A DNA stretch of 64,000 nucleotides from Cloacibacterium caeni. GTDB lineage: Bacteria; Bacteroidota; Bacteroidia; Flavobacteriales; Weeksellaceae. Made by a program: the position numbers and the translations under genes. The stretch covers positions 620,001 through 684,000 of the forward strand of contig NZ_OU015319.1 in assembly GCF_907163125.1 (NCBI RefSeq), in the 5' to 3' direction. The stretch's first letter is position 1. Every line of letters starts with the position of its first letter. The notes beneath the pieces are model-generated. The model saw only the letters and a list, made by a program, of their open reading frames with translations, had not been told where the DNA came from and searched no databases. Shown here one piece after another: positions 1-64,000 of this stretch.

Positions 1-477
1 ATTCCTCATTTGACGAATGCTCACAACTATTCTAATAACTCTTTGCCTATCTACCATTTTTTATGCGATTATAGTAAACAAAAAATTAGGACAAGTTTAT
101 TTTTTGATTGGGGTGGATTGTCAAAAATTTATGATTTCTTGCCAAGAGTTGAATATGAAAATATAATCCTTTCAAAAGCTCAATGGAAAATTAATTCTGA
201 GCAAATTAAAATTTTTAATTCAATTATTCTATCTGAAAATATGGAACACTTGTTTCAAAAAATTGAAGAGTGGAGAAAATTAAAGCAAATTCCACAATGG
301 ATTCAATGGGTGCAAGGAGATAATACTTTGGCAGTTAATTTACAAAACTTCGATTTAGTTCAAATGTTTTTTTCATCTGTTAAAAATGAAAAAGAAATTA
401 TTATTGAAGAGTTTTTAATTAATGATAAGTCTGATTATGTTCATCAATTTGTGTTTTCACTTTATAAAGATTTATAA
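1..477 (+). CDS. Lantibiotic dehydratase (LanB, glutamylation domain), C-terminal part, cut by window edge
   Basis: The reading frame is open from base 1, so this is the 3' end of a larger gene and the apparent TTG start at 10 is not real. The visible 158 residues carry signature blocks of the LanB N-terminal (glutamylation) domain: a PHLTNAHNYS block, SLPIYHFLCD, FFDWGG, and FLPRVEYENIILSKAQW near the middle. In class I lanthipeptide biosynthesis this domain transfers glutamate from glutamyl-tRNA to Ser/Thr of the precursor. The protein ends after this domain, and the elimination domain is a separate gene 5 bases downstream. This is a split LanB, as known for pinensin-type clusters of Bacteroidetes. 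Confidence 0.85.
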   Translation: MPHLTNAHNYSNNSLPIYHFLCDYSKQKIRTSLFFDWGGLSKIYDFLPRVEYENIILSKAQWKINSEQIKIFNSIILSENMEHLFQKIEEWRKLKQIPQWIQWVQGDNTLAVNLQNFDLVQMFFSSVKNEKEIIIEEFLINDKSDYVHQFVFSLYKDL

Positions 478-482
478 ACAAA

Positions 483-1310
483 ATGTCTGAAAGTAGAATA
501 TTTTATCCAGGAAGTGAATGGTTATATTTTAAGATTTATACAGGAGTTAAAACTTCTGAATTTCTTTTGGAAGTGATAAAGCCATTTGTTGAACAATTAC
601 AGAATGAAAATAAGATTAAAAAGTGGTTTTTTATAAGGTATAACGACCCGAAACCACATTTAAGAATAAGATTTAATATTAGTAACCTTAACAACTATAA
701 TTATATTTTGGGAAAAATTAATTCTCTATTTGGAGAATATTTGAATTCTGGAGAGATTTCGAATATAATTATTGACACTTATAAAAGAGAACTTGAACGG
801 TATGGAGAAAATACAATAGAATATGCAGAGGAAATCTTTTTTAGAAGCAGTGAATTGATTCTAAAATTTTTAGAATACGATGATGAAGAGAAAATAATGG
901 TTGCTTTATTTTATATTGATTTTATTTTTTCTGAATTAGGATTATCAAATGAAGAGAAAATAAATTGGATTAAGAATTTTGATAATGCTTTTAAGACAGA
1001 ATTTAATGCGGACAAAAATTTAAATAATCAATTAAAGAGAAAGTATATAGATTTTCAGCCTAAATATTTTGAATTTATTAAGTCAAATGAGTTTAAAGAC
1101 ATTAGGAACTTAATCACAAATAATATTTCAGACATTCATATTGTTATTGAAAAAATTTTAGAATTGAAAAAGAAAGAGTGTTTGAACGTAGGAATGATAG
1201 ATTTTTTTCAAAGTATTTTTCATATGCACATCAATAGACTATTTGTTTCTAATCAAAGATTGTTTGAAATGATTATTTATGATCATTTGTTGAGGTTTTA
1301 TAAAGCATAG
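483..1310 (+). CDS. Stand-alone LanB elimination domain (thiopeptide-type bacteriocin biosynthesis / SpaB C-terminal family)
   Basis: A 275-residue protein with the N-terminal pattern of the SpaB_C family: YPGSEWLYFKIYTG near residue 8, then KKWFFIRYNDPKPHLRIRF around residues 45-64. In full-length LanB this C-terminal domain removes glutamate from glutamylated Ser/Thr to leave dehydroalanine or dehydrobutyrine. The length suits a free-standing domain, and the gene lies 5 bases after the glutamylation gene, so the two probably form one enzyme. A 216-base gap separates it from the precursor gene. Very AT-rich. The family call is secure; activity on this particular precursor is inferred. Confidence 0.85.
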   Translation: MSESRIFYPGSEWLYFKIYTGVKTSEFLLEVIKPFVEQLQNENKIKKWFFIRYNDPKPHLRIRFNISNLNNYNYILGKINSLFGEYLNSGEISNIIIDTYKRELERYGENTIEYAEEIFFRSSELILKFLEYDDEEKIMVALFYIDFIFSELGLSNEEKINWIKNFDNAFKTEFNADKNLNNQLKRKYIDFQPKYFEFIKSNEFKDIRNLITNNISDIHIVIEKILELKKKECLNVGMIDFFQSIFHMHINRLFVSNQRLFEMIIYDHLLRFYKA

Positions 1311-1389
1311 AATGTCAATCTATTAAGGCAAATAGATGGCTTGTTATTAACCAAAATTTATCAATTTCGGTATGCTTTTATTGGATTTA

Positions 1390-1397
1390 TATATTTG
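1390..1397 (+). promoter_or_regulatory. Candidate Bacteroidetes -7 element upstream of the precursor peptide
   Basis: TATATTTG matches the TAnnTTTG element of Bacteroidetes promoters. It lies about 130 bases before the precursor ATG, so the leader would be long. That leader contains a Shine-Dalgarno-like AGGAGGT near 1451 with no start codon after it. No clear -33 TTG at the right spacing is visible. Confidence 0.4.
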
Positions 1398-1526
1398 AAT
1401 TTTCAATTTTGGAAAAATAAAAAACACAAATGATTTTGTTAAAAAAATCAGGAGGTAAAATATAATAACAATAAAAGCGGTATCCGAAAAGCTTATAGAG
1501 TAGGGAAAATTTAAAAAGAAATCACT

Positions 1527-1736
1527 ATGAAAAAAAACAAAAACAACTTTTTTGTATCAAAAGATACAAGTAAAGAAAAACTTCAAAATGTTTTTTCTAC
1601 ATTATCTCAAAAACAACTAATTGATATCAAAGGAGGTATGGTAGAAGAAGAAGAAGAAGAAGATGGTTTAGATTGGAAAAACTATGCTGAGAGCACTTCA
1701 TACAATAGAGCAAGACCAGTAAAACCAAAAATATAA
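1527..1736 (+). CDS. RiPP precursor peptide with GG leader and Cys-free core
   Basis: A 69-residue peptide. Residues 1-37 look like a double-glycine leader (LSQKQLIDIKGG, glycines 36-37), as cut by C39 peptidase transporters. The proposed core, residues 38-69, starts MV, has six Glu in a row from a GAA repeat, and ends in a W/Y/S/T/R-rich tail with W50-K51-N52, Y53-A54-E55, S56-T57-S58 and Y59-N60-R61. There is no cysteine, so lanthionine rings cannot form. Dehydration of Ser/Thr and aromatic crosslinks by the adjacent radical SAM enzyme are the plausible modifications. It sits between the LanB-type genes and the maturase and is followed by a hairpin terminator. The precursor role is inferred from leader, size and position. 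Confidence 0.8.
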   Translation: MKKNKNNFFVSKDTSKEKLQNVFSTLSQKQLIDIKGGMVEEEEEEDGLDWKNYAESTSYNRARPVKPKI

Positions 1737-1765
1737 AAAAAATTAGACTCTTAATTTTTGAAAAC

Positions 1766-1790
1766 AAAGCGTTCTATGGGACGCTTTTTT
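1766..1790 (+). terminator. Hairpin terminator between precursor and maturase (probably leaky)
   Basis: AAAGCGTTC, loop TATG, then GGACGCTTT (one G-T pair) followed by a T run. It ends 11 bases before the maturase ATG. Placed inside the operon, it probably attenuates rather than stops, giving more precursor than enzyme. Confidence 0.7.
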
Positions 1791-1801
1791 AATAATATCA
1801 T

Positions 1802-3007
1802 ATGAAAATTAATTCGATTGTTTTAAAGACCGCAAGTTTGTGTAATTTAAATTGCTCTTATTGTTATGTTTATAATAAAGGTGACGATACATATAAAAAT
1901 ATGCCCAAAATTTTTGCAAAATCACTAATTCCTATTTTGCTTAAAAGAATTCTAGAATATATGGAAAAAAAAGATTTAAAAAAATATAATATAATCTTTC
2001 ATGGAGGAGAGCCACTATTAGCTGGCATAGAATATTACAAATATTTTATAAGTGAATATCAAAGAACCTTTAAAGATACATTTAAAGAGATTAACTTTAT
2101 TATGCAAACTAATGGTACTTTGTTAAATGAAAAATATGTTCATGATTTAAATAAATTAAGTATAAGCATTGGAATAAGTATGGATGGCACAGAAAAAACA
2201 AATTCAAAATATAGGGTATATCATAATAATAAATCTTCTTATAAAGAAATTAAAAATGGGATTGATTTATGTAATATGATATTAGGAAACTCAGGGGTAC
2301 TTTCAGTGATAAATATTGAAGATAAACCTTCAGATGTTTATGATCAATATAAAAAACTAAAAATCAGTTTTGTAAATTTACTCTTTCCGGATGAAAACCA
2401 TGATACAATTATCATTAACGATACTAGAGGCAAAATAGGCAAATGGCTTGTGGAGATGTTTAATTTGTGGTTTTTTGATAAATCTGCAGAAAGACCAGAA
2501 ATTCTTTTATTTTCAACATTGATAAAATTAATCTTATCATTGCCAGAAGGAAATGATGTAATGGGAAAAAGATTTGGAGCTACTATGATAATTGAAACAA
2601 ATGGAGATATACAAACCAATGATACCCTACGAGTTAGTAAACCTGGAATAACTCACTCAAAATTTAATATAAATAAAGATAATCTTGATTCTATTGAAAA
2701 TATAAAACTAGCTGAATTATATTATTATGCGCATCATCGTTTACCTTTTATGTGTCAAAACTGTGATTTAGAAGAAATTTGTGCAGGAGGTTATCTTGTT
2801 AATAGATATAGTAAAAAGAATGGATTCAATAATGAGTCAGTGTATTGTGAGGATTTAGCAGAGTTTATTTGTCATGTTCAGAATATTATTGCAGTAGAAA
2901 TTTATGATGAATTGAAATTAGAAAAATTAAATTTGTCAAACTTAATTAATAACATACGTTTTAATAAAGCTAAATATCATGAAAATATATATTTACAAAG
3001 TTTTTAG
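1802..3007 (+). CDS. Radical SAM/SPASM peptide maturase, probably cyclophane-forming
   Basis: A 401-residue enzyme. C14, C18 and C21 form the CxxxCxxC motif that binds the radical SAM [4Fe-4S] cluster. FHGGEPLLAG near residue 70 is the GGEP motif that contacts SAM. The C-terminus has a SPASM-like cysteine set, C318, C321, C327 and C349, in the pattern CxxC-x5-CAGG...SVYCEDL, typical of FxsB/GrrM-like maturases that crosslink aromatic side chains to nearby carbons. The gene directly follows the precursor and overlaps the next gene by 29 bases. Family membership is clear. The cyclophane chemistry is inferred from the SPASM pattern and the aromatic W-x-N and Y-x-R triplets of the precursor. Confidence 0.85.
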   Translation: MKINSIVLKTASLCNLNCSYCYVYNKGDDTYKNMPKIFAKSLIPILLKRILEYMEKKDLKKYNIIFHGGEPLLAGIEYYKYFISEYQRTFKDTFKEINFIMQTNGTLLNEKYVHDLNKLSISIGISMDGTEKTNSKYRVYHNNKSSYKEIKNGIDLCNMILGNSGVLSVINIEDKPSDVYDQYKKLKISFVNLLFPDENHDTIIINDTRGKIGKWLVEMFNLWFFDKSAERPEILLFSTLIKLILSLPEGNDVMGKRFGATMIIETNGDIQTNDTLRVSKPGITHSKFNINKDNLDSIENIKLAELYYYAHHRLPFMCQNCDLEEICAGGYLVNRYSKKNGFNNESVYCEDLAEFICHVQNIIAVEIYDELKLEKLNLSNLINNIRFNKAKYHENIYLQSF

Positions 3008-3971
3008 TTTATTTTTATTCCTTTTTTCTGTTTTTTCTTTTTCCCAGAAATTTATTGAAAAATTTGAAATTGATTCTATTACATATTTGCATAAAGAAAT
3101 TAAAAAAAAGAAACGGATTGTTAATTTTATAGAAGCTACTAATAACGACAATAATCCAAAAGATTTAATAATTTTTATACAAGGTTCAAATGTTACACCG
3201 CTAATTTCTGAAGATGAAGGGGGTAAATTTTTAATTATTCCTTTTGAAATTAAAAATTATTTAAAAGATAATTTGTTTTTATTTGTCTCTAAACCTTTTA
3301 TTCCGATTTTCAAAAATGCTAAAGATTTAGATGAAAATTATAATATTATTGATAAAAAAATTCTATACGATTATCAAAAGTTAAATACACTTAATGTCTT
3401 ATTATCAGATATTTACGAAATTATTAAAAAATATAGTAAAAGCCCAAATGTAAGAAATATATATATAATTGGGCATTCTCAAGGAGCAAGAATAGCGGCC
3501 GCCCTTAACGAAAAAAAAATAAAAAAGACTGCCATATTATCGGTGAATTTATATGGTCGCTTTCAGGAAGAAATTTCTAATTTAAGATTTAATAATTTAT
3601 TAAATAAGCAATACTTAAAAGATGGGGATGCCATCTATAGCAATTATAAAAATTTAAAGAATGCTGTTTTAATTGGAAATGATGAAAATACATTGTCTAA
3701 TATATCATATAAATCCTTTTCTTTTCCCACAACTATAAGTTTTCTTGTAAAAAAACAGAACCCAGTATTAATTGTTTATGGAGGAAAGGATGTTGGGGTT
3801 TCTTTTTCTAATGATTTGGCTAGATTTGAGTTTTTGAATAATCGAAAAGATAATATTTTCTTTAAGGTTTATAATAAATTAAACCATAATTTTGAAGAGG
3901 AAAATGAAAAAGAAAAGAAGTTTTATTGGCAAGAAGTATTTGAAGATGTAATTATTTGGTTAAAACAGTAA
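2979..3971 (+). CDS. Secreted alpha/beta hydrolase of the RiPP cluster
   Basis: A 330-residue protein with an N-terminal hydrophobic signal peptide (about residues 6-22) and an alpha/beta-hydrolase nucleophile elbow, GHSQG, with Ser167. A likely acid is D271 (YGGKD) and a likely histidine is H303 (LNHNF), which completes a Ser-Asp-His triad. It overlaps the maturase by 29 bases and is followed one base later by the transporter gene, so it belongs to the operon. It could trim the exported peptide, act as an esterase on it, or give immunity. The sequence does not say which. Confidence 0.7.
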   Translation: MKIYIYKVFSLFLFLFSVFSFSQKFIEKFEIDSITYLHKEIKKKKRIVNFIEATNNDNNPKDLIIFIQGSNVTPLISEDEGGKFLIIPFEIKNYLKDNLFLFVSKPFIPIFKNAKDLDENYNIIDKKILYDYQKLNTLNVLLSDIYEIIKKYSKSPNVRNIYIIGHSQGARIAAALNEKKIKKTAILSVNLYGRFQEEISNLRFNNLLNKQYLKDGDAIYSNYKNLKNAVLIGNDENTLSNISYKSFSFPTTISFLVKKQNPVLIVYGGKDVGVSFSNDLARFEFLNNRKDNIFFKVYNKLNHNFEEENEKEKKFYWQEVFEDVIIWLKQ

Positions 3972-3972
3972 T

Positions 3973-6168
3973 TTGAAAAAACTATTTCCATTTTATAAAC
4001 AGCCAGACGCTAAAGATTGTGGGCCAACCTGTCTCCGTATTATTTCAAAATATTATGGAAAATCTATTCCTTTACAGCAAATTCGCGTTATTACTGAGAC
4101 AACAAGAGAAGGTAGTAGCTTATTAGGGTTAAGTGATGCAGCAGAAAAATTAGGTTTCAAAAGTTTGGGGGTGCAGATTAATTTCAAAACCTTATTTGAA
4201 GAGGTTCCATTACCCTGCGTAGTTCATTGGAATAAGAAACATTTTGTTGTAGTTTATAAAATTGATAAATCAGAAAATGTATATGTTTCAGACCCAAGTT
4301 TTGGCTTATTGACCTATACTAAAGCGGAATTTATCAAACACTGGATTGGTAATAATTCTAATGAAAATACGGAGGAAGGTATTGCTCTTTTATTTGAAAC
4401 TACATCTTCTTTCTTCAAAAATGATTTTGATGAACTTGAAAATAAGGCAAACTTTTCTTTCCTTTCCAAATACCTTTTTAAATATAAACCCTTAGTAATT
4501 CAACTTTCGGTTGGTTTATTTATAGGAAGTATAATGTCGTTAATCTTTCCTTTTCTAACCCAAAGCATTATAGATATTGGTATACAAAATCAGGATATTA
4601 ATTTCATCTATTTGGTTTTGTTAGCGCAGTTAATGCTTTTTTTTGGGAAAATTGGAATAGAAATTATTAGAGGTTGGATTTTTCTTCACCTTTCCACAAG
4701 AATTAGTATTTCTATTATTTCAGATTTCTTTATCAAATTAATGAAGCTTCCCATTAGTTTTTTCGATACCAGAATGACGGGGGACATTATGCAGAGAATT
4801 AATGATCACCATAGAATAGAACAACTTCTTACCAATTCTTCTCTCAATACTTTATTTTCGTTAGTTAATCTGATTATTTTCAGCATTGTTTTACTGTTTT
4901 ATGATTACAGACTATTTCTAGTTTATTTGATTGGAGCGGTTTTCTATATTATCTGGATTACCTTTTTTCTTAATAAAAGAAAAGAATTAGACTATAAAAG
5001 ATTTTCGCAGGTTTCCCAAGAGCAAAGTAAAGTGATTGAACTTATCAATGGTATGCAGGAAATCAAAATGCATAATGCCGAAAAACAAAAACGTTGGGGT
5101 TGGGAATTTTTGCAAGTCAAGTTGTTTAAATTAAGAATAAAATCACTTTCATTAGAACAATGGCAATCAGTTGGGGGAAGTTTTATTAATCAAATGAAAG
5201 ATATTCTAGTCAGTTTTCTATCTGCGAAATTAGTTTTAAGTGGAAATTTGACTTTAGGAATGATGCTTTCAGTTCAATATATAATTGGTCAATTAAACAG
5301 TCCTCTAATGCAGCTGATTGATTTTATAAAGCAATACCAAGATGCATCTATTTCACTGGAAAGGCTTGCAGAAATTCACGATAAAGAAGATGAAGAAAAT
5401 ACTGAGGAACATTATGCTTCTGAAATCCCTAAAAAAGATATTGAAATCGAAAATGTTTCTTTTAGATATATTGGTTCTGACCAATTTGTTTTTGAAAATT
5501 TAAACCTCACAATTCCTCATCAAAAAACCACAGCAATCGTGGGAGCTAGTGGAAGTGGTAAAACTACTCTACTCAAATTATTAATGAAATTTTATGAGCC
5601 TAATAAAGGCGAAATAAAAATAGGAAACACCAATATCAAAAACATTTCTCCTAGATTTTGGCGAGAACATTGTGGTGTTGTTATGCAAGATGGTTATGTT
5701 TTCAATGACACAATAGCTGAAAATATTGCTGTCGGGGAAGATTACATTGATAAACAAAAACTTAGAAAAGCAGTGGAAATTGCAAACATCAAAGATTTTA
5801 TTGAAGAATTACCGTTAAGTTATAACACTAAAATAGGTAATGAAGGAATCGGAATAAGTGGTGGACAAAAACAAAGACTTTTCATTGCTCGAGCAGTATA
5901 TAAATCTCCAGAATATATTTTTTTTGATGAAGCTACTTCTGCTTTAGATGCCAATAATGAAAGAATCATTATGGAAAATCTAGAAAAATTTTTCAAAGGC
6001 AAGACCGCTATTGTAATTGCACATAGACTTTCTACCGTAAAACATGCAGATAAAATTATTGTTTTAGACAAAGGCAAAGTAGTAGAAGAAGGAAATCATA
6101 AAGAGCTTGTAGCACTTAGAGGAGAATATTACAGATTAGTAAAAAATCAATTAGAACTTGGAAACTAA
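3973..6168 (+). CDS. Peptidase-containing ABC transporter (C39 family) for the RiPP
   Basis: A 731-residue PCAT-type exporter. The N-terminal C39 peptidase has Q10, catalytic C16 in DCGPTC, H90 and D107 (SDPSFG), and should cut the leader after Gly-Gly. A six-helix membrane domain spans roughly residues 165-440. The ATPase has Walker A GASGSGKTT, signature ISGGQKQR and Walker B IFFDEATSALD. The start is TTG, one base after the hydrolase stop; it places the peptidase motif where the family has it. Its end overlaps the adaptor gene by 11 bases. Function: leader removal and export of the modified peptide across the inner membrane. Confidence 0.92.
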   Translation: MKKLFPFYKQPDAKDCGPTCLRIISKYYGKSIPLQQIRVITETTREGSSLLGLSDAAEKLGFKSLGVQINFKTLFEEVPLPCVVHWNKKHFVVVYKIDKSENVYVSDPSFGLLTYTKAEFIKHWIGNNSNENTEEGIALLFETTSSFFKNDFDELENKANFSFLSKYLFKYKPLVIQLSVGLFIGSIMSLIFPFLTQSIIDIGIQNQDINFIYLVLLAQLMLFFGKIGIEIIRGWIFLHLSTRISISIISDFFIKLMKLPISFFDTRMTGDIMQRINDHHRIEQLLTNSSLNTLFSLVNLIIFSIVLLFYDYRLFLVYLIGAVFYIIWITFFLNKRKELDYKRFSQVSQEQSKVIELINGMQEIKMHNAEKQKRWGWEFLQVKLFKLRIKSLSLEQWQSVGGSFINQMKDILVSFLSAKLVLSGNLTLGMMLSVQYIIGQLNSPLMQLIDFIKQYQDASISLERLAEIHDKEDEENTEEHYASEIPKKDIEIENVSFRYIGSDQFVFENLNLTIPHQKTTAIVGASGSGKTTLLKLLMKFYEPNKGEIKIGNTNIKNISPRFWREHCGVVMQDGYVFNDTIAENIAVGEDYIDKQKLRKAVEIANIKDFIEELPLSYNTKIGNEGIGISGGQKQRLFIARAVYKSPEYIFFDEATSALDANNERIIMENLEKFFKGKTAIVIAHRLSTVKHADKIIVLDKGKVVEEGNHKELVALRGEYYRLVKNQLELGN

Positions 6169-7462
6169 AAAAGACATATTAGACAATTTAGAACTACGTT
6201 CAGAAAGCGTACAAGACATTCTTACAAGACCACCACATTGGATGATTCGTTGGGGGAATACTATTATTTTTGGATGTTTAACAATGGTTTTATTAATGAG
6301 CTATTTCATAAAATATCCAGAGTTTGTACCAGCTCCAATTATAGTAACCTCCCAAAATCCGCCTGAAAAGCTATTGTCAAGGACAAATTCTAAAATTGAA
6401 AAAATATTTATTAAAGATCATCAAGAAGTTAAAAAAGGTGATGTTTTAATGATTTTACAATCAACAGCCAACTATAGTGATGTATTAAAACTCAAAAAAA
6501 TTGTTGATTCTATTTCGCCTAATCAAATATTCAATTTTCCATTAAGTGAAACTTCAAAATTCAAATTAGGAGATTTACAAAGCGACTATAATTCTTTTGC
6601 AAAAGCTTTTCAGGATGAAAGATTGTTTTCAAGACTAAAACCTTATGCTCCAGAAGATATTGCAACTAGCCAAAGTCTATCAGAAAGTAGAGGAAGAATT
6701 GCCACATTACAACAACAATTGAATTTAGAAAATGCTAAATTTGATTTAACCAAGAAAAATTATGAACGTTCTCAACAACTCTTTAATCAAGGAGTAATTG
6801 CTAAGATGGAATTGGAAAATGAAAGAATAAAATATCTTCAAGCCCAACAAAATGTAAAAAGTATAATGCTTTCAATTTCTCAATTAGAAGAGTCTCTTAA
6901 TAATTTAAATAAAACAAAAAGTGGTGTCGCAATAAATTCTGAAAAGGATAAAATCAATTATTCTTCTCAAACTCTACAACTTTTTGAACAATTGAGAAAA
7001 TCTTTGAAGCAATGGGAACAAAACTATTTGATTATTTCTTCAACAAATGGAACGGTGAGTTTTCAGCAATTTTTGGGAGAAAACCAATTTGTAAAAACAG
7101 ATGAAGCAATACTATCTATTTTACCAACAAATAAAGAAGCTCTAGTAGGCAGAATGTCTATTCCATCTATAAATTCTGGAAAAGTAATTTCAGGACAAAA
7201 AGTTCTTATAAAACTCGATAACTATCGCTACCAAGAATTTGGTATTGTAGAAGGTAGAGTTCAAAATATCTCTCTAACTCCAGATGATAATGGCAATTAT
7301 TATGTTGATGTTATTTTACCTAAAGGATTGAAAACTTCTTATAATAAAACTCTTACTTTTGACAAAGAACTAAAAGGCAATGCAGAAATTGTAACCCAAG
7401 ATTTAAGATTAATTGAGCGTTTCTTCTATCAAATTAGAAAATTATTGGGGTATCAATCATAA
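6158..7462 (+). CDS. HlyD-family membrane fusion protein (RiPP exporter adaptor)
   Basis: A 434-residue protein with one N-terminal membrane helix (about residues 33-51), a lipoyl-like half (IEKIFIKDHQEVKKGDVLM), a long coiled-coil region (about residues 165-250) and a second lipoyl/beta-barrel region. This is the adaptor that links the ABC exporter to an outer-membrane channel. The TTG start lies inside the last codons of the transporter gene (11-base overlap), so the two are translationally coupled. No channel gene is present here; a chromosomal TolC homologue may serve. Last gene of the cluster. Confidence 0.88.
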   Translation: METKKDILDNLELRSESVQDILTRPPHWMIRWGNTIIFGCLTMVLLMSYFIKYPEFVPAPIIVTSQNPPEKLLSRTNSKIEKIFIKDHQEVKKGDVLMILQSTANYSDVLKLKKIVDSISPNQIFNFPLSETSKFKLGDLQSDYNSFAKAFQDERLFSRLKPYAPEDIATSQSLSESRGRIATLQQQLNLENAKFDLTKKNYERSQQLFNQGVIAKMELENERIKYLQAQQNVKSIMLSISQLEESLNNLNKTKSGVAINSEKDKINYSSQTLQLFEQLRKSLKQWEQNYLIISSTNGTVSFQQFLGENQFVKTDEAILSILPTNKEALVGRMSIPSINSGKVISGQKVLIKLDNYRYQEFGIVEGRVQNISLTPDDNGNYYVDVILPKGLKTSYNKTLTFDKELKGNAEIVTQDLRLIERFFYQIRKLLGYQS

Positions 7463-7900
7463 TATGAATTACTAATCTTTAAAAATCAAATCAGCTCATG
7501 GTAGAGCCTGCTTACAAAACCTGTTTAAAATTTACCCAGCTGTTATAAAAATAAGAATAAATTCTATACAGGTTATTATTTTAACTATCATAAATTAAGC
7601 ATTTTTTATTACTCAACCCGCACAAAAAAGACACAGATTTTTCCTGTACATGAGTAATAAAGTTACAAACAGCTACTTGTGTAAAAATGTTATGGGGAGC
7701 TTCATCAAACTTCACTCTGAATAAAAAAGAAGCATTCTATTTCTAAACCTCTATATATTTTATACAGTTATAACAAAAACCTGCGTAACTTCTACATGTC
7801 TTATTTATATACCTGCATATAAAATACACAGGCTCAAAATATTTTATTCAGAATTTTTCCTTTCAAAGCAATAAATTTCTAAAACATCTCATTATCAATA

Positions 7901-7947
7901 CCAAATAAGCTTTTTCAGAGCTCTGAAAATGATTATCTTTTATTTGG
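7901..7947. repeat. Nested inverted repeat around an 18-base perfect palindrome
   Basis: The palindrome TTTTCAGAGCTCTGAAAA spans 7912-7929. It is bracketed by CCAAATAA (7901-7908) and its exact complement TTATTTGG (7940-7947), offset by a few bases. This could be a protein-binding operator, an RNA hairpin or part of a transfer origin. No T run follows, so it is not a typical terminator. Confidence 0.6.
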
Positions 7948-8072
7948 CAAGATGTGTCTTTGTACCCACAAACTTTTCAAGTTTTGAGCCCAAAGACTCT
8001 CTTGCCTTTTTTGGAAAAGGAATGAAAAGCTACGGAACTTGCTTTTTTTATTAACAAATTGGATTTAATTTT

Positions 8073-8141
8073 CCAGATTAGTCCAAAATATTCTTTTTTA
8101 ATCTTTAGAGAATCCAGATTAATCCAAACTATTCTTATTTA
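8073..8141 (+). repeat. Imperfect 28-base direct repeat pair
   Basis: CCAGATTAGTCCAAAATATT begins at 8073 and CCAGATTAATCCAAACTATT at 8114. The two 28-base copies differ at three positions and start 41 bases apart, about four helical turns, so both would face the same side of the DNA. They end 77 bases before the surface-protein start codon, a position suited to an activator or repressor. Confidence 0.6.
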
Positions 8142-8217
8142 GCCCAAGCCCTTTGAATACTATTGTTTTAAAGATTTTTACCGCTCAATTTTGCTTCAGA
8201 ATTTTAATCAAAAAGAG

Positions 8218-9012
8218 ATGAAAAAATCGAGCTATCTTTTATTCGTATTATCTACAACTTTAATTTACGGACAAGTTGGGATTAACACCCAAACTCCAGA
8301 GACTACTTTAGAAGTTGTAGGAAAACCAAATGATATTAGTCATTATGATGGAATTATTCCACCACGTATTACCGGAAATCAATTAGCAGCCAAAACGTAT
8401 TCATCTGCTAAACAAGGAGCAGTGGTTTATGCAACATCTCCTCCTTCAAATTTGGCAGGTCAGGTCAAAAATATTACCGAAGCAGCCCCTTATTATTTTG
8501 ACGGAACCTTATGGCAGTCTTTTTCAAAAGAGATAGCTCCTATTGAGTACTATATCGTGTTAACATTAGATTCAAACAGCACAGCTGGACTAACAGCAAC
8601 TTCGGTATGGTCTGCACCAGTGAACTATTGGGGAAATACCAATACCTATCTGACCGCCTCAAAATCCTATACCATCGGAACCAAGAATTTCGGAGGATTA
8701 AAGGGAGCTATAACATTCAGAAAAATTCAAGGTATTGTCAATGTTCATTTTCAAATATACAGATCGTCTGATTCTGCCCCCATCACTGGAGATGCATTCA
8801 TTAGCATTGCTAATATATACAGCGATATAGGCTATATTCCAAATCAGATTGCTCTGCTACATACCGAAAATTCTACGCAGTATTTTCCTGCCTTACTCGA
8901 AAATTATGCCATACAATTTCCGCAGACATCTTTAAATGCAATGTCCAACTCTTACTACACTTATGGAGAAGTACAGGGATACTCCAACTGGAGGAAACCT
9001 TATTTGCCATAG
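8218..9012 (+). CDS. Secreted flavobacterial surface protein of unknown function
   Basis: ATG at 8218 is chosen over the upstream TTG at 8191 because it starts a clean signal peptide (MKKSSYLLFVLSTTLIYG) leaving mature QVGINTQTPE. That 'QVGIN..TP..TLEV' start is common to many secreted or surface-attached proteins of Chryseobacterium and relatives. The remaining ~240 residues look like a beta-rich extracellular domain with no catalytic motif I recognise. The gene stands alone between the RiPP cluster and the mobilisation genes, 28 bases before the relaxosome gene, and may be cargo of the element. 264 residues. Confidence 0.7.
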   Translation: MKKSSYLLFVLSTTLIYGQVGINTQTPETTLEVVGKPNDISHYDGIIPPRITGNQLAAKTYSSAKQGAVVYATSPPSNLAGQVKNITEAAPYYFDGTLWQSFSKEIAPIEYYIVLTLDSNSTAGLTATSVWSAPVNYWGNTNTYLTASKSYTIGTKNFGGLKGAITFRKIQGIVNVHFQIYRSSDSAPITGDAFISIANIYSDIGYIPNQIALLHTENSTQYFPALLENYAIQFPQTSLNAMSNSYYTYGEVQGYSNWRKPYLP

Positions 9013-9040
9013 AAAATAGCTACAAGGAGTTTGATAAAAA

Positions 9041-9397
9041 ATGGAAAAAAGAGACTATATAAAAATTAGGATATCCAAAACAAGAAAACAACACTGGAAA
9101 AAAATTTGCAAAGAAAAAAACATCACCCTAACCAACTTAATCATCGCATCAGTTGAGAACAGAATTCTAGAAGATGAGAGAAAAAAGATATTGACGTTCA
9201 TTGAAAAACAAGATAACATTTTCATAAAAATTGAGACCAACATCAATCAGATTGCCAGAATTGCAAACGCTCAAAAATTTATCAGCAGTAAGGAATTAAA
9301 TTATTTCCAAAGCCAACTGAAAAACATTACTGAACTGAAAGAAAAGCAAAACGAAATTTTCATAAAAATCTACTCCTTAATTGCTAATGATAGTTAA
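9041..9397 (+). CDS. Relaxosome accessory protein (MobA/MobC-like, ribbon-helix-helix type)
   Basis: A small basic 118-residue protein just upstream of, and overlapping by 11 bases, the relaxase gene. Its N-terminus (YIKIRISKTRKQHWKKICKEK) resembles the ribbon-helix-helix region of plasmid mobilisation accessory proteins, followed by a helical C-terminal part with the NQIARIAN motif found in MobC-type proteins. Its likely role is to bind oriT DNA and help the relaxase nick. The call rests on position and short motifs. Confidence 0.7.
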   Translation: MEKRDYIKIRISKTRKQHWKKICKEKNITLTNLIIASVENRILEDERKKILTFIEKQDNIFIKIETNINQIARIANAQKFISSKELNYFQSQLKNITELKEKQNEIFIKIYSLIANDS

Positions 9398-10859
9398 GAT
9401 TTTAGGTTCAGCAAGTTCCAATTTTCACGGAGTACAGTATAACGATAAAAAAGTAGAAAAAGGAACTGGTGAGTTGATGCTGATGAAAAATTTTCCTTCT
9501 TTCATTGATGAAAACAGCAGTCAGGAAGAAGTTAGGAATTACCTCAAATCTATTTCAAAAAACGAGAAAGTAAAGAAGCCACAATTCCATGCAGTGATTT
9601 CAACAAAATTTCAACAGCATAGCAAAGAAGAATTGACAAAAGTTGCGGAAGATTTTATGCAGGAAATGGGTTACGGAAACCAACCGTTCATCGTAGTTTT
9701 TCACAACGACACCGAAAATAACCACGTACATATTGTTTCCACGAGAGTAGATAAATCGACCAGGAAAAAGCTCAACGACAGTTACGAGAGACTGAAAGCC
9801 CAAAAAGCACTGGCTGACACATTGGAAAAACGCTACGGAATAAGTTCCGAGGAAAAATTGGAAAAACTATTGAACTACCAAATTAGTTCACTTAAACAAT
9901 TAGAAATATTACTTGAAAGAAATGGCTTTAAGCTCACAAAAAACACAAATGATGAAAATGCTTTGGGTATTCTAAAAAATGGAGTTCGAGAGAAAACGAT
10001 TTATGGAAATCAACTCAATATTAGCAACCCTAAAAATGACAATAGAGCAAAGCAAATCAAGGCGATTTTGAATAAATATAAAGAGGTGTATTCTAACAAG
10101 GTTTTCAAAGTGGAAGACCGAAGATATTTAGAAAAATTGCTTCCTGAAGAAAAGCAAAAGGAAAATTGGAAGCCAAAGATTGAATTTGAAAGCGAGCTTC
10201 AGAAAAAGCTCAGAGACGTATTCGGTATAGATGTAATTTTTCATCATAAAGACGAACTCCACCCTTTTGGTTATACTTTAATTGACCATAAAACAGAAAC
10301 AATTTATAAAGGAAGTGATATTCTGAAAATGAATGATTTGTTTGACTTCACTTCTGAAGTAATGGACAAGAAACTATTTGAAAGCTTAAAGGATTACAAC
10401 CTATTGGATAAAGCATCAAAACAAGTATTGATGGAATATCTGAAACACCAGAATCCAGAAAATGTACCCAAAGAGTTTATGCTTTTTGAGAACAAGAAAA
10501 GAAAAAACAAAGAAGTATTCAATTCGGTGAAAAATGAGTTAAGAAATTATCTCAAAACACAAAACAATGATCATGTTAAAATTATAAAATCAGAAGAAGG
10601 AATCTATTATGCAGTCGACGCAAAACTGCATTATGTAGGAGAACTTCAATCATTAATTGGAGAAAAAGAATATCAAAAATTTCTAAATCCAAATCAAGCC
10701 AGTGAAACCAGAACAGTAAACCAAACTGAAAGTAATGATACTAAAGAATTATCAAAAGCAATAAATGAAATGTTGTTTGAATGGACAAAACATTCAGGAA
10801 CATCTAAAGATCCTTCGGAAGAAGAACTCAAAAAAAGAAAAAAAAGAAAGAAATTATGA
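9387..10859 (+). CDS. mobB: Relaxase / mobilization nuclease (MOBP-like, Bacteroidetes MobB type)
   Basis: A 490-residue relaxase starting at ATG 9387 (MIVKILGSASSNFHGVQY) rather than the upstream TTG. A Tyr (Y18) near the N-terminus is a candidate nicking residue. FHAVIS, followed by NNHVHIVSTRV with an HxH pair, forms the metal-binding part of the HUH nuclease fold. The C-terminal half is charged and less conserved. The protein nicks oriT and pilots the strand into the recipient. It overlaps the ParA gene by 4 bases, so mobilisation and tra genes form one operon. Confidence 0.85.
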   Translation: MIVKILGSASSNFHGVQYNDKKVEKGTGELMLMKNFPSFIDENSSQEEVRNYLKSISKNEKVKKPQFHAVISTKFQQHSKEELTKVAEDFMQEMGYGNQPFIVVFHNDTENNHVHIVSTRVDKSTRKKLNDSYERLKAQKALADTLEKRYGISSEEKLEKLLNYQISSLKQLEILLERNGFKLTKNTNDENALGILKNGVREKTIYGNQLNISNPKNDNRAKQIKAILNKYKEVYSNKVFKVEDRRYLEKLLPEEKQKENWKPKIEFESELQKKLRDVFGIDVIFHHKDELHPFGYTLIDHKTETIYKGSDILKMNDLFDFTSEVMDKKLFESLKDYNLLDKASKQVLMEYLKHQNPENVPKEFMLFENKKRKNKEVFNSVKNELRNYLKTQNNDHVKIIKSEEGIYYAVDAKLHYVGELQSLIGEKEYQKFLNPNQASETRTVNQTESNDTKELSKAINEMLFEWTKHSGTSKDPSEEELKKRKKRKKL

Positions 10860-11506
10860 TTATCACATTTGCCACGCAAAAAGGCGGAACAGGAAAAACG
10901 ACACTTGCCATTGCATTTGCCAATTACATTTCTGGACTATCAGAAAGGAAAATCAAGGTATATGATTTCGATTTTCAAAAATCCTTCTACTACAAATGGA
11001 AAGAAGACGAGCAGTCAGACCTTCCAAAATTGTATGAGGTAGAAACCATTGGTGAAGATGATGAACAACCATTTTCCGATTTTGAAACACTCATTAATCT
11101 AAAAGAAAGTGAAGAGATTAACCTCTTTGATTTGGCAGGAACACTCGACCAGAAATACAGTGACTTGCTGATTTACAGCGATTTTATCATCATTCCTTTT
11201 GAATATTCCGATGTGTCAGTAAAATCAACTTTGGTATTTAAAAATCTGTTAGGCTTATTAGAAAGCGAAGCTGAACGAATCTTTATTCGCTCCAAATATG
11301 ATAAAGGTTACAAATACCCCAACCAAAAGGAAATGGATGAAGAAATCACAAAATATGGAATACTTATCGAAAACCCTGTACTCAAAAGAAACTGCCTTCA
11401 AACCATAGATACCAGAAATCTCACCTACGAACAAAAATACGCTGTAAAAAAGCCTTTTAATGAAATTATTGACCTAATAAACAGCATTTTAAAAATAACT
11501 CTTTAA
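10856..11506 (+). CDS. traA: ParA/MinD-type ATPase of the conjugation operon (TraA-like)
   Basis: A 216-residue protein with a deviant Walker A motif at the N-terminus (FATQKGGTGKTT) and a ParA-type VYDFDFQKS segment. In Bacteroidetes conjugative transposons a ParA-like protein called TraA opens the transfer operon. Its role may be positioning the element or the transfer machinery. It overlaps the relaxase stop by 4 bases, and the next gene follows after 10 bases. Confidence 0.8.
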   Translation: MIITFATQKGGTGKTTLAIAFANYISGLSERKIKVYDFDFQKSFYYKWKEDEQSDLPKLYEVETIGEDDEQPFSDFETLINLKESEEINLFDLAGTLDQKYSDLLIYSDFIIIPFEYSDVSVKSTLVFKNLLGLLESEAERIFIRSKYDKGYKYPNQKEMDEEITKYGILIENPVLKRNCLQTIDTRNLTYEQKYAVKKPFNEIIDLINSILKITL

Positions 11507-11516
11507 ATAAAAACAA

Positions 11517-12053
11517 ATGTTAAAATACTCACTTATCCTTCTAGGAGCTTATCTCCTGTACTATGCTGGAAACATAGTTTATGACCTATTTCTGAAAAAA
11601 GAGAAAACCCTACATACCGATGCTACAGAAGAATTTTCACTTGCTGATTTTGCAGAGTCAGAGAACCTTCCTCCAAGTTCAGTAGGAATTGAAGATGTAG
11701 AAAATATTCGTACTCCAAAATCTTTTTTGAAAACTGAAATTCCGACAGCTCAAGTTCAAAACACTTTTGAAGAAAACCCCGATTTGGAAGAATTAAGAAG
11801 AAGATTTGAATCCGAACAAGATATTGATGGTTTTGATAACGACGACGAACCAGTAAAAAATACAACTGAAAATACAGAAGTTGTTCAATCAAAAAATAAC
11901 GAAAATTATCAAAACCAGATTCAAGAAGAACAAGCTTCATCCATTCAAAAATCAAACAGAAACAAATGGCATCAATTGCTCAATCTGGCAGAAACCAGTG
12001 TGCAGATGATTTCCCATAATGACGGATATAAGATATATCATTCCATTATGTAA
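11517..12053 (+). CDS. Conserved conjugation-operon protein, one membrane segment and acidic tail
   Basis: 178 residues. A single N-terminal hydrophobic segment (about residues 3-20) is followed by a long acidic, low-complexity region rich in Glu, Asp and Asn. The position between the ParA ATPase and TraE corresponds to the poorly conserved TraB-TraD slot of Bacteroidetes tra operons. No enzymatic motif is visible. The function is unknown; a small membrane-anchored component of the transfer apparatus is the likeliest reading. Confidence 0.55.
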   Translation: MLKYSLILLGAYLLYYAGNIVYDLFLKKEKTLHTDATEEFSLADFAESENLPPSSVGIEDVENIRTPKSFLKTEIPTAQVQNTFEENPDLEELRRRFESEQDIDGFDNDDEPVKNTTENTEVVQSKNNENYQNQIQEEQASSIQKSNRNKWHQLLNLAETSVQMISHNDGYKIYHSIM

Positions 12054-12175
12054 TCCTTATCCATAAAAATAATTAACAACTTAATAAACAACGCATTAAA
12101 AATCCGTTGCTGGGTATTTTTTGCTTTAAACTTAAAAATCAATTCAATATTAACCTTTAAAAAACCTTATTTATT

Positions 12176-12496
12176 ATGAATCAAAAATTCAAAAAAAACC
12201 AAATGATGAAAAAAGTATTCACTGCTTTCATTTTACTTTTAGCCATTACTCCAGCCTTTGCACAAGGAGGTGCAACAGCCATCTCCAATGCAGCAAGTGA
12301 CATCAAAGATTATTGGGATCCGATTAAACTGATTTTGAAAGCAGTCGGCGGATTGGTGGGTTTCATTGGTGGTCTTCGAGTGTACAACAAATGGACGAAT
12401 GGCGACCAGGATGTGAACAAAGAAATTCTCGGTTATGGAGGAGCAATGATTTTCCTCATTGTAGTTCCGGAGTTTGTCACCGCATTCTTTGCCTAA
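12176..12496 (+). CDS. traE: Conjugative transfer protein TraE (DUF4134 family)
   Basis: 106 residues with a signal peptide ending in TPAFAQGG and two hydrophobic helices around GLVGFIGGLRVYNKW and the C-terminal MIFLIVVPEF. This is the DUF4134/TraE pattern, a VirB2-pilin-like small membrane protein. Translation may begin at the second or third Met (near 12203), since residues 1-9 are polar. It follows a 122-base gap, the largest early in the operon, which may hold a promoter. TraF follows after one base. Confidence 0.85.
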   Translation: MNQKFKKNQMMKKVFTAFILLLAITPAFAQGGATAISNAASDIKDYWDPIKLILKAVGGLVGFIGGLRVYNKWTNGDQDVNKEILGYGGAMIFLIVVPEFVTAFFA

Positions 12497-12497
12497 T

Positions 12498-12812
12498 ATG
12501 GGATTCTATCTTTACAAGGGGCTTAAAAAACCCATTGTATTCTTCGGACTTAAAGGGAAATACATTTTTTATGCAGTTGGTGTTATAGGTAGCGGAGTCA
12601 TTGCCGCATTAGTATTATCCAAATTCGGTTTACTCGGTTCACTTTTAGGATTGGCAGTTACTGCAGGAGGTGTTTATCTCATCTTCAAAAGGCAGGACAA
12701 GTACGGTTTGTATGACAAAACTAAAAATTTCAATCAGATATTCATTTTTCCAAAAAGATTTAACAACAAAAGACTTTTGCAACATGGCAACAACAAAAAA
12801 ACAAGCATTTGA
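12498..12812 (+). CDS. traF: Conjugative transfer protein TraF (DUF4133 family, VirB3-like)
   Basis: ATG at 12498 gives MGFYLYKGLKKPIVFFGLKG, the characteristic DUF4133/TraF start; the earlier in-frame ATG at 12474 lies inside traE. Two membrane helices follow (about residues 20-55), and the protein is 104 residues long. It is the VirB3-like partner of the TraG ATPase. The 3' end overlaps the traG start by 29 bases. Confidence 0.85.
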   Translation: MGFYLYKGLKKPIVFFGLKGKYIFYAVGVIGSGVIAALVLSKFGLLGSLLGLAVTAGGVYLIFKRQDKYGLYDKTKNFNQIFIFPKRFNNKRLLQHGNNKKTSI

Positions 12813-15800
12813 TATTCCATTTATCGGCTACGATTATGGGAAAGACTTCAATTGGGATTTCGATGTACTTTTTGGTCAATTTGGAAACCCAATTATTGGG
12901 ATTAAAATAAAAAATATGGTCGAACAATATTCAGCCGATCCCGATAAATACCTGAATTTCCATACGGTTTTAAATCAAGCTGTATCGATTATTGGAGAAG
13001 GAAGAATTGTTCAGAAACTCGATATTTTTTCAAAAAAGAAATATACCGCAGAACCATCTAACCAGTTTCTTCAGCAAAAATATTCAGAGCATTTTGATGG
13101 ACGACTTTTCAAAACCATTGAAACGGTATTGCTGTTTACGGATATTGTTCAAGATAAAACAAAGAAAAAAGCAGGCCGAACTTCGGCATTTTCAGAAAAA
13201 AACTACAAAGAACTTCGTGATAAATGTCAGAAAGTATTTATGCTTCTAAAGCAAGAAAATTGTGAACCCCAGTTTTTATTTGAAAAAGATTTTGAATATT
13301 ATATTTCAGGAGTTTTGTCGATGAAATTTTCAGAGGTTCCAACATTTGATAATATCAAAAGCACCAACGAGTATTTACAAATCGGAAATCGTTTTGTGAA
13401 AAACATTTCTTACGTCGATGTTGAAAACATTGATTTACCTTCGGAAATTGAACCTTACTCTATTCTTGGAGGAAACGGTGCCGCAGCAGAAACGGCGGTT
13501 GATAATTTTACTTTCATCAACGAGCTGGAAGATTACGAAACGATTGTTTATAATCAAATTATTACCATTCCGCCACAGGCACAACAGCAAAGGGAACTCG
13601 ACAAAAAGAAGAAAAAGCACGAAGGAGCCGCCAACAACTCGCCGTCCAATGCCATTATTGCAGAGGAAATTCAAACCCTACTTCATAATATCGCTATTGA
13701 TGGACAACTCGTTGTGAATGCACATTTTTCGATTTTGTTTTCCGCAGAAACCTTAGAAAAAATGGAGGGGACACAGTCCCTGGTAGAGAATAAGCTGTTT
13801 ACAAAAGGTATCATTGTTTCCAAAAATGCTTACAACCAGTTGGAACTCTTTCGCTCTGCCATTCCAGGAAATGCAACAGAATTGAGAGAGTACGATTTAT
13901 TTATGACGACAAGCGAAGCGGCCTTGTGTTTTTTTTTTAAAGAAAGTTACCCCGTGAACGAAGAATCGAATTTTTATTTACGATTTACCGACAGACAAGG
14001 CGTTCCGCTGAAAGTTGACCCTTCAGATTCACCGATGAAAACTGGAAGGATTAATAACAGAAACAAGTTTGTTCTGGGACCTTCGGGCTCGGGGAAATCA
14101 TTCCTGATGAATAATATTATCGAACAATATCTCACCTACAATTATGATGTGGTCATTGTGGATACAGGAGATTCCTATTCAGGAACCTGTAAATATAAGG
14201 GAGGAAGATATATTCAGTACACCGAAGAAAAACCCATTACCATGAATCCCTTTCTGATGAATAAAGAAGAGTTCAATATTGAAAAAATTGAGTTTTTAAC
14301 CAATTTAATATTCTTGATTTGGCAAGGTCCCGATGCGATGATGTCATCCGCACAAAAATCCATATTGGACAATGTGTTGATGTCTTATTATCACCAGTAT
14401 TTCAATTCGGGAACTCCGTGGTATGAGAATAAAACTTCGGAAGAGCTCATTCTCTATTTAAGCAAATATAATATTCACGAAGAAGATCTATTTACAGAAT
14501 ATGAGAATGAAGCTAAAGGAAAACGCAATTATTATGATATTCTAGGAATTGCATTCGATGCTAAGTCTGATGAGATCAAGGAAGCCTTCCGAAGATTGGC
14601 TATCGAATATCATCCCGATAAAAACCTGAACAATCCCGATTATGACAGCGAAAAATTTTACAAAGTCTATGAGGCTTATGAAACCTTAAATGACGAAGAA
14701 AAGCGAAAAATTTATAACGAAACACAATTGATTCTTATCAAATCTAATGAAATCATTAGACAACCTAAATCTGCAGAAGAATGGAACGAATCCTTTAGAA
14801 AAGCCATCATCAAAAAAATTAAGGAACTCGAAGAAAAGTTAGTAGCAAAAGAACTTTCTTTCAATGGATTCTATGAGTATTGCGACCGGTTCCTACCGGT
14901 TTACTTAAACAATAAAAAGCACAAAATCAACGAAAAAGAATTCAACCTGCGTACTTTTTTATTTGTTCTGAAAGACTTTTATAAAGGCGGAAGATATGGA
15001 ACCACCTTAAATAATAAAGCAGACGAGAGTTTATTTGATGAACCATTCATTGTTTTTGAAATAGACAATGTAAAAGATAATCCGAAGCTTTTTCCAATTG
15101 TAACGCTCATTATTATGGATACGTTTATTCAGAAAATGAGATTGAGAAAAGACCGCAGGAAAGCCTTGATTATTGAAGAAGCGTGGAAAGCCATTGCCAG
15201 TAAACTGATGGGAGGATATATTCTGTATCTCTACAAAACGGTAAGGAAATTTTGGGGAGAAGCGGTTGTTGTTACTCAGGAACTGGATGATATTATTGGC
15301 AATGCAGTGGTAAAAGATTCCATCATCAACAATTCTGATACTTTCATATTGTTAGATCAAACCAAATTCAAGGACAATTTTGACCGCATAGCGGCTTTAC
15401 TCTCTTTAAATAAGGTGGAACAGAATAAGATTTTCACCATCAATAATTTGAACAACAAATTCGGCAGAAGTCGTTTTAAAGAATTTTACTTGAAAAGAGG
15501 TTCTAAAGGAGAAGTCTATGGAAATGAAGTTTCATTGGAGCAATATTTAACCTATACAACTGAAAAACCCGAGAAGTCCGCTGTCGAATATTATGTACAG
15601 AAGTATGGTAACTACGATGAAGCCTTACGCAAAATCGTTGATGATTTAAAAATCTTTGGAGATAGCCTTGAAAATATGGTGTCTCTAGTCAATCTGTACC
15701 AAAACCCCCTAGACGATAAAATAAATTCTTTTTACAAAAGGATGAAGAAAAAACACAAAGGAAAAAATGTGTTCAAAATTATTTTACAAGAATTAGAAAA

Positions 15801-15861
15801 CCAAAACATCAGTTTTTCAGAATTAATCAACCAAAAACAAGAGCTATATGGAAAAGTATAA
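12784..15861 (+). CDS. traG: TraG conjugation ATPase (VirB4-like) with an inserted DnaJ J-domain
   Basis: 1025 residues from ATG 12784 (MATTKKQAFDIPFIGYDYG); the frame also opens upstream but that part lies in traF. Walker A is GPSGSGKS at residues 432-439 and Walker B LIIEEAW at about 795-801, as in the VirB4-type ATPase that powers the secretion channel. Between them, at residues about 582-647, sits a complete J-domain: YYDILGI, helix II, the HPD triad at 610-612, and YEAYETLNDEEKRKIY. A J-domain normally recruits and stimulates Hsp70 (DnaK). The protein is longer than the roughly 830-residue Bacteroides TraG, partly because of this insert. The frame is intact and the ATPase motifs are kept. 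Confidence 0.9.
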   Translation: MATTKKQAFDIPFIGYDYGKDFNWDFDVLFGQFGNPIIGIKIKNMVEQYSADPDKYLNFHTVLNQAVSIIGEGRIVQKLDIFSKKKYTAEPSNQFLQQKYSEHFDGRLFKTIETVLLFTDIVQDKTKKKAGRTSAFSEKNYKELRDKCQKVFMLLKQENCEPQFLFEKDFEYYISGVLSMKFSEVPTFDNIKSTNEYLQIGNRFVKNISYVDVENIDLPSEIEPYSILGGNGAAAETAVDNFTFINELEDYETIVYNQIITIPPQAQQQRELDKKKKKHEGAANNSPSNAIIAEEIQTLLHNIAIDGQLVVNAHFSILFSAETLEKMEGTQSLVENKLFTKGIIVSKNAYNQLELFRSAIPGNATELREYDLFMTTSEAALCFFFKESYPVNEESNFYLRFTDRQGVPLKVDPSDSPMKTGRINNRNKFVLGPSGSGKSFLMNNIIEQYLTYNYDVVIVDTGDSYSGTCKYKGGRYIQYTEEKPITMNPFLMNKEEFNIEKIEFLTNLIFLIWQGPDAMMSSAQKSILDNVLMSYYHQYFNSGTPWYENKTSEELILYLSKYNIHEEDLFTEYENEAKGKRNYYDILGIAFDAKSDEIKEAFRRLAIEYHPDKNLNNPDYDSEKFYKVYEAYETLNDEEKRKIYNETQLILIKSNEIIRQPKSAEEWNESFRKAIIKKIKELEEKLVAKELSFNGFYEYCDRFLPVYLNNKKHKINEKEFNLRTFLFVLKDFYKGGRYGTTLNNKADESLFDEPFIVFEIDNVKDNPKLFPIVTLIIMDTFIQKMRLRKDRRKALIIEEAWKAIASKLMGGYILYLYKTVRKFWGEAVVVTQELDDIIGNAVVKDSIINNSDTFILLDQTKFKDNFDRIAALLSLNKVEQNKIFTINNLNNKFGRSRFKEFYLKRGSKGEVYGNEVSLEQYLTYTTEKPEKSAVEYYVQKYGNYDEALRKIVDDLKIFGDSLENMVSLVNLYQNPLDDKINSFYKRMKKKHKGKNVFKIILQELENQNISFSELINQKQELYGKV

Positions 15862-16561
15862 GCCCCTAAATCCCCAAAGGGGACTTTTCCTATCGCAAGA
15901 TTTAAGAGTAAGAATTTTCCTGCTTCTTTTCCCCCTTTGGGGGATAGGGGGCTTCGCTCAAAACACTTACATCGACCCGACTGTAACGGCTGCTATGATT
16001 CTATATTCAGAAAATTTAAAAGCCAAACAGAATGAAGTCATTGACGAAACCTCCAAATTGAAAGATGCACAAGCATGGGTAGGAACTCAAATGGTAGTAG
16101 CCAATGAAATTCAAAATAAAATATTGAAAGGATTAAAAGAAGTTTCAGGAACCTTACAAAACGGAATTCAGGTAAAAGAAATTTATTCTGAATTGAATAA
16201 ATGTTATACCTATTCCTCTCAAGTGGTACAATTAGCATCACAACATCCTCAATATGCAATTTTCGGTGTGAAGGCTTCGCAGAAAACATACGAGCAAAGT
16301 CTAAAAATTGTTACCGATGTTTCTGATATTTTGGCATCAGGCGAACTCAATTTGGCGACCGCAGGAGACCGTTACAAAATCCTACACAACATTTCCGAGA
16401 ATGTAAAAAATTTAAAACTGTGGTTACTGGCAATCAAGTTACGATTGGAAAAAGCCAACCGATTAGGATTCTGGAACTCCATTAATCCATTTGCTGGCTA
16501 CATCAATACCGATAAAGGCATTGTAGAAAATATAATGAATAAGTATAAGCGAAATTTTTAA
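15848..16561 (+). CDS. Secreted conjugation protein whose signal peptide region comes from a repeat element
   Basis: 237 residues, starting inside the end of traG (14-base overlap). Residues about 21-38 form a signal peptide (IFLLLFPLWGIGGFAQ), and the mature part is helical. It resembles the protein at 17257-17922: both have SQVVQLASQHPQYA- or SAQHPEYAV-like segments and end in a YIN.D..IV..I..KYK motif. It lies in the TraH/TraI region of Bacteroidetes tra operons and is probably a periplasmic part of the channel. The first ~36 codons lie within a MITE-like inverted-repeat element (15860-15954). Confidence 0.65.
   Translation: MEKYKPLNPQRGLFLSQDLRVRIFLLLFPLWGIGGFAQNTYIDPTVTAAMILYSENLKAKQNEVIDETSKLKDAQAWVGTQMVVANEIQNKILKGLKEVSGTLQNGIQVKEIYSELNKCYTYSSQVVQLASQHPQYAIFGVKASQKTYEQSLKIVTDVSDILASGELNLATAGDRYKILHNISENVKNLKLWLLAIKLRLEKANRLGFWNSINPFAGYINTDKGIVENIMNKYKRNF
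15860..15954. repeat. 95-base MITE-like element with G/C-rich terminal inverted repeats
   Basis: The left end reads AAGCCCCTAAATCCCCAAAG. The complement of the right end reads AAGCCCCCTATCCCCCAAAG. Each arm also folds on itself (CCCCAAAGGGG; CCCCCTTTGGGGG). Such 'CCCCTAAATCCCC' elements are recurrent small repeats in Bacteroidetes genomes. Here the element covers the last bases of traG and the start of the next gene, in frame. Confidence 0.7.
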
Positions 16562-16568
16562 GAATCAT

Positions 16569-17255
16569 ATGATGAAAAAGATTTTCCAAATCCTGTTAAT
16601 TCCTACAATCTATCTTGTCATTACTTCTTCCAGTGGTGGTTCTACGCCAGCTTGGCAAAAAGAAAATGTATCATTTCCCATGATGAACATCGAAATTAAT
16701 GCCACGATGAAAGAACACAATCGACAAAAAGAAATGAGGCAAAAGCAAACAGCCAATGCTACCATAGAAACCACCAATAGAACTCAATGGGACAACTTTA
16801 AAGATAAGGTAACCAAAGTTCAAGACAGATTGAGGATTGTGTCATTTGCTATTCAGGCAATTCCTACGGGAATAGCAATGAGTAGAGAAGTTAATAAAAT
16901 CAATCAAAACCAGACAGACATTATCAATGAAATCAATTCAGCTCCTTATTCCATTATTGCAGTATTGCCTTCCCAAGTAAAGTTTGTAGATGATCTGCAA
17001 ATGGTAACGAGGTTAATCATGGGAATAGTAATTTCATATGGAGCCATCAACCAGATGGAAAAATCAGAACGCAAAATTTTATTGGATTACGCATTGGGAG
17101 AAGTCAAAACATTAAGCAGAAACTCTACGCATATGCTTTTAAAAGTTAGAGATATCAAAGCCAAAGTATTACGCAACAAAAGAGCTTTCCAATATTATGT
17201 GAACAGAGATAAGCAAGTGGTGGAAAGCATCATGAAAAATATTAAATCTTTTTAA
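16569..17255 (+). CDS. Exported conjugation-operon protein of unknown function
   Basis: 228 residues with an N-terminal signal sequence (about residues 4-20, FQILLIPTIYLVITSSSG), a charged helical middle (MKEHNRQKEMRQKQTAN) and a possible membrane-associated segment around LIMGIVISYGAI. It ends in VVESIMKNIKSF, a variant of the C-terminal motif shared by its neighbours. It is 7 bases after the previous gene and 1 base before the next. A periplasmic or inner-membrane component is the most that can be said. Confidence 0.55.
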   Translation: MMKKIFQILLIPTIYLVITSSSGGSTPAWQKENVSFPMMNIEINATMKEHNRQKEMRQKQTANATIETTNRTQWDNFKDKVTKVQDRLRIVSFAIQAIPTGIAMSREVNKINQNQTDIINEINSAPYSIIAVLPSQVKFVDDLQMVTRLIMGIVISYGAINQMEKSERKILLDYALGEVKTLSRNSTHMLLKVRDIKAKVLRNKRAFQYYVNRDKQVVESIMKNIKSF

Positions 17256-17256
17256 A

Positions 17257-17922
17257 ATGAAGAAAATAGTGATTTTTGGATTATTGACATTTTTTGGAAT
17301 TTTAATCAAAAGCCAACAGATAGTATTCAATGACAAGCTTTTTGCGCAAATGACAAAAGATCATGCGGTAAGATTGGCAAGCGAACAAACATTTTTAAGT
17401 TCCTATGAAAAGCAAAAACAACTGTATGATGATATTAAAAACAAAACCGCACAAATAATTGCCATTCAGGAATACATTTACCAGCAGCTCAAAAATGTCA
17501 ATTCAGCGCTTACTCAAAGCAAAAAACTGATGTATCTCTATCAGTATTTAGGAAAGGTTGTGACCAACTCCAACAGAATGCTGGATTTATCAGCACAACA
17601 TCCTGAATATGCTGTTTTGGTTTCCAAATATTATGTAGAAATAGGAAATCAAACGATGAAACTTAAACAAGAAGTTTCGCAGGAGATTCTGAATGAAAAT
17701 AAAGATTTCTTGATGAATGCCAGTGATAGAGAAATGCTCATCGAAAAAGTATTTACAAGAGTAAGAAACATCAATGGGAACATTCTCTATATCATTTTAA
17801 GATTAGAGAATGCCAAGAAAATCCCTTATCTGTATCAAGTTCCCAAGCTTCGGAACTATATCAATATCGACAGAGCAATTGTGGGAGATATTATCACAAA
17901 ATATAAATACATCTTTAATTAA
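17257..17922 (+). CDS. Periplasmic conjugation protein, paralogue of the 15848-16561 product
   Basis: 221 residues with a short signal peptide (IVIFGLLTFFGILIKSQ). The mature protein is helical, with repeated AQHPEYAVL and NAKKIPYLYQVPKLRNYIN segments, and ends in IDRAIVGDIITKYKYIFN. The segment order matches the product of 15848-16561, which suggests an old duplication inside the tra operon. No catalytic motifs are visible. It lies between TraG and TraJ, where Bacteroides elements have TraH/TraI. Confidence 0.6.
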   Translation: MKKIVIFGLLTFFGILIKSQQIVFNDKLFAQMTKDHAVRLASEQTFLSSYEKQKQLYDDIKNKTAQIIAIQEYIYQQLKNVNSALTQSKKLMYLYQYLGKVVTNSNRMLDLSAQHPEYAVLVSKYYVEIGNQTMKLKQEVSQEILNENKDFLMNASDREMLIEKVFTRVRNINGNILYIILRLENAKKIPYLYQVPKLRNYINIDRAIVGDIITKYKYIFN

Positions 17923-17940
17923 TAACAAATAGATAAATAG

Positions 17941-18768
17941 ATGAAAAATGTAGTTAAAAAAGGAAAATTTGTCCTCTTACTATTTATTGCAACTTCAGCA
18001 TTTGGACAAAGTATAAAGAAATTGAACGATCCCTCCATTGTAGCCCAACACAAAAGAATGACTTTTGAAAGCTGGGGAGATTGGCGACCTTATCCAAAAT
18101 ACTTTTTAGGCATTCAGACCAATTTTGCCTATGCCACAGTTTGGGGAATGTGGGCGCCGAGCATTAACAGAGATTACAAAAATGGCAAAGACATTCGACC
18201 ATTAAAACCAAACGGAGAACAAAATTTAAGATTAGCCCAGTTAAAACTTCAGGAAGAAGAAGCGAAAAAAATTAAAGCAGTTTCAGACACCATTTACAAA
18301 AGAAGTGTTCAGGATTTTGCGCATTGGACTTCTGCAACCGTTGATGCTGATCCATTGTGGTTGTTGTATTACAAACGAATGCTAAAACCGATTACCGAGT
18401 TTCCCAACACCCCTCAAAATTTTATAGAATGGAGACTGAAAGATCAGCAAACATATGAAACGCTCAATACCACAGGCACATTAAAAAGATGGCAGGAAGA
18501 ATTGGATCTTATTAAAGAAAAATATGCCATGTCCCGAAGTATGGATATGCCCAGAGGAAAACGGTTCATCATGTATCATGAAACACTCATCAAATGGAGA
18601 AATTTCGTACAAGAATTAAAGAAGTACAATGACAGGACTACACTTCTATTAGATTATAAAAATATTCTGAAAAATCATTTATCCACTGCTTTACCCAACC
18701 AATGGACACCTGCTTCAGATAAACAAATTGTCCAAAGTACGATGCAACAATATAAACACCGATTTTAG
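17941..18768 (+). CDS. Exported conjugation-operon protein, W/Y-rich
   Basis: 275 residues with a signal peptide (FVLLLFIATSAFGQ). It has an aromatic-rich N-terminal half (SWGDWRPYPKYF, TVWGMWAPS) and a helical C-terminal half. It ends in KQIVQSTMQQYKHRF, echoing the tails of the three preceding proteins. It lies 18 bases after the previous gene and 2 bases before traJ. Probably a periplasmic component of the transfer apparatus; the exact role is unknown. Confidence 0.55.
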   Translation: MKNVVKKGKFVLLLFIATSAFGQSIKKLNDPSIVAQHKRMTFESWGDWRPYPKYFLGIQTNFAYATVWGMWAPSINRDYKNGKDIRPLKPNGEQNLRLAQLKLQEEEAKKIKAVSDTIYKRSVQDFAHWTSATVDADPLWLLYYKRMLKPITEFPNTPQNFIEWRLKDQQTYETLNTTGTLKRWQEELDLIKEKYAMSRSMDMPRGKRFIMYHETLIKWRNFVQELKKYNDRTTLLLDYKNILKNHLSTALPNQWTPASDKQIVQSTMQQYKHRF

Positions 18769-18770
18769 AA

Positions 18771-20018
18771 ATGAATAAAAAATTCACCTTATTATTTTGT
18801 CTTTTGGCAATAGTATTGCCAATTATGGGATTTTCCCAAACAGACGGCGATTACAGCAATCTGCTCCAGTTTTTAAAAGGCGATGGTGCTTTTGAAAAAT
18901 GGTTTATGGAAGTCTTTACCAAGCTGGACAATAGTGTGCAAGATAGCGCACAAGGTTCAGCTTTGGTAGGAAAAGCGATTGGAGGATTAGGAGCTTTGAT
19001 GTATCTCGGATATATGGGTTGGCAAATGGCAGCTGGGGACAGAGAATGGGAAATCACACCCATGCTAAAACCAATTCTGATTGGATTTACACTTGTGTAT
19101 TGGACAGGATTTGTCAATCTGATTCAAGCTCCTTTTGAAGCCATTGCCCAACCTGGAATTGTCATCTTCAGTGACATCGAATCTGAAGTCAATGATTTAC
19201 GAGTGCAAAGATTCAAAAAGCAGCAACAACTATTAGATGCTGTTATCAAACTCAATGCGGAAGAAGATGCAAAACAGGAAGTCATCAATAATACCAGTCA
19301 AAACGCCGATGATTCTTGGTTTGATGTAAGTGAGGGATTGGATAAATTAATTCAGCCCATCAAAGAATGGCAGATCAGAATGCAATTTCAGATGCAAAAA
19401 TTAGTCGCCGAAGTCATTGAATTTGTCTGCCTTTCCATCTTGAGAATTTGTGTGTATCTCATTTTCTTTATCCAAAAAATTTGGGCATACATTCTAATTA
19501 TTTTAGGACCTATCGCAGTTGGAATGGCATTAGTTCCAGGATTTGAAAATTCCTTGTACAGCTGGGTATCCAAATTTATCAATATCAATCTCTACACTTT
19601 TGTAGCATATACCATTATCAATATCGGACAGCAACTCATTGCTTCTGGCTATACCATGGAAATAGAACGATACGACACCCTTCTATCCAATGGTACCATC
19701 ATCAATTTGGATGCTTTAATGGTCTATGTAAGTAATTCCGGGATGATTTACAACCAACTCTTTACTTGCGTTGCCTATATCGTTACAGGAATTGGAGTTC
19801 TGATGACACCCACCATTGCTGACACCATTGTTACTGCAGGAGGAGCTGGAGCGATGACCAAAATGAAAAGTGCTGTAGGAAAAATGACGAGCAGTGCCAA
19901 AACAGCAATATTAACTGCAAAAACAGGAGGAGCTTCTACAGTCGCAGCAGCAACAAAATCCGTAGCAGCAGGTTCTGCATCGGGAAGAGTTCAGGAAGCA
20001 ATGAAAAACAGAAAATAA
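18771..20018 (+). CDS. traJ: Conjugative transposon protein TraJ (VirB6-like)
   Basis: 415 residues with a signal peptide (LLFCLLAIVLPIMGFSQ), several membrane helices (about residues 65-85, 100-125, 215-260, 265-285, 325-350) and a small-residue, Lys/Thr-rich C-terminus. The segment ILIILGPIAVGMALVPGFE is typical of the TraJ/VirB6 family of polytopic channel proteins. Its place after the TraG-associated genes and before TraK agrees. It should form part of the inner-membrane pore. Confidence 0.8.
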   Translation: MNKKFTLLFCLLAIVLPIMGFSQTDGDYSNLLQFLKGDGAFEKWFMEVFTKLDNSVQDSAQGSALVGKAIGGLGALMYLGYMGWQMAAGDREWEITPMLKPILIGFTLVYWTGFVNLIQAPFEAIAQPGIVIFSDIESEVNDLRVQRFKKQQQLLDAVIKLNAEEDAKQEVINNTSQNADDSWFDVSEGLDKLIQPIKEWQIRMQFQMQKLVAEVIEFVCLSILRICVYLIFFIQKIWAYILIILGPIAVGMALVPGFENSLYSWVSKFININLYTFVAYTIINIGQQLIASGYTMEIERYDTLLSNGTIINLDALMVYVSNSGMIYNQLFTCVAYIVTGIGVLMTPTIADTIVTAGGAGAMTKMKSAVGKMTSSAKTAILTAKTGGASTVAAATKSVAAGSASGRVQEAMKNRK

Positions 20019-20105
20019 ATGTAATCATCAATTACAAATTACTGACAACCTTCAACCGACAACAAACAGCCATCAACTAACTACTATCAACCAACAACTA
20101 AAAAA

Positions 20106-20720
20106 ATGCTTATTAAAAATATAGAACAAAGAATTAAAATCAACAAGGTGGTTTCCATCTCCGTCATAGTGTTTGCAGTCTTCATCGTTATTGCAGGTTT
20201 CTTCTTTGCCTACAGAATGATTGAAGATTCCAGAAAGTCCATTTACATCCTAGATAATGGAGTTCCTGTATTGGCAAAGCAATCTGATGTCTTGCTGAAT
20301 CGTCCTGTTGAGTACAAAGCACAAATTGAGCTATTCCATCGATTGTTTTTTACGCTCGCACCAGACGATGTTTACATCAAAGACAATATTCAGAAGTCAT
20401 TATATCTCATTGATGATAGCGGAAAAAAAGAATACACCAATCTAAAAGAAAAAGGATTTTACAATCAAATCATCGCATCTAGTTCAATGGTCAGTATTCA
20501 CGCAGATTCTATTGCACTCAATATGGAGCAAAAGAAGTTTGCTTTTTTCGGAAAGCAGATGATTACGAGAAAATCTTCCGTCATTACAAGAAAGCTAATC
20601 ACTGAAGGTTATTTTGATGACATTATCCGAAGCCCTAACAATCCTCATGGCGTAATGCTTAAAAACTGGCGAATCCTAGACAACGAAGAAATCTCTAACC
20701 AAACCAAAAACTCATATTAA
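20106..20720 (+). CDS. traK: Conjugative transposon protein TraK (VirB8-like)
   Basis: 204 residues with one N-terminal membrane helix (about residues 15-38) and a periplasmic domain. The NRPVEYKAQIELFHRLFFTLAPDD segment, near residues 62-85, is the TraK signature, and the size fits. TraK is the VirB8-like bitopic scaffold that connects inner-membrane parts with TraM/TraN. The preceding 87 bases are C/A-rich (repeats of CAACCAACAACT type), an unusual unstructured leader. Confidence 0.85.
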   Translation: MLIKNIEQRIKINKVVSISVIVFAVFIVIAGFFFAYRMIEDSRKSIYILDNGVPVLAKQSDVLLNRPVEYKAQIELFHRLFFTLAPDDVYIKDNIQKSLYLIDDSGKKEYTNLKEKGFYNQIIASSSMVSIHADSIALNMEQKKFAFFGKQMITRKSSVITRKLITEGYFDDIIRSPNNPHGVMLKNWRILDNEEISNQTKNSY

Positions 20721-20722
20721 AA

Positions 20723-21112
20723 ATGAATACAACATTAAAACAAACTGGACAAAAATGGCTGAATTGGGCAAATCAACATCCGAAAAAATTCTTCATCTAT
20801 TCGATGGTATTTTTATCGGTGTCATTCATTGGCTCTCTCATTCAAGGCATCTTTTTCCCTTCAGATAATGCTTTTAAAATAAAGCCTCCGATTTTGTATT
20901 CCAAAAGTAAGATGGAACAAAATACCACCGTAAACAATGAAAAAGAAATGGCAAAAATAGTGAATGAACTTAAATCACTAAAAGTGAAAAGCGACCGTAA
21001 ACAATTACAAAAAGAAGACAGTTTACGAATTGACTACTTGTTTAACCAATACCAAAAATTAAAAAATGCAGGTAGCACCAGAGACAATTTATCTAAAATA
21101 AAAACTCAATGA
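20723..21112 (+). CDS. TraL-like small conjugation membrane protein
   Basis: 129 residues. A basic N-terminus (WLNWANQHPKKFFIYSM) leads into one membrane helix (about residues 25-45), then a charged helical tail that may form a coiled coil. It sits between traK and traM, where Bacteroides elements carry TraL, and its stop overlaps the traM start (ATGA). The call rests on position and topology. Confidence 0.6.
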   Translation: MNTTLKQTGQKWLNWANQHPKKFFIYSMVFLSVSFIGSLIQGIFFPSDNAFKIKPPILYSKSKMEQNTTVNNEKEMAKIVNELKSLKVKSDRKQLQKEDSLRIDYLFNQYQKLKNAGSTRDNLSKIKTQ

Positions 21113-22323
21113 AAAAACTAGATTTTAAACAAAAAAAATATGTTTTGCCTCTTTTAGCATTGCCTTTTCTGATGCTATTTGTCTATGTAGGAGCACAATT
21201 TACCAAAGAAGACACATCGGAAAAAGACCAACCTAAAGAACTTTCTCTTTCACTCGGTGAAACGCAAGATTCTATTATGACGAAGAATGATGCGTATGAT
21301 GCATTTTTCAAAAAAGACGACAACAGAACCATGTTGGAAAGTCTGGACAAAGAAGAGGACAGCTTATACAACTACGATGACCAATTGTCATTAGCACAGA
21401 AAAGAAAAATTGATTCATTAAAAGCCGTTTCTTCAAGACAAAACCAATATCGTGAAAAAGGAAATCCATCTTCTTACTATAACCCTAATTCATCTCAGAG
21501 AGAAGATAAAGATTACCAAAGATCTTCGGAAATTATCAGAATGCTGAATGATAAATCTTACGGAAAACAAGAAAATGGATATGATTCAGAAAGTTCGAAA
21601 GTTACATCTAAAAATGAGCCACAAGATCCAGTAAAATATCTGAAACAGCAAATGCTGGTAATGGATTCTTTAGAAAAAGCTAGAGATCCAGAGTATCAAA
21701 GCAAACTCGCAGCCGAACAAAAACTTAAAACCAATAAAGAAAAAATGAACGAGTTTCTTAATTCGACATTCAATGTAAGCAAATCAGGAATTAACAACGA
21801 TTTCAATGCTTTTTACAAGGAAAAAGAAAACAGCTTTATCAAAGCCGTGATAGATGAAAATAACAAAGGATTTCTTGGAAGCAGGATTAGATTTCGATTG
21901 TTGGAAGACATCTTTGTAAGCAACAGAAAAATAAGCAAAGGCTCCATTTTATATGGTCAAATTTCGGGATTTTCTATGCAAAGAGTTGATTTGAATATTG
22001 TGTCCGTATTCACGAAAGGAGAAATTTTTCCTGTCAATCTTTCTATCTATGATGTGGATGGTATGAAAGGATTGTATGTACCCCAAAGTGTTTTCAGAGA
22101 TATGATTCGGGAAATGGGGAGCAATTCCATACAAGGAACTCAAATGGATATGGGAGGACAAGGATTTTTTACCAGTCTCGGTTCTAAATTATTTACATCT
22201 ACTTCCAAATCCATTACCAACCTGATTAAAACCAATAAAGCCAAGTTGAAATACAATTCTTATGTATTCCTGATTGACGAAAAACAACTGAAAGATTCAC
22301 AAAACCAACAAAAAATAAAATAA
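21109..22323 (+). CDS. traM: Conjugative transposon protein TraM (VirB10-like)
   Basis: 404 residues. One N-terminal membrane helix (KKYVLPLLALPFLMLFVYVGA), a long charged linker rich in D, S, K and Q, and a C-terminal folded domain starting near residue 240 with IKAVIDENNKGFLGSRIRFRLLEDI and GSILYGQISGFSMQRV. This plan is that of TraM, the VirB10-like envelope-spanning protein of Bacteroidetes elements. It is translationally coupled to both neighbours (4-base and 1-base overlaps). Confidence 0.85.
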   Translation: MKKLDFKQKKYVLPLLALPFLMLFVYVGAQFTKEDTSEKDQPKELSLSLGETQDSIMTKNDAYDAFFKKDDNRTMLESLDKEEDSLYNYDDQLSLAQKRKIDSLKAVSSRQNQYREKGNPSSYYNPNSSQREDKDYQRSSEIIRMLNDKSYGKQENGYDSESSKVTSKNEPQDPVKYLKQQMLVMDSLEKARDPEYQSKLAAEQKLKTNKEKMNEFLNSTFNVSKSGINNDFNAFYKEKENSFIKAVIDENNKGFLGSRIRFRLLEDIFVSNRKISKGSILYGQISGFSMQRVDLNIVSVFTKGEIFPVNLSIYDVDGMKGLYVPQSVFRDMIREMGSNSIQGTQMDMGGQGFFTSLGSKLFTSTSKSITNLIKTNKAKLKYNSYVFLIDEKQLKDSQNQQKIK

Positions 22324-23192
22324 TGAGAACGATATTATATAGTCTGTTACTATGTACAGCACAATTTTTAACCGCACAAACTGCAACCAAAGAACAATTG
22401 AGTTCCGATTTACCCGAAATAGAAATTACGGAAGGCATTAACCTGCATATCATTTCACCGGAACCGATTCAGTACGTTGATTTATCTACTCTAAAACTTA
22501 CGGGAGATTTGCCAGCTACAAATATTGCCAGAATTAAAATTACGGATAGTCCCGAATCTAATGAGACAGAAAAAATAATAAAGCAGACAACTTTTACAAG
22601 TGGACAAAACATTGGAATTATCACCGTTGTCGGACAATCCTTCATCGCCCAGTACAAAGCGATTTACAGAAATTCTGAAAACCTAAATACAATCACCAAT
22701 ATTCATATTCAGCCCGAAGATATGCAACCCATTGAGTTTGATAAAATGGTTTTTTCTAATCTTGAATTGAGAAAGTTTGCAATGGATATTATTCAGAAAA
22801 AATCAGAAAAAAATCCAATCAGGAAAGAGAAAAATCTTCAACTCAATATTCAGTTGAACAATGTTTATGTAATGAGTGACTACATATTTTTAGATATGAC
22901 GGTTAAAAACAACTCCAATTTGAGTTATGACATTGATGACTTGAAATTCTCTATAGAAGACAAAATAATATATAAAGCCACAAACAATCAGAGTATTGAG
23001 ATGACTCCCGTTTTTCAACTGAATCCTCAAAAACACTTCCGTAAAAATTTCAGAAATATTTATGTCTTTAAAAAATTCACTTTTCCAAACTCAAAAGTGA
23101 TGATGATACGATTAATTGAAGAACAACTTTCAGGACGCACCATTGAAATGAAGATCAACTATTCGGACATTCTAAAAGCAGATACCTTTTAA
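22323..23192 (+). CDS. traN: Conjugative transposon protein TraN (DUF4138, VirB9-like)
   Basis: 289 residues with a signal peptide (LYSLLLCTAQFLTAQ) and a beta-rich domain containing INLHIISPEPIQYVDLST, a typical TraN/DUF4138 opening, and later LQLNIQLNNVYVMSDYIFLD. TraN is the outer-membrane-side partner of TraM. The gene starts in the traM stop (TAATG). Length is close to the family norm. Confidence 0.85.
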   Translation: MRTILYSLLLCTAQFLTAQTATKEQLSSDLPEIEITEGINLHIISPEPIQYVDLSTLKLTGDLPATNIARIKITDSPESNETEKIIKQTTFTSGQNIGIITVVGQSFIAQYKAIYRNSENLNTITNIHIQPEDMQPIEFDKMVFSNLELRKFAMDIIQKKSEKNPIRKEKNLQLNIQLNNVYVMSDYIFLDMTVKNNSNLSYDIDDLKFSIEDKIIYKATNNQSIEMTPVFQLNPQKHFRKNFRNIYVFKKFTFPNSKVMMIRLIEEQLSGRTIEMKINYSDILKADTF

Positions 23193-23203
23193 TTATTAAT
23201 ACA

Positions 23204-23560
23204 ATGGAAATTTTTTCAATTATACTGTGCTTCGCACTCATGCTATTAATATTTAGCTACTTTTCTATTACAATAATCCTTTTTGATAAAAAAGGAAAAG
23301 AACTCATAAATGACTATGAAAAGCTATTAAACCTTAAAGATTGGTATGAGAAAATATCTGAAGAAGCAAATCGCTCATACATTATTGAGAGCGTCGAAAA
23401 AAGAGGACATGAATTAATTAATCAATTGAATCTGTTGAACGCCCATCTTCTTGCAATACAGGAACAACACAAAAATTTGCAAGAACAACAACAAAAGCTG
23501 CACCATAATTTACTAGAAGAACATAAACTTCTGAATCAATATTTCGAAAATTATTCTTAA
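23204..23560 (+). CDS. Small membrane protein with coiled coil, tra operon
   Basis: 118 residues: one N-terminal membrane helix (about residues 4-27), then a long helical Q/L/H/E-rich region (LLAIQEQHKNLQEQQQKLHH) predicted to form a coiled coil. It shares one base with the start of the coupling-protein gene. A helper of the coupling protein is possible. I do not recognise a named family. Confidence 0.5.
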   Translation: MEIFSIILCFALMLLIFSYFSITIILFDKKGKELINDYEKLLNLKDWYEKISEEANRSYIIESVEKRGHELINQLNLLNAHLLAIQEQHKNLQEQQQKLHHNLLEEHKLLNQYFENYS

Positions 23561-25551
23561 TGCAAGAGCAACAACATCAAATTAAGATTTACGGATTCCT
23601 GCAAAAAGCAGTGTATGCGATTGTGGCTTTAGATTGTGCATCACTTTTTTATCTCAATGCCAATATTCCTGTAGTTTCCAATTTATTGAAGAATTTCAGC
23701 AAAATGAGTTTCATTTATCCTCCAATCAATGCCAAGTTTGCCACATTGATTTTGATAGGATTGGTAGCTGTTGGAACGAAAGCCAAAAAAAAGAAAGACT
23801 TAAACATTGCTACAGAAATTGTAGTTCCTATGGTTATGGGATTGCTTATGATTTTTTCATCTTTGGTATGGCAGAACGAGGCTGGAAATCAAAATATTCC
23901 GAAAGTCTTTCCCGGAATGAATCTTTATCAGGTAATTTATGCTGTTCTTTCTTTTTTAGGAGCAGTAATTCTTCAAATGGGGGCTGACAGCATTTCCAAA
24001 CTAATGCAACAAAAAATGGGAAAAGACCGATGGAATGTAGAGGAAGAATCTTTTGACCAAAATCAGGAATTGATAAAATCAGACACTAATATCAACATTC
24101 CTTATTTATTCAGATACAAAGGAAAAAGTAATAAAGGTTGGATTAATCTAAATCCTTTTCGTGGAACAATAGTGATTGGAACACCTGGTTCCGGAAAATC
24201 TTTCGGGGTCATTAATCCTGCTATCCGACAAATGATTGCGAAAGGTTTTTGCCTTTGCATTTATGATTTTAAATTTCCCGATTTGGCACAGATTGCCTAC
24301 TATCATTATCTGATGAAAAAAAGTAAAGATTCGGATTATAAATACAGCTTTCATGTAATTAACTTAAATGAAGTCGAAAAATCAAAAAGAGTCAATCCAT
24401 TTCATAAAAAGTATATCCAAACTTTGGCGGAAGCACAGGAAATGGCAGAATCAATGGTGTCATCATTGCAAAAAGGAGGTTCAAGTTCTGGAGGTGGTTC
24501 TGAAGCATTTTTTACTCAATCAGCCATCAACTTTTTGGCTTCCTGTATTTATTTCTTTGCAAAACTAGAAAACGGAAAATATTCAGACTTGCCCCATATT
24601 CTTTCTTTTATGAATCGCAGCTATCAAGAAATTTTTGATTCATTATTTAAGAATGAAGAGATTGGTTCCTTGCTTTCACCCTTCAAAACAGCCTATGATA
24701 ACAAAGCTTTTGACCAATTGGAAGGACAAATAGGAACATTAAAAATATTCCTTTCCCGATTGGCGACAAAAGAAAGTTTTTGGGTTTTTTCAGGAGATGA
24801 AGTCGAATTAAAAATTACAGACAGAGAAAATCCTTCCATTCTAATTCTCGCTTCTGACCCAGGAACACAGGATATTAATTCGGCGCTGTATTCCGCAGTT
24901 CTGAACAGAACATTACGTTTGATTAATTCCAAACATAATTTACAAGGAGGAATTATCGCCGATGAGTTTCCTACCATTTACATACATAAAATTGATAATG
25001 TGGTAGCTACCGCAAGAAGCAATAAAGTTGCTGTATTATTAGGATTGCAAGAAATACCACAACTTCGCCAGTTTTATAAAAAAGAAGTCGCAGATACTAT
25101 TTCTGCCATTGTTGGGAATATTCTTTCTGGTTCGGCGAGAGATAAAAACACTTTGGAGTGGCTTGAAAAACTATTCGGAAAAATCAAGCAGAAATCGTTT
25201 TCCCAATCCATTTCCCAACAAGGAACTACAACCAGTATTAATGAAAAAATGGATTTTATGATTCCTGCCGGAAAAATAGCAGCATTGAGAACAGGAGAAA
25301 TGGTAGGAATGATTGCGCAGGGAGAAGAAAATGATACCGATGAATACAAAACATCAGCAATTAATGGGAAAATCAATTTGGATATGAAAGCCATCAAGCA
25401 AGAAGAACAAAACTACGTTCCGATGCCAGTTTACTATTCATTTATAGATAAAGCTGGAAACAATCGCAAAGAAGAAGTTCTGATGACTAACTTCAGAAAA
25501 ATCAACAAGGAAGTAGAACTCATTGTCAATGAAAACATAAAAACAGCATAA
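23560..25551 (+). CDS. mobC: Type IV coupling protein (MobC/TraD-like, VirD4 family)
   Basis: 663 residues. The N-terminal part has about four membrane helices (residues 10-160). The ATPase domain has Walker A VIGTPGSGKSFG at about residues 206-217, a Walker B-like GGIIADEFPTIY, and the ATARSNKVAVLLGLQEIPQLRQ segment of VirD4/TraG-type coupling proteins. It docks the relaxase-DNA complex to the secretion channel. In Bacteroidetes elements this protein is often called MobC. It is adjacent to the M23 peptidase gene with no gap. Confidence 0.88.
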   Translation: MQEQQHQIKIYGFLQKAVYAIVALDCASLFYLNANIPVVSNLLKNFSKMSFIYPPINAKFATLILIGLVAVGTKAKKKKDLNIATEIVVPMVMGLLMIFSSLVWQNEAGNQNIPKVFPGMNLYQVIYAVLSFLGAVILQMGADSISKLMQQKMGKDRWNVEEESFDQNQELIKSDTNINIPYLFRYKGKSNKGWINLNPFRGTIVIGTPGSGKSFGVINPAIRQMIAKGFCLCIYDFKFPDLAQIAYYHYLMKKSKDSDYKYSFHVINLNEVEKSKRVNPFHKKYIQTLAEAQEMAESMVSSLQKGGSSSGGGSEAFFTQSAINFLASCIYFFAKLENGKYSDLPHILSFMNRSYQEIFDSLFKNEEIGSLLSPFKTAYDNKAFDQLEGQIGTLKIFLSRLATKESFWVFSGDEVELKITDRENPSILILASDPGTQDINSALYSAVLNRTLRLINSKHNLQGGIIADEFPTIYIHKIDNVVATARSNKVAVLLGLQEIPQLRQFYKKEVADTISAIVGNILSGSARDKNTLEWLEKLFGKIKQKSFSQSISQQGTTTSINEKMDFMIPAGKIAALRTGEMVGMIAQGEENDTDEYKTSAINGKINLDMKAIKQEEQNYVPMPVYYSFIDKAGNNRKEEVLMTNFRKINKEVELIVNENIKTA

Positions 25552-26391
25552 ATGAAAACCATAGAAAAATATTTTATAACCGTATTGATATTGTCCTTTC
25601 AGATAGCAGTTTTCGGGCAGTTCAATACACTAACACCTACACTGTCGAAGAAAACGGAATCTGCAAAAGCAACAGAGCAAGTAAAAGAAGAGGACAATCC
25701 AAAGCCAAAAAAAGAAAAAAAATCTTGGAAAGAGATTTTTAGCATTATCAAAAAAGCTGACCTGAAAAAAGAACTAGATTCTTTGAAAACATTGTTTAAA
25801 GAAACTTCATCCGCCAACAACAAAAAATGGAATAGACAAAAAATGCAGGATTCCCTGATTTTAGTTGCTCAAACTAAAATGCTCATTCATTCTCAGAACA
25901 GTAATAATCAGTTGCCTCAATACAATTTTGTAAATGAGCCAGAACAAGTCAATTTTTCCAAAATCGTAATGCCATTGAATAGAGAAATCTCCATCACATC
26001 ACCTTATGGAATAAGGACTCATCCGATTTTTGGAGCCTCTAAATTTCATAATGGAATTGACTTGATTGCGAATTATGAAAATGTCTATTCGGTTCTGGAC
26101 GGGAAAGTCACTGAAACAGGATGGGACAGTAATGGTGGTGGAAATTACATCAAAATAAAACACTTTGACCGTTTTGAAACCGCTTATCTCCATCTTTCCG
26201 AAATTTATTATCGTGTCGGAGAGTTTGTAAATACTGGTTTTATTATCGCCAAAAGCGGAAATTCTGGAAATTCTACAGGGCCGCATCTGCACTTTTCCGT
26301 GAAAGAATTTGGACAAAATATCAACCCTACCCATTTTTTAAATGACCTTATAAAAGTAAACCAATTAATCGCTACCCATTATGCAAAATGA
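25552..26391 (+). CDS. M23 (LytM-type) murein endopeptidase of the conjugation operon
   Basis: 279 residues with a signal peptide (ITVLILSFQIAVFGQ), a charged linker and a C-terminal M23 domain. The metal ligands are visible: HxxxD in FHNGIDLIA and HxH in GPHLHFSV, with the typical SPYGIRTHPI and GNSGNSTGPH blocks. It likely opens peptidoglycan for assembly of the transfer channel. The next gene begins inside its last codons (11-base overlap). Confidence 0.88.
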   Translation: MKTIEKYFITVLILSFQIAVFGQFNTLTPTLSKKTESAKATEQVKEEDNPKPKKEKKSWKEIFSIIKKADLKKELDSLKTLFKETSSANNKKWNRQKMQDSLILVAQTKMLIHSQNSNNQLPQYNFVNEPEQVNFSKIVMPLNREISITSPYGIRTHPIFGASKFHNGIDLIANYENVYSVLDGKVTETGWDSNGGGNYIKIKHFDRFETAYLHLSEIYYRVGEFVNTGFIIAKSGNSGNSTGPHLHFSVKEFGQNINPTHFLNDLIKVNQLIATHYAK

Positions 26392-27100
26392 AAATTTACC
26401 AACCGAAGAACTGAAAAAATTCGGTATTATCAATGAAGATTTATCATTCTCCAAAAAACTAAATGCAGATGATATTCAGAAATTCCTACAAGGATATACC
26501 ATCGTTGCCGACAACGACAAAAACAGAGCAACTTTTCAACTTACTGAAAACAACACCAAGCTAAAAGTTATCTTTTTGGAAAGAGATAAAAGCCTGTCTG
26601 AAATACTAGAAAAAAGTAAAGAAAAGATTCAGTATTCTGAAACTAAAGCACAATACAATGTTAATGACAATCAGAATTCTGCTCAATTAGGTTTTTCAAA
26701 ACAAGTATTTGTTTTTGACAAAGAAACGAGTACCGTAGAAGAATTGGATTTTATCAAAAATGCTCCAGAACTTACCAAACTCGTTACGGAAAGAAAAAAT
26801 CCAGAAGAAATCAGTCTATACAAATTGGAACTCGAAAAGCTGAAAAGCTTTTTACAGGATAAAATAGACCTATATCCAGAAATCGCCAAGAAAATTACAA
26901 ACGACCTGAATATTGTTTGCCGAGAAATTGAATCTGTGAACAGCATTACTCCAGATGAAAAACAAATCACAAAAGAAAATAATTCTGGTGTTCAACTAAA
27001 TGTTAATGACAGAGATCTATATGAAGATGCCAATCGAAATCGAGAGGAGCAAGAAGAGCAATCGGAAGAACAAGAAAAATCACGAAAATTTAGAAGATAA
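26381..27100 (+). CDS. DUF4099-type conjugative element protein
   Basis: 239 residues. The N-terminus (NLPTEELKKFGIINEDLSFSKKLNADDIQKFLQGYTI) fits the DUF4099 domain found in Bacteroidetes mobile-element proteins. The rest is charged and helical with a Glu/Gln-rich tail. No signal peptide, so probably cytoplasmic. It overlaps the peptidase gene by 11 bases. The molecular function is not known. Confidence 0.65.
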   Translation: MQNENLPTEELKKFGIINEDLSFSKKLNADDIQKFLQGYTIVADNDKNRATFQLTENNTKLKVIFLERDKSLSEILEKSKEKIQYSETKAQYNVNDNQNSAQLGFSKQVFVFDKETSTVEELDFIKNAPELTKLVTERKNPEEISLYKLELEKLKSFLQDKIDLYPEIAKKITNDLNIVCREIESVNSITPDEKQITKENNSGVQLNVNDRDLYEDANRNREEQEEQSEEQEKSRKFRR

Positions 27101-27136
27101 ATCAATCTAAATTTCTTTTAAACCAACTTAAAAAAT

Positions 27137-28060
27137 ATGATGGACAGTGAATCATTCCGATTTGAAGAAGCAGATAGCAAAAATCAGAAGAGTTCCCAGC
27201 AACTAGATTGGGAAGAAAACAATCTAAAGTTTGACGATCTGTTTTCACCAGATGATTTTAAAGAAAAAGACGAAAAATTAAATATTAACAATCAAACCCC
27301 AAACATTATGGAAACACAAAAAGAATTCGACCAAGTGGAATATCTAAAAAATCAGTTAAAATACCTTGGTTTCGGCGAAGGAGAAAAACTTCACAAAGAT
27401 TTAGAAAAAGGTATCAAATCTAAAAATCAACAATTTGAAATCAAGACCACTTCCGACAAAGCATTGCCTGAAAACAAAGTGGACTTTACCTTGAAGTTTA
27501 ACAAAACAGATAGTGGTGGTATTTTTCTCAATTCGTACAACGCAAAATTGACAAACGAAAAAAATGAGGAGATTTCTCATAATTTTCCAGTCAACCGAGA
27601 AAACACGTTTACAGCAAAAGAAGCCATCAATCTTTTAGAAGGCAGAAGTGTAAAAATAGAATTTCACAATCCGAAAAGCGACCAGCAGGAAACTGCTTTT
27701 GTACAGTTCAATTTTGACGAACCTAAAACAGAAAAAGGAAATTATCTGTTCCAAAATTTCTATAAAAATTACGGTGTGGAAGCTGATAAAATTGTAGAAA
27801 AATCCAACCTTATTTTTGACAAACCTGAATATAAAGAAAACACCATCAAATCTTTGGAAAAGGGAAATATCGTAAAGGTGAAATTTGAGCAAGATGATAA
27901 AGTTATAGAAGGAAAAGCCATACTCAACCCTCAAAACAGAAATCTCAAACTCTATGATTCTGATATGAACCGAATCAATACCAACAAACCTTTAGAAGGT
28001 CTCGAACAAGACAATAAGCACGAAAAAAATAATGTAAAAGAACAAAGCATTAAACGATAA
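27137..28060 (+). CDS. DUF3945-like repeat protein of the conjugative element
   Basis: 307 residues, cytoplasmic, charged. It has an N-terminal acidic stretch, a central domain with VDFTLKFNKTDSGGIFLNSYNA and FTAKEAINLLEGRSVKIEF, and a C-terminal repeat-like segment (NTIKSLEKGNIVKVKFEQ, with NRNLKLYDSDMNRI). These resemble DUF3945-type modules of Bacteroidetes element proteins. A terminator follows its stop, which makes it the last gene of this transcription block. Role unknown. Confidence 0.55.
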   Translation: MMDSESFRFEEADSKNQKSSQQLDWEENNLKFDDLFSPDDFKEKDEKLNINNQTPNIMETQKEFDQVEYLKNQLKYLGFGEGEKLHKDLEKGIKSKNQQFEIKTTSDKALPENKVDFTLKFNKTDSGGIFLNSYNAKLTNEKNEEISHNFPVNRENTFTAKEAINLLEGRSVKIEFHNPKSDQQETAFVQFNFDEPKTEKGNYLFQNFYKNYGVEADKIVEKSNLIFDKPEYKENTIKSLEKGNIVKVKFEQDDKVIEGKAILNPQNRNLKLYDSDMNRINTNKPLEGLEQDNKHEKNNVKEQSIKR

Positions 28061-28083
28061 AATAATACCTGACCCTTAATCCG

Positions 28084-28119
28084 AAAAGCGGTAGGTCTTA
28101 ATGATTTGCCGCTTTTTTT
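28084..28119 (+). terminator. Rho-independent terminator at the end of the main tra block
   Basis: AAAAGCGG (28084-28091) pairs with CCGCTTTT (28109-28116) and runs into seven T. The 17-base loop is long, so strength may be moderate. It lies between the DUF3945-like gene and the lipoprotein gene. Confidence 0.65.
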
Positions 28120-28131
28120 AATCAATTTAAA

Positions 28132-28809
28132 ATGAAAAAATATTTAATATTTCCTTATTTATTTCTGCTTTTTGCTTTGATTTCTTGTCACAAAGAAATC
28201 AAGGCTGAAAAAGGTGGAATCGACCTCATTTCCAATGTTTATTTTGATGCTTCCAAAGGATTAAATAAGATGCAGAATTTTCACATTTCTAGGCTCAACT
28301 ATCAGAATGATTCCATCATAGAATTGGTTCCTGATTTAGAATTTCCAGAAATGACGACTGCTTCTTATTTCATCAAAGACTCTGTTTTTTACGATTTGAA
28401 TAATAACACTTCATCCGTTTTATCAGAACTACAAAAAAAGCAAAAACCAACTTCGGTGTATGCCAAAACTTTGGGAGCAGTCTTTACAAAAATTCCACTA
28501 CTTAATTATAGAAATCGCAGAAAATTGAGTGACACTGTCCTTTTCGAGAAGAATTACAAACGCTTTGAAATCAACTCTCCTTGGAATTATACCCGATATT
28601 ACATTTATCCGACGGATACGATTCTGCCTTATTCGCTATACAAAGAAGTTGGCAAGGATTATCACGGGAGAATTGAAAGAATAGATTCCTACGATAAAAA
28701 GAAAGACATCTTTGTAACCCTTCAGTTAATTCCTAGAAAAAATTGGGACGATACCGCCAAAGAAATTTTTGAGTTTAACCATTTTGTGAAAAACAGAAAA
28801 AGTGAGTGA
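28132..28809 (+). CDS. Lipoprotein of unknown function
   Basis: 225 residues with a lipoprotein signal: hydrophobic stretch LFLLFALISC with the lipid-bearing Cys at residue 19. The mature part has no motif I recognise. It starts 12 bases after a terminator and its end overlaps the next gene by 8 bases, so the two share a transcript even though the partner is a large cytoplasmic DNA-processing protein. It could act in entry exclusion, but that is only a guess from position. Confidence 0.6.
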   Translation: MKKYLIFPYLFLLFALISCHKEIKAEKGGIDLISNVYFDASKGLNKMQNFHISRLNYQNDSIIELVPDLEFPEMTTASYFIKDSVFYDLNNNTSSVLSELQKKQKPTSVYAKTLGAVFTKIPLLNYRNRRKLSDTVLFEKNYKRFEINSPWNYTRYYIYPTDTILPYSLYKEVGKDYHGRIERIDSYDKKKDIFVTLQLIPRKNWDDTAKEIFEFNHFVKNRKSE

Positions 28810-31800
28810 CAAAGAAACTTTAAGTCCTTTTGTTGAGGATATTTCCGTTGAGGAAGGAAATAAAAATGAATTGATTGTCTTTAAGAATCATAAAGACAAA
28901 GAATCGTTTTTGGAACTTTTGAGGTTGAATAATCAAAACAATAATAGAACTCTAGTAACACTCAATGCCGGTGAAAATTCCAAAAAATTTATCAATAGAT
29001 TTCAAAACTATGAGGGTAAAATATTTCTTTGTTTAGAGGGAGATAGAACAGGAAATATGCAGACGCTCAAAATTCTTACGGAATTTAGAAACAAAAATAT
29101 TAAAGACATTCGAGCACTATACAACATTTCTGAAAATGCCAATCAGAATTTGGAAGAATATTTAAAAAATAAACTTCAAAATAAAGATAAAAATGTTACT
29201 TTAGTTGAATCAAAAAAAGCACAGAATGAAAAAGACAGAACTCAATCCGAAGAAATTTCCAACGTTGAGCACTTGGGATCCGAATCTACTGGAAGAAATC
29301 TTGGAAAATTTGGCGAAAACAGCCAATCCGAGCAAAACAGAAATTACACAAGCGGACAAAGATTGGGCAGCAACGATGCTGGAAATGGACTTGGAGACAC
29401 AATCTGGAAGCATTTGGTCGGAGACAGAGAACGAGAAAGAAGATTCGATGACCATCCACAACAGAATGATGATGAAAAAAATGAGAGAGCAGAACATTTC
29501 TTGGGCGGAATCGTATCCAGGAGAACTGTATCCAATAAATCAGAAAGAGAACTAAATTCTAATTCTACAAATTATGAGGAATTAGATATTCTTATTTCAA
29601 AATATAAAGGTCAAAATTTGACCAATGAACAAGTTGCAGAAGTCGTTTCTGCAGCTTGTTTTGTTTCTAATAATCACAAGGTATTTCTTAATGAAAATCT
29701 CAAAATTACTGATGACTTAAAAGAAATTTGCAACCAATATCAAAGTGGCGGAACGGCAAAAGAAGGTAGAGGGATTTTAGATGAATATTACACCGACGAT
29801 AAAATTGTAAATGCCGTTCGCAACTTAATCAAAGACCAGTTACAAAATAAAGTAGAAATTTCGGTTTTAGAGCCAAGTGTTGGAACGGGTAATTTTCTTT
29901 ATGCTACAAAAGATTTAGCACTAAAATCAATTATTACGGCATTTGAAATCAATGAAACCACCGCAAAAATTGCAAAAATCCTGCATCCCGAAGCCGAAAT
30001 TAATCTGCGTTCGTTTGAAACCGAATTTATTGATGAAAAAGGCAACAAAAAAGATGAATATTTGGTGTATGATTTAGTCATCGGAAACCCGCCTTATGGC
30101 GAACATCGCGGATTATACAAAGGTTTGGGAGAAGAACCGAAAATAGCCAAATACGAAGATTATTTTGTAAAACGATCTTTAGATTCTTTAAGAGTAGACG
30201 GAATTTTGGCGATGGTGCTTCCTTCAGGTTGGCTGAATAGACAAAGGAATCTGCAGAACGCCACTCTAGTTGAAGGTTTTCGTTTGCCAAACGGTGCTTT
30301 TGCAGGAACTCAAATCGGAACAGATATTATTATTCTCAAAAAAAACAATCAGAAAATTTCTACAGATATTTCTAAATATTTTGAAACTAATCCTTCAAGA
30401 ATTTTAGGAGAAACACGAGAAAAGACTAATCGTTTTGGACGCTTGGAAAACTATGTTCACGGAAGTTTAGAAGAGGCTTTATCAAAAATTCAACAGTTTA
30501 AAAACAAAAAGGAAACTGCAAGAATCGGAAATCTTTTTGAAGATTTATATTTAGAAAATTCTGAATCTGAAATCGATAAAAAATTTAATGCTAAAAATGA
30601 AATTAAAACGGGAAATGAAAGCCAAACTATTGAAAAAGAGTTTGATTTAGCTCAAGAGAAAGTTGAAACGGTACTTTCTCAACTCAATAATATCAAATTT
30701 AAATCGCCTACAATTATTTCAGAGATAAGAAAATATGAAAACCTTCGAGAAAATTTAACTACAAAACCAACATCGTTTTCAGAGGAAAATTTAAAAGAGC
30801 TCATTGAAAAAAGTGGTAGAATAATTTCTATTCACAACACCAAAAATCAGAACGAATATAAAATTCAAACAAAGCCTGAACTCAAGAAAGGAGTTTTAAA
30901 ATATCAGTTTTCCAAACAAGACGAAATCGTCAATACTTCATTACAAAACAGTTCAGATATTACCCAAGAACAAATTGAAGCTTTCAGAGATACGGCTTAT
31001 GATGGAACGCTTAATAATCACGGAAAACATTTTCAGTTTGCAAACTATATTGATGGAAAATGGATACACGATTTTTATTATGCTGAAGGAAATATTTACG
31101 CCAAATTAGAACAACTTGAAAAAGATTTTTCTGATAAAAATACCATTGGTGGGACGATAAACCAGTATGAAAAGCAAAGGGAACTACTTCTCAAAGTTCT
31201 TCCAAAACCAAAATCTTTAGACGAAATCTTTATTAGTCCAAATCACGAATTTGTACACCAATTTGATTTAGGACAAACAGAAAAGGAAACTTATAACTAT
31301 GCAACAAAACGTACCGAAACTGTTATTGTTGATTACAATCTTGCAGAAAAGTTCAAAGATTTTGTAGGTACTTTATCCAGTGAGGCTTTTGCAGGTTCTT
31401 CAGCTTGGGAAGTGCGAAGTTTTGTAGATAATGAAACGGTGACAGGAAGCGATAAAGAAAGAAATGCATTAGTCAGAGAAAGACGAAAAGCAGCTGCAAA
31501 TGATTTGTTTTATAAGTTTGTTCGGGAAGAATTATCCGATGATATAAGAAATCGTTTTGTAAAAGAATTCAACAGAAATTACAATAATATTCACGTTCCT
31601 GATTATTCTAAATTTCCGTTGTTCTCTAAAATTCATCAAAATTTTAAAGGAAAACAACTGCGTTTGACTGAAGTTCAAAAATCTGGTGTAGGAAGATGTA
31701 CAACGAAAGGCGTTAGTTTATTAGCTCACGAAGTTGGCTTTGGAAAAACTTTATCAGGAATTCTTTCAATGCATGAAGCAATGGAAAGAGGAAATGCGAG

Positions 31801-33931
31801 AAGACCTCTGATTGTAGTTCCAAATGACAGCATTTTGAAACAATGGGTGGAAACCATTTTTGAAACCATTCCTAATGCAAAAGTAAATGTTCTTGGCAAT
31901 CTTGGGAAAGATTACGACTTATCAAAATTTGATAATAAGGACGGGGAAATTACCATAGTGACTTATGAAGGTTTTAATAACATTGGCTTTTCAGAAAGCA
32001 TTACCCAAAATCTGGCCTCAAAATTTTCCTACATTTCTGAAAACGAATTAAAAAGTGTAAACTCCATCAGTGAAAGAGATTTTCAAAAGGAACTCGAAAA
32101 AGTTAAGGAAACAGAGGGAAAGATGAAACGTGGGAAAATCTATGATTGGGAAGATTTTGGTTTTGATCATCTCACTTATGATGAAGTTCACAACGCCAAC
32201 CATATTGTTGGAAAAGTAAAGATCGAAGACCGCAGGTTTGCTTCAGATTTTAGAAGTCAGAACCAACAGACTTCAAAACTGGGTATCAATACTTGGATGG
32301 CTGCTCAATACATTCAAGACAGAAACGATGGCAGAAATGTTACGCTACTTTCTGCAACTCCTTTTACCAATAAGCCTTTAGAATATTATTCTATACTTTC
32401 TTTAATAGCCAATAAGCGTTTGGAAGAATCGGGATATTTCAATGTGAATACTTTCTTTGAGACTTTTATGGAGGCGGATAATGATATGGAAATTGATGCT
32501 AAAGGTGATGTGAAATTTAAAGCCAATGTCAGAAGATTCAAGAATAATTCTTTGTTTCAACAGCTTCTATCTGAATTTATTGATATTAAAGGGGAAGAAG
32601 ACAATCCAGAACTGAAACGCCCTAATAAAATTAATAAAGAATATAAAATTGAGCAGAATGATTTAACGAAGGAACAATACGATTTGCTTAATGAGAGCTT
32701 TAATGAAAATCAAAAAGGAGCGATTCTTACTCATATTCTTAACGCACGTCTGATTGCAATTTCTCCATATTTATCACCTTACTATGATGGCGAAAATCCG
32801 TCATTAAAAGAATTTATTGAAAATTCTCCAAAGTTGAAGCAAACAATGGATTTAATTCAACAAAATAAAAAAGATATTCCTGAATCTGGACAAATTATTT
32901 ATTCTGAATTAGCAGTAGCGGAATTTCCAAAACTCAAAGAATATCTCATTCAGGAAATTGGTTACAAACCCGAAGAAATTGGAATTATTACTGGAGCAAC
33001 AAATAAAAATCAAAGAATCTCTATTCAAAATGATTTTAATGCTGGAAAAATAAAGGTAGTGATTGGAAGTGAAGCCATCCAAGAAGGAATGAATCTTCAG
33101 GAAAATACAACGGATGTTTATATGCTTTCTTTGCCTTATAATTTCACTTCTTTACGACAAGTGGAGGGACGAGCGTGGAGACAAGGAAATAAAAACGAAA
33201 ATGTACGAATCAATTTTATGTTGACTAACGATAGTATTGATGTGTTTATGCTTCAAAAGTTACAATCTAAACAAGCAAGATATTTAGAAGCAATGAAAAA
33301 AGGTGCTGATGTTTTGGATGTTTCAGATATCAGTACTCAGGAATTGAAAACCGCCATTATCACCAATCCTGAAACTAGAGCGAATATTGAAATTGAACTG
33401 ATGAAGAAAAGAATTGAAAGTGAGAAAAATAAGCACCTTGCTGATATTGCTTTTGTTTTGAGGAAACATCAGGATTTTTTAAAGGTACAGGAAGAAGTCA
33501 ACAAAGCTCAGAATAATTATAATAGAATTCTTAGTTATTCTAAAGAGGAAGGAGATAATGCTGAATATTGGAAAAATCAACTTCCTTTTTATCAGAAATC
33601 AATTCATTTAGCTAAAGAAAAAGTACAAGAGGAAATGGAGCATTTATTGCAAAAAGGAGTTGATATTACTGAAATTGAAAGTAAAAAAGTAGTAACCGAA
33701 AATAAAATTGAAGAATTGGATGAAAAATTGGAGGATTTGCCTAATGTTCGAGAGGGTTTGGTTTGTAAATATCGGGAGGAGAAGGAAATGCAGTTGAAGG
33801 TTAATGAGGAGAGGGATTATTTAGGTGAGAGGAGCGTTGAAAATTCACTCTTATTTAGTGTTATGAAACAACAAGAAATTGAAAAAGAAATAAAAGAAAA
33901 TGAGCAAACAGTTTTTGGTAGGAAGAGATAA
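28802..33931 (+). CDS. Giant Toprim-like / N6-methylase / SNF2-type helicase fusion (DarB-like)
   Basis: 1709 residues, GTG start overlapping the lipoprotein gene. Domains: a Toprim-like N-terminal segment (about residues 60-125, CLEGDRTGNMQTLKIL); an acidic linker; an N6-adenine methylase domain with LEPSVGTGNFLYATKD and catalytic NPPY in VIGNPPYGEHRG (about residues 355-430); a long middle part; then a superfamily-2 helicase with VGFGKTLSGIL, a DEVH box (TYDEVHNAN), SATPF, and QVEGRAWRQGN as motif VI. This architecture is known in conjugative elements and in phage P1 DarB, which protects incoming DNA from restriction. No specificity subunit is nearby. Confidence 0.82.
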   Translation: MSDKETLSPFVEDISVEEGNKNELIVFKNHKDKESFLELLRLNNQNNNRTLVTLNAGENSKKFINRFQNYEGKIFLCLEGDRTGNMQTLKILTEFRNKNIKDIRALYNISENANQNLEEYLKNKLQNKDKNVTLVESKKAQNEKDRTQSEEISNVEHLGSESTGRNLGKFGENSQSEQNRNYTSGQRLGSNDAGNGLGDTIWKHLVGDRERERRFDDHPQQNDDEKNERAEHFLGGIVSRRTVSNKSERELNSNSTNYEELDILISKYKGQNLTNEQVAEVVSAACFVSNNHKVFLNENLKITDDLKEICNQYQSGGTAKEGRGILDEYYTDDKIVNAVRNLIKDQLQNKVEISVLEPSVGTGNFLYATKDLALKSIITAFEINETTAKIAKILHPEAEINLRSFETEFIDEKGNKKDEYLVYDLVIGNPPYGEHRGLYKGLGEEPKIAKYEDYFVKRSLDSLRVDGILAMVLPSGWLNRQRNLQNATLVEGFRLPNGAFAGTQIGTDIIILKKNNQKISTDISKYFETNPSRILGETREKTNRFGRLENYVHGSLEEALSKIQQFKNKKETARIGNLFEDLYLENSESEIDKKFNAKNEIKTGNESQTIEKEFDLAQEKVETVLSQLNNIKFKSPTIISEIRKYENLRENLTTKPTSFSEENLKELIEKSGRIISIHNTKNQNEYKIQTKPELKKGVLKYQFSKQDEIVNTSLQNSSDITQEQIEAFRDTAYDGTLNNHGKHFQFANYIDGKWIHDFYYAEGNIYAKLEQLEKDFSDKNTIGGTINQYEKQRELLLKVLPKPKSLDEIFISPNHEFVHQFDLGQTEKETYNYATKRTETVIVDYNLAEKFKDFVGTLSSEAFAGSSAWEVRSFVDNETVTGSDKERNALVRERRKAAANDLFYKFVREELSDDIRNRFVKEFNRNYNNIHVPDYSKFPLFSKIHQNFKGKQLRLTEVQKSGVGRCTTKGVSLLAHEVGFGKTLSGILSMHEAMERGNARRPLIVVPNDSILKQWVETIFETIPNAKVNVLGNLGKDYDLSKFDNKDGEITIVTYEGFNNIGFSESITQNLASKFSYISENELKSVNSISERDFQKELEKVKETEGKMKRGKIYDWEDFGFDHLTYDEVHNANHIVGKVKIEDRRFASDFRSQNQQTSKLGINTWMAAQYIQDRNDGRNVTLLSATPFTNKPLEYYSILSLIANKRLEESGYFNVNTFFETFMEADNDMEIDAKGDVKFKANVRRFKNNSLFQQLLSEFIDIKGEEDNPELKRPNKINKEYKIEQNDLTKEQYDLLNESFNENQKGAILTHILNARLIAISPYLSPYYDGENPSLKEFIENSPKLKQTMDLIQQNKKDIPESGQIIYSELAVAEFPKLKEYLIQEIGYKPEEIGIITGATNKNQRISIQNDFNAGKIKVVIGSEAIQEGMNLQENTTDVYMLSLPYNFTSLRQVEGRAWRQGNKNENVRINFMLTNDSIDVFMLQKLQSKQARYLEAMKKGADVLDVSDISTQELKTAIITNPETRANIEIELMKKRIESEKNKHLADIAFVLRKHQDFLKVQEEVNKAQNNYNRILSYSKEEGDNAEYWKNQLPFYQKSIHLAKEKVQEEMEHLLQKGVDITEIESKKVVTENKIEELDEKLEDLPNVREGLVCKYREEKEMQLKVNEERDYLGERSVENSLLFSVMKQQEIEKEIKENEQTVFGRKR

Positions 33932-33946
33932 TAACTGAAAACAGTC

Positions 33947-33954
33947 TATTTTTG
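33947..33954 (+). promoter_or_regulatory. Candidate -7 element for the Gabija operon
   Basis: TATTTTTG fits TAnnTTTG, 88 bases before the gajA ATG, in the 110-base gap after the methylase-helicase gene. No -33 TTG at the usual spacing is seen, so this is tentative. No terminator separates gajA from the upstream gene. Confidence 0.35.
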
Positions 33955-34041
33955 CTTACTTGTAACCCCTCTTCAGATAGATTTTTTTCTAAGACTTTTT
34001 TACCGTATTTTTATAGTTTAAATTTCTAATTAATTACTTAT

Positions 34042-35784
34042 ATGGGAATAAAATTACAATCTCTTAGAATAAAAGGTTTTAGAGGTTTTAGAAATATAGA
34101 AATTGATTTCGAGAATAGTACAGTATTGGTAGGCACTAACAATTCAGGCAAAACAACAATTTTAAAAGCACTACAATTAGCATTATCAAATACACACTTT
34201 ATTTCTAATGATGATTTTTTCTACTGTGATGATTATATTGATGATACTATAATTATTGATTTACTATTTGTGCCAATAGATGAAGACTGCGTAATTGCTA
34301 GTCAATTTGATGAAAATTGGGCTGATGTATTTAAGGCTGAGAGAATTGGGATTGATTCTGAAGGCAATCAAATAATGGCTTTCAGAACTGTAATTAATGA
34401 AAATAATAAAACTTTTAGAAAAAAGCAATATTACATTGACCAATGGGAGCCCTTTTTTGAAAATAGTTTAAATTGGTATGACCATGAATATAGCAATGAC
34501 TTAAGTTTTTATTTTGATGAAATTCCTTTTTTTTATCTTGAGGCTAATAGAGATATCTTAGAAGATATAAAATCCAAATCTTCCTATTTAGGGAGAATTT
34601 TATCATCTTTAGAATTTACCCCTGAAGCAAAGCAAACAATTGAAAGTTTAATTTCAGAGTTAAATGATGCTACAATAGCTAATTCCGATATTCTGTCTGA
34701 CTTACAAAATACATTAGAAGAATTAGATACCGCAATGGATAATCCAAATAACTCCGTACAATTAACCCCGTTTACTAAGAAAGTCCGCGATTTAAACAAG
34801 GGCATCAGAATAAATTATTCTGAATTTTCAATGGATTATCACGGTATGGGTACAAGAAGTTGGTCTTCTATGTTGGTTTTAAAATCTTTTCTAAATTTAA
34901 ATCAAAGATTATTTTTAGACAATGATAAACCCTATTTTCCAATAATAGCAATTGAAGAGCCTGAATCTCATTTACATCCTAATGCACAAAAAAAATTATA
35001 TTCTCAGATAAACAATATTGTGGGGCAAAAAATTGTTTCAACACATTCTAATTACATCGCTTCTAATGCTCAATTAAAAGAAATAAGATCAATTAGTAAG
35101 TTTAATGAGACTATTAAAATTGGAAAATTAATTGTCGCTGATTTTGATGATGAACAATTAAGACAAATTCAAAGACAGGTTGTAAATACACGAGGAGAAT
35201 TATATTTTTCTAGAGTTGTCGTCCTTTTCGAAGGAGAAACTGAAGAACAAGCCTTACCTATTTTAATTAGTAAATATTTTGACATTAATTATGTTGAATT
35301 AGGGGTTAATTTTGTAGGAGTTGGAGGCTATACAAAGTACCTCCCTTTCATTAGATTTTGTGAGTCATTTAATATTGAATACTTTATTTTTAGCGATAAT
35401 GAGACTGATGTAAATACTGATGTTTTGAGACAAATTTCAAATTCTAAAAAGAATGATCCAACTAAAGTCATATTTGTAAACGCAGGGAATGATTTTGAAA
35501 AAGAACTCTGCGACAACGGTTACTTAGATGAAGTAAAAAAAGCATATCATAAGATTGAATTAGAAAAATGTTTTAATAACCAACACAAAGCAGCAAAACA
35601 AGTAGAATTAAATAATATAGCAGACACTGATTACTACGGCATTATCACTGGTGTGAAAACTCAATTTGCTCCTATAATTGCAAATGAACTTTTAATTTCT
35701 GCAAAACCTCTTCCAACAAAAATAACAGAGTTATTTGATAAAATAAATGAAATATTAAATCCAACAACTACAAATGCAAATTAA
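34042..35784 (+). CDS. gajA: Gabija protein GajA (OLD-family ATPase/Toprim nuclease)
   Basis: 580 residues, the usual GajA length. An ABC-type ATPase half has Walker A GTNNSGKT at residues 31-38 and Walker B IIAIEEPESHLHP, followed by the STHS switch. The C-terminal Toprim nuclease has E397 (VLFEGETEEQ) and acidic residues D452/D456 (FSDNETD). Known Gabija GajA nicks DNA when nucleotide levels fall during phage infection. The 3' end overlaps gajB by 11 bases. The pair, order and lengths make the call strong. Confidence 0.92.
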   Translation: MGIKLQSLRIKGFRGFRNIEIDFENSTVLVGTNNSGKTTILKALQLALSNTHFISNDDFFYCDDYIDDTIIIDLLFVPIDEDCVIASQFDENWADVFKAERIGIDSEGNQIMAFRTVINENNKTFRKKQYYIDQWEPFFENSLNWYDHEYSNDLSFYFDEIPFFYLEANRDILEDIKSKSSYLGRILSSLEFTPEAKQTIESLISELNDATIANSDILSDLQNTLEELDTAMDNPNNSVQLTPFTKKVRDLNKGIRINYSEFSMDYHGMGTRSWSSMLVLKSFLNLNQRLFLDNDKPYFPIIAIEEPESHLHPNAQKKLYSQINNIVGQKIVSTHSNYIASNAQLKEIRSISKFNETIKIGKLIVADFDDEQLRQIQRQVVNTRGELYFSRVVVLFEGETEEQALPILISKYFDINYVELGVNFVGVGGYTKYLPFIRFCESFNIEYFIFSDNETDVNTDVLRQISNSKKNDPTKVIFVNAGNDFEKELCDNGYLDEVKKAYHKIELEKCFNNQHKAAKQVELNNIADTDYYGIITGVKTQFAPIIANELLISAKPLPTKITELFDKINEILNPTTTNAN

Positions 35785-37597
35785 TTTATCCATAAAACAG
35801 TCTGAAATAGTCAACTTAGGAGAAGGTGCATTTTTGATTGAAGCAAGTGCAGGAAGTGGGAAAACTAGAGTTCTAACGGAGCGTGTTAAAAAACTTTTAG
35901 AAGATAATTCTTCTAAAGTTTTGGCAATTACATTTACCAATAAAGCAAGTGAAGAACTAAAAGAAAGGATTTCTTTAGATAAAATTAAAAACAAAAATGT
36001 TTTCGTAGGTACATTTCACTCTTTCTGTCAGTCGATACTAGAATCTAGGTTTAAACTTTTAGGATTCCAAAAAATGCCTCACATTTTTGAGGATGAAAGT
36101 GATCGGAGTGAAATTGTTGAAGAGGTTATAAAATCAATCCCCTACTTTACGGATATTTTTAATGGAATGGATTCGAAGCAAAAATCTTCATATAAAACAA
36201 GAGTGCTACATTTCATTTCAGAAGTTAAAAGAGAACTTGCTGAACCAGAAGAATTGATAACAGAAGAAGGAGAAGAGCATTTTCTTATGCTTTATAATGA
36301 ATATCAGGATAATCTCAGATCTAATAATGCAATAGATTTTGATGACCTAACTTTGCTCATTTATCAATTATTTATGAATAATGAAGCCGTTCAAAATCTA
36401 TATTCTAAATCGTATAACTACATTTTTATAGATGAAGGACAGGATTTAAATAAAGCACAATATTATTTATTGAAATCACTATGTGGAGAAAACATTAAAA
36501 ATGTAATGATTGTAGGCGACCCCAACCAATCAATCTATGGATTTAATGGTGCTACGCCAGAATACATGAAAAATTTTTTCATTGAAGATTTTAAGGCTAC
36601 AAAAATTATTTTGGATGAAAATTATAGGTGTTCAAAAAAAATAATAACCGCATCAAATTTGTTGATGGACTTAAATATCGCTGCTGATAAATATGTAAAA
36701 GAAGGGAAATTTGAAATTTATAGAGCTCAAAGTGAACAAGACGAAGCTAAGTATATTGTTCAAAAAATAAATGAGCTTGTTGCATTGCAAACACACCCAG
36801 ATATTGAAGGAAATATAGAATATAGCAAAATCTCAATTTTAGGAAGAAATAGGTTTGTATTTAAGTACATTGAAGAACAATTGCAAGAAAATCAAATCCC
36901 TTTTTATTTTAAATCTGGAAATATCGGGGTTAAATTTGAAACTATTTTTATGAAACTCTTTGATAATTATTTCAGAATTGTTATTAATCCTTCGGATAAG
37001 ATACACGCTAGAAAGCTTAAAAGTCTACTTAAAGTAGAGAATTTTGAGGATGCTAATCAAATTCAAACATCAAGATATAGTTACTTTTCATTTATCAAAA
37101 CCACAGTAGATAATTTAACCGAAGACAATTTCAAAAAATCGGTAAAAACGTTTGAAAACTTTATTAAAGAAAGTAACTTGCTTTTAGACGAAGATAAAAT
37201 TCAAATTTCTAGTGAGCTTGAAGGATTAAATGATTTATGGGGAACTTATTCGTTCAATACTTTAAAACCCTCTCTGACAGGTTTTAAAAATGCTATTTCA
37301 CTAGGAACAGTTATGAAGAATCAAAAAGAAGAAGGGGTTTGTATCAGTACTGTTCATACAATGAAAGGTCAAGAATCTGATATTGTTTTTCTTATTGGCT
37401 TGGACGATGGAACTTTCCCATATTATTTAGCTATAGAAAAAGGAGAGGAAGAACTGAATCAAGAAAAAAATAATTTATATGTTGCCTTTACTCGGGCTAA
37501 ACGGTTTCTTTATTTGACTTACCCTGCTATTCGTAAAATGCCATGGGGAGACAATAAAGCTAGAGCCAAATCCCGTTTTTTAAAAAATTTTAATTAA
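35774..37597 (+). CDS. gajB: Gabija protein GajB (UvrD/Rep-type helicase)
   Basis: 607 residues with the superfamily-1 helicase motifs in order: Walker A EASAGSGKTRVL (about residues 24-35), FVGTFHSFC, DEGQDLN, GDPNQSIYGFNGA, a C-terminal VHTMKGQESD, and NLYVAFTRAKR. In Gabija it binds GajA and responds to DNA ends. It overlaps gajA by 11 bases, and the nuclease gene follows after 12 bases, which suggests a longer operon than Gabija alone. Confidence 0.92.
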   Translation: MQINLSIKQSEIVNLGEGAFLIEASAGSGKTRVLTERVKKLLEDNSSKVLAITFTNKASEELKERISLDKIKNKNVFVGTFHSFCQSILESRFKLLGFQKMPHIFEDESDRSEIVEEVIKSIPYFTDIFNGMDSKQKSSYKTRVLHFISEVKRELAEPEELITEEGEEHFLMLYNEYQDNLRSNNAIDFDDLTLLIYQLFMNNEAVQNLYSKSYNYIFIDEGQDLNKAQYYLLKSLCGENIKNVMIVGDPNQSIYGFNGATPEYMKNFFIEDFKATKIILDENYRCSKKIITASNLLMDLNIAADKYVKEGKFEIYRAQSEQDEAKYIVQKINELVALQTHPDIEGNIEYSKISILGRNRFVFKYIEEQLQENQIPFYFKSGNIGVKFETIFMKLFDNYFRIVINPSDKIHARKLKSLLKVENFEDANQIQTSRYSYFSFIKTTVDNLTEDNFKKSVKTFENFIKESNLLLDEDKIQISSELEGLNDLWGTYSFNTLKPSLTGFKNAISLGTVMKNQKEEGVCISTVHTMKGQESDIVFLIGLDDGTFPYYLAIEKGEEELNQEKNNLYVAFTRAKRFLYLTYPAIRKMPWGDNKARAKSRFLKNFN

Positions 37598-37609
37598 TCA
37601 CTTTTGTCA

Positions 37610-38716
37610 ATGCAAATATCTAAATCACTGCCAAAACCACAGAACTGGCAAGACTTTGAAACGTTATGTAAAAAATTGTGGGGAGAAATATGGAGCTGTC
37701 CTGAAATTAAAAAAAATGGAAGACAAGGACAGGCTCAAAATGGTGTAGATGTCTGTGGAATGCCTAAAGGAGAATCGGGATATTATGGAATTCAATGCAA
37801 AGGGAAAGATGATTATACTGGGAAAAATTTCACAATAAAGGAAATAGATGGAGAAATTGAAAAAGCAAAGAATTTTATTCCAGCTCTTAAAAAATTATAT
37901 TTTGCAACCACTGCTGAAAAAGACTCTAAAATAGAAGAATATGTAAGAAAAATCAATTTAAAAAACATTAAAGACGGTTTTTTTGAAGTACATCTTTATT
38001 GTTGGGGAGATATTGTTGATCTGATTTTTGAAAATCAAGACACTTACAACTATTATGTCAACAGTCTCAATTTCAAAGATAATTATTCTGCCGAAGTCAA
38101 ATTCATCAATAACAGTGATGTTTTAGAGCTTTCTCCAAAGTTTAGAAAAGACACAATAATCAAAGTAGGAAAAACAATTGAACGATATAATCCTAGAAGT
38201 AATGTTTTAGATCTTTTAGGAGCTTCTTTTATTTCAGGTTCTTCAAGTGAAAAAATAAATTTAAGTCTAAATAAAATACAACTAAAAATAAAAAACACAG
38301 GAAAAAAAGACATTACTAATTTTAAAATTATTATAGAATTTGATGGAGATATAGTTGATATTTTAGAAGAAAATATAGACAATGTGAGAATTAATATGAA
38401 AAAAATTATTTCTCAATCAAATCTTAAGATAAAAAAGGAAGAAAAAAGAATTGAGATTATACCTTCAAAAAAAATTCTTGTGGGAGATGAAGAATATTTT
38501 TTTGAAAAATTTTATATTAAAACACCACCAAATAAAACTGATTTAAATTTGAATTGGAGATTATTGTCAAGTAATTTTAAGGCTGAGGGTGTTCTTTTCA
38601 TAAACGTCGATCCTGAAGTAATTATTAAAGAACTAAAATCAGAAACTCAATATTATCATGAAATTGGAATTACAATACAAAAAGAAATTGAGGATTATTG
38701 GGAATACACATCATAA
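37610..38716 (+). CDS. Mrr-like restriction-endonuclease-fold protein with C-terminal beta domain
   Basis: 368 residues from ATG 37610 (MQISKSLPKPQNWQDFETLC), preferred over a TTG two codons earlier. The N-terminal ~150 residues have a PD-(D/E)xK pattern: FETLCKKLWG, then GVDVCG with Asp, then YYGIQCKGKDDY with the Q-x-K pair. The remaining ~200 residues have alternating hydrophobic beta segments (INLSLNKIQLKIKNTGKKDI) like an Ig-type sandwich. It lies 12 bases after gajB and 13 before the ATPase, so it may be an extra nuclease of either system. Its target is unknown. Confidence 0.65.
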   Translation: MQISKSLPKPQNWQDFETLCKKLWGEIWSCPEIKKNGRQGQAQNGVDVCGMPKGESGYYGIQCKGKDDYTGKNFTIKEIDGEIEKAKNFIPALKKLYFATTAEKDSKIEEYVRKINLKNIKDGFFEVHLYCWGDIVDLIFENQDTYNYYVNSLNFKDNYSAEVKFINNSDVLELSPKFRKDTIIKVGKTIERYNPRSNVLDLLGASFISGSSSEKINLSLNKIQLKIKNTGKKDITNFKIIIEFDGDIVDILEENIDNVRINMKKIISQSNLKIKKEEKRIEIIPSKKILVGDEEYFFEKFYIKTPPNKTDLNLNWRLLSSNFKAEGVLFINVDPEVIIKELKSETQYYHEIGITIQKEIEDYWEYTS

Positions 38717-38729
38717 AAGAATATGAAAA

Positions 38730-40808
38730 ATGAGTTTTAAATTATTAGCGATAAGGCCATTAGATGGCTGCAATAAAAAATTTCTTAAAAATTTAATTCC
38801 TAATCAAATTTATAAATTTTATAATGAATATGAGTTTTACATAGGAGAAAATAAAGTTGAGAATGCTATCAATGGTGATGTTGTTAAAATTAAATATGAT
38901 CCTATTAGTTCTCTTCCTGAAAACCTTTATGACATAGGAAAAACAAAAATAAATATATCTGCTATTGTTGGGAAAAATGGGAGTGGAAAAAGTAGCCTTA
39001 TAGAATTGTTCATAGCTTGTATGAATCAATTATCTTTCAAATTAAAAAATGATGAAAAATTATTTTCCGAGGCAGATTTAATAAGCGTAACAAAAGAGGG
39101 GAAATACAAAATAAAGTGTGATTTGTTTTATGAATTAAAAAACGGCGTTTTTTTTACGTTAAGAATCGATGATGAAAACTTCACATTTAAAAATTTCAAC
39201 AATAATTTAGAAATTTTTAGTCTTGAAAAATTTTTTTATACCGAAATAGTCAATTATTCAATTTATGCATTTAATTCAAATACAATAGGTTCATGGATTG
39301 ATAGCTTATTCCATAAAAATGATGCTTATCAAATACCTATAGTTATTAATCCTAAAAGAGAAGGAAAAGACAATCCTCATTGGGCGGGAATAATAGATGT
39401 TAATAACGAACAGTATCTCCTAAACCAACGATTATTGAGTAATCTTTTAAAACCCATTAAAGATGATAAAACTTTTCGGAAGATTGGAGATTACATGACT
39501 GCGGTTAGTATAGAGTTAAACAAAAAAGAAATTCGAGATTTTTTTATTTATTCAAATGATGAAAATCAGATAGGTATAAAATATACCGAATTTAAAGATA
39601 AACAGGAATTATATAATCAATTTAAAGATAGTGATTCATTTGATTTTTCAGTAAATATTGATGCTTATAATCAGGAAGCACCTCTTTTATCTTGTCATAA
39701 TGTTTTTGAAATTTTAAAAACCATAAAATCTGAATTTCAATTAAACAATTTACCAGATGAGGATTTACAAATGCAACTAGATTACTATATCATATACAAA
39801 GTAATAAGCATTTGCGATAAATATATTGAATATCAAGACTTTATTACTGATTCGTATAAAATTTTCGAAGATAGGGAGTATAAGAGATATAAAATTAACA
39901 TAACCGATTTTATAAAACATATTAAAAAATATAAAAGTCATATCACATACAAGTTATATCAAACAATCAACTATATTAAATACTATGATGAGTTCTGGAA
40001 AGATATAAACACGGATGAAAAATTGGATTTAGATCGTTTATCCATAGAGCTTAATTCGTTACTAAAAGATACAGAAGACTTTATTGAAATATTGCCTCCA
40101 CCCATATTTGATACCGAAATATTTTTAGAAGATGAAAAAAACAGTGAGTTAATAAAGTTAAATGATTTAAGTTCTGGTGAACAACAGTTAATACATTCTA
40201 TTAGTTCTATAACGTACCATTTAAATAATATAAATTCAGTAAATGGGACAAAGATTATCAAATATGAATATGTAAACTTAATTTTTGATGAAATTGAATT
40301 ATATTTTCATCCTGAATTTCAAAGAAAATTAGTTAATTATCTTTTAAGGCAAATCAAAAACATTAATTTAAGTTTAAAAGGAATCAACATTCTCTTCATT
40401 ACTCATTCTCCATTTATTTTATCAGATATCCCAAAACAAAACGTATTGTTTTTAAATGTCGATGAAAAAACAAAACAATCAACCCCACAAGAGTATGAAG
40501 GAGATAATACGTTTGCTGAAAACATTTATGATTTATTAAAGCATTCTTTTTTTCTAAATGATTTTATTGGAGATTTTGCAAAAAATAAATTTAAGTCTTT
40601 AGGTGATTTTTTGACGTCCAATAAAAAGGAAAATAAAGACTGGAACGAAGAAAGCATACTGAATTTCATTAATATAATCGGTGATCCATTAATTAGAGAA
40701 TCATTTAGAAGTTTATACAAAGAAAAATTTGGAATTAATGAAGAAAGCACCAAAATAAAAGAATTAGAAAAAGAAATTGAAAGATTGAATAAAAAATATG
40801 GTGTATGA
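38730..40808 (+). CDS. Septu-like AAA/ABC-type ATPase (PtuA-like)
   Basis: 692 residues. Walker A is GKNGSGKS at residues 81-88. The ABC-type signature LSSGEQQL, Walker B VNLIFDEIELYFHP and switch FITHSPFIL lie in the C-terminal third, with a long insertion between the halves. Its stop overlaps the start of an HNH nuclease gene (ATGA). An ATPase of this type directly followed by an HNH gene is the Septu (PtuA-PtuB) arrangement, in which the ATPase controls the nuclease. The C-terminus is a short coiled coil (ELEKEIERLNKKYG). Septu membership is inferred from architecture. Confidence 0.72.
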   Translation: MSFKLLAIRPLDGCNKKFLKNLIPNQIYKFYNEYEFYIGENKVENAINGDVVKIKYDPISSLPENLYDIGKTKINISAIVGKNGSGKSSLIELFIACMNQLSFKLKNDEKLFSEADLISVTKEGKYKIKCDLFYELKNGVFFTLRIDDENFTFKNFNNNLEIFSLEKFFYTEIVNYSIYAFNSNTIGSWIDSLFHKNDAYQIPIVINPKREGKDNPHWAGIIDVNNEQYLLNQRLLSNLLKPIKDDKTFRKIGDYMTAVSIELNKKEIRDFFIYSNDENQIGIKYTEFKDKQELYNQFKDSDSFDFSVNIDAYNQEAPLLSCHNVFEILKTIKSEFQLNNLPDEDLQMQLDYYIIYKVISICDKYIEYQDFITDSYKIFEDREYKRYKINITDFIKHIKKYKSHITYKLYQTINYIKYYDEFWKDINTDEKLDLDRLSIELNSLLKDTEDFIEILPPPIFDTEIFLEDEKNSELIKLNDLSSGEQQLIHSISSITYHLNNINSVNGTKIIKYEYVNLIFDEIELYFHPEFQRKLVNYLLRQIKNINLSLKGINILFITHSPFILSDIPKQNVLFLNVDEKTKQSTPQEYEGDNTFAENIYDLLKHSFFLNDFIGDFAKNKFKSLGDFLTSNKKENKDWNEESILNFINIIGDPLIRESFRSLYKEKFGINEESTKIKELEKEIERLNKKYGV

Positions 40809-41782
40809 TACAGCTAATTATTAATAATGAAATTGAAAAAATAGCAGAAGATTATAAAAAAGAATTTTTAAATAAATGCGAAGCAGATATTAGAAAAAAT
40901 CTTAATAGTTTAATAGTTAAATTAGATATTACAAATGCAGAATATGCCATTAAGAAAGATTATATAGAAGCCATCTTAAGCAAATTGGAAGCCATAATTA
41001 TTTTAAAACCAAACGAAATGAAAAGTGAATTTTTAAATTTTAATCTTCCAAGCAATGATACAAGTTTTTATAAAAGTATTGTTGACGCATTGCTATATAA
41101 GAAAGTTCGAAAAGAATATTTTATTAAATCATTAAAAAATTTAGAAATAAATTGTTGTGCATATTGTCATACACAAGGTACATATGTCGTTAACGAATAT
41201 TACAAAAGAAATCATAAACCACACAAAAAAGGAGAATTAAAGAAACCTAAAGCCTTTTTCGAGTTAGATCATTACTATCCAAAAAGTAAATATCCATTTC
41301 TATGCGTTTCCTTTTATAATTTAATTCCAATATGCTCATCTTGTAATAAAGCAAAAAAGGATAAAACTATTGATTTTGATTTTTATATAGAATCTAAATC
41401 TTTAATACAGAATTTTAAATTCACCCTTTCAAAAGGATGTGTTGCAAAATATATTGCAACAAAAAATAAGAATGATATTATTGTGGAAATTTCTCATCCA
41501 AACAAAAAAATTCTAAAAAATTTTGATGAAAGATTTTCATTAAATTTAAAATACAATGAGTACAAAGACATTGTTGAAGAACTAATTTATAAAGAAATAA
41601 AATTCAACCAGATATACTTAGATTCTATATCAAATATTTTAAATAACACTTCGTTGAACAAAACTATTGTCAAAAGAATTATATATGGAAATTATTCAGA
41701 AAAGGACGAATCTTTAAAAAGACCTTTGGCAAAATTTTATCAGGAGATTTCTGAAGATATCAAATCGTTAAAACTGAAGTAA
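40805..41782 (+). CDS. HNH endonuclease (PtuB-like partner)
   Basis: 325 residues. The central HNH domain shows CAYC, then FELDHYYPKSKYPFLC with the catalytic Asp-His, NLIPICSSC and NKAK. The two CxxC pairs bind structural zinc. LDHYYPKS...NLIPxCxxCN is the pattern of PtuB and related retron-associated HNH nucleases. It is translationally coupled to the ATPase by a 4-base overlap. It is the last gene of the run that begins at gajA; an IS begins 32 bases after its stop. Confidence 0.78.
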   Translation: MIQLIINNEIEKIAEDYKKEFLNKCEADIRKNLNSLIVKLDITNAEYAIKKDYIEAILSKLEAIIILKPNEMKSEFLNFNLPSNDTSFYKSIVDALLYKKVRKEYFIKSLKNLEINCCAYCHTQGTYVVNEYYKRNHKPHKKGELKKPKAFFELDHYYPKSKYPFLCVSFYNLIPICSSCNKAKKDKTIDFDFYIESKSLIQNFKFTLSKGCVAKYIATKNKNDIIVEISHPNKKILKNFDERFSLNLKYNEYKDIVEELIYKEIKFNQIYLDSISNILNNTSLNKTIVKRIIYGNYSEKDESLKRPLAKFYQEISEDIKSLKLK

Positions 41783-41813
41783 AAGAGGATTATTAAAAAA
41801 GTAAAGATTAGTT

Positions 41814-43279
<1,466 letters not shown>

Positions 43280-43359
43280 AGTTATGATGTAATTACCTGA
43301 AATTTTATATTTTGTTGGTTCGCTAAGTTGTGATTCTATAAATTTGAAGCAAATTATTT

Positions 43360-44825
<1,466 letters not shown>

Positions 44826-44829
44826 ATTT

Positions 44830-45422
44830 ATGCTGCAATTTTGGTTTTGAGATTTTAAATACTTTAAGAAGATATGATTGAATTGAGAGAAATATTCCTC
44901 CATAAAAAAGTAATAAGTAGTATTTTTAAAACGTTCTCCTTATGCTCATCCAAATTCATTTTGTTATTATAATAATTCTTTATTGAAAATTGATTCTAAT
45001 GATTGATATAAAACGATTATAGATGACTAAGAACCATTTTTTTACCATTTTTACGACAAAGAAAAAGTTTAATGAAACAGGTTTAATGAAACTTCTTGTT
45101 ATCCTTTTATTAATCATTGTTCCCAATGATTTTCCCAACTATTTTTCAGTATTATGCCTTATATGATAAAATTTATTAATCAATATTTAACACAACAAAA
45201 AACATTATTATGCTTTATGCTTGTTATTTAAGTATAAAAGGAAACCATCTATTTTTATTTTACTTTTTAATTTGTTGGACTTATGAATTAAAAAAATCAA
45301 AAAATATTTTACAGAAATTTTATTTTAATTTTGTCTAACGTTTCAAGGTTAAATACTTGGAGTCTGTTTTTTACTGCCCAGTTTTATGTCCGTCAATTGT
45401 TTTGTGGTTTGTTGTTATAATA
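44830..45422. other. 593-base AT-rich gap right of the IS pair
   Basis: No plausible gene on either strand. It includes one member (45162-45285) of a direct repeat whose other copy lies at 52807-52928. A less AT-rich tail (about 45330-45420) lies just beyond the 3' end of the subtilase gene; I see no strong terminator hairpin there. The junction between the two defence blocks falls in this region. Confidence 0.55.
45162..45285 (+). repeat. Island-flanking imperfect direct repeat, left copy
   Basis: It begins TATGATAAAAT, contains CACAACAAAAAACATT and AAGGAAAC.ATCTATTTTT, and ends CTTTTTAATTTGTTGGACTTATG-like. The same order of blocks with small gaps occurs at 52807-52928. The last ~22 bases differ at one position. 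Similarity continues weakly for about 60 bases (GAAATTTTATTTTAATTTTGTC against GAAATTTACTTTAACTTTGTC). The pair brackets the IetAS/STAND block. Confidence 0.65.
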
Positions 45423-47786
45423 TTAATTGTTTAATTGAATTCTAACGTTTTCTTTAAGTTTAACATTTTGATGTATAAAGTTGAAATTATTTAATAATTG
45501 GGTTACCTCATTATAGATGTTCCCTTCTTTTTTAGTATCTCTAATTGTTATAACCAAGCAAAATTCTTGACTTGGTGTTATTCTTTGTAATTCTGATTTA
45601 CTTTCTATTGCTTGTCTAAATAATCCATCAATCTTTAAATACCAATTTTTTGGTATTTTTAAAAATTTTTCTTTATTAGTTGCAGTAAATTCATCAAGAT
45701 TTACTGACCATTTTTTTACAGGTTGAAATTTATCGCCGTAAGCAACCAAAACCCTTTCCTTGTTATATGGGTTTTCCGTATCTTTCATTGCGATTTTACT
45801 GTACAAACTATGAGTAAGTAAATTTTTGTTTCCATCGGGGCCTATTGGGTTTATTACAGTTGCTTTTGATGTATCTCTATCTTTTTTTTCATCATAGGTT
45901 CCAAACATTACATCTATGTTTGATTGGCAATATTCAGACCCTTGATTAGAATCTAAAATTGGTGAGGTCACTAATGTGAGAGTTATTTCACCATAAAAAT
46001 ATCCCTCATCATCAATCATTGATTGTGGAAAAGGAAAGTCTAAAATCTCTATGAAATTTCCTTTTTCAATAGTATCTTGAAGAATCAATGTGATTTCATT
46101 TGGTTGATTAAACAAGATATCTTGAATAGTTGAAGGAACTCCGAAGCCTACATGTTTTAATTTCTCATCAATACTTATCTTCATTTCTTCTGGATAATTG
46201 CAAGAATGTAGTGTTAATGCTTTAAGTAGTAATGGATTAAATCCTTCGTTCAGCGCATTGTCAACTCCTGCAACAATTGAGGTAATTCTTGGTGTTGAAA
46301 AACTTGTTCCAACAACAGATTTTGTTTTTCCATCAGAAGAAAAAGTTTTAATTCCATTTAAAATTAGACGGTTTTTGTCATCAAATCCTGCATTACCACC
46401 AATATGGGCAATGTCGGGTTTAATAAGATGTGATGGACCAGGTCCAATTCTTGAAAATGGCGATGAATGATTTTTTTCAGACAAGTCTGATTCTATTTTA
46501 TTCTTTGAAATTGATCCTACAACAAGACTTCTTATTGAATCAGCAGATTGTGAGATTCTTCTTCTAGGTGCATTTATTTTAAAATTATCACAGTTTCCCG
46601 CGGATTTGCAGATAAGAACATTATTTTCATCTTGTATTTCATCTAATGCCTTCCCAAAATCTGAAAACTCGATCAAATCTGCTTCTTTATTGGTTCCAAG
46701 AGATAAATTCCAAATTTTTATTTGATTATTTTCGCTTATTGCCTCTCTGATATTTTCTATAAGTTCATCTTCAGGTATTTTAAGCATTTTTTCATCTGGA
46801 TAAACTATGGCTTCAAAAAGTTTTGCTCCACCAAAACCAGTATATTTTTCGTTTTCAAGTTCATCGCCATAAACTATTACTCCAGAAACGGCTGTGCCGT
46901 GCCTTTTATCAATATCATCTGTATGGAATTTAGAAAAATTTTCTTGCAATAGCCATGGTTTTAAATGAGGAATATTAGCAATACCGGTATCTAAAACTCC
47001 AATTACAGGATAATTTTTTCCCTCAATAGGAATTTTTACATTCACTATTTCGGCTTCTTGTAATTCATCTAATGTAACTTCATAAAATGGCATCTCGCTT
47101 ATCGTTTGTATTCCGTCAAATTCCTTCAGTTCATTAAACTCGTCTAGTGTTATGTTTTGAACTTTAAATATATTTAAGTCTGCAGAATACACAGTACGAC
47201 TAAAATCAATATGTTTTTCTTTACAAAATTTTTCAAAAGAACGAATCAATATTGTGTTAAGTTCTGAATCTCCAAAATTGAAAAGTTTAACTTTTAAAAC
47301 ATCGCTCTCAATGTCTTCTGTACTAACATCAATTTCAGGCTCAAATTCTTCCATTTCCTCTATTGCTCCAATACCTAGTTTTACACCTTTACCTACTAAA
47401 TGTTTTTTGGCGGAAGAGATTTTCGTGCTTATTTTATGAAGATCTTCATCGTTTTCAATTTTAACCAAAACTTCATCATTATTATTTAATCCAAAAAGAT
47501 TTATTTTTTGAGTGTTGAAAATATTTGCAATTTCTTTTCTATAAGTTTTTGCTAATGCATCATTATTTAAAGTAAGTTTAACAACGCTCGGAATATAATT
47601 CCCATTTTGTTGCTTATTTCTTAAACTTTTAGATACGTCCTTAAGAGTTTCTACGAAACTTTCTACTTTTTCAGGTATTAGCGCTTCATTGAACCATTTT
47701 GGTGGTTCTGAATTTCCGCCGCCTTCAGTATTTCTTTCATCATTAGCTCTCTTTTGAAAAAATTTTATTGGTAAATTCCTTTCCAT
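45423..47786 (-). CDS. ietS: Subtilisin-like serine protease of an IetAS-type defence pair
   Basis: 787 residues, no signal peptide. The S8 triad is complete: D266 (IGVLDTGIA), H296 (RHGTAVSGV), S495 (VGTSFSTPR), with the oxyanion Asn in KSAGN (N398). A ~250-residue N-terminal region and a ~250-residue C-terminal region are family-specific. Being cytoplasmic, it is not a degradative secreted protease. The AAA ATPase gene lies 2 bases upstream on the same strand. An ATPase plus subtilase is the IetAS arrangement, linked to plasmid stability and phage defence. Its target is unknown. Confidence 0.8.
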   Translation of the reverse strand: MERNLPIKFFQKRANDERNTEGGGNSEPPKWFNEALIPEKVESFVETLKDVSKSLRNKQQNGNYIPSVVKLTLNNDALAKTYRKEIANIFNTQKINLFGLNNNDEVLVKIENDEDLHKISTKISSAKKHLVGKGVKLGIGAIEEMEEFEPEIDVSTEDIESDVLKVKLFNFGDSELNTILIRSFEKFCKEKHIDFSRTVYSADLNIFKVQNITLDEFNELKEFDGIQTISEMPFYEVTLDELQEAEIVNVKIPIEGKNYPVIGVLDTGIANIPHLKPWLLQENFSKFHTDDIDKRHGTAVSGVIVYGDELENEKYTGFGGAKLFEAIVYPDEKMLKIPEDELIENIREAISENNQIKIWNLSLGTNKEADLIEFSDFGKALDEIQDENNVLICKSAGNCDNFKINAPRRRISQSADSIRSLVVGSISKNKIESDLSEKNHSSPFSRIGPGPSHLIKPDIAHIGGNAGFDDKNRLILNGIKTFSSDGKTKSVVGTSFSTPRITSIVAGVDNALNEGFNPLLLKALTLHSCNYPEEMKISIDEKLKHVGFGVPSTIQDILFNQPNEITLILQDTIEKGNFIEILDFPFPQSMIDDEGYFYGEITLTLVTSPILDSNQGSEYCQSNIDVMFGTYDEKKDRDTSKATVINPIGPDGNKNLLTHSLYSKIAMKDTENPYNKERVLVAYGDKFQPVKKWSVNLDEFTATNKEKFLKIPKNWYLKIDGLFRQAIESKSELQRITPSQEFCLVITIRDTKKEGNIYNEVTQLLNNFNFIHQNVKLKENVRIQLNN

Positions 47787-47788
47787 GA

Positions 47789-48877
47789 TTATTTTGTTTT
47801 TAAATTATTTCTTACTTGTCTTATAGAGATGTTTAGTATTTGAGTTATCTTTTCTTGTGAAACACCATTTTCATTTAGAAAAGTAATAATATCTTCAATT
47901 GTATATTCTTTGTTTTTTGATTCAAAAATTTCAAGTAATATATCTTCATAAGACAAATACTCTTTGTTTTTTATAATTTTTTGTGCTAAAACATTATTGA
48001 ATAAGGTTTTGATATATGATGGAGTCTTTCCTTCTAAATTTTGAATTAATTTGTTCGTTTTCTTTTCATCATTTAAGAAATCGTTATTGGAATCTTTACT
48101 AAAAGTCTCAATTAATTTGTAAACTTCGTTTTGATTTGGTAAACCAACTTCTATTAATGTATTAAATCTTCTCCAAATTGCCTTATCTAATAATTCGGGG
48201 TGGTTTGTTGCGCCAATAAGGAGATTTGATTTTGAAAATGTATCAATATTTTGTAATAAACTATTAATAACTCTTTTTAATTCTCCTAATTCATATTGGT
48301 CATCTCTTGCTTTAGCAATAGCATCAAATTCGTCCAAGAAAAGAATACAAGGTTTTTCATCTGCATATTCAAAAATTTTTCGGATATTTTTTGATGTATT
48401 CCCTAATAATGATGAAACAATTGCATCAAATCTTGCAGTAATTAAAGGTAGTCCTGTTTTGTTAGAGATGTATTTCGCAATAGTAGTTTTTCCACTTCCG
48501 GGAACTCCATATAATAATAAAGAATTGGAAATTTCAAGTCCATTTTTTAACAATTCTCCTTGATGTTGATATAGGTTAATATAATCTTCAACTTTGTTGT
48601 AAATATTTGGTGATAAAATAATATCATCATTATTTTCAGAAGGCATTTGTATATCCACTATATTCATTCTACTTTCCTGATCTACTGGTGTTGATATTAA
48701 TGAATCCATTGTAACCATTGAACTTGGTTTGTTTTCAAGAGTCTTAATAATCATTTTAGCCAACTTAGGCTGTCCTTCTTTTTCAAATTTTTCAGCAAGA
48801 ATACGAGAGTAATTATTAATTTTCTTAAGGTCTTTATTCAAGCCTCCTTCAATTATTCTTAAAATTTCGGTGTACAT
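47789..48877 (-). CDS. ietA: AAA+ ATPase of an IetAS-type defence pair, with C-terminal helix-turn-helix
   Basis: 362 residues from the ATG at 48877 (MYTEILRIIEGGLNK), chosen because a TAnnTTTG promoter lies 20 bases upstream and because the longer frame adds a non-conserved hydrophobic stretch. Walker A is GVPGSGKT at about residues 124-131, Walker B CILFLDEFDAIA at about 178-189, followed by an Arg-rich sensor region (KAIWRRFNTLIEVGLP). The last ~28 residues (GVSQEKITQILNISIRQVRNNL) look like a helix-turn-helix. It may unfold or present substrates to the subtilase, or hold it inactive. The HTH suggests autoregulation. Confidence 0.8.
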   Translation of the reverse strand: MYTEILRIIEGGLNKDLKKINNYSRILAEKFEKEGQPKLAKMIIKTLENKPSSMVTMDSLISTPVDQESRMNIVDIQMPSENNDDIILSPNIYNKVEDYINLYQHQGELLKNGLEISNSLLLYGVPGSGKTTIAKYISNKTGLPLITARFDAIVSSLLGNTSKNIRKIFEYADEKPCILFLDEFDAIAKARDDQYELGELKRVINSLLQNIDTFSKSNLLIGATNHPELLDKAIWRRFNTLIEVGLPNQNEVYKLIETFSKDSNNDFLNDEKKTNKLIQNLEGKTPSYIKTLFNNVLAQKIIKNKEYLSYEDILLEIFESKNKEYTIEDIITFLNENGVSQEKITQILNISIRQVRNNLKTK

Positions 48878-48896
48878 TTTTATAGTTTTAACGTTA

Positions 48897-48904
48897 CAAA
48901 TGTA
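48897..48904 (-). promoter_or_regulatory. -7 element of the ietAS promoter (leftward)
   Basis: Read leftward, TACATTTG fits TAnnTTTG and lies 20 bases before the ietA ATG. A TTG (complement of CAA at 48926-48928) sits about 21 bases upstream as the -33 element. Confidence 0.6.
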
Positions 48905-48907
48905 TAA

Positions 48908-48961
48908 AAAATGTAATATAAAAATCAAAAAATGTTATTTATTTATAATAAAATGTAATAT
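48908..48961. promoter_or_regulatory. Repeated AAAATGTAATAT boxes in the divergent ietAS/STAND promoter region
   Basis: AAAATGTAATAT occurs at 48908-48919 and again at 48950-48961, 42 bases apart (four helical turns), with a related AAAATGTTAT between. They lie between the two divergent promoters, where a regulator, perhaps the HTH-bearing ATPase, could control both directions. Confidence 0.45.
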
Positions 48962-48977
48962 TTTTATTTTTAATTGA

Positions 48978-48985
48978 TATATTTG
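48978..48985 (+). promoter_or_regulatory. -7 element of the STAND gene promoter (rightward)
   Basis: TATATTTG fits TAnnTTTG and lies 18 bases before ATG 49004. It supports that start over the TTG at 48974, which would precede the promoter. No clear -33 TTG is visible, so activation may be needed. Confidence 0.55.
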
Positions 48986-49003
48986 TCTCAAAATTTGTTA
49001 GTT

Positions 49004-52000
49004 ATGTCAGGAAGATTAATTTTAATTGAACAGAAACTTATAGGTATTGATAGTTCAACATTTCAAACACTATGTGATTTGTATTTAAATTTGAGAGAGG
49101 AAGGTATTTCCAGTTTTAATAGAATTGGAAGCCAATTTGGAAAACAAAAAACGATAAAAGGAACTCCAGATACTTTTTTTAGAACAGATTCAGGAAAATT
49201 GCGGTATGTAGAATTTACAACTAAATCTGATGATGTAGTAAAAAAACTTAAAGAGGACATTGATAAATGTCTAGATTCAAAATTAACTAAAATTTCAAAA
49301 AAAGACATTAGTAAAATTGTGTTGTTTTTTAATGCTAGACTAACAACAGATCAAGAGAAAGATATTTTTCAATATGCAAAAGACAAACAGGTATTTATTG
49401 AATTAATTGGATTGGACAAACTTGCGTTAGATATTTATTCAGAATACCCAATATTATCAAAAGACATTCTCGGAATTCCACTTGAAACAGGGCAAATATT
49501 ACCAATATCAAATTTTATTGAAGAATATAACCATAAAGGTGGCAACTTATCCACTCCTTTGGATAATATTTTTTTAAATAGAAAGGTAGAATTGCAAAAT
49601 GCGAAACAAATTCTACAGGAAAAAGATTTATTCATAATTTCCGGTTCTGCAGGTGTTGGAAAAACTAAATTGGCTATAGAAATAATTAAAGAGTTCATTT
49701 TAGAAAATAAAGACTACACTCCTTTTGTTATTTCAAAAAAAGATGTTGATATATGGGAGGATTTGAGAGTGCAATTACAACATGATAAAAATTACATACT
49801 TCTCATCGACGATGCGAATAGACAAATATCAAATCTTGATCAAATTCTTGGCATATTTAAAGAAAATAGAAAAGGTAAATTAAAGTTAATAATTTCTGTA
49901 AGAAACTATGCTTATGATGATTTATTTAGACATTGTATTGAATTTGATACAGGCTCAATTTTTCTAGAAAAATTTACTGATGATGAAATAAAAGAACTAA
50001 TAAGTAGCGATTCTTTCAAGATAAAACATCCACATTATCACAATAAAATTATATCCTTATCGGATGGTAATGCACGATTGGCAATTATGGCTTCTAAGTT
50101 AGCGTTGGAAAAACAATTTGAATTTTTATCAGGTGGTATTTATAATTTATATGACGTATATTTTCAAACATTCATTAAAGATTTTGATCTCTTTAAAAAC
50201 ACAATTTTGCTAAAAAGCATAGGGATTATTTCTTTTTTCTTTACAATAGAAAGAGACAATAAAGAATTTGTTGAAAAATTATTAATGGACTTTGAATTAA
50301 ATTACTCAGATTTTCAAGAAGCAATTGAAGAACTTCATAACAGAGAATTAGTTGAGGTGAAAGATTCTTTTGTAAGAATTTCAGAACAAGTAATGTCAAC
50401 TTATTTCTTTTACAAAGTTTTTATAAAGGATAAGATTTTGTCATTTAATAAATTATTGTTTGAATATTTTGATAGATATGATAATAGGTTTAAAGAAACT
50501 GTAATTCATTCAAATAATACATTTGGGTATTTTGAGGTGTTGGATAAAATTAAACCAGACATTGATAGGTATTTTGATATTAACTTGAGTAATGAAGAAA
50601 GAATATCAAAATTTATTAAATTGTTTTGGTTCTACAAGAGGGAAGAAACATTATCCTACATTTACAATAAAATAAAAGCCGAAGAGGAAGATCCAAATCC
50701 TATATATGTTTCAACTTATGAAAATAATCATTTCAGTTTTGAGGAGGATAAAATATTGCCATTTCTAACCCCATTTTTTAGAAGCTACACCCAAGATAGT
50801 TTTGTTCCAGCACTAGAATTGGCTTTTGAACATGGTAGAAAAATTCCAATTGCATTTACTGAATTGATTCGCAGGCTAAAAGAAAATTTAAGTTTTGATG
50901 ACGATGATGAGTATAGCAATAATTTTGAAAAGCAAAACAAATTCATTGACCTACTAATTAGCAAAACCAAAGAAGGTTTACCGCATTATACCGAGGCTTT
51001 TTTAGGTCTTGCTTCAAATTTTCTACCGCATTATAATAGAGTTTTTAAATCTGGAAGGAAAGGACATTCTTTTATTCATTATAATTATCCTATACCCCTA
51101 AACAACAAAGTTAAAAGTATCAGAAGAAAAATTTGGAAAAAATTTTTTAAACTCTATTTATATTATCCAGATAGAATACTTAATGTTATCACGGACTATA
51201 AACCTCATTATGGAGACTTAAATTTAAAAATCTTAAATTTTGATTTGGAGTTTATTTTACCATTCATTGAGAATAAACTAAATAGAAGTGACTTCAGAAA
51301 TATTTACTTCGTTAACGAATTTGTTAATTGGTTAGATAAAGAACAATTGGAAGATAAAGGCTATAGAAATTTAAAAAATCTTTTTCAAAGTCAAGAATTT
51401 GATGATTTTAGAATATTTGATTGGAATTATTATCGTGGTAAAGCAGATTATGACTATGAAAATATTTCAGATTTTGAAAGTTTAAAATCAAAAGATATTA
51501 GCAAACATTTTGATTTTTCTAAAAGTAGAGATTTCTCAAAATTGACAAACGTCATTAATAATAGTCTACAAGTATTAAAGCAGGATTATCAAATTCAGGC
51601 ACCTATAAATGTTACTTTAGAATCAAATTTTAAGAAAGATAAAGAAGTCGGGTTTAAATTATTTATTCATTTTTTAAATGATTTCTCAAAAAGATTCCAT
51701 TTTATTCCATATCGTGCTATGTCATTAATTATAAATGATAAAGACTATTACAATAAATTATGGGATTACTTAAAAAATTGGAACAGTGAAAATGCCTTGC
51801 TATACAAGATTCCATTTTTTGATATACTTCCAAATCAATTTATAGATGAAAAAATTACTACAGAACTATTTGAATTAATAAAAAATATTGACTCCAATTC
51901 TTTTATTAGTTTTGATATGTTTTCAAAATTTGAAAAGATAAAGCCAAATATTAGTTTAGAAGTTTTAGAAATTATTCTGAAAAAAAAGAAAAATGGAATT

Positions 52001-52750
52001 CCAATTTTTATAGATCATGACTTTTACAAAGAGTTTACAAATAAGTTAAATGAGAAAATTGATTTGATAGAAGAATTGTATTTGTATGAGTTTATAAACA
52101 ACAAAAATCATTTTGATTATAAAAGAGAAGGTCTTGTAGAAATTTTAAAAAATGATAAAGATTTTATATTCAAATATATTGAATTCTTTTATGATAAAAA
52201 TGGACATATAAGCATAGGCTACGAAGATGAATTAGGTTTTATCTGGTCACTTTATAATGATTTTGAAATTGAAAATATTTTTAATTCTTTAATTGGGAAT
52301 AGATTTTTCTTTGGCATGGGGGAAGAAGGAATAGATATGTTTTTTAAAAATATTCGAGAAGAAGAAAGAGAAAGGGCAATAAAATTTTTAGAATTTTATA
52401 TAGTCAAATATTGCAAAGATTCTGATAAGGTAAACTCTGTAATAAGTTCGGTTAGACATTTTTTTTCTAATGAATTTGAAAAGTTTCTATTGCTCTATTT
52501 GGAACATAACTCTGATGAGGAAGATTTTTCTAAAATTTGGTGGCGTGGAAATGGTGGCACATATTCTGGTGATGTAAATATTGGGGAAATCCATAAAGGA
52601 GATTGGCAAAGAATTTACAAGATGCTTGAAAATGGTAAAAATCAACTTGAATTAATTCCAATAAAAAGCAGAGTTAGAAAAGAAATTGATTGGGCAATAA
52701 AAGACGCTGAAAGAGAAAGGTTAAGAAAGTTTTTAAACCCAAATTGGTAA
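49004..52750 (+). CDS. Large STAND NTPase with N-terminal PD-(D/E)xK-like domain (AVAST-like)
   Basis: 1248 residues from ATG 49004. Residues about 40-140 form a nuclease-like domain with GTPDTFF (D56) and RYVEFTT (E70); the usual Lys of PD-(D/E)xK is replaced by Thr. A STAND-type NTPase follows: Walker A GSAGVGKT at 214-221, Walker B ILLIDDANR (D269-D270), and a winged-helix-like region. The C-terminal ~700 residues are helical and aromatic-rich with no catalytic motif, like the sensor repeats of Avs/STAND defence proteins. It is divergent from ietAS with a shared 126-base control region. Calling it antiviral is an inference from architecture and location. Confidence 0.68.
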   Translation: MSGRLILIEQKLIGIDSSTFQTLCDLYLNLREEGISSFNRIGSQFGKQKTIKGTPDTFFRTDSGKLRYVEFTTKSDDVVKKLKEDIDKCLDSKLTKISKKDISKIVLFFNARLTTDQEKDIFQYAKDKQVFIELIGLDKLALDIYSEYPILSKDILGIPLETGQILPISNFIEEYNHKGGNLSTPLDNIFLNRKVELQNAKQILQEKDLFIISGSAGVGKTKLAIEIIKEFILENKDYTPFVISKKDVDIWEDLRVQLQHDKNYILLIDDANRQISNLDQILGIFKENRKGKLKLIISVRNYAYDDLFRHCIEFDTGSIFLEKFTDDEIKELISSDSFKIKHPHYHNKIISLSDGNARLAIMASKLALEKQFEFLSGGIYNLYDVYFQTFIKDFDLFKNTILLKSIGIISFFFTIERDNKEFVEKLLMDFELNYSDFQEAIEELHNRELVEVKDSFVRISEQVMSTYFFYKVFIKDKILSFNKLLFEYFDRYDNRFKETVIHSNNTFGYFEVLDKIKPDIDRYFDINLSNEERISKFIKLFWFYKREETLSYIYNKIKAEEEDPNPIYVSTYENNHFSFEEDKILPFLTPFFRSYTQDSFVPALELAFEHGRKIPIAFTELIRRLKENLSFDDDDEYSNNFEKQNKFIDLLISKTKEGLPHYTEAFLGLASNFLPHYNRVFKSGRKGHSFIHYNYPIPLNNKVKSIRRKIWKKFFKLYLYYPDRILNVITDYKPHYGDLNLKILNFDLEFILPFIENKLNRSDFRNIYFVNEFVNWLDKEQLEDKGYRNLKNLFQSQEFDDFRIFDWNYYRGKADYDYENISDFESLKSKDISKHFDFSKSRDFSKLTNVINNSLQVLKQDYQIQAPINVTLESNFKKDKEVGFKLFIHFLNDFSKRFHFIPYRAMSLIINDKDYYNKLWDYLKNWNSENALLYKIPFFDILPNQFIDEKITTELFELIKNIDSNSFISFDMFSKFEKIKPNISLEVLEIILKKKKNGIPIFIDHDFYKEFTNKLNEKIDLIEELYLYEFINNKNHFDYKREGLVEILKNDKDFIFKYIEFFYDKNGHISIGYEDELGFIWSLYNDFEIENIFNSLIGNRFFFGMGEEGIDMFFKNIREEERERAIKFLEFYIVKYCKDSDKVNSVISSVRHFFSNEFEKFLLLYLEHNSDEEDFSKIWWRGNGGTYSGDVNIGEIHKGDWQRIYKMLENGKNQLELIPIKSRVRKEIDWAIKDAERERLRKFLNPNW

Positions 52751-52806
52751 AATTATTTTTTTTATAAAAGAATTTATTGAAAATTCTCGCAAGATAAAAC
52801 AGATTT

Positions 52807-52928
52807 TATGATAAAATATATTTTATCAATATTTTCACACAACAAAAAAACATTTTATATCTTTGCTATAGTGCAAAGTAAAAGGGAAACTTCTATTTTT
52901 CAAAACTTTTTAATTTGTTGCACTTATG
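52807..52928 (+). repeat. Island-flanking imperfect direct repeat, right copy
   Basis: Matches 45162-45285 block by block: TATGATAAAAT, CACAACAAAAAAACATT, AAAGGGAAAC, TTCTATTTTT and CTTTTTAATTTGTTGCACTTATG-like end. It starts 57 bases after the STAND gene stop and lies just left of the chromosomal ada gene, as expected if the block between the two copies was inserted here. Confidence 0.65.
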
Positions 52929-52944
52929 TTGTACTAATGAAATG

Positions 52945-52975
52945 AAAAAAGCCTAAAAACTATTTGTTTAAGGCT
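52945..52975 (-). terminator. Leftward-reading hairpin terminator without a matching gene
   Basis: Read leftward, AGCCTTAAAC and GTTTTTAGGCT pair (one bulge) around a short AAATA loop, followed by six T. It would end transcripts coming from the right on the minus strand, yet all nearby genes to the right are on the plus strand. It may be a remnant from before island insertion. Confidence 0.4.
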
Positions 52976-52993
52976 ATACATGAAATTTACTTT

Positions 52994-53028
52994 AACTTTG
53001 TCAAAGTTTTAAAATCTTTGACAAAGTT
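52994..53028. repeat. 13-base perfect inverted repeat upstream of ada
   Basis: AACTTTGTCAAAG, nine bases, CTTTGACAAAGTT. Each arm is itself nearly palindromic (AACTTTG-T-CAAAGTT). It ends 41 bases before the ada ATG, so it could be an operator or a short dispersed hairpin element. It has no T run. Confidence 0.65.
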
Positions 53029-53069
53029 TATCATATCTTTTTTCAATCATCATATATCAATCATCATTT

Positions 53070-54113
53070 ATGAATTTACCAAACGATATCATGTATAATG
53101 CTTCTTTCAATAAAGATGCAAGTTTCGAAGGCGTTTTTTGGATGGGCGTAAAAACTACAGGAATTTTCTGTAGACCAACTTGCACTGCCCGAAAACCAAA
53201 ACCCGAAAATGTAGAATTTTTCAGCAATACCAAAGATGCGATTCTAAAAGGATATCGTCCTTGTAAGGTTTGTAAACCATTAGAAAAACTGAACGAAACC
53301 CCGAAATATATTCAGGAAATCATCACGGAATTAGCAGAAAATCCTTCTTTGAAGTTCAAAGATTACGACTTGGTAAAACGCGGAATAGAACCTGCAACCA
53401 TGAGACGTTGGTTTCTGAAAAATCACGGAATCACGTTTCAGGCATATCAAAGAATGTTCAGAATTAATTCTGCATTTAAGAAAATTCAACAAGGCGAAAC
53501 CGTAACAGAAACAGCTTTGGAAAGTGGCTACGAAAGTTTAAGCGGTTTTACCGAAAGTTTTAAAAATATTTTCGGAGTGTCTCCTAAAAATTCTAAAAAT
53601 CAGAAAGTAATTGATTTAAAACGCATCGAAACACCTCTTGGAACCATGTATGCTGCTGCAACGGATGAGGGAATTTGTATGCTAGAATTTACAGACAGAA
53701 AAATGCTGGAAACCGAATTAAAACACCTCTCTAAATCCTTAAATGCCAATATTATTCAAGGAGAGAATCCTCATTTTAATAGTTTAGAAGAACAACTTAC
53801 CGAATATTTTGAAGGAAAAAGAAAAGAATTTTCCGTTCCGCTTCATTTTGTGGGTTCAGATTTTCAGAAATCAGTTTGGGAAGTGTTGATGAAAATTCCG
53901 TATGGTGAAACATGGAGCTATGCGAAACAATCTGAAATTTTGGGAGATGTGAAAAAAGTAAGAGCAGTGGCAAATGCCAATGGAATGAATAAAATTTCCA
54001 TTTTGGTTCCTTGTCACAGAGTGATTGGCAGTGATGGAAATCTTACAGGTTATGGCGGTGGAATTTGGCGAAAACAAAAATTATTAGAATTAGAAGGCGC
54101 TATTTTATTCTAA
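53070..54113 (+). CDS. ada: Ada-type bifunctional alkylation repair protein and regulator
   Basis: 347 residues. The N-terminal Ada zinc domain has C34, C38, C65 and C68 (FCRPTC...CKVC); one Cys accepts methyl from phosphotriesters. An AraC-type HTH follows (about residues 85-180, GYESLSGFTESFKNIFGVSP). The C-terminal methylguanine methyltransferase has the acceptor C315 in VPCHRVIG and the GETWSYAKQSEILG block. All three modules are intact, as in full-length Ada. First clearly chromosomal gene after the island. Confidence 0.93.
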   Translation: MNLPNDIMYNASFNKDASFEGVFWMGVKTTGIFCRPTCTARKPKPENVEFFSNTKDAILKGYRPCKVCKPLEKLNETPKYIQEIITELAENPSLKFKDYDLVKRGIEPATMRRWFLKNHGITFQAYQRMFRINSAFKKIQQGETVTETALESGYESLSGFTESFKNIFGVSPKNSKNQKVIDLKRIETPLGTMYAAATDEGICMLEFTDRKMLETELKHLSKSLNANIIQGENPHFNSLEEQLTEYFEGKRKEFSVPLHFVGSDFQKSVWEVLMKIPYGETWSYAKQSEILGDVKKVRAVANANGMNKISILVPCHRVIGSDGNLTGYGGGIWRKQKLLELEGAILF

Positions 54114-54176
54114 TTATTTATATTTTTTCAATCAAAACTTTGGTTTTAAATAGATAGTATCAATTCTTTTAATTTC

Positions 54177-54192
54177 TGTAACATTGGTTACA
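54177..54192. promoter_or_regulatory. Perfect TGTAAC-N4-GTTACA palindrome upstream of the rhodanese gene
   Basis: TGTAAC-ATTG-GTTACA, centre at 54184.5. A TTTG ends at 54221, 36.5 bases downstream, the same spacing as at three other sites in this window. The layout is that of a class II CRP/FNR-type activator site. It is 83 bases before the rhodanese ATG. Confidence 0.7.
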
Positions 54193-54274
54193 AAGCGGTT
54201 TTTCAGAAAAATTCAATTTTGTACTCAAATAAGATAAACAGAGTCTTTTTTAACCCAATAAATTGAAAATTTCC

Positions 54275-54640
54275 ATGAAAAGCATTTGTCCGAATACCTT
54301 TCAAACGATGATAAACGATACCATTCAGTTGGTAGACGTTAGAGAACGCTATGAATTTGAATTGTATAAAATGAATCTTCCTATCGTAGAAAATATTCCT
54401 TTCAGCGAGATAGAAGAATTATGGTCAAATTTTGATGCAGATAAAAAAATCGTTTTGGTTTGTAATAACGGTGTGAGAAGTAAAAGTGTTGCCAAATATT
54501 TGGAAGACAGAGACTTTAACCAGATTTACTATTTAGAAGGTGGTTTGGTAAAATGGCAACAAAATGATTTACCACTTCTTGGAAATCCACCAGAAATCAT
54601 TTCACATTCCCTTTCTAAAACTGGAGAGTGTTCTAACTAA
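54275..54640 (+). CDS. Single-domain rhodanese (sulfurtransferase)
   Basis: 121 residues from ATG 54275 (MKSICPNTFQTM), preferred over the TTG four codons earlier. LVDVRERYEFELYKM is the rhodanese entry motif, and the active-site loop is C63-NNGVRSKS. It transfers sulfane sulfur. The AraC-type regulator gene follows after 6 bases. Together with the SQR gene nearby and the shared upstream palindrome, a role in handling sulfide or persulfide is likely. Confidence 0.88.
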   Translation: MKSICPNTFQTMINDTIQLVDVRERYEFELYKMNLPIVENIPFSEIEELWSNFDADKKIVLVCNNGVRSKSVAKYLEDRDFNQIYYLEGGLVKWQQNDLPLLGNPPEIISHSLSKTGECSN

Positions 54641-54646
54641 TTTTTT

Positions 54647-55522
54647 ATGAAATTTCCAGTTTTAAATGTCTGCGATTTAGTGAATAATGAAAAAAAAATT
54701 CAAAACTACATTATTCATGATTTGAAGGAATTGCTTCATGAAGATATTTACCTTCCGAAAAAACCGCACCGTCATACTTTTTATCAAATTCTTTATATAG
54801 AGAAGGGTTCGGGTATTCATAAAATTGATTTTGAAGATTACGAAATCCAAGATAATTCTGTTTTTTTTCTTAGACCTGGTCAAGTTCACGATTTAGTTTT
54901 TAATCATAAAAATACTAAAGGTTTTCTTATAAATTTTAATGAAAATTTATTCAATCAATTTCTTTTACAAGCAAATTTCATTGATCAATTACCTCTATTT
55001 AGTAAAAGTGGTAAGAACTGTTATCATCAGATTCAAAACAATCAAAAGGACATAAAATATGCTTTCGCAAAAATTTTAGATTTTAATGATGGAAGTTATA
55101 AATATTCATCAGAACTTATAAAATTGTGCATTTTAGAAATTTTACTATTAATTTCTGAAGATGTAAAATCAGTGAACCAAACTAATTTTAATTATACTCA
55201 AAATAATTTAGTAAGAAAATTTGAAGGATCACTTGAAAAGTATTTCAAAGAAGAACATTATCCCAAATTTTACGCAGATCAATTAGCTGTTACTCCAAAT
55301 TATCTAAATTCCGTTTGTAAATTTATTACGGGTAAAACAGCTGGTGAAATGATTAGAAACAGAATCATCTTAGAGGCTAAGAGATTATTGGTTAATACTC
55401 AATCTACCATTTCGCAGATTGCTTTTGAACTTAACTTTGAAGACAATTCCTATTTTACTAAATTCTTTAAATCCAATGCTGGAGTTTCTCCAATAGATTT
55501 TAGAAAAAATCTAAATAAATAA
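54647..55522 (+). CDS. AraC-family transcriptional regulator with cupin sensor domain
   Basis: 291 residues. The N-terminal cupin-like domain has HRHTFYQILYIEKGSG and FFLRPGQVHD; the C-terminal double helix-turn-helix (about residues 190-290) has ITGKTAGEMIRNRIILEAKRLL and ISQIAFELNFEDNSYFTKFFKSNAGVSP patterns. It is cotranscribed with the rhodanese gene and lies just upstream of the cytochrome bd operon, so it may regulate either. The ligand is unknown. Confidence 0.88.
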   Translation: MKFPVLNVCDLVNNEKKIQNYIIHDLKELLHEDIYLPKKPHRHTFYQILYIEKGSGIHKIDFEDYEIQDNSVFFLRPGQVHDLVFNHKNTKGFLINFNENLFNQFLLQANFIDQLPLFSKSGKNCYHQIQNNQKDIKYAFAKILDFNDGSYKYSSELIKLCILEILLLISEDVKSVNQTNFNYTQNNLVRKFEGSLEKYFKEEHYPKFYADQLAVTPNYLNSVCKFITGKTAGEMIRNRIILEAKRLLVNTQSTISQIAFELNFEDNSYFTKFFKSNAGVSPIDFRKNLNK

Positions 55523-55574
55523 TTATTACCATTTTCCCCGTTTTGTAAGCCAAGAAGTTAGAGCATTCCTAGCT

Positions 55575-55582
55575 TAACTTTG
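55575..55582 (+). promoter_or_regulatory. -7 element of the cytochrome bd operon
   Basis: TAACTTTG matches TAnnTTTG. Just upstream, AAGTTAGAGC (from about 55555) and GCTTAACTT form an imperfect hairpin or operator around ATTCCTA. It lies 51 bases before the first gene. No -33 TTG at normal spacing, so activation is likely. Confidence 0.5.
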
Positions 55583-55632
55583 TATTGTGAAAAATAAAGT
55601 TTTTTTTATCATAAATTTTTGATTTTTCAACA

Positions 55633-55875
55633 ATGCAAACTTTCTATAACTTTTTATTGTATCCTTTTATCGAGTTGCTAAAACTCTATAAACATGGTTT
55701 TAGCATTATGTCAAAGGAAAGTAAATCTCTTTGGATTATTGCTGTTGTTAAACTATTTATCATGTTCGGGATTCTTAAGATGTTTTTCTTTAAGGATTTT
55801 CTTAAAACTAATTTTGAGAGTAATGAACAAAGAATAGAATATTTGCAAAATACTTTGACAAAAATTAAAAAATAG
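55633..55875 (+). CDS. DUF4492 family small membrane protein of the cytochrome bd operon
   Basis: 80 residues. The pattern FYNFLLYPFIELLKLYKHGFSIMSKESKSLWIIAVVKLFIM fits DUF4492, a short protein often encoded directly upstream of cydA in Bacteroidetes and Epsilonproteobacteria. It has one membrane helix (about residues 36-56) and a charged tail. It starts 13 bases before cydA. It may be a small subunit or assembly factor of the oxidase. Confidence 0.8.
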   Translation: MQTFYNFLLYPFIELLKLYKHGFSIMSKESKSLWIIAVVKLFIMFGILKMFFFKDFLKTNFESNEQRIEYLQNTLTKIKK

Positions 55876-55888
55876 AAATATTACAACG

Positions 55889-57424
55889 ATGAATCATATA
55901 GATTGGGAACTCGTCAATTGGAGCAGAGCGCAATTTGCACTTACAGCAATGTACCATTGGCTTTTTGTTCCGCTAACTTTAGGAATTACCTTTATCATTG
56001 CCATCATGGAAACCATTTATGTGAAAACAGGCGATGAAAAGTGGAAAGAAATCACCAAATTTTGGATGAAGCTTTTCGGAATTAATTTCGCAATTGGTGT
56101 TGCCACAGGAATTATTATGGAATTTGAATTCGGAACCAATTGGAGTAATTACTCTTGGTTTGTAGGTGATATTTTCGGCGCACCGTTAGCGATTGAAGGA
56201 ATTATGGCGTTCTTTATGGAAAGTACTTTTATCGCCGTAATGTTTTTTGGTTGGGACAAAGTAAGCAAGAAATTTCACCTACTTTCGAGTTGGTTGGTTG
56301 CCATAGGTTCTAATCTTTCTGCATTGTGGATTTTGGTGGCAAATGGTTGGATGCAACATCCTGTAGGAATGGAATTTAATCCTGATACCATGCGAAACGA
56401 AATGGTAGATTTTTGGGCGATTCTCATGAATCCAGTGGCTGTAAATAAATTTCTACACACCGTAATTTCCTCTTATATCGTAGCTTCTTTGTTTGTTGCT
56501 GGAGTAAGCGCTTGGTTTATTTTAAAGAAAAAAGATGTGGTTCTTGGTAAAAGAAGTATTTTAGTTGCAACAGTTTTTGGCTTATTAGCCACCATCGGAA
56601 CCATGTGGAGTGGCGATGAATCTGCAAGACAAGTCGCCGTAACTCAACCAATGAAATTGGCAGCAATGGAGGGTTTATATCAAGGCGATAGAAATGCTCC
56701 GTTAATTGCAATGGGAATTTTTGGAGATCCTGAAAAAGATGAACACCACAGAGAAAAATTCATTTTTGAGGTTAAAATTCCAATGGCATTGTCTTATTTA
56801 GCATTTCTTCAAGGTGATGCTTTTGTTCCAGGAATTAATGATTTGGTTCACGGAAATAAAAAAGAAGGAATCGTTTCGTATCAAGAAAGAATTAACAGTG
56901 GTAAAATCGCTATTGATGCACTCGGAAATTATATTCAATTCAAAAAATCTGGAGATGTAACCAATGCTGAAAAAGAATTGGCAATTTTCAGAACTCACGA
57001 AAAAGATTTCGGGTACGGATATTATTTCGGGAAAGATCCTCACATGCTCATTCCGAACGTGAAAATGAGCTTCTATTCTTTTCACATTATGGTGATTTTG
57101 GGAACTTGGTTTTTGGTGTTGTTTGCGTTACTTTTTTATAAAATGATCAAAGGAAATTTAGAAAAAAGCAGAACACTTTTGAGACTTACGCTTTGGAGCA
57201 TACCTTTCGGTTATGTTGCTTCACAAGCTGGTTGGATTGTGGCTGAAGTAGGAAGACAACCATGGACAATACAAAATCTTTTACCAAATATTGCAGCGGT
57301 TTCACAGATTGATGCGTATAGTGTTCAAATTACTTTTTTCCTTTTCTTAATCATATTTACTACACTTTTAATTGCAGAAATTAAAATTATGCTTTCTGCA
57401 ATCAAAAATCGTACAGCTCATTAA
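55889..57424 (+). CDS. cydA: Cytochrome bd quinol oxidase subunit I
   Basis: 511 residues with about nine membrane helices. The N-terminal WSRAQFALTAMYHWLFVPLTLG block holds the haem-ligand His, VATGIIMEFEFGTNW matches the family, and GWIVAEVGRQPWTIQ is the CydA GRQPW motif. The periplasmic loop is of moderate length. The enzyme oxidises quinol and reduces oxygen to water at low oxygen, without pumping protons, and resists sulfide and nitric oxide. cydB follows after 38 bases. Confidence 0.96.
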   Translation: MNHIDWELVNWSRAQFALTAMYHWLFVPLTLGITFIIAIMETIYVKTGDEKWKEITKFWMKLFGINFAIGVATGIIMEFEFGTNWSNYSWFVGDIFGAPLAIEGIMAFFMESTFIAVMFFGWDKVSKKFHLLSSWLVAIGSNLSALWILVANGWMQHPVGMEFNPDTMRNEMVDFWAILMNPVAVNKFLHTVISSYIVASLFVAGVSAWFILKKKDVVLGKRSILVATVFGLLATIGTMWSGDESARQVAVTQPMKLAAMEGLYQGDRNAPLIAMGIFGDPEKDEHHREKFIFEVKIPMALSYLAFLQGDAFVPGINDLVHGNKKEGIVSYQERINSGKIAIDALGNYIQFKKSGDVTNAEKELAIFRTHEKDFGYGYYFGKDPHMLIPNVKMSFYSFHIMVILGTWFLVLFALLFYKMIKGNLEKSRTLLRLTLWSIPFGYVASQAGWIVAEVGRQPWTIQNLLPNIAAVSQIDAYSVQITFFLFLIIFTTLLIAEIKIMLSAIKNRTAH

Positions 57425-57462
57425 TTTTAGGAAATAGAATTTTAACTTTTAAATTTTACAAA

Positions 57463-58647
57463 ATGTTTTCATTTTTAGATTATAGCGGTTTACAGCATTA
57501 TTGGTGGATAATTGTTTCGCTTCTTGGTGCTTTGTTGGTTTTTATGCTATTTGTTCAGGGCGGACAAACGCTCATCTTTTCTCTTGCCAAAACCGAAAAA
57601 GAAAAGACCATGCTTCTGAATGCAACAGGTAGAAAATGGGAGATTACATTCACTACTTTGGTTACTTTTGGTGGTGCCTTTTTTGCGTCTTTTCCATTGT
57701 TTTATTCTACCAGTTTTGGTGGTGCTTATTGGGTTTGGATGGCGATTCTTTTTGCATTCATTATTCAAGCGGTTTCTTATGAATTTAGAAGCAAGGCCAA
57801 TAATTTTTTAGGTACTAAAACTTTCGATGTTTTCCTATTCATCAATGGAGTTTTAGGCAGTATTTTATTGGGAGTGGCGGTTTCTACATTTTTTACAGGT
57901 TCCGAATTTTCTGTAGAGAAAAGCAATATCATTAATCAAAATTTACAGAAAATGCCGATTATTTCTGCTTGGGAAACTCCGTTTCACGGGTTAGAGGCAG
58001 TTTGGACGGTTGAAAAACTCGCATTTCTTCAAAATATAAGTTTAGGATTGGCAGTTTTTTTCTTGGCGAGAATTTTAGCGAATTTATATTTTCAAAAAAT
58101 CATTGATAGTGAAAATATACAAAAAAATTCTATTAAAAGCTTGAAAATAAATAGTATTTTGTTCTTGGTTTTCTTTCTTTTTTGGCTGATAAGACTATTG
58201 TTGATTGATGGATTTGCAGTAAATCCAGCTAATCAAGAAGTTTCTATGGAAGCTCACAAATATTTGAACAATTTCCTCGAAATGCCTTTTGTTTTAGTCG
58301 TTTTCTTGATTGGAGTTGTATTGGTTTTGGTGGGAATTTTCATCAATGTATTCCGAAAAAGCAAAAACGGAATTTGGTTTTCAGGAATTGGGACAGTTCT
58401 TACCGTTTGGATGTTACTTCTCAATGCAGGTTTCAATAATACGGCGTATTATCCATCAACTTATAATTTGCAAAATTCGCTCACAATTTACAACTCTTCT
58501 TCCAGTGAATTTACGTTGAGAACGATGAGTTATGTTTCGTTGTTAGTACCTTTTGTTTTGGCTTATATCGCTCTTGTTTGGAAGAAATTAGATGCCAAAA
58601 ATATTTCCGAAAAAGATTTAGAAGAAACAGAAGCACACGTTTATTAG
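57463..58647 (+). CDS. cydB: Cytochrome bd quinol oxidase subunit II
   Basis: 394 residues, eight or nine membrane helices, starting with LQHYWWIIVSLLGALLVFMLFVQGGQTL, the Bacteroidetes CydB opening. ATGRKWEITFTTLVTFGGAFFASFPLFYSTSFGG follows as the conserved W-E-x-x-x-T-L-V-x-F-G-G-A-x-F-A-x-F-P block. It has no own haem ligands and stabilises subunit I. A 37-residue open frame follows after 43 bases. Confidence 0.94.
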   Translation: MFSFLDYSGLQHYWWIIVSLLGALLVFMLFVQGGQTLIFSLAKTEKEKTMLLNATGRKWEITFTTLVTFGGAFFASFPLFYSTSFGGAYWVWMAILFAFIIQAVSYEFRSKANNFLGTKTFDVFLFINGVLGSILLGVAVSTFFTGSEFSVEKSNIINQNLQKMPIISAWETPFHGLEAVWTVEKLAFLQNISLGLAVFFLARILANLYFQKIIDSENIQKNSIKSLKINSILFLVFFLFWLIRLLLIDGFAVNPANQEVSMEAHKYLNNFLEMPFVLVVFLIGVVLVLVGIFINVFRKSKNGIWFSGIGTVLTVWMLLLNAGFNNTAYYPSTYNLQNSLTIYNSSSSEFTLRTMSYVSLLVPFVLAYIALVWKKLDAKNISEKDLEETEAHVY

Positions 58648-58690
58648 TCGTTTTTAAGATTTACGATTTTATAACTTTAAACTCATTAAA

Positions 58691-58804
58691 ATGTACACCA
58701 AAGAAATTATACAATTCATCAGTTTGCCCGTCATGATTTACGTTTCATACAGAATCACTTTCTGGCTTTTTAAAAAATTAGAAAAAGAAAATAAATTAAA
58801 CTAA
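58691..58804 (+). CDS. 37-residue single-helix protein after cydB (possible bd oxidase small subunit)
   Basis: A short frame starts MYTKEIIQFISLPVMIYVSY and ends KKLEKENKLN. One membrane helix (about residues 9-27) is followed by a basic tail. Size, topology and position after cydB are like CydX/CydZ-type small subunits, but the sequence is not clearly one of them. It ends 2 bases before the next ATG. Real coding is likely from spacing and amino-acid pattern; not proven. Confidence 0.6.
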   Translation: MYTKEIIQFISLPVMIYVSYRITFWLFKKLEKENKLN

Positions 58805-58806
58805 AA

Positions 58807-59172
58807 ATGAAAATTGCAATCCCAACTAATGACAGAAAAACCATTGCTGCACATACCGGAAAATGTAGAGAATTTGCATTTTTTGAAATAGAAAATGGAA
58901 AATTAATTTCAGAAAAATTCGAAGAAAATCTTCATACTCATCATCACGAAGACGGTTGCCGTAATCATCATCATCATCATCATTCTCATGATAGTAATCA
59001 AAATAAACATCATCATCATGCCGAAATCCTTACTCAACTTTCGGGAGTAGATAAATTCTATTATTACGGAATGGGAATGGGTTTACGCAATGAATTGACG
59101 AAGAATCATATCAATTTCGAAAAAGCAAAGTATTTTGAAATTAGAGAAATTATTGAAAATTTAAATTTTTAA
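58807..59172 (+). CDS. NifX/NifB-type (dinitrogenase iron-molybdenum cofactor family) protein with His-rich insert
   Basis: 121 residues. The N-terminus MKIAIPTNDRKTIAAHTGKC and the C-terminal GMGMGLRNELTKNHI fit the small NifX/NifB-C-terminal metal-cofactor family found far outside nitrogen fixers. Between them, residues about 43-72 contain some 17 His (CAT repeats in the DNA), a probable metal-binding or storage loop. It is cotranscribed with the cyd genes (2-base gap) and may help iron or other metal handling. Confidence 0.75.
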   Translation: MKIAIPTNDRKTIAAHTGKCREFAFFEIENGKLISEKFEENLHTHHHEDGCRNHHHHHHSHDSNQNKHHHHAEILTQLSGVDKFYYYGMGMGLRNELTKNHINFEKAKYFEIREIIENLNF

Positions 59173-59196
59173 AAATTATTAATAAAAAATGCTTTT

Positions 59197-59212
59197 TGTA
59201 ACATGGGTTACA
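59197..59212. promoter_or_regulatory. Perfect TGTAAC-N4-GTTACA palindrome upstream of the SQR gene
   Basis: TGTAAC-ATGG-GTTACA, centre 59204.5. A TTTG ends at 59241, again 36.5 bases downstream. The -7 element CTATTTTG is poor, which fits dependence on an activator. It is 48 bases before the SQR ATG. Confidence 0.7.
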
Positions 59213-59259
59213 GTTTAAAAGTAATAATTATTGCTATTTTGCTAACAAACTTATAAATT

Positions 59260-60720
59260 ATGTCGAAAATTGTAATTCTTGGTGCTGGTATTGCTGGTCA
59301 TACCGCAGCTACGCATCTTCGTAGAAAATTGGGTAATGAGCACGAAATTTTGGTGGTTTCTCCCAATTCTAATTATCAATGGGTGCCATCTAATATTTGG
59401 GTAGGTGTCGGCAGAATGTCTCCTAATGATGTGAAATTTCCATTAGCTCCACTATATAAAAAACATCATATAGGCTATAAACAAGCAAAAGTAATTTCTT
59501 TTCATCCAGAAGGGGATGTAAAAAATGCTAAACCTTATGTAATTGCAGAATATGTTTTTGGAGGCAATAAGGGAAAACAAGAAATAATTGATTACGATTT
59601 TTTGATTAATGCAACAGGACCGAAACTAGCGTTTGACCTAACCGAAGGTTTGAACCCCGGAACAAATAAGTGTTATTCGGTTTGTAGCTATGATCATGCA
59701 GAGCATGCTTCTGCTGCCTTCACTAATTTAAAATTAAAACTCAAAAAATCTACAGAAAAAGTTAAAATACTCATTGGTACTGGTCATGCAAAAGCTACTT
59801 GTCAAGGTGCAGCATTTGAATACATACTGAATGTAGACTCAGAGTTAAGACGTTGTGGCTTAAGAGAAAAAGCAGAAATTACTTGGATTTCTAATGAATA
59901 TCATCTCGGAGATTTTGGGATGGACGGTATGTTGCTCACTTATGGCGATATGATTATGAAATCGAGCGATATGGTAGAAATGGTTTTTGAAGATAGAGAA
60001 ATTAAGTGGATTTTGGGAGCTGGTGTAAACAAAATTGAAAATGGGATTGCTCATTACGAAAACTTAGATGGAGAATATAAAACAGAAACATTTGATTTTG
60101 CAATGTTAATTCCTGCTTTTTCAGGACACGGCTTTAAAGCATACGACAAGTATGGAGCAGATATTACCGAAAAATTATTTCGTGGATTTATGGTAGTAGA
60201 CGCAGATTATACAGCAAAACCTTATGAGGAATGGACAGTGCAAGACTGGCCAGAAACCTATCAAAATCCTAGCTATCCTAATATTTTTGCTCCAGGAATT
60301 GCTTTTGCACCACCGCATTCTATTTCTAAACCGAGAAAATCACCTAATGGAACCGAAATTTTTCCAGCGCCACCAAGAACAGGAATGCCATCTGGAATTA
60401 CTGCTAAATTGGTTGCAGAAAATATCATAGAAAGTATTAAAAAAGGTGAAATTATTACACCGCATCGTGGTTCTTTAGGAAATATGGGAGCTGCTTGTGT
60501 AGCATCTTCAGGATTTGGATTCACCAAGGGTTCTGCGGTTACTATCACTACTTTTCCTATTGTCCCAGACTATATAAAATATAAAAATTCTGGCGGTAGA
60601 GATTTGAAAAAAACTTTTGGCGAAATTGGTCTAGGAGGTCATTGGGTTAAGTATTCTTTACATTTTGCATTTCTTTGGAAAGCTAAGATGAAACCATTTT
60701 GGTTTATGATCCCCGAATAA
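59260..60720 (+). CDS. sqr: Sulfide:quinone oxidoreductase-type flavoprotein
   Basis: 486 residues. The N-terminal FAD-binding motif is VILGAGIAGHTAATHL, and WVPSNIWVGVG matches the SQR family. Candidate redox cysteines are C181 (TCQGAAFEY) and C413 (AACVASSGF), with C138/C142 also near the flavin side. A C-terminal hydrophobic part would touch the membrane. It oxidises sulfide to sulfane sulfur and feeds electrons to quinone, which the neighbouring cytochrome bd can use. The rhodanese upstream could accept the sulfur. A palindromic activator site precedes it. Confidence 0.85.
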   Translation: MSKIVILGAGIAGHTAATHLRRKLGNEHEILVVSPNSNYQWVPSNIWVGVGRMSPNDVKFPLAPLYKKHHIGYKQAKVISFHPEGDVKNAKPYVIAEYVFGGNKGKQEIIDYDFLINATGPKLAFDLTEGLNPGTNKCYSVCSYDHAEHASAAFTNLKLKLKKSTEKVKILIGTGHAKATCQGAAFEYILNVDSELRRCGLREKAEITWISNEYHLGDFGMDGMLLTYGDMIMKSSDMVEMVFEDREIKWILGAGVNKIENGIAHYENLDGEYKTETFDFAMLIPAFSGHGFKAYDKYGADITEKLFRGFMVVDADYTAKPYEEWTVQDWPETYQNPSYPNIFAPGIAFAPPHSISKPRKSPNGTEIFPAPPRTGMPSGITAKLVAENIIESIKKGEIITPHRGSLGNMGAACVASSGFGFTKGSAVTITTFPIVPDYIKYKNSGGRDLKKTFGEIGLGGHWVKYSLHFAFLWKAKMKPFWFMIPE

Positions 60721-60749
60721 ATTTTTAATCTTAATTTAAAATAAAAGTT

Positions 60750-60893
60750 ATGGCACAAAGAATATCTGCAAAAATGAAATCTAAAATGCAAAATCCGTTC
60801 TATCAGTTTTTTAGATTTCTTATTCTTAATATCAAAATTTTGCGAGTAGTAACTCTTGGTCATGGAGGAACAAGAGGAGAGGATAAACATTAA
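60750..60893 (+). CDS. 47-residue basic small protein of unknown function
   Basis: A short frame starting MAQRISAKMKSKMQNPFYQF, with an amphipathic or membrane-touching middle (FFRFLILNIKILRVVTLGHG) and a charged end (GGTRGEDKH). It is 29 bases after the SQR stop, in the same direction, so probably on the same transcript. I do not recognise a family. Coding is supported by the start spacing and clean stop only. Confidence 0.5.
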   Translation: MAQRISAKMKSKMQNPFYQFFRFLILNIKILRVVTLGHGGTRGEDKH

Positions 60894-60946
60894 TAAAAAT
60901 ATACAGAAAAGAGCAAATTAGAGTAATTGATTCCGTCTATCGTAAG

Positions 60947-60962
60947 TGTAACTCAAGTAACA
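60947..60962. promoter_or_regulatory. TGTAAC-N4-GTaACA site upstream of the peroxiredoxin gene
   Basis: TGTAAC-TCAA-GTAACA (one mismatch to the palindrome), centre 60954.5. The -7 element TAAATTTG at 60984-60991 is a perfect TAnnTTTG, and its G lies 36.5 bases from the centre, as at the other sites. It is 53 bases before the ATG. Confidence 0.65.
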
Positions 60963-61015
60963 CTTCTTCTATTAAAATGGGTTTAAATTTGCTCTATAAT
61001 TAAAAAATAAATAAA

Positions 61016-61729
61016 ATGGAACAGCAAGTACAAGAAACATTCAACATGCCAAGAATTGGAGAAAAAGCTCCGCAGTTCAAAGCAGTTACAACTCAAGGTG
61101 AAATTAATTTCCCTTCTGATTATCAAGGAAAATGGAGTATTCTATTTAGTCACCCTGCTGATTTTACACCGGTGTGTACTTCAGAATTTATGACTTTTGC
61201 ACATCTTCAGGAGAAATTTAGAAAAGCTAATTGTGAATTGGTTGGCTTATCTGTAGATGGTCTTTACAGTCATATAGCTTGGTTAAGAACCATTAAAGAA
61301 AAAATAGAGTTTAATGGAATGAAAGACATTGAAGTTACTTTTCCTTTGATTGAAGACATTACAATGGAAGTAGCTAAGAAATATGGTATGATTCAACCAG
61401 GGGAAAGCAATACCAAAGCAGTAAGAGCTGTATTTTTTGTTGACACAAAAGGCATTATTAGAGCAATTATCTATTATCCATTAAGTATCGGTAGAAATTT
61501 TGATGAATTGTATCGTGCCCTTATTGCGATGCAGACTACAGATGAATTTGGAGTAGCCACTCCTGCAGATTGGAGACCTGGAGATGACGTGATTGTTCCT
61601 ACTGCCGGATCTTGTGGTGTTGCAAAAGAAAGGATGGAAGATAAAGAAAATTTAGATTGCAAAGATTGGTTCTTCTGCACAAAAAAATTAGACGAAAAAG
61701 AAATCTATAGTAAGCTCATTAAAGACTAA
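61016..61729 (+). CDS. Peroxiredoxin (Prx6-like, long form)
   Basis: 237 residues. The peroxidatic cysteine is C54 in SHPADFTPVCTSEF. Unlike the ~190-residue AhpC type, it has a long C-terminal arm with three more Cys (SCGVAKERM, LDCKDWFFCTKK), as in archaeal-type Prx6 subfamily enzymes where an arm cysteine resolves the disulfide. It reduces peroxides in the cytoplasm. Its own promoter with the palindromic site lies upstream and a strong terminator downstream. Confidence 0.92.
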   Translation: MEQQVQETFNMPRIGEKAPQFKAVTTQGEINFPSDYQGKWSILFSHPADFTPVCTSEFMTFAHLQEKFRKANCELVGLSVDGLYSHIAWLRTIKEKIEFNGMKDIEVTFPLIEDITMEVAKKYGMIQPGESNTKAVRAVFFVDTKGIIRAIIYYPLSIGRNFDELYRALIAMQTTDEFGVATPADWRPGDDVIVPTAGSCGVAKERMEDKENLDCKDWFFCTKKLDEKEIYSKLIKD

Positions 61730-61776
61730 CTATTGAACTATATAGTATACTGAACAAGTAGTTGTTATATTAATTG

Positions 61777-61816
61777 AAAACGATAGATTTTAATAGTCTA
61801 TCGTTTTGTTTTTTTT
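61777..61816 (+). terminator. Strong Rho-independent terminator after the peroxiredoxin gene
   Basis: AAAACGATAGA (61777-61787) pairs perfectly with TCTATCGTTTT (61797-61807) around a nine-base loop, followed by G and eight T. Confidence 0.92.
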
Positions 61817-61841
61817 CTTTCTAACAAAAGAATTTTCTTAA

Positions 61842-61857
61842 TGTAACATAAGTTACT
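61842..61857. promoter_or_regulatory. TGTAAC-N4-GTTACt site upstream of the TolC-type gene
   Basis: TGTAAC-ATAA-GTTACT (last base off), centre 61849.5. TATTTTTG at 61879-61886 is a TAnnTTTG element, its G 36.5 bases from the centre. It is 109 bases before the ATG and after the peroxiredoxin terminator. Confidence 0.65.
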
Positions 61858-61966
61858 GCACATGATTTTTATCACCAATATTTTTGCCGAAGAAATAGAG
61901 AACGTGTATCAAAAATCTCAATTTCAATTATTAAAATAAATTAAAAAATAGAAAAATTTAAATACA

Positions 61967-63274
61967 ATGAGAAAATTTTTTACGATAGTTTTTGTTTTTT
62001 CGCTCGTTCTGAAAGGTTTCTCTCAAGACACCATCAGAATTTCTAGAGCAGAATTAGAACAAAGAATGGTAGACCAAAATCTTCAAATGAAATTGGCTAA
62101 TGACGAAGCCAAATTAGCACAAGCAGAACTATTGGGGACAAGAGCAATGTATTTACCTAACGTAAATGCTTCTTACACCTTTTCGAATACCAATAATCCT
62201 TTGTATGCTTTCGGTTCTAAATTGAATCAGGAGCGTATTACGCAAATGGATTTTGACCCAGCTAAATTAAATGCTCCAGACGCAATTTCTAATTTCGCTA
62301 CTAAAATTGAGGTGCAACAACCCATCATCAACATGGATGCAGTGTATCTTAAAAAAGCAGGACAAGTAAAATCTGAAGTTTTAAAAATTAAAGCAGAAAG
62401 AACCAAAGAATACATTCAGTTTGAGTTCAAAAAAGCATACATGCAACTGCAATTAGCATACAGAATGCTCGAAACACTTGAAAATGCAAAAGCAACTACG
62501 CTGGCAAACAAAAAAGTAATCGACAATTATTTCAAAAACGGAATGATTCAGAAAACGGAAGTGTTATACATAGACGTTCGTGTAAAAGAGATAGAAAATC
62601 AGATTGCTTATGCAAAATCTAACATAAAAAATGCTTCGGATTACCTTTATTTCTTATTAGACGAAGAGTCTTTCAATAAGGTTTTCAAGCCTACTGAAAA
62701 ATTAGAATTTCAAAACCAGATTTTAGAAAATACAGCTACACTAAATGTAGAAAGAAAAGATTTACAGGCGTATCAAAAATCTCTGGAAGCGTACGATTAT
62801 CTGATTAAATCTACCAAAGCCAAATTTTTACCAAGATTAAATGCTTTCGGAAGTTTTGAATTGTATGATAACAAATTCGCACAATTTGGTGCCAATGGTT
62901 ATTTGGCAGGAGTTCAGTTGTCTTGGAATGTTTTTGATGGATTAAAAGCAAAATCTGAACAGGAAAAATACAAAGCAGAACTCACCAAAGCACAAACCGA
63001 AATCACTCAATACAATAAACAAAGTCAGTTAGAACTCAGTAAAGCAAATCGCCAAGTTCAAGATGCTGAAAACAAGGTAAACCTTACTAAACTAGCACTG
63101 GAACAAAGCAAAGAAGCCTACAGAATTCGTAAAAACAGATACGACCAAGGTTTAGAAAAGTCTTCAGACTTATTAATGAGCGAAACCACGATGTCTCAAA
63201 AAGATTTGGAATACCAACAAGCTATTTTTGAATACAATGTCGCTTTAGAATACTATAAATTTTTAAAACAATAA
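61967..63274 (+). CDS. TolC-family outer-membrane efflux channel
   Basis: 435 residues with a signal peptide (TIVFVFSLVLKGFSQ). Two repeats of long helices and beta segments, with typical blocks LLGTRAMYLPNVNASYTF, FLPRLNAFGSFELYDN and QLSWNVFDGLKAKSEQEKYKAEL. It forms the trimeric outer-membrane duct of a tripartite efflux pump. The adaptor gene follows after 15 bases. It may also serve the RiPP exporter, which lacks its own channel. Confidence 0.92.
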   Translation: MRKFFTIVFVFSLVLKGFSQDTIRISRAELEQRMVDQNLQMKLANDEAKLAQAELLGTRAMYLPNVNASYTFSNTNNPLYAFGSKLNQERITQMDFDPAKLNAPDAISNFATKIEVQQPIINMDAVYLKKAGQVKSEVLKIKAERTKEYIQFEFKKAYMQLQLAYRMLETLENAKATTLANKKVIDNYFKNGMIQKTEVLYIDVRVKEIENQIAYAKSNIKNASDYLYFLLDEESFNKVFKPTEKLEFQNQILENTATLNVERKDLQAYQKSLEAYDYLIKSTKAKFLPRLNAFGSFELYDNKFAQFGANGYLAGVQLSWNVFDGLKAKSEQEKYKAELTKAQTEITQYNKQSQLELSKANRQVQDAENKVNLTKLALEQSKEAYRIRKNRYDQGLEKSSDLLMSETTMSQKDLEYQQAIFEYNVALEYYKFLKQ

Positions 63275-63289
63275 CAATAAAATCTACAT

Positions 63290-64000
63290 ATGAAAACATA
63301 TATTTATTCAGCATTATTTTTAGGAAGCGTATTCCTTGCAAGTTGTTCTTCAGACGAAAATAAATCTGCAGAATTGAATGATAAACCTATCGCGGTTACC
63401 GTAAATAAATCTGCAACCAACGCAGTAGGTTCTAATGCTACAGCAAGTGGAAAATTAGTCGCTAAAAATTCTGTAAATGTTTCCACCAGAATGATGGGGT
63501 ACATTACTGCAATGCGCGCAGAAGTTGGGCAATACGTAAATGCAGGTCAACTTTTAGTAAGCATCAACAGTACAGATATTCAAGCAAAAGGCGGACAAGC
63601 TTCTGCTGGAATAGCCCAAGCTCAAGCCAATTATAATATCGCGAAAAAAGATTTTGAAAGATTTCAAAATTTATACAAAAATCAGTCTGCTTCTCAAAAA
63701 GAATTAGATGATATGAGAGCGCGTTACGAAATGGCTCAAGCAGGTTTACAAGCAGCTCAGCAAATGAAAAACGAAGTAAATGCTCAGTACAGATATACCA
63801 ATGTTACCGCACCTATTTCTGGTACAGTTACTGCGAAATATGCCAACCAAGGTGATATGGCAAGTCCAGGAATGCCTTTGTTAACTATAGAATCTCCGGG
63901 AGCTTTACAGGCGCAAGTTTTAGTTTCTGAACAGAATATTACCCTTTTAAAATCTGGAATGCCGGTAAAACTTACGTTGAAATCTACCAATAAAGAAGTA
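63290..64000 (+). CDS. RND efflux periplasmic adaptor lipoprotein, cut by window edge
   Basis: 237 codons are open to the last base, so the gene continues beyond the window. The lipoprotein signal is FLGSVFLASC with Cys19. The mature part has the membrane-fusion-protein order: barrel-sandwich strand YITAMRAEVGQYVNAGQLLV, a coiled-coil pair (about residues 105-165), then YTNVTAPISGTVTAKYANQGDMASPG as the second lipoyl half. It links the TolC-type channel to an inner-membrane RND pump expected downstream. Confidence 0.9.
   Translation, partial: MKTYIYSALFLGSVFLASCSSDENKSAELNDKPIAVTVNKSATNAVGSNATASGKLVAKNSVNVSTRMMGYITAMRAEVGQYVNAGQLLVSINSTDIQAKGGQASAGIAQAQANYNIAKKDFERFQNLYKNQSASQKELDDMRARYEMAQAGLQAAQQMKNEVNAQYRYTNVTAPISGTVTAKYANQGDMASPGMPLLTIESPGALQAQVLVSEQNITLLKSGMPVKLTLKSTNKEV

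Follow-up and report, generated by a model that had tools for sequence, protein, structure and literature searches.

A five-gene defence run in Cloacibacterium caeni with a probably autonomous Mrr-type nuclease gene between Gabija and a Septu-like pair

Five closely packed genes in Cloacibacterium caeni probably represent 3 stacked and separable defence modules. The modules would be the Gabija pair gajAB, a single-gene nuclease, here called X, and a Septu-like PDC-M62 pair, all located on a probable conjugative element, with X being a promiscuous and in all probability autonomous nuclease. Nothing that we found shows X to depend on the Gabija or the M62 pair, and since it also adjoins several unrelated defence systems, X is probably no specialized component of the system on either side. 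Defence systems are usually defined by the co-location of their genes, and tight packing may mislead in the case of X, the gene for which has unrelated systems as neighbours at some loci and, at a larger number of loci, no close neighbour of this kind.

The run covers positions 34042-41782 of the window, by which we refer to the whole 64-kb stretch of DNA that was analysed. Its 5 open reading frames (ORFs), all of which are located on the forward strand, encode proteins of 580, 607, 370, 692, and 325 amino acids in the 5' to 3' direction:

34042..35784, + strand: gajA, OLD-type ABC ATPase with a TOPRIM nuclease domain, 580 aa (PADLOC, Pfam, motifs)
35774..37597, + strand: gajB, UvrD-like helicase, 607 aa (PADLOC, Pfam)
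37610..38716, + strand: X, Mrr-type PD-QxK nuclease with a C-terminal Ig-like beta-sandwich (Pfam below cut-off, motif, model)
38730..40808, + strand: PtuA-like ABC ATPase, PADLOC candidate PDC-M62A, 692 aa (PADLOC, profile)
40805..41782, + strand: PtuB-like HNH endonuclease, PADLOC candidate PDC-M62B, 325 aa (PADLOC, profile)

The junctions along the run are -11, +6, +13, and -4 bases. The ORF for X was listed at 37604-38716, with its 370 amino acids counted from an in-frame TTG at 37604, whereas the ATG at 37610 aligns with the starts of its relatives, and the real gap between gajB and X is therefore probably +12 bases. The coordinates and junctions agree with an earlier note on this DNA, which had described 5 genes on one strand with overlaps or gaps of at most 13 bases. 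The note had also identified GajA, GajB, a PtuA-like ATPase, and a PtuB-like HNH protein and had recognized the composite nature of the run, and these assignments were borne out by PADLOC, which gave clear families for 4 of the 5 genes and none for X.

From the spacing, a single transcript for the 5 genes is plausible, since no promoter signal rose above chance and no terminator-like site was located between the genes, and the modules are probably co-transcribed. The number of sigma-70 promoter-like sites was 50, with 51.1 expected by chance, and the single terminator-like site on the forward strand was located inside gajA. A search with a Bacteroidota-type promoter pattern gave no match on the forward strand of positions 33701-42000. 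No Rfam family was identified at gathering scores within positions 33000-46000, and no tRNA was found in a scan of the whole window.

The first module has all the hallmarks of Gabija with regard to both genes, their order, their overlap, their motifs, and the best PADLOC models. The GajA protein matched PADLOC model PDLC00067 at 5e-201 and contained the Pfam domains AAA_15 (PF13175) and OLD-like_TOPRIM (PF20469); a motif check confirmed the Walker A and B motifs of the ABC ATPase as well as the TOPRIM motifs. The UvrD-like helicase GajB, the gene for which is located directly downstream with an 11-bp overlap, matched PDLC00132 at 3e-219 and the Pfam UvrD-helicase family at 1.6e-66, and its motifs are visible in the translation. 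In Gabija, GajA cleaves phage DNA and GajB serves as the helicase or sensor. By analogy, this module would cleave phage DNA by means of GajA, with GajB as its helicase or sensor. The difference from Gabija is that 2 more modules follow here, at distances of 6 to 13 bp.

A GajA protein of the same subfamily as that in the window was identified at E 1e-30 in 5 of 296 genomes of the family, and X was located behind gajB in 3 of these 5 loci, with gaps of 5 to 13 bp. In G140, which is the closest relative (82% identity in GajA), and in G266, no X was detectable in the approximately 7 kb that follow Gabija, and X is thus not a constant companion in the subfamily. Nor was it present in the 1.5 kb examined after gajB in G740, a more distant Gabija relative. 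Among 395 genomes of the class, GajB was found in 2, namely G740 and the genome of the window.

In the last module, the ATPase matched PADLOC model PDC-M62A (PDLC04737) at 1e-53, ahead of the best PtuA model at 4.7e-17, and the HNH protein matched PDC-M62B (PDLC04743) at 1e-36, ahead of the best PtuB model at 1.9e-8. The expected motifs were found in both proteins. Furthermore, a profile of 17 ATPase proteins matched a solved PtuA structure at 1.2e-15, and a profile of 17 HNH proteins matched a TIGR02646-family chain (9n69_F), which is of the PtuB kind, at 1e-5. The pair resembles Septu in that the gene for a PtuA-type ABC ATPase overlaps that of a PtuB-type HNH nuclease, here by 4 bp, and differs from it in that the PDC-M62 models rather than those of PtuA and PtuB gave the best matches. 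The 2 proteins (692 and 325 amino acids) are also larger than most PtuA and PtuB models and solved chains among the matches listed. As judged from homology, the ATPase would hold and control the HNH nuclease, as in Septu. According to a study of Bacillus cereus genomes, 203 PDC-M62 calls duplicated the Septu calls of another tool (PMC11811056).

Matches to the HNH protein at E 0.001 were obtained in 77 of the 296 family genomes. We examined 16 related M62 loci, consisting of the 14 strongest HNH matches besides the window, G235, and one place of G209; the set leaves out G083 and G090, which ranked in between, and many weaker HNH matches. The gene for the ATPase adjoined that for the HNH protein in all 16 loci, and neither X nor Gabija was detectable at any of them in tblastn searches at 1e-3 with the proteins of the window against 17 to 18 kb of each locus. 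X was thus not found directly beside any further M62 pair. These X- and Gabija-free pairs, along with the profile matches and the duplicated Septu calls, mark the M62 pair as a free-standing Septu-like system.

X matched no PADLOC or NCBIfam family and no Pfam family above the cut-off. Its match to Mrr_cat_2 (PF13156) had an E-value of 8.4e-4 and a score of 19.7 bits, which is under the cut-off of 22 bits, and we therefore refer to X as Mrr-type and not as a member of PF13156. Residues D49, Q64, and K66, which form the pattern D-x14-QxK, were invariant in all 75 proteins of an alignment that leaves out L055, L061, L077, L099, L103, and L129, and E19 was present in 74 of them, with one gap. The PD-QxK motif is the active site of EcoKMrr and MspJI, as stated in a review (PMC12707154).

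An AlphaFold model of X, based on 75 sequences, had a mean pLDDT of 91 and a pTM of only 0.62, the latter bearing on the arrangement of the domains. In this predicted model, a nuclease domain spans approximately residues 7-156 and an Ig-like beta-sandwich approximately residues 160-338, in the numbering of the 370-aa protein. The best structural match of the nuclease domain was to residues 2-174 of an Avs4 chain, a nuclease domain (Z 11.5, rmsd 2.9, 135 residues), and it also matched the catalytic domain of MspJI (Z 9.7, 138 residues), which places the PD-QxK site in a predicted restriction-endonuclease fold. The motif, the model, and the Mrr_cat_2 match below the cut-off are in line with the description in the earlier note of a Mrr-like middle gene with a beta-sandwich. 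The beta-sandwich matched YcnI (Z 8.9) and integrins (Z of about 8), a fold that is too common for a function to be assigned from these matches, and the top 50 Foldseek matches to the whole model were mostly beta-sandwich proteins with low TM-scores.

X resembles the type IV restriction enzymes EcoKMrr and MspJI in its PD-QxK site and modelled Mrr-type nuclease fold. It differs from them in that its beta-sandwich is C-terminal, whereas EcoKMrr and MspJI carry an SRA-like or winged-helix domain at the N-terminus, according to the review cited above (PMC12707154). Compared with Avs4, which has 1534 residues, X is a much smaller protein (370 amino acids) and lacks both a STAND NTPase and a repeat domain. 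The PD-QxK domain would cut DNA, and the beta-sandwich may supply recognition or oligomeric control. We know of no activity established for X.

A sequence search of the PDB with X retrieved 66 sequences at E <=1, and all 60 among the matches listed were haemagglutinin. The likeness to influenza haemagglutinin (best E-value 9e-4) did not recur with the 75-row profile, for which the sole match under 0.01 was a stretch of a chitinase at 0.0015, and it was rejected. An IncHI1B plasmid of E. coli encodes a 1040-aa protein that begins with the nuclease domain of X (34% identity over 205 residues). Its neighbours include a Mrr_cat protein and a member of the TIGR02391 family. BLAST revealed no similarity between X and a 1258-aa STAND protein of the window (best E-value 2), and X had no match in viral contigs.

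To place X in a broader context, we used a wider scan of bacterial and archaeal genomes, in which 266 relatives of X were confirmed. The best 80 of the 266 were kept and mapped together with the window, L038, L043, L046, L047, and L048, resulting in a total of 86 loci. In this set, which includes the best 80 of 266, a same-strand ORF was located within 30 bp of X at 33 loci and no such ORF was present at the other 53, which speaks against the idea in the earlier note that X links the Gabija and Septu-like pairs. The close neighbour was upstream at 20 and downstream at 14 of the 33 loci, the window having one on both sides. Since the ORFs were called mechanically from the first possible start, the gaps lean short, and some of the small neighbours may be spurious. 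A contig end left X without an ORF on one side in L055, L102, L104, and L111, and 5 further neighbours were cut.

The Gabija pair was located directly upstream of X at at least 4 of the 86 loci (the window, L053, L038, and L087) and near it in L089. In L087, X starts 7 bp after a distant Gabija, so that 2 distant subfamilies, that of the window and that of L087, precede X. A Septu-type pair was present in the same run as X at at least 3 of the 86 loci, namely the window, L115, and L091. In L115, an M62-type pair is followed by a gene for a 246-aa protein and, after 173 bp, by X; in L091, X is followed by a type III methylase gene, a PtuA-type ATPase gene, and a gene for a 214-aa protein with HNH-like motifs. 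The earlier note had proposed, as a test of its own reading, whether the middle gene travels with a neighbour or is mostly found alone, and these counts do not tie X to either one. They are lower bounds, as divergent Gabija and Septu systems may be missed by the BLAST searches used (proteins of the window, 1e-4), and the pair in L091, which escaped BLAST, surfaced by means of PADLOC and motifs.

Going beyond the earlier note, X was found to adjoin many other defence systems. The close partner was checked in 26 of the 33 loci, either with PADLOC or with BLAST against the Gabija of the window, the remaining 7 being L048, L076, L083, L084, L094, L130, and L132. In some cases, the scan of the partner is recorded for a different locus identifier of the same contig (L040 for L061, L039 for L054, L042 for L100, and L045 for L115). 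The partner belonged to a defence family in 15 of the 26 loci:

Gabija: the window, L053, L038, and the distant L087 (4 loci, 2 subfamilies)
DISARM DrmA-DrmB: L061, X broken
Tmn-like: L054, 1.5e-18
SIR2/ThsA-like: L068
AbiEii: L103, X broken
Type I restriction-modification: L105, L118
Type III restriction-modification: L091, L106, L126
Type IIG restriction-modification: L114
PDC-S02, a candidate system only: L046, X broken

No PADLOC match was obtained for the partners in the other 11 loci (L055, L067, L077, L079, L085, L092, L093, L097, L100, L115, and L129). The neighbour in L085 scored just above the cut-off for the Pfam family putAbiC (22.9 versus 22 bits), and that in L077 is a homocysteine methyltransferase-like housekeeping gene. 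For the X genes without a close neighbour, a PADLOC scan at 1e-5 of 74 adjacent genes of at least 130 amino acids matched 105 families, each in at most 2 of the 74 genes, a tally that refers to families and not to the number of genes with a match.

Within the family, X had a match at E 0.001 in 24 of the 296 genomes and a strong match, at 1.5e-38 or better, in 12, including that of the window. Among the latter, X was located directly behind gajB in 3 genomes (G000, G070, and G196), behind a Tmn-like gene in G161, in a broken form behind DrmA-DrmB in G287, and near an M62-type pair in G209. None of these 4 partners was situated directly beside X in G123, G210, G170, G272, G281, or G240; a methylase gene was located 190 bp downstream of X in G123 and type I restriction genes were located upstream of X in G240. 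A search with the X alignment in 395 genomes of the order, which are partly the same genomes, gave matches in 10.

To study how the neighbourhood of X has changed, we inferred a tree by a quick method from 81 X proteins, leaving out L046, L061, L099, L103, and L129; 29 of its 78 inner branches are weak. The close-neighbour state, present in 29 of the 81 proteins, required at least 20 changes, which suggests that X has frequently joined and left operons, provided that the tree is approximately correct. The 5 closest unbroken X proteins (the window, L053, L054, L055, and L038) all had an upstream same-strand ORF within 30 bp, and adaptation to partners or to co-expression may thus have taken place in this subclade, although the upstream ORFs were not of one kind.

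The sequences of L038 and L054, which represent 2 genus groups (g1 and g26), were 97% to 100% identical over about 4.5 kb and 65% to 81% identical thereafter. The block of high identity starts about 10 bases into X, upstream of which the sequences are unrelated, with gajAB in L038 and a gene for an 862-aa Tmn-like protein in L054. The DNA match between the window and the DISARM locus L061 is confined to X and a few bases ahead of it, starting 14 bases upstream of the ATG and ending at the stop codon of X. These breakpoints suggest that X behaves as an exchangeable cassette, and the one clear case points to an exchange point at the conserved first codons of X. X would accordingly travel as a cassette, and it was repeatedly found to border on other defence operons.

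We consider it unlikely, while still a possibility to be reckoned with, that X is a plug-in effector that cuts DNA exposed or marked by an upstream sensor or motor, such as Gabija, DISARM, or type I or III restriction. Such a role would account for the defence genes among the close partners (15 of the 26 checked), several of which come from systems that include a helicase or translocase (GajB, DrmA, HsdR, and Res), and for the breakpoint at the start of X in L038 and L054, and the 1040-aa plasmid protein indicates that the nuclease domain can serve as a module. It would not account for the 53 of the 86 mapped loci, including the best 80 of 266 relatives, at which X has no same-strand ORF within 30 bp, and the partners are structurally unrelated and without a PADLOC match in 11 of the 26 cases. 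More doubtful is a broader version, in which X would be a nuclease shared by many unrelated defence systems, docking onto their operons, above all those with helicases or translocases, and turning their handling of DNA into destruction, with the first codons of X as the swap point for the upstream systems.

That X should represent a gajC, specific to one subtype of Gabija as its third gene, is very improbable. X does follow gajB by 5 to 13 bp in 3 of the 5 subfamily loci and a distant Gabija by 7 bp in L087, but it went undetected with the closest Gabija (G140, 82%), with that in G266, and in the 1.5 kb examined in G740, and a nearly identical X sits behind a Tmn-like gene. We attach the least probability, a very low one, to the suggestion in the earlier note that X is the third subunit of an undescribed Septu variant with the gene order X-ATPase-HNH. 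The gene for X is located 13 bp upstream of that for the ATPase in the window, and Septu-type pairs are present in the runs of L115 and L091, but the order is reversed with a gene in between in L115, and the methylase gene intervenes in L091. X was detectable at none of the 16 other M62 pairs examined, and no such pair was identified at the other 83 of the 86 X loci, in searches that can miss divergent Septu pairs. Moreover, the third gene of the known three-gene Septu, as described with PADLOC (PMC8565338), is a reverse transcriptase and not a nuclease like X. Both the gajC and the Septu variant were rejected on the basis of the M62 pairs and related Gabija pairs that lack X. The explanation that we favour is thus that of 3 separable modules, with X as a nuclease that acts on its own.

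Gabija and the M62/Septu pair are of known kinds, whereas X combines a known type of nuclease with an architecture that is not listed and is unusually promiscuous. No account of X, whether by itself or accompanying Gabija or DISARM, was found in the open-licence literature, which is weak evidence of absence. As a candidate for a single-gene defence system, X has no name as yet, and its active site can be put to the test. It also offers a direct way to distinguish cooperation between co-packaged defence genes from mere joint travel.

The GC content is 0.29-0.30 across gajAB and drops to 0.23-0.25 over the genes for the ATPase and the HNH protein, and the change is located inside X; domain composition could also cause such a shift, which fits separate origins. 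The genes surrounding the run suggest that it is probably cargo of a conjugative element. Upstream, we identified genes for the conjugation proteins TraG, TrbL, and TraM and a coupling protein, as well as for a 1709-aa protein with matches to an SNF2 helicase and weak matches to a methylase. Downstream, the run is followed by 2 near-identical IS-like copies (99.1%), an IetS/IetA pair, and a STAND NTPase.

At two loci outside the window, genes encoding X, the Mrr-type nuclease in the middle of the five-gene defence run, or an X-like domain were found among restriction genes:

L091, 10001-17515: X, type III methylase, PtuA-type ATPase, 214-aa protein and 895-aa gene, in that order
L203, 3634-12573, IncHI1B plasmid: TIGR02391-family protein, then Mrr_cat restriction endonuclease, then 1040-aa protein

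The 214-aa protein, which is encoded directly after the PtuA-type ATPase at L091, contained HNH-like motifs, and the locus is apparently a type III restriction operon with a Septu-like pair nested inside it. On the IncHI1B plasmid, the X-like nuclease domain was carried by the 1040-aa protein, and a gene for Hachiman HamA was located further along, past this protein.

The X gene at L055 (8386-9375) was 99.4% identical in DNA sequence to those at L038, where X is located behind gajAB, and L054, where it is located behind a Tmn-like gene. L055 is a short contig from an Ignavibacteriaceae MAG, and the genes upstream of X were unrelated to those of L038 and L054. Either X has recently crossed between phyla, or the L055 contig is chimeric. 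Besides the TIGR02391-family gene of the L203 plasmid, a Hypoth_ymh gene was present 3' of X at L038, and a 262-aa gene occupied the matching position after X at L054. Furthermore, L084 contained a tandem pair of X genes (8834-11110) with a spacing of 15 bp.

Several other genes were identified in the window:

1802-6168, + strand: radical SAM protein and C39-peptidase ABC exporter
12670-25551, + strand: conjugation genes (TraG P-loop protein, TrbL, TraM and coupling protein)
41823-44715, - strand: IS-like gene, putative transposase, two copies 99.1% identical
45423-48928, - strand: IetS (subtilase, 1097 bits) and adjoining AAA ATPase
48974-52750, + strand: STAND NTPase, 1258 aa, nSTAND3

IetS and the neighbouring ATPase, which is probably IetA, represent an additional defence system adjoining the five-gene run. 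The first IS-like copy was split into two ORFs and the second was a single ORF of 448 aa; we read the duplicated gene as a transposase. PADLOC gave no good match for the STAND NTPase, of which residues 1-180 seem to resemble a PD-(D/E)xK nuclease, and the protein is possibly an Avs-like sensor bearing a nuclease head. The radical SAM and exporter genes likely constitute a peptide-bacteriocin cluster. Unexpectedly, the TraG-like P-loop protein contained an internal DnaJ domain.
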